IMG/VR virus record: IMGVR_UViG_3300002514_000296
Coordinates: 1 to 22,316 of that record
From: a virus
Reading direction: 5' to 3' (one strand)
DNA: 22,316 nucleotides
Below, piece by piece: positions 1-22,316 of the stretch; positions within the stretch are counted from its first letter, which is position 1, and every line of letters starts with the position of its first letter. The notes beneath the pieces were generated by a model, which was not told where the DNA came from, did not search any database, and was given only the letters and a program-made list of their open reading frames with translations. Both the position numbers and the translations under genes were made by a program.

Positions 1-21
1 CTGGAGGAGTTATTAGAGTTT

Positions 22-3000
22 ATGCGCCCGCCGCACGAGCGCGACGACCCGCCCGCCGGCATCAACAAGTTCTTTGAAGACTTGATTCCAACGCAAATTA
101 CAGAAACATTTACGGGGATGTCAAATATTGTGAACGGCCTGAATACTCTTACTCACGCCGATGCAACCTTAGAGCAGAATCTTAAAGACATTATGGCCTC
201 GCGAAGGCTTCAGGTTGCTCCTGCCACAAGGATTTTATATGAGGAGATAGAGGCCGCCCTTATAACAAGCAAGCTTTTTACCAGTCCCAACCCGGATGAC
301 TTAACTGCTGCCCAAGCACTAAAATATTATTCATTTTTAATGGCGATAATGCTCGGCAAAACTGAAGCTTTTGGCCGGACCCTAACCTATAATATAACGG
401 GAACCTCGCTGGCTCCCGACGCGCCCGCCAGCGCCACGGCCGACGTTATAAATATATATAATAGCCACAGTCCGATGGCCAGTGCAGACTTGACATCCTC
501 GACAGGACTCACCGAACGTTATGTCGAAGCAATGCACTTTAGAAATAGTATTTTAACATATGCTGCGTCATCTATAGGAAACAGCCTCAATCAGACAAGC
601 CTAACTGATACTTTTGCAAAAAAACTCTATCCATTTATGTATTTTTCTTTATTCAATCTTTGTGCATATCGGATCAGTAATTCTGATTTATTTGATCCCG
701 ATAAAATGAATAAATTAAATTTATTTCCGCGGCTGTGCGAGGACGGCTCGATAAGTAACGCAGATCTCCTTGACACCAACAAAATCAAACGAGAGGCTAT
801 GGAGGAGTTTGTTAATAATTCATGCATCGAGGGAGATTTTGCCCTGGGGCCCGTCCGTGACGCCGGATTATTGGCTCTCGTAAATACATATCTGCAAGTT
901 ATTGTGGTAGATATGCTGCTTAAAAACATATTCATGGTAAGTGAATTTGGAATTAGTTATCTTTCTGATGGTCCTGAAGTGATAAACGAGATGTTACAAC
1001 AAGCTACCAGTCGGATTGTACTGTATATGGCCGGTGAGGACGCGGTGGGCGAGACCGCTAATTTCCCAGAAATTGTAAAAAAGGCCGCAGCAATCGCAGT
1101 TAGAAAGATTATTACTCGTAAGATTGGGGACGACGTAGAATTTACCTATCCAATTACTGGCGCCCCAACCTCCCAGATCGCCCTTAATCTTTTACAAAGC
1201 CCTGAAGCAGCAAATGGCACCATACCAATTAGCAACACCGTACTGCAAAATATATCTTTACGCTATTTGTTCGAGAAAAGGCTTCTTGGGACCTCAGGAA
1301 TAATTGAGAAGTTTTTTAATGTTGGCGGCACAACGCCCGTAGAGACATATATTATAAATGGGATGCCCCATGTAGAATTGGCAGACTTTACTTCTTTTGC
1401 CGGCGCACCCTTGCTCCCCGCGGTCGTGCCTGTGGGTAATCCCGAAAACCTTGAAACTCTTGGGGTTATTCCTTCATATACACCCTCTGGCGGACTCCTG
1501 GCGTTCCTGCTTGAATATAACTATCTAGAAGGATTACAGGGATCAGAAACGATCGAATCGGAGCAAGGCATAGCACTTCTAAAAGAGCGCGACGCCTATG
1601 AAAAATTTGGGGGTATAGTGGCGGAGCGGCTCTTTGAAATTGAATATTCACCAAACGCACTGGGAAACTATATCGAAGCCAATAAAGAAACTTCCCTAAT
1701 GGCTAATTTCACGGATGCATTTTATAAGATAATGGACCTCTTTGAAAGTTTTGAGCCCATTAGCACGTCCACAGTATACGATGACGAAGGCATCCCCACG
1801 ACAGTTAATAGATATATATTAAGTTTTCAAGCATTTAAAGATACATTCGGAGTTTTGACAGCGTTTGCTGCAATCTCAAAAGGCGGATTCCTGCCGGTGC
1901 CGCTCTATTTGGCCGGCCACGGTTTCGATTCAGACGTCGATCCGAGTAAGTTTCCACTTCCTTCATACATAGAGGTCTCAGCCGCATCCGAGGATGGCAC
2001 CGAGTATAAGAGCCAAGATAGTAGACATATGTCGGATTATGATTTGATACGTGCCTGGTGGGTCGCTATGAAAGATATTGAGATCCGCGGCCTGCCGCAA
2101 GGTGACATTAACGCACCCAGACCAATTTACAGTATGGACGGCCTTTTCTCTCCCACTAACAGCGAGAGGATGCCGGCATGGGGTACCAACTTAGTCGTTA
2201 ACGGCATGGGCCAAGATACCATAATGGCGGAGTCGGGGCTGTCCAACGATACCGGCGAGGATTATACATACGCGGACAGCGGAAACTTGCTCCCCCTTAA
2301 TGGCATCTATTACCACGAAGGTCCCTGGTGGGATGCCGAAGCTCTGGCCCTGATGGAAGAAAATAACGAGGATTATGAAGGTGAACTCGCGGTTATGCGT
2401 CATGCTCCCGGTAATTTTATTATGAATATAAAACTCTTTGACGGGCAGCAGTGGGGGCCTCAGGGAACCCTCCTCGATGCTGAGGCAATCTTCGACCGGG
2501 AGCTCTCCCAGGTAGACCACGAACTGTTCCTAGAGTCTAAAAATTTTAAAATCGTTCTGAAGCGCCCGGGCCTCGGCATGTACGGCGCCTCCTGGAAGCA
2601 CCATACTTTTATGATGATAAGGAAGAAGGGTCGCGAAGGGCCCGACGGGAACCACCAGGGCGGCGATTATTCTTCGGTTGATTTTTATAAGGGAAGCGGC
2701 GACATCCAAAGGGACAAAACGTACTGGGAAAGTATGGAAAGAATTTTTCAAACGTATGAAACCGAAGAAGAACTCGTCTATGCCCTTCAAAATATTAATA
2801 CAGCAGTTTTGGACGACCCCGACCAAGAAGGTGCGTACCAGACTGCCGCAGAACAGGTGGCGCAACAGCAACAGCAAGCAACCGCGGGCGATGGAACACT
2901 CGAAGCATTAACGAAGCTCGTATTTCCCACCGTTTCTCTTGTTGAGCGTCTGACCTACCTTACGCCGCTTGAGAGTGTAAGTTATTATGAGGATGGTTCC

Positions 3001-4173
3001 AACCCGCTCCCGGTGTTCCTGTGCTCGCACGACTCGAACCCAGATCAACAGGATGGGGGTGCCTGCAGTGACGAAGGCGCTGAGCAAATCTCTGTCGCCC
3101 CCACGAACACTGGTCGAACGAAACTTACTGAAGCACATAAATCTTTCTTTGTAGTTAAAAGTGCCAGCGCAGAATCCGGCCCTCCTGGCGCCATCGCCCA
3201 TATTGCGACAGATAAAAGAGGTACCGTTGAAATAACAGATGATCTATTCGAATCAGAAGAATTTACAAATTTTTTGTTACTTAACGGCACAACCCAAGGT
3301 TTTTCGAGGTTTATTCAAAAGTTTTATACAGATAATGAAACAAACTTAGCCCGGGCCATAGCAGCTAGCTCCCAAGACCTATTCGGGCCCAGCCGGCTGA
3401 TAGATGTTAGTAAGGTTTTACAATACTTATATATCACGGGTGAAATAAAAACTTACTATAGTTTGTTTGCAGATGAAGATATATTTACAGATACCAAACA
3501 GGTTTTACTCTTAGCTATCCAAGCTGCCTTTGCCGGTAGCGATACAACGGCCACGAGTAATTGTGATGTTGATGCTCTAAACAGTTCGTTATTAAATGGA
3601 GCTTCTAACGCCCTGAGTCCGATTGCTGATATAGGACAGTCTTTTTTAAATAAAGTTTTGAAAGAAACACCAAAATACATTCTCAAAGGCTTAGTAGAAC
3701 TGTGCGAACCTCATGTAATTGTAAGCTCCCAGATTAAAAAGATATCAAAACAGGTATTTCAAGGGATGGAGCAAGCAGAAAATATGGCCCGGATGGCCGA
3801 GGATATAGCAAACGGGGTTAGTGCACTCGATGCATCGGCAGGGCTGGGCCTTCGGCCTTCTGCATGCGACGACGAACTTGGTATAAATCAAACAGCTGAA
3901 TTGCCGCCGGTTCCCGTCCCAAATGTCGATATTCCCACACTTGACCAAACGTTTGAGTATATCCGAAGCAATATTGATCGATTGTTCCCGGAGGACTTCC
4001 CGGATAGTATGAAACCACAAATCAGCAAGGAGGGGCTTGATTTAGAGGGCAGTATCCCCTATACTTTTGTACTGCCTCCCATAACTCCATTTGGAATCAT
4101 TTATTTGTTGCTGCGGTTGGGAGAGCTTGGCCAGAGTCAAGTTGTCGTCGAACCGGATTGCTCAGAAGATTAA
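22..4173 (+). CDS. Large virion structural protein, unknown role (1383 aa, possibly 5'-partial)
   Basis: I do not recognise a named family. The role as a virion/tail component is inferred from its place 47 bases upstream of the gp25-like and gp6-like wedge genes. The chain is mostly soluble and mixed alpha/beta, with no signal peptide. Visible landmarks are a hydrophobic helical stretch near residues 282-305, an acidic middle part (about 660-860) rich in Trp and Gly, a Gln-rich run near residue 950 (nt 2855-2880), a Cys-X13-Cys pair at residues 1001 and 1015 inside a GC-rich loop, and a helical C-terminal third with KETPKYILKGLVEL near 1213-1226. It ends close to an ITPFGIIYLLLRL segment at 1354-1366. 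Both C-terminal motifs look like ones I remember from uncultivated marine phage structural proteins. The start is uncertain: the frame has no stop back to position 1 (LEELLEF would precede Met1), so the gene may begin outside the window. However, GGAGGAG at 3-9 lies 12 nt before this ATG. Confidence 0.75.
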   Translation: MRPPHERDDPPAGINKFFEDLIPTQITETFTGMSNIVNGLNTLTHADATLEQNLKDIMASRRLQVAPATRILYEEIEAALITSKLFTSPNPDDLTAAQALKYYSFLMAIMLGKTEAFGRTLTYNITGTSLAPDAPASATADVINIYNSHSPMASADLTSSTGLTERYVEAMHFRNSILTYAASSIGNSLNQTSLTDTFAKKLYPFMYFSLFNLCAYRISNSDLFDPDKMNKLNLFPRLCEDGSISNADLLDTNKIKREAMEEFVNNSCIEGDFALGPVRDAGLLALVNTYLQVIVVDMLLKNIFMVSEFGISYLSDGPEVINEMLQQATSRIVLYMAGEDAVGETANFPEIVKKAAAIAVRKIITRKIGDDVEFTYPITGAPTSQIALNLLQSPEAANGTIPISNTVLQNISLRYLFEKRLLGTSGIIEKFFNVGGTTPVETYIINGMPHVELADFTSFAGAPLLPAVVPVGNPENLETLGVIPSYTPSGGLLAFLLEYNYLEGLQGSETIESEQGIALLKERDAYEKFGGIVAERLFEIEYSPNALGNYIEANKETSLMANFTDAFYKIMDLFESFEPISTSTVYDDEGIPTTVNRYILSFQAFKDTFGVLTAFAAISKGGFLPVPLYLAGHGFDSDVDPSKFPLPSYIEVSAASEDGTEYKSQDSRHMSDYDLIRAWWVAMKDIEIRGLPQGDINAPRPIYSMDGLFSPTNSERMPAWGTNLVVNGMGQDTIMAESGLSNDTGEDYTYADSGNLLPLNGIYYHEGPWWDAEALALMEENNEDYEGELAVMRHAPGNFIMNIKLFDGQQWGPQGTLLDAEAIFDRELSQVDHELFLESKNFKIVLKRPGLGMYGASWKHHTFMMIRKKGREGPDGNHQGGDYSSVDFYKGSGDIQRDKTYWESMERIFQTYETEEELVYALQNINTAVLDDPDQEGAYQTAAEQVAQQQQQATAGDGTLEALTKLVFPTVSLVERLTYLTPLESVSYYEDGSNPLPVFLCSHDSNPDQQDGGACSDEGAEQISVAPTNTGRTKLTEAHKSFFVVKSASAESGPPGAIAHIATDKRGTVEITDDLFESEEFTNFLLLNGTTQGFSRFIQKFYTDNETNLARAIAASSQDLFGPSRLIDVSKVLQYLYITGEIKTYYSLFADEDIFTDTKQVLLLAIQAAFAGSDTTATSNCDVDALNSSLLNGASNALSPIADIGQSFLNKVLKETPKYILKGLVELCEPHVIVSSQIKKISKQVFQGMEQAENMARMAEDIANGVSALDASAGLGLRPSACDDELGINQTAELPPVPVPNVDIPTLDQTFEYIRSNIDRLFPEDFPDSMKPQISKEGLDLEGSIPYTFVLPPITPFGIIYLLLRLGELGQSQVVVEPDCSED

Positions 4174-4220
4174 TCAAGATAATTATTTCTTACTATTTAT
4201 AGAAAAGGCGTAAATTTACA
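4174..4220 (+). other. Short AT-rich intergenic gap before the gp25-like gene
   Basis: This 47-base gap is the longest non-coding stretch in the window. It contains an AAAAGG purine tract at 4203-4208, 12 nt before the ATG at 4221, which may serve as a weak ribosome binding site. I see no hairpin followed by a T-run, so no terminator, and no convincing promoter on the + strand. Confidence 0.5.
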
Positions 4221-4616
4221 ATGATTGGGTACTCACCAAAATTTCCACTACAATTTGATAATTATGTGGGGGCATATGCGCTTACCCAAACTTTGAAAGA
4301 GGTGGTAAAACAAAATTTTATTAATTTGATGTTAACATCACCCGGGGAAAGGATAATGGATATAAATTTTGGCGTAGGACTTAGAAATTATTTATTCGAA
4401 CAGAATACCTCACAACTAAAATCTAAAATAGCCGCCGATGTTCGATACCAGACTAGTAAATATATGCCCTTTATAAGTCTGGATACTATAAATTTTAGTA
4501 AAAGTCAGGGGACAGATGGCTATGACGATCAGATTTTAAATGTCTCAATTCATTATTCAGTATCTTCGATGAACATACTCGATAGTATATCGATTGGAAC
4601 AGGGGGCGACTCGTAG
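4221..4616 (+). CDS. T4 gp25-like / GPW-family baseplate wedge protein
   Basis: This 131-residue protein matches the gp25/GPW family in length (T4 gp25 is about 132 residues) and in its signature. After an N-terminal SPKFPLQFD segment, a helix (about residues 16-36) leads into LTSPGERIMDINFGVGLRNY at about residues 39-58. That is the family hallmark of a Thr/Ser-Pro-Gly-Glu-Arg turn, a hydrophobic/Phe-Gly step and a Leu-Arg pair. In contractile tails gp25 sits in the wedge core next to gp6 and gp53 and helps start sheath assembly, because it resembles the sheath C-terminal domain. The position directly before a gp6-like gene supports this. The ATG follows a weak AAAAGG tract. The acidic/Gly end GTGGDS is followed by a TAG inside the next gene's ribosome binding site. 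The assignment is made by reading motifs, not by a search. Confidence 0.93.
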   Translation: MIGYSPKFPLQFDNYVGAYALTQTLKEVVKQNFINLMLTSPGERIMDINFGVGLRNYLFEQNTSQLKSKIAADVRYQTSKYMPFISLDTINFSKSQGTDGYDDQILNVSIHYSVSSMNILDSISIGTGGDS

Positions 4617-4626
4617 GAAACATATT
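4614..4626 (+). promoter_or_regulatory. Ribosome binding site deciding the gp6-like start
   Basis: AGGA at 4615-4618 overlaps the TAG stop of the gp25-like gene and lies 8 nt before the ATG at 4627. This is the best-spaced Shine-Dalgarno-like site in the window. It favours the ATG at 4627 over the in-frame TTG at 4594, which would overlap the gp25-like gene by 23 nt and add 11 residues with no family resemblance. Confidence 0.7.
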
Positions 4627-6444
4627 ATGGCGAATGATAGATCAAATAATAGCAAAAAAAGTATAAAAGTAATAAACTATTCGGGCCGTGACTTTGGTTC
4701 TATTCGCAATAATTTATTGGATTATGTAAAACGGTACTATCCCGATTCTTACCAAGATTTTAATTCGGCTGGGTTTGGGTCTCTTGTATTGGATACCGTA
4801 TCTTATGTGGGTGATGTCCTCTCGTTTTATATGGATTATCAACTAAACGAGACATTTTTAGCGACGGCCACAGAATATGATAATGTTGTTAAGATAGCGC
4901 GCCAGATGGGGTATAAATACGCAACTTCGTTTTCTTCTGTAGGACAAGTAGAGTTTTTTGTGTCGGTGCCAGCCTCCACGGCCGGCGCGCCAAATGAAGA
5001 TTATATACCATTATTACAAGCTAATTCTCGAATCACTTCATTAGGGGGCCAAAATTTTACTCTCGTAGATGATGTTAATTTTGCCGACCCGAATAATCAA
5101 ATTATTGTAAGCAAGATAAACACCACGACAGGCGCGCCCACTGAATTCGCTATAAAAGCGGCGGGCACTGTTATATCAGGCCGCCTCGGCCGGCAAACCG
5201 AAACAATATCCGATTTTGTAAAGTTTAGAAAAATAGATCTGGATGATCCGGATCTGGTAGAGATATTGAATGTATATGATTCCGAGGGCCATCGATATTA
5301 CCAAGTAGATCATTTGGCCCAGGAAATTGTTTTTAAAGCAATTAGAAACAATAATGCAGACAAAAACCTTGTGCCGTCCATTTTGAAGGCCATCCCGGTC
5401 ACAAGAAGGTTTACGCTGGAAAGAAAACCAGGCGAAGCGTATTTACAATTTGGATATGGATCCGAAGCAGAACTTACAAATGAATCTGTAATAGATCCTA
5501 GTAAAATTCTTCTCAAGTTGCATGGTAGAGATTATACAACTCAACAAGAGTTTGACCCAACTAACCTTACCGAAACCGATAAATTTGGTGTCGGACCATC
5601 AAACACAACCTTGACAATTGTATATAGGGTCAATGATGCGAGCGACGTTAATGCAGCCAGAGGGACGTTGACACAAGTGTCTGCACCATTGTTAAAGTTT
5701 AATTCTTTACAAAATCTCGATTCGACGATCGTTCAAGGAGTTAGAGATTCCATAGAGTCTACGAACGAAAATCCAATTGTCGGGGATATTTCGATCCCTA
5801 ATGCAGATGAACTGAAACAAAGAGTATATTCGCACTATGCCACACAGAATCGTGCCGTTACAATAGAAGATTACAAAGCAATTACTTATGCAATGCCTCC
5901 AAGCTTCGGCGCGATTACAAGATGTTCCTTTGAAAGAGATTTTGATTCTTTTAAGAGAAATCTAAACATGTATGTTATATCGAAGAACAAGGATGGCTTT
6001 CTTGCTGCAACCAATCAAACTCTTAAAAAAAATATAAAGACATGGCTATCAACATATAAAATGATTAATGACACTATCGACATTCGAGACGCTAATGTGG
6101 TTAATTTTGGTATTAATTTTTCTGTAGTGGCAGATTATGAAGAAAATAAGTATAATGTGGTAAATCTGGCCACCCAGAGACTGAGAAATTATTTTATAAA
6201 TCAACAATATGACATTGCTGAAGCCATCTATGTGGTAGACATTTATAAAGAGCTACAAAGAGTTCCGGGTGTTGTCGATGTAGTAGACGTACGAATTTTG
6301 CACAGACAAGGGGGCGTCTATTCTGAGACGTCTTTCGATTTTAATTCTAGTTTATCCGTCGACGGCCGATATCTTAACGGGAAGATAGATATGATATTTG
6401 AATTAAAGTATCCAAATAGCGATATTGAAGGAACCGTTACCTAA
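4627..6444 (+). CDS. T4 gp6-like baseplate wedge protein (baseplate J-like)
   Basis: At 605 residues this is close to T4 gp6 (about 660). The N-terminal segment INYSGRDFGSIRNNLLDYV (residues 16-34), the following YPDSYQDF and GSLVLDTVSYVGDVLSFYMD segments, and the helix NETFLATATEYDNVVKIARQ are typical of the gp6/baseplate J-like wedge fold. The C-terminal part has the family pattern VTIEDYKAITYAMPPSFGAI near residues 411-431, followed by a two-layer alpha/beta region (LNMYVISKN, then helices and VVDVRILHRQGG). In contractile tails gp6 dimers form the ring at the heart of the baseplate and transmit the trigger for sheath contraction. The start chosen is ATG 4627, with AGGA 8 nt upstream; a longer form from TTG 4594 is possible but less likely. 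The gene ends in a 1-nt TAATG overlap with the next gene, which suggests coupled translation. Confidence 0.92.
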   Translation: MANDRSNNSKKSIKVINYSGRDFGSIRNNLLDYVKRYYPDSYQDFNSAGFGSLVLDTVSYVGDVLSFYMDYQLNETFLATATEYDNVVKIARQMGYKYATSFSSVGQVEFFVSVPASTAGAPNEDYIPLLQANSRITSLGGQNFTLVDDVNFADPNNQIIVSKINTTTGAPTEFAIKAAGTVISGRLGRQTETISDFVKFRKIDLDDPDLVEILNVYDSEGHRYYQVDHLAQEIVFKAIRNNNADKNLVPSILKAIPVTRRFTLERKPGEAYLQFGYGSEAELTNESVIDPSKILLKLHGRDYTTQQEFDPTNLTETDKFGVGPSNTTLTIVYRVNDASDVNAARGTLTQVSAPLLKFNSLQNLDSTIVQGVRDSIESTNENPIVGDISIPNADELKQRVYSHYATQNRAVTIEDYKAITYAMPPSFGAITRCSFERDFDSFKRNLNMYVISKNKDGFLAATNQTLKKNIKTWLSTYKMINDTIDIRDANVVNFGINFSVVADYEENKYNVVNLATQRLRNYFINQQYDIAEAIYVVDIYKELQRVPGVVDVVDVRILHRQGGVYSETSFDFNSSLSVDGRYLNGKIDMIFELKYPNSDIEGTVT

Positions 6445-6446
6445 TG
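6442..6446 (+). promoter_or_regulatory. TAATG stop-start overlap (translational coupling)
   Basis: The TAA stop of the gp6-like gene (6442-6444) shares its last A with the ATG of the next gene (6444-6446). An AAGGA tract at 6428-6432 lies 11 nt upstream. The arrangement is a classic re-initiation junction and suggests that the two products are made in linked amounts. Confidence 0.7.
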
Positions 6447-7961
6447 GCCATCCTGAGATATACAGCGAGTATTGATAACACAATAACAAACGCATTTCAG
6501 TCCGATTTGACTACCCGCGGCACAGGCTCAAATATGGGCTATGCTGACTCTTTAGAGGTATTTTCAATTTATGGCCAGACCTCCGGGTCAACGCTCGGCC
6601 GCTCCCAAGAAGTGTCCCGAATCCTTATGCAGTTTCCTATAACTAGCATCAGTACTGATCGAACTGCTAACACTATTCCGGCCTCCGGTAGTGTGTCTTT
6701 TTACCTTCGTATGTTTAATGCAGAAACCCCCTTTACACTACCTCAGGATTTTACACTAACTATAGCCCCCTTATCTCAATCATGGACAGAGGGCACCGGC
6801 TTAGATATGGATGAGTATAAAGACTTAGGGTCTTCTAATTGGCTCTCGGCCAGCACGACGGCTAAGTGGGATTCTGTTGGGGGGGATTATTTAACAGCTT
6901 CAAATTATAAGGCTACTTTCCCACAGGGCTATGAAGACCTTGAAATAGATATAACCAATCTAGTCGAACTATGGATCAAGGGCGCCGCTTCGGGCGGTCA
7001 TGATAATTATGGTGTGGGAGTACACCTCACAGCCAGTCAAGAGGCGTATCACTCTAACTCCTCGGGCGCAAATTCCGGAAGCCTTATCCAAAACCTTGTT
7101 GGTTCGACTGACTCTTATTATACTAAAAAGTTTTTCGCCCGGTCCACACAATATTTCTTTAGTCGCCCTGTTTTAGAGGCTCGGTGGGACTCTAGGGTTC
7201 AAGATGATAGGGAAAACTTCTATTATTCTAGTTCATTAGCTCCGGCTGCAGATAACTTGAATACGCTTTATCTGTATAATTATATTCGAGGGCGTCTTAC
7301 AAATATCCCCGCTGTGGGGACAAGTAACATTTTAGTTTCATTGTATTCGGGATCGTCCGCTCCAACTGGTTCTAAGCTCTTGCTTTATAATGGCGCTACT
7401 AACATTACAGGTGGCCATGTTTCAACCGGTATATACTCAGCCTCAATTGCGGTTACGGGAACATCGGCTACGACTGCTGCTCCATCTGCTATTTTTGATT
7501 TGTGGCACTCAGGCGCCGTAGAATATTTTACAGGCTCCATTTATCCTGAATTAATGCCTACCTATGAGTCCGCCCCGACCTTTGATAGAATAACGTCGTG
7601 CCGAAATTTAAAGAAATCTTATTCACGACAAGACAAATCAAGATTTAGATTTTTTGTTCGGTCGCGTGACTGGAGCCCCACTCTTTATGCGGTCGCAACC
7701 GCCAACAATCCAACGGAGGTTATAACGAGCGCGTCCTATGCAATTTATCGAAAAACCGACAACTATGCAGCTATTCCGTATAGTACAGGTTCAGATTATG
7801 GCACTTATTTGTCATATGATCAGAAGGGGAATTATTTTGACCTAGATATGTCCATGTTAGAGGGAGGCTATATGTACGAGATTAAACTATCCTATTATAA
7901 TGATAGTATAGGAGACTGGCAGGAGCAGCCCCAAACATTTAAATTTCGGGTTGAAGAATAA
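6444..7961 (+). CDS. Structural protein with DNRLRE/CBM-like N-terminal domain
   Basis: This 505-residue protein lies between the gp6-like wedge gene and the giant tail protein. Residues about 8-235 read like a DNRLRE (CBM96-related) beta-sandwich: a DNTITNAF opening, LEVFSIYG near 38, the strand SRILMQFPITSI near 57-69, a predicted SVSFYLRMFNAE strand, then QSWTEGTGLDMDEYKD near 111-127 and a DLEIDITNLVELWIKG segment. The tryptophan-threonine-glutamate-glycine step and the 'strand-Asn-Leu-Val' ending are typical of that family. Residues about 245-500 form a second, beta-rich part ending in GNYFDLDMSMLEGGYMYEIK (462-481), then WQEQPQTFKFRVEE at the C-terminus. I remember that end pattern from uncultivated marine phage proteins but cannot check it. 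It has no catalytic motif and no signal peptide. A virion surface or baseplate-periphery role with possible glycan binding is inferred from domain type and location. Confidence 0.72.
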   Translation: MAILRYTASIDNTITNAFQSDLTTRGTGSNMGYADSLEVFSIYGQTSGSTLGRSQEVSRILMQFPITSISTDRTANTIPASGSVSFYLRMFNAETPFTLPQDFTLTIAPLSQSWTEGTGLDMDEYKDLGSSNWLSASTTAKWDSVGGDYLTASNYKATFPQGYEDLEIDITNLVELWIKGAASGGHDNYGVGVHLTASQEAYHSNSSGANSGSLIQNLVGSTDSYYTKKFFARSTQYFFSRPVLEARWDSRVQDDRENFYYSSSLAPAADNLNTLYLYNYIRGRLTNIPAVGTSNILVSLYSGSSAPTGSKLLLYNGATNITGGHVSTGIYSASIAVTGTSATTAAPSAIFDLWHSGAVEYFTGSIYPELMPTYESAPTFDRITSCRNLKKSYSRQDKSRFRFFVRSRDWSPTLYAVATANNPTEVITSASYAIYRKTDNYAAIPYSTGSDYGTYLSYDQKGNYFDLDMSMLEGGYMYEIKLSYYNDSIGDWQEQPQTFKFRVEE

Positions 7962-7968
7962 TTAAAAT

Positions 7969-10900
7969 ATGAGTCTTAAGGGATTATTTGATAGTGTCGC
8001 TGTAACAAAAGTAGTTGACAACAAAACATCGGAAGAAATCGGCAGGGTTGTCGAGTCGGCTGACTACCATGAAGCTGATATCATCGATGAGAAGAGATTT
8101 ATTCCTTCTATTGATTTCTCAGATCCCAAAAATTTTGCTAAATATGGTTCAGCAGAAAAGTATTACGAGGACTCTTATACATATATTCATTCATCTTATC
8201 CATATGATGGTTCTTTGGCAGAGAAACTACAGTGGAAGAATAGTGGATCTTACATTGATCTTTATACATTCGAAAATAAATATCCACGCACCAATGGGTA
8301 CATTAATTTTTCATATGGAGGCTGGGGCTCTCCCGGCACCGCTCCTGCGTGGCCGGGTACCGCTGGATACGGCACACCCCAGACGTCTGATTTAGAATAT
8401 ATTAGTTTGAACGGAGGCCCGGGCCTAGGCGGAGGCATACAGAGTCAGTCCGCAAACGTTTGGAACCCTACCAATAATCGAGAATCTAATTTAGAGGCTG
8501 ACCTTGCTGAAGGGGTGACAATTGAATTTTGGCTGAAAAAGGACGCCTTTACCACAACCAATACTGAAAAAGAAGTGGTCCTTGATTTGTGGAACAACGA
8601 ACTCAGCAGTTCGGATAGCTACGGGCGCCTGCGTCTAGAGGTAACAGGCGCCGCAGGGATAGATTCCAACTGGCTCCTGACCATAATGTCGGGGACGAAC
8701 GGGGTGCAATGGCAAACGCTGGGCAACACAGGCCTATCATCTTTGACGGATGGCAACTGGCATCATTATGCCTTTAGTTTATTATCTGCTTCGGCCGGAA
8801 TAACTGCCAAATCGTATACAGATGGAGTCCCTCAAAAAGAAGAAACTTTGGGATCCACAGGGATTAATAAAATAAGGGGCCCGATGCAGGCTCAGCTCGG
8901 TGCCTTAATGACATCAGTCTCGGGGAATATTTATCACGGCCTCCATATGACGGGATCCGGAAAACTATCAGCATCGCTTGATGAGTTTAGGTATTGGAAG
9001 ACACAGAGGAGTTCAGAAAAAGTAGGAAGGTATTGGTTTACTCAGGTGGGCGGTGGCACCAATACCGATTTAGCTAATACTGATTTGGGAGTCTATTATA
9101 AGTTTAATGAAGGCATCACTCAAACTGCCTCTGTAGATTCAGTTATTTTAGATTATTCCGGCCGCGTTACGAATGGAACTTGGACTGGTTATACGGCCGG
9201 CGCCCGTAATACTGGCTCTGCTATAGTGTCGGCTAGCGCAGCAGCCACAGAATTTTTGGACCCCATTGTATACCCTACACATCCGGATGTGATTTCTACT
9301 TTAGCGAGTCTAAAAGCCTCGGGCTCAGTTCATGATATCGAAAATCCTTCGGAGTTATTTGGATTTTTTCCCTCCTGGATGCAGGATCAAGACCCAGCAC
9401 ACGGAGATGAGCTAAAAAAACTAACTCAAATAATATCAAGCTATTTAGATACCCTATACCTTCAGATAGAAAGCTTTGGAAACATTCATGATATAACTTA
9501 TTTGAGTGGTTCGGCTACTAAGGCAAACACACTAACAGAACAACTGCTGTCTTCAAAGGGCCTGCTAGCACCTGAATTATTCCTCGACGCCGATATCTTT
9601 GAAAAGCTAGGTGACAGAAGTGAAGAAAGGGAGTATAGAGATTCACTTACTAATATAAAAAATAAGATTTATCAAAATATCTACAATAATCTTATAAATA
9701 TCTATAAAACTAAGGGCACTCGACAATCTTTTCGTAATGTATTAAGATGTTTCGGCGTCGATGAAAAGCTCTATAAACTAAATGTTTATGGAGACAATGT
9801 ACAGTTTAAGATAAGAAACAACAGGGAACTTTACTCCGCCAATAAGCGCTATATAAATTTCAGTGTTAATACAAATTTTGAGTCTACCGTATATTTGTTT
9901 TCTAATGATGCAAATTCTGTTTCTTATCTTTCTTCTTCAAGTGAACTAACATCGGGTTATGCCTCTACACTGGAAACATACGTCTTCTTTCCAAAAAAGC
10001 CAGAGGCTTATGAAAAAGCATATAGTGATTATCAATATAACTATTTAACATCATCCTTGTTTGGTCAGCACACTGTTAGAAAAACTAACCCAAATTCCCT
10101 TACATGGGATACTCCGGATAGTACTAATTTTCAAGTTTATGCGGTAAGAGATAGCATTGGCTCAAAAGACGCGAAGTTTGTCCTTACTAGTAGTGCCGGC
10201 GGGGTTATAACCTCCCCTCTGTCAACATCATTTTATGACGATGTATACCTTAATACTAACTGGATATTTGGTGTTACCATTAAGCCAGCCCAATATCCGC
10301 TAGTTAACCACATTTACGGGACTAAGACTTCCGATTATATTATTGAATTTAAAGGGACACAGGTGGCCGCTGGTGAGGTTTTAGATTCGTTTATAGTTAC
10401 TGGGTCCATTGATGCTTCGCAAGCCGGCTACGGCTTTATAACAGGGTCTAAGAGGCCTTATATCGGTGCTCATCGCCAGGACTATCAAGGCACTCTCCTT
10501 AATAGATCTGATGTACGCGTGGGCTTTTGTAGATATTGGCTTGACGACATTACACTTGACTTATTAGAAGTCCATGGTCGCGACATACAAAACTACGGGA
10601 CGAAAGAACCAACCCGGCCCCCGTATTTGTTCCAAAACAACCAAACGATAAATTCTGAGTTTTTAGAAATAGATACTTTGGCTCTTAACTGGGATTTTGA
10701 GACGGTAACTGGATCGGACGCGTCCGGAGAATTTACTGTTCCTGATTTCTCCTCTGGGTCGACTCTGGCCCAAGCCACCCAGTATGGAGCGTTGGGAAAT
10801 CTACTTGCCGCACAACATACAGGGTATGGATATGGGTTCCCAGTAAGCTCAACTGCGTCTATTGATGCCGATTACGTTTTGACCTCAGAGTTGCTAGATT

Positions 10901-13900
10901 TTGAAAGGCTTAATTCTAGCGATATGATTTCGATATTGAGTACTCAAGATGATATAGAATTTACAAGAGAATCACGACCGATTAATTTCCTTTATGCAAT
11001 TGAAAAAAGCATGTATCAGTCTATTTCTGAAAATATGATTCGTATGTTTGGCGTTATTACTGATTTTAATAATATTATTGGGAACCCGGCTAATAAATAC
11101 CGCGATACATATAAAGGTCTTCGAATCTTGCGAGAGAGGTTCTTTGAACGCGTAGGCAACACCCCCGATTTAGACAAATATATTGAATTTTATAAATGGT
11201 TTGATTCATCCCTCAGTAGAATTTTAGAACAACTAATCCCTGCCGGCGCCGAGTTTTCTAAAGAAATCAGAAATATAATCGAAAGTCATATGCTGGAGCG
11301 CAGCAAGTACCAACATAAATTTCCAACCATGGAATTAAAAGATCCTATTCTTGTCGGAACAGTTTTGTCACCACTTCCTTTAAGTCCAGGCTGGCAGTAT
11401 ACTCATCATCCAATAAATGATAAAGAAAATACAAACGCAAATTATTGGAAATCTTTGGCCTCTCGGGACAAGGGCAAGTTAGCAACAAGTGATACTGTGG
11501 TTAATAACAATAAACAAATTTATTTTGATAACTCTACCAAAGAAAGGCGTACGCGCAAGCGACACCTTCTGCATCGATTTTTAGGAAATCGGAAAAAACA
11601 TATTCGCGCCGGCATTACTACACACGATAATAAAATAGAAAACTTTGTTTTTGATGCCACGGCTCCCTACGGTCCCGTGGTACCAGGCACCAATATCCCC
11701 CAGAATATTATGCTCAGCTTTAATGCTGATGTAGAGAAACTCCAGAATATAGCCGATGATCTCGCACCAGGAAAGAAAAAAAGACTCGGCTTTGGAATTG
11801 ATCCAACGATTAATATCACCCCGGGTAAGCTTAAGCAAGATGGAAACGTATTAGCGCCATTTAGTCTTTATAGTTCGTCCGTTACAAATGGGTACAACTC
11901 AGAAGTTGTTAACTTTTATACAGCCAGCATATTGTTAACCAATTTGCACGAAGATATTGTGCACACCAACGAAACACGACCACTTCAGGGCCCCTTTACG
12001 GAGAAATTTGTGGGAGGACGTCAGTATCGCCATACCGAATTGAATAGTGGTTCTCTCGACACTCGCGATGATCGTGCCGAAGGGTTTAGAGTTGAATTAG
12101 GGTTGCTTCCAGTTTCTCCTGGCGCTCTCGGTATCGTGCCCCCTAACTATCCCTTTGGAAACTCTCCATCCGGCTCGGCCCCCTTGGGATTTCTTGCGCA
12201 TCTCCCCACAGCCCAAAGGCTAAGAGACGAAGGCGCAAAACGATCAGTTAACATTAAAAATATTTTGATGACGACTGCTTCCGTAGGTGTCCGGCTTTCT
12301 GGCACACTGATTCATAATAAGATTGGAAATTATAGTAAAAATTATCAAGTTGTTCAATCATCCGGCCGAACCCTCAACGATCCGTTCTTCCAAGATCAAT
12401 CGTTCGACTTTGCGTTGTATCCTGAGACAGTCTTTGGTAGAACTCGACACCCTATGGAGCTACAGAGGGTAACAAACACGAAATCTGTGTACTTTGACGG
12501 TATTAATGATTATTTATCTTCGTCAGTGGGCGCAGCAGCTTGGAATGATATAATAGGCGGCGCCGGCAGCTTAGCAAAAGCTTTTACTTTTTCAGCTTGG
12601 GTTCGTCCAGTTTCAATGACGGATAACTACCCTCGAATCATCGACTTCGGCGGGGGAGCCTTCCCCGACCGCGCACTGGCCTTTTACGGAAGCGCTTATC
12701 CCGCAACCGCACAGATTTATCTTAACAGCGGCCAAGCCATGAGATCTTCGGCGGCTTCTATAGTCGCCGATAACTGGGTACATATTGTTGGCACATATGC
12801 AGGAGGCTCTTCTGGCGATATCAACATATATGTCAATGGTGTAAAAGACAACGCCACCCATACAGACCTCCCCGATACGACCGACATCAGCTCACATCTT
12901 TCGATTGGTGCTGATGCAGATGGTACTGACGATGAATTTAATGGCTATGTTAATGATGCCGCTATCTGGTCCAGGGAGCTTACTGAATCAGAGGTTACAA
13001 CATTATATAATAACGGCTATCAGCCAGACTTGAAGGCTATTGCTGCTTTAAATCGTGGGCTTGTTTCCTGGTATCGAATGGGCGACGGCGACGACGACAC
13101 TAATACAACAATTTACGATCAAATGGGGTTTGCGAATTTAACAGCTGTGAACGGACCCACAATTCAGTCCAGTGCTCCGAGCCCCATCGTTGAGAGTTCT
13201 CTAAACTACGCTCTTCCCGATCGCACAGGCGCCAACTCCAACCAGTCTATTATCGTCAACAGGTTTAACGCTCCTGGCAGCTATGAAGTCTCATCGCGAG
13301 GTTATATGGACCCGGCCCACGAAGAAAAATCAGTTTATAGTGTTTTGCCCTATCGTAATTTGTCTGTTTTGAATTTTGGAACAATTGTGTCTTCCTCTAA
13401 TGATAATTCTGTTGCTTTTACAATGCATGTCGAGGACCAGTCGGTAGAGGGGGTCGACCGCGGCCTAAGGCAGCGCTTGGTTCCACACAATCGGCCATTT
13501 GGTTATGACGGGGCATATACAGCGTACCCGGCATATTATAAAGTTAATAGGAACCCGCGCGTAAGAGTGACAGACAGTGATGGAAACGAGGAGAAGGTTT
13601 ATGATAATTATTTTGTCCATCATCCGATCCCTCGTACTACGGCTCAATACTCTTGGATTAGTGCGTCGTGGGATGAGGCCAACTCTGCAACTTCTACCGC
13701 TCGGTGGGGATATAGTGAACTAAGTGGTGGGCTCTTTGTACCAAGTCTGCCTACAATTAGTGGAGCAGTTGATTTTGTATATGGAGATTTCTTAGGCTTA
13801 AACTCAGTAGTGGTAGATCCAATTCGTAGTCCAATAGTTACAGGCGGCAAGATCACCAGTCCAAACCCTTCTACTAGTGCCAATGCTTTGGGTCTGTCTG

Positions 13901-16900
13901 TCGCAGGTAGTACAGCCATCGCGGCCAACCTCCAGCTATCGACATACTATAATTCGCTCATGAATTTGGGTTTGATCGACAAGCCTCCTCGCGATAATTT
14001 TGTAAATGTGCTGAATCTTCTTCTCTTAGGTCGTAGTGGTCCCTATGGGTACCCAAGTTGGAAACAGATAAGGACCGAAGAACATCCTGTTGTTCGGAAC
14101 CAGGAAAAAAATAGTATACTTTCTATACGAACTAAAACCTCAACTGACGTTAGAATCGGCGCCTCCCGAGGCAACGCATTAACACAATTTATAGAACCAC
14201 AAGTGTATGCCTCAGAGTTTCCAATGATACATGAGTTTAACATGGGAAGCTCCCTCCAATCGGGGCGCTCCGCCGGAAGGCCGATCCGGCTAGCCCTAAA
14301 AAATTCATATGGAAATAAGCTTATAAATTTCGCTAATTATGAAGTAAATAATATTCTTAATGTTGCAGGAAATTATGACTCGGGAGATCTTTATTTTAAT
14401 CGAATTAATTCAATGATTCTTGAAGGACAAAATAACGATAGCGCACTTAAGTCAGCATTATCTAAGGTAAGTGTTACGTATGCTCAGGCTGTTTATCCTG
14501 CGACATATAATGCTTTCCTAGGAAGAACAAGAGGCAGAAAATACTATACTATTTCGAACATCTGGAATAATAAGAGATCAATGAGGTCCTTTCGACCTCA
14601 GACAAACTCGCAAGGAACACTGATATCCGCAGCAACGCCTCCTTATGGAATGTCGAAGCAGCCTAGTGTTTGGCCCGTCGACGGCCACTTAGATTATTCG
14701 AGTTCTGTGAGCTGGACCGAGGATGATGGTGCCGGTGAACTTCAGAATTCATATTCAAGATATAGGGTTCATTACGGCGGTAGTGGTAAGCATAGTGATC
14801 TAATGATCATTCCTGCGGCCACTTACAATGCTAGAGTGCCGCACGGCGAGGTATCAGCCTCTTCGGGCGTCGGCGTTAGGGTCGCATTCCCGGGGGATCG
14901 TTACAACTTGGTGGCCGGCTCATTTTCCGGAACGCTAGGCACCGCCGGCTCTGGGAAAAGCCCTTACAAGTCTTATGAAGATTACGCAAAATATATGAGG
15001 CTTATAGGAAAAGATTATTCTATTGTTCCGGAATTTAGAATAAGCGAGCACATAGCTGAATTTCTTACAGGAGACGATTTTGCAACTCTAACAAGCATCG
15101 ACGATCTTTTAAGCCTCACTGGCTCGGCCTATGTAAACTCTTCAGAGTCCGGTTTTTATAAAGAATACGCTAATTCCGACTTCATGAAAATGTTTAGTGT
15201 TGTAAACAATGCATATCACGGCGCCGAGTTGGTGGACGGCTCAAAGATGTCCCAAGATAAAATTGGCCTCCGCTGTACAGCGCTGGTACAATTTTTGCCA
15301 TACAAGGGATTTTATCCGGCTGAGCGCACTGTTCAACTGGCCTCCTTATTTTCTCAGTCGTTTGGGGACGAGATATACGTAAGCGCATCGGGTAGAGCAC
15401 AAAGCGCTTGTTATCGAGCAATTCTAGAGCCATTATACTCTCAAGGTATAATGTATAACACAATTAAATCGGGAATTGCGGTCAGCAACTTTATAATTTC
15501 CAACACCTCAAGTGTGGAAAGCCCAATATTTCCAATGGCATATCAATGGGCTACTGGCGCCATCGGCGGCTCGACGCGCATCGTTGGCAACTTGAAAGGG
15601 CCCAGTTCCGGTCTCTCGGCATCGTGTGTTTATAACAATTATAACTCATCCCTCCCAGAGGGTAACCTGTTTTTTAGGCAGATGCTTCCCCCCTGGTCCT
15701 CAACCAACGGCGCCGCATCGAGCTCTTATTTGAACGAGAACGGTTATTTCCACCGAAAGATACCATTTGAGGCTTTGTACAAACCACGCAATTATCTTTC
15801 CCAAGATTATATTTCATATACTGGTAGAATTTATGATACTGGCCTGAGTTCCGCTAGTTTAAATACAATCGCGCCCACCTCGGACACATCTAACTGGCTT
15901 ACATGGAACGGCGAAGGTGATTCTCGTTATGAATTGGCGATTGATAATTTCTTATGTGAAACAGTTAATTTCTTTCAAAATGGCCTAACCTCAATCCTTT
16001 CCGATAGAGAGGAGAACTTCCGAGCGGCCCAGAGCGGCTCTGTATATACAATGAAATTAAAACTGTATAGACCCACAACAATCAGCCCTGGTTATGATTG
16101 GGCTAACACCGGCGCTCTTATACCCGATCATGCTAAATTTGATATGTATCGAAGAATCTCAGCTTTTGGTCCTCCGATGGCCGCGAAGTCTTGGGACGCA
16201 ATGGCCTTTTTTGCGGGTAGTGCGTCTTATGGCACGAGTTTCTCACACCTTACCCCGCCTTATTATGCAGGCTCTGGGTCTTGTACCTTTACTTTTACGG
16301 CTACCTATGATGGCGCCCCCAGCTTGGACGAGATCTTCGTCGGAACGAGCTTAGTTTACGACAGAATGGAAACGGTCGAACTCCAGAACGGCAACCAACC
16401 CATGGCCGACTATAAAGTTCAAATGTATGACAGTTTCAATTTAACCGAATCGGTTGCCTCTGTCCCGGCAAACTCTAGAACTCAAAAGAAGCAATGGCTC
16501 ATTCAGTCTAAATTCGAAACTCCAGTCATCAATATCGCCGGCGACCGGAGAACCTGTGTTAGCGGTGGGTACCTCGGACAGGAGGCAACAGGCGGCCTCT
16601 TCGTCGTCGGGACAACGACCACCGACGACACGTTTAATTTTACCGGTTCCTCTGGAACAGTATATGATTTCATTATAACGGGCTCTTACGATGGGACTAC
16701 AGATCCGATACAAGTAGAGAGAGTCTCGAGCACTTCATCGATGGCCCTGAATATCCATGGTGCTATTACGGCCTCTGACTTCGTTCAGGTCGATGGCGGT
16801 ATTGCGACTATATACCCGGTCGCGCCGCATATTGTCGTCTTGACCCAAAGCGCTGTTGGAACTGCTGGTAATACGCATATCGCAGAATATTCCGGTGAAA

Positions 16901-17862
16901 TGACAGCCATCGGCTTCGGCGGCGGCGAGGATGCCATCGCCGACGACCCATGTGGAGATATTTATGGTAGTATTCCAATCGCTAGTGCGCCTGATACAAT
17001 ATTCCCAGCGGCATCAATAAACATGACCGGCACCCTCGGGAATACCATCACACCCAATTCGGAACTCTTTACACAAGGTTTATGGCACGATTACGGTTCT
17101 ATTCCAACTGGCTCTGACGAAGGGGTTTTTGCTATAATCGAATCACCCTCCCCGAAGATTGGGAAATCATTAGCCGAGCTAGTTGGGATGCCGATCGGAC
17201 AGCCCTTCCGGATCGGAGCAATTAAGCCGCGCGCTATACTTGAAGAGGCGGTCGTAGCAGTTCCTTTCTTTGTTGGGGGAGATAGCCGGAGAAAGTTTTA
17301 TAAGCTCGACAGCTTATCGAAAAACTCTGTTAAGAAGCTCAGTCGGCACATGAAGAAATATATTTTCCCACCGCGGTTCGATTTTGTTCTTAACGAGGAA
17401 ATGGACCCTGTGGCCATGTATGTCTTTGAATTTAGTCGTCAAATAGGTCAACAAGATATCGCTGACATGTGGCAGAACCTGCCTCCATCTATCCACGAGA
17501 CGTTCGAGCAGAAAGTATCAATTATAGAACACAAGCTGTTACGAGACCAGATGTTGAATAAAGAGAATCGTAAGTTACGAAAGGATCTGCGTTGGCTTGT
17601 ATTTAAGGTAAAGAAGCGTGCAGAGACAGACTATAGTAGATTTACCAAGAAAGGGCTCGTCTCTGACCTAGAAACGATCCCCAGCAATATAGGAAATGCT
17701 AAATATTCGTATAATTGGCCGTATGATTATTTCTCTCTTGTAGAACTAGTTAAAATTGACGAAGCTATTGAATATGATTCACAACTACCTCCTGATAGCA
17801 GAGTTGCGATTGTGGGAGAAGTTAATATTGAAGAAGAGCCCGTTTTTGACGAATTGGAATAG
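7969..17862 (+). CDS. Giant modular baseplate/tail protein with LamG domains (3297 aa)
   Basis: One unbroken frame of 3297 residues. In order: an N-terminal Tyr-rich segment (1-140); a LamG/concanavalin A-like domain (about 141-405); a helical segment with the P2 gpI/T4 gp7-like pattern IYKTKGTRQSFRNVLRCFG (465-612); a diverged LamG-like beta-sandwich (about 690-880); a long helical part (1005-1125) ending in RNIIESHMLERSKYQHKFPT; a backbone region with LQGPFTEKFVGGRQYRH near 1340; a second, clearer LamG domain (about 1505-1690); a long beta-rich region with FVHHPIPRTTAQYSWI near 1882; a GC-rich compact module (about 2862-2990); and a helical, charged C-terminus (3150-3297). It follows the gp25- and gp6-like genes, where T4 carries gp7, so a wedge role is inferred, with LamG domains displayed outside for binding. 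T4 gp7 is about 1032 residues, so this is about three times larger. Its start has only a weak GAAGAA tract 10 nt upstream. Domain limits are approximate. Confidence 0.8.
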   Translation: MSLKGLFDSVAVTKVVDNKTSEEIGRVVESADYHEADIIDEKRFIPSIDFSDPKNFAKYGSAEKYYEDSYTYIHSSYPYDGSLAEKLQWKNSGSYIDLYTFENKYPRTNGYINFSYGGWGSPGTAPAWPGTAGYGTPQTSDLEYISLNGGPGLGGGIQSQSANVWNPTNNRESNLEADLAEGVTIEFWLKKDAFTTTNTEKEVVLDLWNNELSSSDSYGRLRLEVTGAAGIDSNWLLTIMSGTNGVQWQTLGNTGLSSLTDGNWHHYAFSLLSASAGITAKSYTDGVPQKEETLGSTGINKIRGPMQAQLGALMTSVSGNIYHGLHMTGSGKLSASLDEFRYWKTQRSSEKVGRYWFTQVGGGTNTDLANTDLGVYYKFNEGITQTASVDSVILDYSGRVTNGTWTGYTAGARNTGSAIVSASAAATEFLDPIVYPTHPDVISTLASLKASGSVHDIENPSELFGFFPSWMQDQDPAHGDELKKLTQIISSYLDTLYLQIESFGNIHDITYLSGSATKANTLTEQLLSSKGLLAPELFLDADIFEKLGDRSEEREYRDSLTNIKNKIYQNIYNNLINIYKTKGTRQSFRNVLRCFGVDEKLYKLNVYGDNVQFKIRNNRELYSANKRYINFSVNTNFESTVYLFSNDANSVSYLSSSSELTSGYASTLETYVFFPKKPEAYEKAYSDYQYNYLTSSLFGQHTVRKTNPNSLTWDTPDSTNFQVYAVRDSIGSKDAKFVLTSSAGGVITSPLSTSFYDDVYLNTNWIFGVTIKPAQYPLVNHIYGTKTSDYIIEFKGTQVAAGEVLDSFIVTGSIDASQAGYGFITGSKRPYIGAHRQDYQGTLLNRSDVRVGFCRYWLDDITLDLLEVHGRDIQNYGTKEPTRPPYLFQNNQTINSEFLEIDTLALNWDFETVTGSDASGEFTVPDFSSGSTLAQATQYGALGNLLAAQHTGYGYGFPVSSTASIDADYVLTSELLDFERLNSSDMISILSTQDDIEFTRESRPINFLYAIEKSMYQSISENMIRMFGVITDFNNIIGNPANKYRDTYKGLRILRERFFERVGNTPDLDKYIEFYKWFDSSLSRILEQLIPAGAEFSKEIRNIIESHMLERSKYQHKFPTMELKDPILVGTVLSPLPLSPGWQYTHHPINDKENTNANYWKSLASRDKGKLATSDTVVNNNKQIYFDNSTKERRTRKRHLLHRFLGNRKKHIRAGITTHDNKIENFVFDATAPYGPVVPGTNIPQNIMLSFNADVEKLQNIADDLAPGKKKRLGFGIDPTINITPGKLKQDGNVLAPFSLYSSSVTNGYNSEVVNFYTASILLTNLHEDIVHTNETRPLQGPFTEKFVGGRQYRHTELNSGSLDTRDDRAEGFRVELGLLPVSPGALGIVPPNYPFGNSPSGSAPLGFLAHLPTAQRLRDEGAKRSVNIKNILMTTASVGVRLSGTLIHNKIGNYSKNYQVVQSSGRTLNDPFFQDQSFDFALYPETVFGRTRHPMELQRVTNTKSVYFDGINDYLSSSVGAAAWNDIIGGAGSLAKAFTFSAWVRPVSMTDNYPRIIDFGGGAFPDRALAFYGSAYPATAQIYLNSGQAMRSSAASIVADNWVHIVGTYAGGSSGDINIYVNGVKDNATHTDLPDTTDISSHLSIGADADGTDDEFNGYVNDAAIWSRELTESEVTTLYNNGYQPDLKAIAALNRGLVSWYRMGDGDDDTNTTIYDQMGFANLTAVNGPTIQSSAPSPIVESSLNYALPDRTGANSNQSIIVNRFNAPGSYEVSSRGYMDPAHEEKSVYSVLPYRNLSVLNFGTIVSSSNDNSVAFTMHVEDQSVEGVDRGLRQRLVPHNRPFGYDGAYTAYPAYYKVNRNPRVRVTDSDGNEEKVYDNYFVHHPIPRTTAQYSWISASWDEANSATSTARWGYSELSGGLFVPSLPTISGAVDFVYGDFLGLNSVVVDPIRSPIVTGGKITSPNPSTSANALGLSVAGSTAIAANLQLSTYYNSLMNLGLIDKPPRDNFVNVLNLLLLGRSGPYGYPSWKQIRTEEHPVVRNQEKNSILSIRTKTSTDVRIGASRGNALTQFIEPQVYASEFPMIHEFNMGSSLQSGRSAGRPIRLALKNSYGNKLINFANYEVNNILNVAGNYDSGDLYFNRINSMILEGQNNDSALKSALSKVSVTYAQAVYPATYNAFLGRTRGRKYYTISNIWNNKRSMRSFRPQTNSQGTLISAATPPYGMSKQPSVWPVDGHLDYSSSVSWTEDDGAGELQNSYSRYRVHYGGSGKHSDLMIIPAATYNARVPHGEVSASSGVGVRVAFPGDRYNLVAGSFSGTLGTAGSGKSPYKSYEDYAKYMRLIGKDYSIVPEFRISEHIAEFLTGDDFATLTSIDDLLSLTGSAYVNSSESGFYKEYANSDFMKMFSVVNNAYHGAELVDGSKMSQDKIGLRCTALVQFLPYKGFYPAERTVQLASLFSQSFGDEIYVSASGRAQSACYRAILEPLYSQGIMYNTIKSGIAVSNFIISNTSSVESPIFPMAYQWATGAIGGSTRIVGNLKGPSSGLSASCVYNNYNSSLPEGNLFFRQMLPPWSSTNGAASSSYLNENGYFHRKIPFEALYKPRNYLSQDYISYTGRIYDTGLSSASLNTIAPTSDTSNWLTWNGEGDSRYELAIDNFLCETVNFFQNGLTSILSDREENFRAAQSGSVYTMKLKLYRPTTISPGYDWANTGALIPDHAKFDMYRRISAFGPPMAAKSWDAMAFFAGSASYGTSFSHLTPPYYAGSGSCTFTFTATYDGAPSLDEIFVGTSLVYDRMETVELQNGNQPMADYKVQMYDSFNLTESVASVPANSRTQKKQWLIQSKFETPVINIAGDRRTCVSGGYLGQEATGGLFVVGTTTTDDTFNFTGSSGTVYDFIITGSYDGTTDPIQVERVSSTSSMALNIHGAITASDFVQVDGGIATIYPVAPHIVVLTQSAVGTAGNTHIAEYSGEMTAIGFGGGEDAIADDPCGDIYGSIPIASAPDTIFPAASINMTGTLGNTITPNSELFTQGLWHDYGSIPTGSDEGVFAIIESPSPKIGKSLAELVGMPIGQPFRIGAIKPRAILEEAVVAVPFFVGGDSRRKFYKLDSLSKNSVKKLSRHMKKYIFPPRFDFVLNEEMDPVAMYVFEFSRQIGQQDIADMWQNLPPSIHETFEQKVSIIEHKLLRDQMLNKENRKLRKDLRWLVFKVKKRAETDYSRFTKKGLVSDLETIPSNIGNAKYSYNWPYDYFSLVELVKIDEAIEYDSQLPPDSRVAIVGEVNIEEEPVFDELE
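8389..9183 (+). other. LamG/concanavalin A-like domain 1 of the giant protein
   Basis: Residues about 141-405 start with YISLNGGPGL and carry the LamG_3-type order: VTIEFWLKKD, a DLWNNE strand, RLRLEV, then DGNWHHYAFSLL, a YTDGVPQKE turn, LGALMTS, and LDEFRYWKTQRSSEKV, finishing with LGVYYKFNEG and ILDYSGRVTNGTW. The phrases 'DGNWHHYA', 'LDEFRYWK' and 'YYKFNEG...D.SG' are the family's usual landmarks. Such domains commonly bind glycans or proteins. No binding partner can be read from the sequence. Confidence 0.82.
9361..9804 (+). other. P2 gpI / T4 gp7-like baseplate segment of the giant protein
   Basis: Residues about 465-612 form a helical segment: FPSWMQDQDP, a LKKLTQIISSYLDTLYLQIE helix, then LTEQLLSSKGL and NLINIYKTKGTRQSFRNVLR followed by CFGVDEKLYKLNVYG. 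The 'lengthy helix, then Lys-Gly-Thr-Arg, then a short helix and Phe-Gly' arrangement resembles tail proteins of the P2 gpI type, which correspond to part of T4 gp7. The match is from memory of the motif and is moderate evidence. Confidence 0.55.
12481..13032 (+). other. LamG domain 2 of the giant protein, apparently inserted
   Basis: Residues about 1505-1688 are a textbook LamG_3 domain: KSVYFDGINDYLSSS, AFTFSAWVRPVSMTDNYPRI, a DFGGG turn, ADNWVHIVGTYAGGSSGDIN, IYVNGVKDNATH, SHLSIGADADGT, then FNGYVNDAAIWSRELTESEV and TLYNNG, followed by LVSWYRMGDGDDDTNTTIYD. It is more canonical than domain 1. It is more GC-rich than the neighbouring backbone, and the text on both sides reads like one continuous conserved region, so an insertion is inferred. 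Confidence 0.88.
16552..16938 (+). other. Compact GC-rich module within the giant protein
   Basis: Residues about 2862-2990 form a short Thr/Gly/Ser-rich beta module. It runs from a GLFVVGTTTTDDTFNFTGSS strand pair through YDFIITGSYDGTTDPIQVER to VVLTQSAVGTAGNTHIAEYS and ends in IGFGGGEDA. The 'TFNF...SSTSSMALNIHGAI...LTQS..GTAGNT...F.GG' pattern resembles a small repeat-type domain I remember from phage structural proteins. By hand count the first 60 bases after 16561 are about two-thirds G+C, and the module stays near half G+C, against roughly 30% in sampled backbone stretches. Confidence 0.55.
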
Positions 17863-17869
17863 ATAATCG

Positions 17870-18976
17870 ATGCAGTTTTTTGATGATAAACAAGATGTAA
17901 TGGACGTGGTTATAACTCCGTTCGGGAAGCACCTATTATCACAGGGGCGCTTCAGTCCAGAGTACTATGCATTTTTTGATGATGATATCATGTATGACTC
18001 CGCCTGGGTGACGGGATCGACAATTGTAGAGACACAAAATAATATAGAAGGAAGGATCCAGCACGAAACACCAAGGATTAAACAGCCCTCGGTTTATATT
18101 GGTGTTGAAACGGCCATTAATATAAGAAATCAGGCAATTAGTGGGGCCATCTCGAACATGCCTCATGATAGTGGTAGTTATATGGCACAGGATACGAACA
18201 ATCATAAAATTTATAATCAAGAAAGCCTTCAGTTTCATGGAGACAAATTTGATTTTTTGAAACAACCTCTAGGGCGCTCTGACCAAAGTTCTAAATATTT
18301 ACCAGCTTGGAATATTTCAATGTTGAGGGGAGCAATCACCAGTAGTCAGAATTATCTGGAGCTGCCGCAATCAGCTAGCCGCGGCACCCCGGGCTTCATA
18401 GAAAATATCCCACAGCTTAATATCAACCTTAATTACAAAGTGTACGTTAGTGAAGTCGAAAGCGAGCATCAATGGACGACTGATAATATTACAGTTGATT
18501 ATGGAAGCACTACATTTCCTATTCCTGATCTGAGTACCATTGCGGACCCAGATGTTGGAGATGTGTTCCCCCCTGGTCTTGTTCAGAGCATAGCCTCCGA
18601 GGTTTTCAGTGATGGTACATACTTTTCCCTTCAAAACGGAAAAATAATTTTAGAGATTGTAGAAGAAAATGTTAACTTTAAAAAAGAGAATTTTGATATT
18701 CAAGTTTTTGTGTCCTCTTCAGCGTCTCCTGGGGACAACGCAAGCGGGCTGCAGCAATTGTTTTTTACTAATGATGTATATAATTTACAGGTAGACGATT
18801 CGGAGAGGTATTTATCCATTAGGGTGGATAAAGGCATCGATGATGCTAGAATTAGTAATATGTCAATAGGCCACGCTTCGTCACTTACCACGGATAGTGC
18901 AACAACAAACGTGATTAGTACTAGAGAATTTATGGTTAGAGATCTCTACAGTCCCGAAGAGGATATTTGTGAATAA
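17870..18976 (+). CDS. Unknown virion structural protein (368 aa)
   Basis: I do not recognise a family. The N-terminal 50 residues have a distinctive look: MQFFDDKQDVMDVVITPFG, then LSQGRFSPEYYAFFDDDIMY, with repeated Phe-Asp-Asp clusters. The middle (about 140-300) is polar and probably beta-rich with no membrane segment. The C-terminal part has YLSIRVDKGIDDARI and ends with Cys-Glu. The gene follows the giant protein by 7 nt, with a weak GGAA tract 10 nt upstream of the ATG, and overlaps the next gene by 1 nt. I remember a similar N-terminus in uncultivated marine phages, again without a function. It is probably a baseplate or tail accessory, as inferred from operon position only. It could instead be an assembly factor. 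Confidence 0.72.
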   Translation: MQFFDDKQDVMDVVITPFGKHLLSQGRFSPEYYAFFDDDIMYDSAWVTGSTIVETQNNIEGRIQHETPRIKQPSVYIGVETAINIRNQAISGAISNMPHDSGSYMAQDTNNHKIYNQESLQFHGDKFDFLKQPLGRSDQSSKYLPAWNISMLRGAITSSQNYLELPQSASRGTPGFIENIPQLNINLNYKVYVSEVESEHQWTTDNITVDYGSTTFPIPDLSTIADPDVGDVFPPGLVQSIASEVFSDGTYFSLQNGKIILEIVEENVNFKKENFDIQVFVSSSASPGDNASGLQQLFFTNDVYNLQVDDSERYLSIRVDKGIDDARISNMSIGHASSLTTDSATTNVISTREFMVRDLYSPEEDICE

Positions 18977-18978
18977 TG
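18974..18978 (+). promoter_or_regulatory. TAATG stop-start overlap (translational coupling)
   Basis: The TAA of the 368-residue protein gene shares its last A with the ATG at 18976. An AGAGGA tract at 18958-18963 lies 12 nt upstream. This is the second junction of this kind in the window and suggests that these two unknown products are made together. Confidence 0.7.
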
Positions 18979-21900
18979 AAACGTTCTGTAAAATTTGGTA
19001 GGGAAGCCACAAACATTAACAAAGTTATCGTTAATCAAATTCCGGGCGCCTACAAGTTAGAAACAACAATGCAGGTCCTCTCGAGCCCAAACAATTCAGT
19101 GTCCTCTAACTTAAATAAAAGTACTTTTATTCTTGCGTCGGCCGACCAATCAATAACACGTCGCATCGTGCAGAATAACAATAATATTCTTCCTTACTTA
19201 ACAAAACAAGCACAGAGCAACAATGTCGTATTTAGTAAAACAAGTCTTGGGCTTAGAATTGGGCCTCTTGCAAAAAAAGTATCTTCTAAAACTCCAAAAA
19301 AAGCATATGTTAGAACTATAACTATTCAAAAAAATGATATTTCAAATCTAACTATATTTGCCGGCGTCGTAACTAGCCGACAGCGACGTAAGGGGGAAGT
19401 TTACTCTCTTTCTTCTATGGATACTCTTGTGGTCCTTCAAGAGGGAGCCCCCCTTGAAAATAACATTCTTCTATTCGAAGATGAATCAAAACAAAAAATA
19501 TGGGCCGGCCCGGCATTCCAAAATAGTTTGGGACATTGGTATAAAAAATTATCTGGACCTTTAACTGAAAATAGTCGCCTGTACTCGAAGGTAGTACCGA
19601 ACACAAAAGTCATTTTTCAAAGTGAACTACACGAGAACTTATTTAAAACTATTACCAATACATTTAGTAATCTTTATAATATCAACAAAGGTATAAATTC
19701 CAAGCAGGCCATTGTTAATAATCTTAAAACTCAAACAAGAAATTATTTTTCTTCTCTGTCCTATGCAAAAAATTCAAACGGCGAAGTTCCAATATCTTTC
19801 TCTTTTAATAGGCTAGACTTTCTTAGAAATAATGGTGCATTCTCAAAGCTAATAAAAAATGAAAGCGAGATGATGAATTCGTTTGAGTTATTGTCCACTA
19901 AAATATCTCGCAAACGAATTATTAGGAATAACCCCACCAACCGGCTGACCGGGCACGGCCCGGCCAAGCCTTTTGATGGTCGCGAATACCCGCTCCGAGG
20001 CAACCTTTCCTACCATAATCTGTTTCCCACACAGGACGTGTTAGTGGTGATGTCTAAAGACACAGAGATGAAAAATATTACAGACGGAATTTATTCATAT
20101 GGTGTTGAATTTACTTTTTTGGATAACACACATGAAAAATTATTAAATGTTTTAAATGAGCCCACTGTGGGGCTTAAAATCATTGCTAAAAAAGTACAAG
20201 ATTTATTCGAAGGGATGCAGCGATCGGGAAACTATGATGTTTATACTCAATCATTTTCAGATGCATATATTAAGAAATACGAGTTCGATAATAAGCAAAC
20301 TATAATAACGGGCGCTATTAGTAGTTATATAAGTGCGATATCGCTGTTTCATAAAGATCTAGCAAAAGCAATTAAGTTAACCCCCAATAGTTTAGCAACA
20401 AAATTGTTCATATTAGCGGATCCTCTTGTCAATGGGCCCTCTGGGCCATTAAATTTGTTAAATCTCGTGCTAGACTTAGCAAAGCAGATAAATCTTAAAA
20501 TTAAGATGAGCTCCCCAGTCCCAGCCGGCGCTGCGGCTGTTTTACAGATGCAGACGTCTAAGCTGGGCTCCGGGGCACGATTAATTAAAATTAAGCATTA
20601 TTTTGATGAATTCGTAGATGTGAACGATATTGGCGTTGCCGGATTTGACTACTTAACCCCGTATTTAGAGACGGGCACCCCAGAATTTTTTAACCCCTTC
20701 AGACAATTAACTTATCAACAAGTACAAAATTTGCGAACTAACGAAATAGAAAAGTATGATAATTTAGCCTTTACTGGGCCACTCTCTTTGACTCCGAATT
20801 ATTTTAACATATCAGGGAAATCACACAAAATCAACTCTAACGATCCCGACCAGGAAGAAACGAATTCGATAGTGGCTACCAGTCTGTTAGTTGCTAACAA
20901 ATTTCGTAATTCTCCGCTCGATTTTAATCAGTTTAACGTTAATGACGATACTACTGGTAACGCGTCCGGCCTCCTCTCTATTATAAAAAATAATCTTAAA
21001 GTGATAGAAAAAGAAAATTGTAGTATATCAATAAATCTTCACGACGACGACACCGGTATTTTCCGATCGCTCCCATCACCAGTGTATCCCGCAAGCGGCA
21101 GGGACTATCTTGACGCTGCTGAAAAAATGTCCGAGCCATCGCCCTTTGTTATAAACAAAACTGGTAGCGTATCAGTCAATAATTTTATTTTAAACTCAAC
21201 AAACAATATTTCACAAGAGGGCTATTACAGTCAAATTAAACAGCTCAACAACGGCCTCTTATCATATTTGGTCCAAACTGATTATTTTGTAGACTCCCAA
21301 CAGGTGCATGTTGGGGAAGTTAAGAACATTACGGACCAACAGGTATTTAGTTCCAACAATGTGAATATTCAAACATTCAATCTTAGAGCACTAGAAATAC
21401 AGCGAAACAATCTAAACTCTGCCGCGTCAACGATGAATTCCGTGTTGCTTAATCAAAAGCCCGCGGAACAAGTACTCTCACAAGAACTTAGTTATGCACA
21501 ATATATCTCTACACCCATTTCTGCTTCGGATATAACATCTACAGCGCTAAAATATGGTAATATTAAGAAAATTCAATATTTAGCCGGCTATAGAAAGTTA
21601 AATGATTCTGTTATAATGAAAGATCCCATCTGGCTGGACCTCACAGAGACCAGTTTAAATAATTTTTCGGAGACGGGAAAGACTCTTTTATGTAGAATGG
21701 CCGAATCGTATACAGAATTTGCTAGGTATAAGGGAATTAAATCTTCCCTTTACGATGAAATCTTCCTGGTGTCCCCCTCGTACGCGGCAACTGCAGAGAA
21801 TACAGTTGGCGACTCCGCATTTTCTTTACTTCCGGAAAGCAATTTTACATTTTTAAACAATATGGCTGATACTAATAGCTCCGACCTTAATTATTCCATG

Positions 21901-22233
21901 GGCGCCCCTGACGGCCCCCAGATGAATGTGATACCGGCCGAATCTGCTATTTTTGATGTAGCCCAAAATAAGCAGAATAATCTATATACTAGCGGAGGAG
22001 ACTTTTTGTTGCCTAATGGTGAAGCGTATATCGGCGATTATCATCTTCGTTATCAACAAAATACCGGTAAATATGTAGCCATGGTTGGAAAAATACACTC
22101 AGATATGCCCCATGATGTACTTAAGGCAATATCGGACCAGGCTCAACTGCAACTGATCCACGGAGACGGCACGCAACAGCAGCATCCGGGCACCACCACT
22201 ACTGGTGGCTCTGGCGGGACAGCGGAGTATTAA
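18976..22233 (+). CDS. Large unknown structural protein with C-terminal Gly/Tyr/His module (1085 aa)
   Basis: I recognise no named family. The first 250 residues are basic and Asn/Ser-rich (MKRSVKFGREATNINKVIV). Then come a helical part with long hydrophobic helices near residues 395-420, and a Leu-rich segment GPSGPLNLLNLVLDLAKQIN near 487-506. The last third is polar with scattered strands. The C-terminal module (about 1005-1048) runs SGGDFLLPNGEAYIGDYH, then a KYVAMVGKIHSD step and a PHDVL ending, followed by a disordered Gln/Gly/Thr tail (QQQHPGTTTTGGSGG). The 'Gly-Gly-(Asp/Glu)-Phe, Leu-Pro-Asn-Gly, Tyr-Ile-Gly-x-Tyr-His, Gly-x-x-His' pattern resembles a C-terminal module I remember in marine phage tail/baseplate proteins. 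The start ATG overlaps the previous stop. No signal peptide or transmembrane hairpin is seen. A virion role is inferred from context. Confidence 0.72.
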   Translation: MKRSVKFGREATNINKVIVNQIPGAYKLETTMQVLSSPNNSVSSNLNKSTFILASADQSITRRIVQNNNNILPYLTKQAQSNNVVFSKTSLGLRIGPLAKKVSSKTPKKAYVRTITIQKNDISNLTIFAGVVTSRQRRKGEVYSLSSMDTLVVLQEGAPLENNILLFEDESKQKIWAGPAFQNSLGHWYKKLSGPLTENSRLYSKVVPNTKVIFQSELHENLFKTITNTFSNLYNINKGINSKQAIVNNLKTQTRNYFSSLSYAKNSNGEVPISFSFNRLDFLRNNGAFSKLIKNESEMMNSFELLSTKISRKRIIRNNPTNRLTGHGPAKPFDGREYPLRGNLSYHNLFPTQDVLVVMSKDTEMKNITDGIYSYGVEFTFLDNTHEKLLNVLNEPTVGLKIIAKKVQDLFEGMQRSGNYDVYTQSFSDAYIKKYEFDNKQTIITGAISSYISAISLFHKDLAKAIKLTPNSLATKLFILADPLVNGPSGPLNLLNLVLDLAKQINLKIKMSSPVPAGAAAVLQMQTSKLGSGARLIKIKHYFDEFVDVNDIGVAGFDYLTPYLETGTPEFFNPFRQLTYQQVQNLRTNEIEKYDNLAFTGPLSLTPNYFNISGKSHKINSNDPDQEETNSIVATSLLVANKFRNSPLDFNQFNVNDDTTGNASGLLSIIKNNLKVIEKENCSISINLHDDDTGIFRSLPSPVYPASGRDYLDAAEKMSEPSPFVINKTGSVSVNNFILNSTNNISQEGYYSQIKQLNNGLLSYLVQTDYFVDSQQVHVGEVKNITDQQVFSSNNVNIQTFNLRALEIQRNNLNSAASTMNSVLLNQKPAEQVLSQELSYAQYISTPISASDITSTALKYGNIKKIQYLAGYRKLNDSVIMKDPIWLDLTETSLNNFSETGKTLLCRMAESYTEFARYKGIKSSLYDEIFLVSPSYAATAENTVGDSAFSLLPESNFTFLNNMADTNSSDLNYSMGAPDGPQMNVIPAESAIFDVAQNKQNNLYTSGGDFLLPNGEAYIGDYHLRYQQNTGKYVAMVGKIHSDMPHDVLKAISDQAQLQLIHGDGTQQQHPGTTTTGGSGGTAEY

Positions 22234-22239
22234 TATAAA

Positions 22240-22316
22240 ATGTCAAAGAAGTGGTTAATTGTCAACAAGCCCTTGACGGGGGTATCCCTGGGAACCCGGT
22301 CCTCTAGGTGGGAGAT
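22240..22316 (+). CDS. Start of a further gene, cut by the window edge
   Basis: An ATG at 22240 opens a frame of 25 codons (beginning MSKKWLIVNKPLTGVSL) that runs off the right edge with no stop. It begins 6 nt after the stop of the preceding gene, and a GGAG tract at 22224-22227 lies 12 nt upstream. The strand and tight spacing fit the same transcription unit. Too little is visible to name a function. Confidence 0.55.
   Translation, partial: MSKKWLIVNKPLTGVSLGTRSSRWE

Follow-up and report, generated by a model that had tools for sequence, protein, structure and literature searches.

Baseplate wedges are usually regarded as a conserved machine and tail fibres as the variable sensors. Conserved baseplate proteins that bear modules are known from siphophages, in which evolved Dit/baseplate proteins carry inserted carbohydrate-binding modules; those proteins belong to non-contractile tails, and their backbone is unrelated to that of the protein described here. 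In phage T4 the wedge initiator gp7 is encoded after gp6. Two minimal chains without modules are P2 gpI (176 aa) and gp32 of phage A-1(L), the latter being the third wedge chain in a (gp31)2-gp32 heterotrimer (PMC10966104). For LamG domains in baseplate wedges, no relevant paper was found in the open literature searched. Below we describe a giant protein, encoded in a wedge operon, that combines a two-part helical core with LamG domains and exchangeable modules. A previous sequence-only reading of the same DNA had noted that T4 gp7 is about a third of its size, which agrees with the lengths of 1,032 and 3,297 aa.

A conserved wedge operon in T4-like viruses

The analysed DNA, called the window throughout, is a virus fragment of 22.3 kb from IMG/VR. 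A single scan yielded 36 loci; 30 of the sequences, the window included, are full length. The genes of the window that belong to the operon are:

4221..4616, + strand: gp25/gpW-like wedge (sheath initiator) gene (Pfam GPW_gp25, E 4.6e-14)
4594..6444, + strand: gp6/gpJ-like wedge gene, 616 aa (phrog_219 'baseplate wedge subunit', 3.3e-17)
6444..7961, + strand: orf505, a 505-aa gene between gp6 and the giant (present in 36 of 36 loci)
7969..17862, + strand: putative giant baseplate protein, 3,297 aa (ORF, ATG start, homologous ORFs in relatives)
17870..18976, + strand: orf368, a 368-aa gene 3' of the giant (present in 32 loci)

The giant ORF opens with ATG and has zero internal stops, and uninterrupted homologous ORFs are found in the 29 other full-length relatives, which bears out the uninterrupted 9.9 kb frame reported earlier. 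It had also been stated that this frame directly follows gp25- and gp6-like genes. Both genes were indeed identified by Pfam and PHROG, but orf505 separates gp6 from the giant, which thus occupies the wedge-operon position after gp6/gpJ with one conserved gene intervening. The gp6-like protein also matches TIGR02243 (baseplate assembly, 1.8e-10) and, compared end to end, has 32% identity with the protein that is annotated as a wedge protein in Flavobacterium phage immuto. Of the 36 loci in the family scan, 35 have a gp25 gene beside the giant, and the order gp25-gp6-orf505-giant-orf368 is kept in nearly all of the relatives' loci.

The two smaller genes are shared with cultured phages as well. 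The product of orf505 is homologous to a 386-aa protein of Microcystis phage Mel-JY01 (E 1e-15) and to immuto gp111 (E 2e-9), and the N-terminal 47 residues of the orf368 product match a 211-aa protein of Mel-JY01 that itself lies 3' of the giant's homologue. Neither of the two matched T4 gp53, gp8, gp9, gp10 or gp11. Since the Mel-JY01 version of orf505 has a sub-threshold CBM96 match (5.5e-5), orf505 may encode a further binding component of the wedge operon. Beyond these genes the window holds ORFs of 1,390 aa and 1,085 aa (within 1-4173 and 18976-22233, respectively) without a family match; because they are seen in only 17 and 18 relatives, the flanks of the operon appear to vary more than the wedge genes.

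The 30 full-length sequences are collinear and range from 2,782 to 4,098 aa. In IMG/VR, a profile of residues 440-1165 detected no fewer than 449 stretches that encode the protein, and the same profile gave six matches in bacterial or archaeal genome contigs, all of them MAGs. One locus, a wedge-operon fragment in the 2.85-Mb 'chromosome' of a candidate division WOR-3 MAG (L116; CP070664.1, 579848-602070), was dropped as evidence because its gene breaks off suddenly with unrelated genes around it, as in a chimeric assembly. The T4-type major capsid protein gp23 is found in seven of the eight large family contigs, and six of the eight have a match to a tail sheath protein; the family is therefore placed among the T4-like myoviruses. 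The source of the window is an uncultured, probably marine T4-like virus.

Domain layout of the giant protein

The layout that follows from the family alignment, the profile comparisons and the structure models is, in the order of the window:

8290..9258, + strand: LamG1, residues ~108-430, universal (Pfam matches in relatives, structure model)
9286..9804, + strand: first core half, helical with the KGT motif, residues ~440-612 (homology to immuto gp109 and Mel-JY01 WWT39511)
9805..10893, + strand: LamG3-like insert between the core halves, residues ~613-975 (model, alignment)
10906..11343, + strand: second core half, a helical module, residues ~980-1125 (profile comparison)
11461..12468, + strand: universal backbone block, residues ~1165-1500 (family alignment)
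12499..13203, + strand: LamG2 cassette, residues ~1511-1745, at variable site 1497-1760 (Pfam, family alignment)
13219..16518, + strand: C-terminal backbone, residues ~1751-2850, with further insertion sites (family alignment)
16531..17073, + strand: compact GC-rich 'FGG' module at variable site 2850-3035 (GC, profile comparison)
17074..17838, + strand: conserved C-terminal block, residues ~3036-3290 (family alignment)

The two clear LamG domains of the earlier reading are both recovered. LamG2 matches Pfam Laminin_G_3 (4.2e-28; 98.8 bits for the whole protein against a curated cut-off of 27.6), with its best stretch at residues 1536-1676. LamG1 is identified by Pfam matches in the first thirds of 20 of 27 relatives and by a structure model, with a pLDDT of ~75-89 over most of its length, that matches carbohydrate-binding and pentraxin/LamG folds; the best fold match is 4dqa, a putative carbohydrate-binding protein (Z 19.5, rmsd 3.0, 208 aligned). 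A third, diverged LamG-like part had also been proposed. The model of LamG3 (~613-975) is a confident beta-sandwich, which allows tandem LG4-5 structures to be aligned with the model across its residues 109-957, but there is no sequence match to LamG profiles, so that the part is a candidate LamG by its predicted fold and is not called by sequence. LamG/pentraxin-type folds, as modelled for LamG1, suggest that the modules may bind glycans. The GC-rich module is likewise present, with a local GC of 0.49-0.50 against ~0.43 around it.

The helical core and its possible relation to gp7 and gpI

Residues 440-1140 are homologous to the proteins that hold the corresponding operon position in immuto and Mel-JY01: the family profile aligns (hhalign) with immuto gp109 at E 3e-12 and with the Mel-JY01 family at E 7e-20, and the reversed-profile decoys for both comparisons stay at background. 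These proteins, immuto gp109 (1,265 aa) and Mel-JY01 WWT39511 (1,336 aa), are both annotated as 'hypothetical'. They share with the giant the place after gp6 and the orf505 homologue as well as the two-part core, whereas LamG1 and the 2,100-residue C-terminal half are absent from them. The immuto operon reads gp25-gp6-orf505-homologue, with one extra 112-aa gene, and in Mel-JY01 the same order around the homologue is found with one extra gene of 413 aa.

The core alignment consists of two conserved helical halves. A K-G-T motif, inside residues ~576-594 of the window protein, is invariant in the first; the second has the motifs '[IL]P..' and 'ER.K' (residues ~1085-1115). The segments at 465-612 and 1005-1125, which had been singled out as gp7/gpI-like, coincide with these two halves; T4 gp7 and P2 gpI themselves escape recognition by sequence. 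Only a short stretch links the halves in 15 immuto-type relatives, so that gp109 differs further from the giant in having no LamG between them, whereas the Mel-JY01 relatives and the window family carry a LamG-like domain at this point. The window and Mel-JY01 inserts are related (P 2e-5). Judged by the alignment, the immuto-type junction is the natural empty site for the LamG3-like part.

T4 gp7 itself, used as control, strongly matches the T4 gp7 Pfam and PHROG models. No Pfam Gp7 domain (Gp7_helical, Gp7_5th, Gp7_6th) and no gp7 PHROG (phrog_964) matches the window protein, and by these profiles the giant is outside the Pfam/PHROG family of T4 gp7. When the window core is aligned with T4 gp7, the best alignment lies at the KGT helix (T4 ~732-751) in both analyses, non-significantly in each; a gp7 family profile reaches P 0.009 there. 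When gp7 alone was compared with the window-core profile against all of T4, it gave P 0.18 and ranked 56 among 195 T4 ORFs. P2 gpI ranked 10 among 75 P2 ORFs, without a sequence match to the giant, and no hit came from HMM searches in which the core and C-terminal profiles were run against PDB sequences. T4 gp7 is like the giant in its place after gp6, in a KGT-type helix at the equivalent position (by the non-significant alignment) and, in Pfam terms, in an extra domain (V) that also comes after this helix. The giant differs in its unrecognised sequence, in the absence of Pfam Gp7 domains, in being three times longer and in its lectin-type modules.

Structure prediction followed by a fold search had been recommended as a check, and its outcome is suggestive. 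The AlphaFold2 model of the compact immuto core is poor (pLDDT 47.7, pTM 0.34), and for this reason the fold matches serve only as a hint. With this model, the two best of 350,542 PDB chains in Foldseek were contractile-baseplate chains (E 0.28 and 0.50, singly non-significant), and the five best after realignment were all contractile-baseplate chains, one of them a T4-type gp7. They are 8kea_c, a 190-aa chain of phage A-1(L) that is its putative gp32 (Z 8.2, rmsd 10.0, 163 aligned); 9gtp_A from a Streptomyces CIS (Z 6.0); 9f4a_A0 (Z 4.9, rmsd 3.4 A, 95 aligned, chain residues 701-898), from an entry with a 1,032-aa chain named gp7; 7yfz_C of phage Pam3 (Z 4.5); and 9euk_D of phi812 (Z 3.2); Z values so low may be chance for helical models, and the evidence lies in the concentration of baseplate chains. 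Among predicted viral structures, the matches to the same model were mostly unnamed large phage proteins. A 1,180-residue model of the window protein, in which the helical segments are poorly modelled, returned LamG matches only, because LamG fills the match list; this model-based result is compatible with a gp7/gpI core. A third wedge chain of the gp7/gpI type is thus the likely, though unproven, identity of the core, because the homology to immuto and Mel-JY01 is clear, T4 gp7 and P2 gpI are undetected by sequence, and the fold hint is of low confidence.

Two variants illustrate the architecture around the core. In one relative (L032:4375-11449) the giant is split into adjacent ORFs of 802 and 1,551 aa. 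Both frames contain stops, and an AGG precedes the second ATG by ~9 bases; the split lies at residues ~879/904 of the window protein, between LamG3 and the second core half. A contig in a Halobacteriovorax MAG (L121:4616-13120) has the whole operon with a complete version of 1,186 aa, which is without any C-terminal blocks and has a 2,361-aa ORF on its 3' side. As they are missing from this version, the C-terminal ~2,100 residues are probably a lineage add-on. A search for the C-terminal blocks gave nothing convincing in immuto, Mel-JY01, the cyanophage Syn1, T4 or L121, and a weak match of one block to T4 SegC (E 4e-4) was taken as chance.

Exchangeable modules at fixed sites

Alignment of the homologues from viral metagenomes, which had been advised for sorting universal from variable blocks, separated the two. 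Near-universal blocks comprise residues 1-1500, 1751-2850 and 3036-3290, and the length differences concentrate at a few sites, about seven of which are occupied by LamG, reelin-like or FGG modules. At ~250-271, inside LamG1, a nested LamG is found in L003, L010 and L027 (Pfam 1e-23 to 1e-24), and at ~1140 an FGG-type module in L016, L018 and L019 and a LamG in L031 (1e-14). The site at 1497-1760 holds a LamG in the window, in L036 (Pfam 2e-18) and, by similarity to the window LamG2, in L005, L010, L014 and L027; a reelin-subrepeat-like module in L016 and L018 (2e-4); and FGG in L028, L030, L033 and L037. In 14 relatives it is empty (24-34 aa); L003 and L004 are among these, and both are nearer to the window than L005 or L010 is. 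Further along, L027 has a LamG at ~1870 (8e-17); at ~1915-2000 there is a LamG in L010, L011, L027 and L036, a LamG with a reelin-like module in L015, and repeats matching phrog_5490 in L026; and at ~2568 L015 has a reelin-like module (1e-5). The site at 2850-3035 carries FGG in the window, L002, L003 and L004. The L010 insert at the same site is not an FGG module.

On a backbone tree built without the module columns (a quick tree, with some long branches and partly approximate labels), sites 250, 1140, 1497, 1915 and 2850 require at least 2, 2, 7, 5 and 2 changes of state, respectively; the counts are approximate because the L010 insert at 2850 is not FGG and the L011 insert at 1497 is without assignment. 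Modules across sites are as alike as modules within one site. The window LamG2, for instance, matches the LamG of L011 at site 1915 with E 3e-35, against ~2e-23 for the same-site LamG of the nearer L005 and L014, and the FGG module at 2850 matches those at 1497 (P 1.5e-8) and 1140 (P 4e-6), with decoys at background. The FGG module is also fast-changing, the window and L002 being 71% identical in the module and 97% in the backbone. An exchange may be visible in L016 and L019, which are nearly identical across the gene and differ at site 1497, where a 183-aa reelin-like cassette stands against a short alternative. Their mismatches cluster in the tract flanking this cassette, and replacement by homologous recombination therefore fits better than clean insertion.

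The reading as a backbone with exchangeable modules is strong, and the evidence allows it to be put more firmly than it first was. The earlier picture of a conserved backbone with inserted binding domains stands in that modules come and go at fixed sites; LamG1 and LamG3, however, are universal in the family alignment, where they belong to the backbone and not to its variable part.

Proposed role in the baseplate

We consider it likely that the giant is an enlarged third wedge chain, working in a gp7/gpI-like manner, with exchangeable lectin-type modules that would bind host glycans. In each of the six wedges, the core (~440-612 and ~980-1125) would join two copies of gp6 at the periphery and anchor the giant there, with the modules facing outward. 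The remainder would form a long scaffold, in which lectin-fold and other compact modules are held at fixed, tolerant sites. Cassettes would be gained, lost and exchanged, apparently through homologous recombination in their flanks, which would alter the outer surface of the baseplate and leave the core untouched. The modules would most likely bind host-surface or matrix glycans in adsorption. The role first proposed, a wedge component that displays surface-binding modules, accordingly keeps the support of the wedge-operon place and of the modules that come and go, and shares the unproven status of the gp7/gpI identity.

Rather unlikely is that the modules have a structural part, as spacers or contacts within a large outer baseplate (in place of T4 gp8, gp10 or gp11, for instance), and that their turnover is neutral drift at tolerant loops. 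The invariance of LamG1 and LamG3 in the backbone is what one expects of structural domains, and no gp8, gp10 or gp11 relative is present among the flanking genes compared. The variable domains, on the other hand, are lectin-type folds and reelin-like repeats, and the recurrence of module types at different sites, together with near-identical phages that differ by one module, looks like selection for surface variation. It is quite improbable that the giant is an adhesin of the tail-fibre or whisker type, encoded beside the wedge genes by coincidence and wedge-like in its helical attachment region only. Its great length, its many binding-type domains and a weak match to phrog_1419 'tail protein', which covers only LamG2, would suit an adhesin; the synteny with gp25-gp6 in essentially every relative, the gp7 position of the immuto and Mel-JY01 homologues and the baseplate chains among the fold matches of the (poorly modelled) immuto core all speak for the enlarged wedge chain instead.

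The family places variable, sensor-like modules in a wedge-operon protein that is known from at least 449 stretches in IMG/VR and almost absent from cultured phage records, and the baseplate itself may help to grip the host. More tentatively, and with somewhat less than even confidence, one may picture a large, uncharted T4-like lineage that uses the enlarged wedge protein as a docking board, presumably in six copies per virion, with at least seven fixed sites for lectin-type, reelin-like and other cassettes. Recombination would exchange these cassettes, nested LamG domains included, between sites and between phages, so that host contact would be retuned in the baseplate and not only in the fibres. 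The idea is open to direct tests through the empty sites, the split form, the short form and the near-identical pair differing in one cassette. Giant proteins of cultured phages that are so far labelled 'hypothetical' could be named on the basis of this family.

Giant proteins after gp6 in cyanophages

Prochlorococcus phage Syn1 encodes a hypothetical protein of 3,274 aa (Syn1_094; L126:17807-27631) after gp6, with a gp7-type KGT motif in its N-terminal part. That the giant is nothing new, being a member of a known giant gp7 family of cyanophage type (phrog_2885, with Syn1_094 as putative member), is very doubtful: the Syn1 ORF does lie directly 3' of gp6 with a KGT motif, and T4 gp7 matches phrog_2885 (4,179 positions) at E 1.3e-4, but neither the window nor its relatives match phrog_2885 or any other gp7 PHROG, the window profile against Syn1 reaches only P 0.001-0.004, at the KGT region, and a tblastn search of 50,697 phage records with residues 458-1164 and 1751-3297 returned one weak match only, to an uncultured huge phage. 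Syn1_094 is like the giant in its position after gp6, its size class and the KGT motif, and differs in having no significant sequence similarity to it outside the motif region. By its position and motif Syn1_094 is probably an unrecognised giant gp7. The size of the giant is ordinary for marine T4-like phages, as cyanophages too have a giant ORF after gp6.
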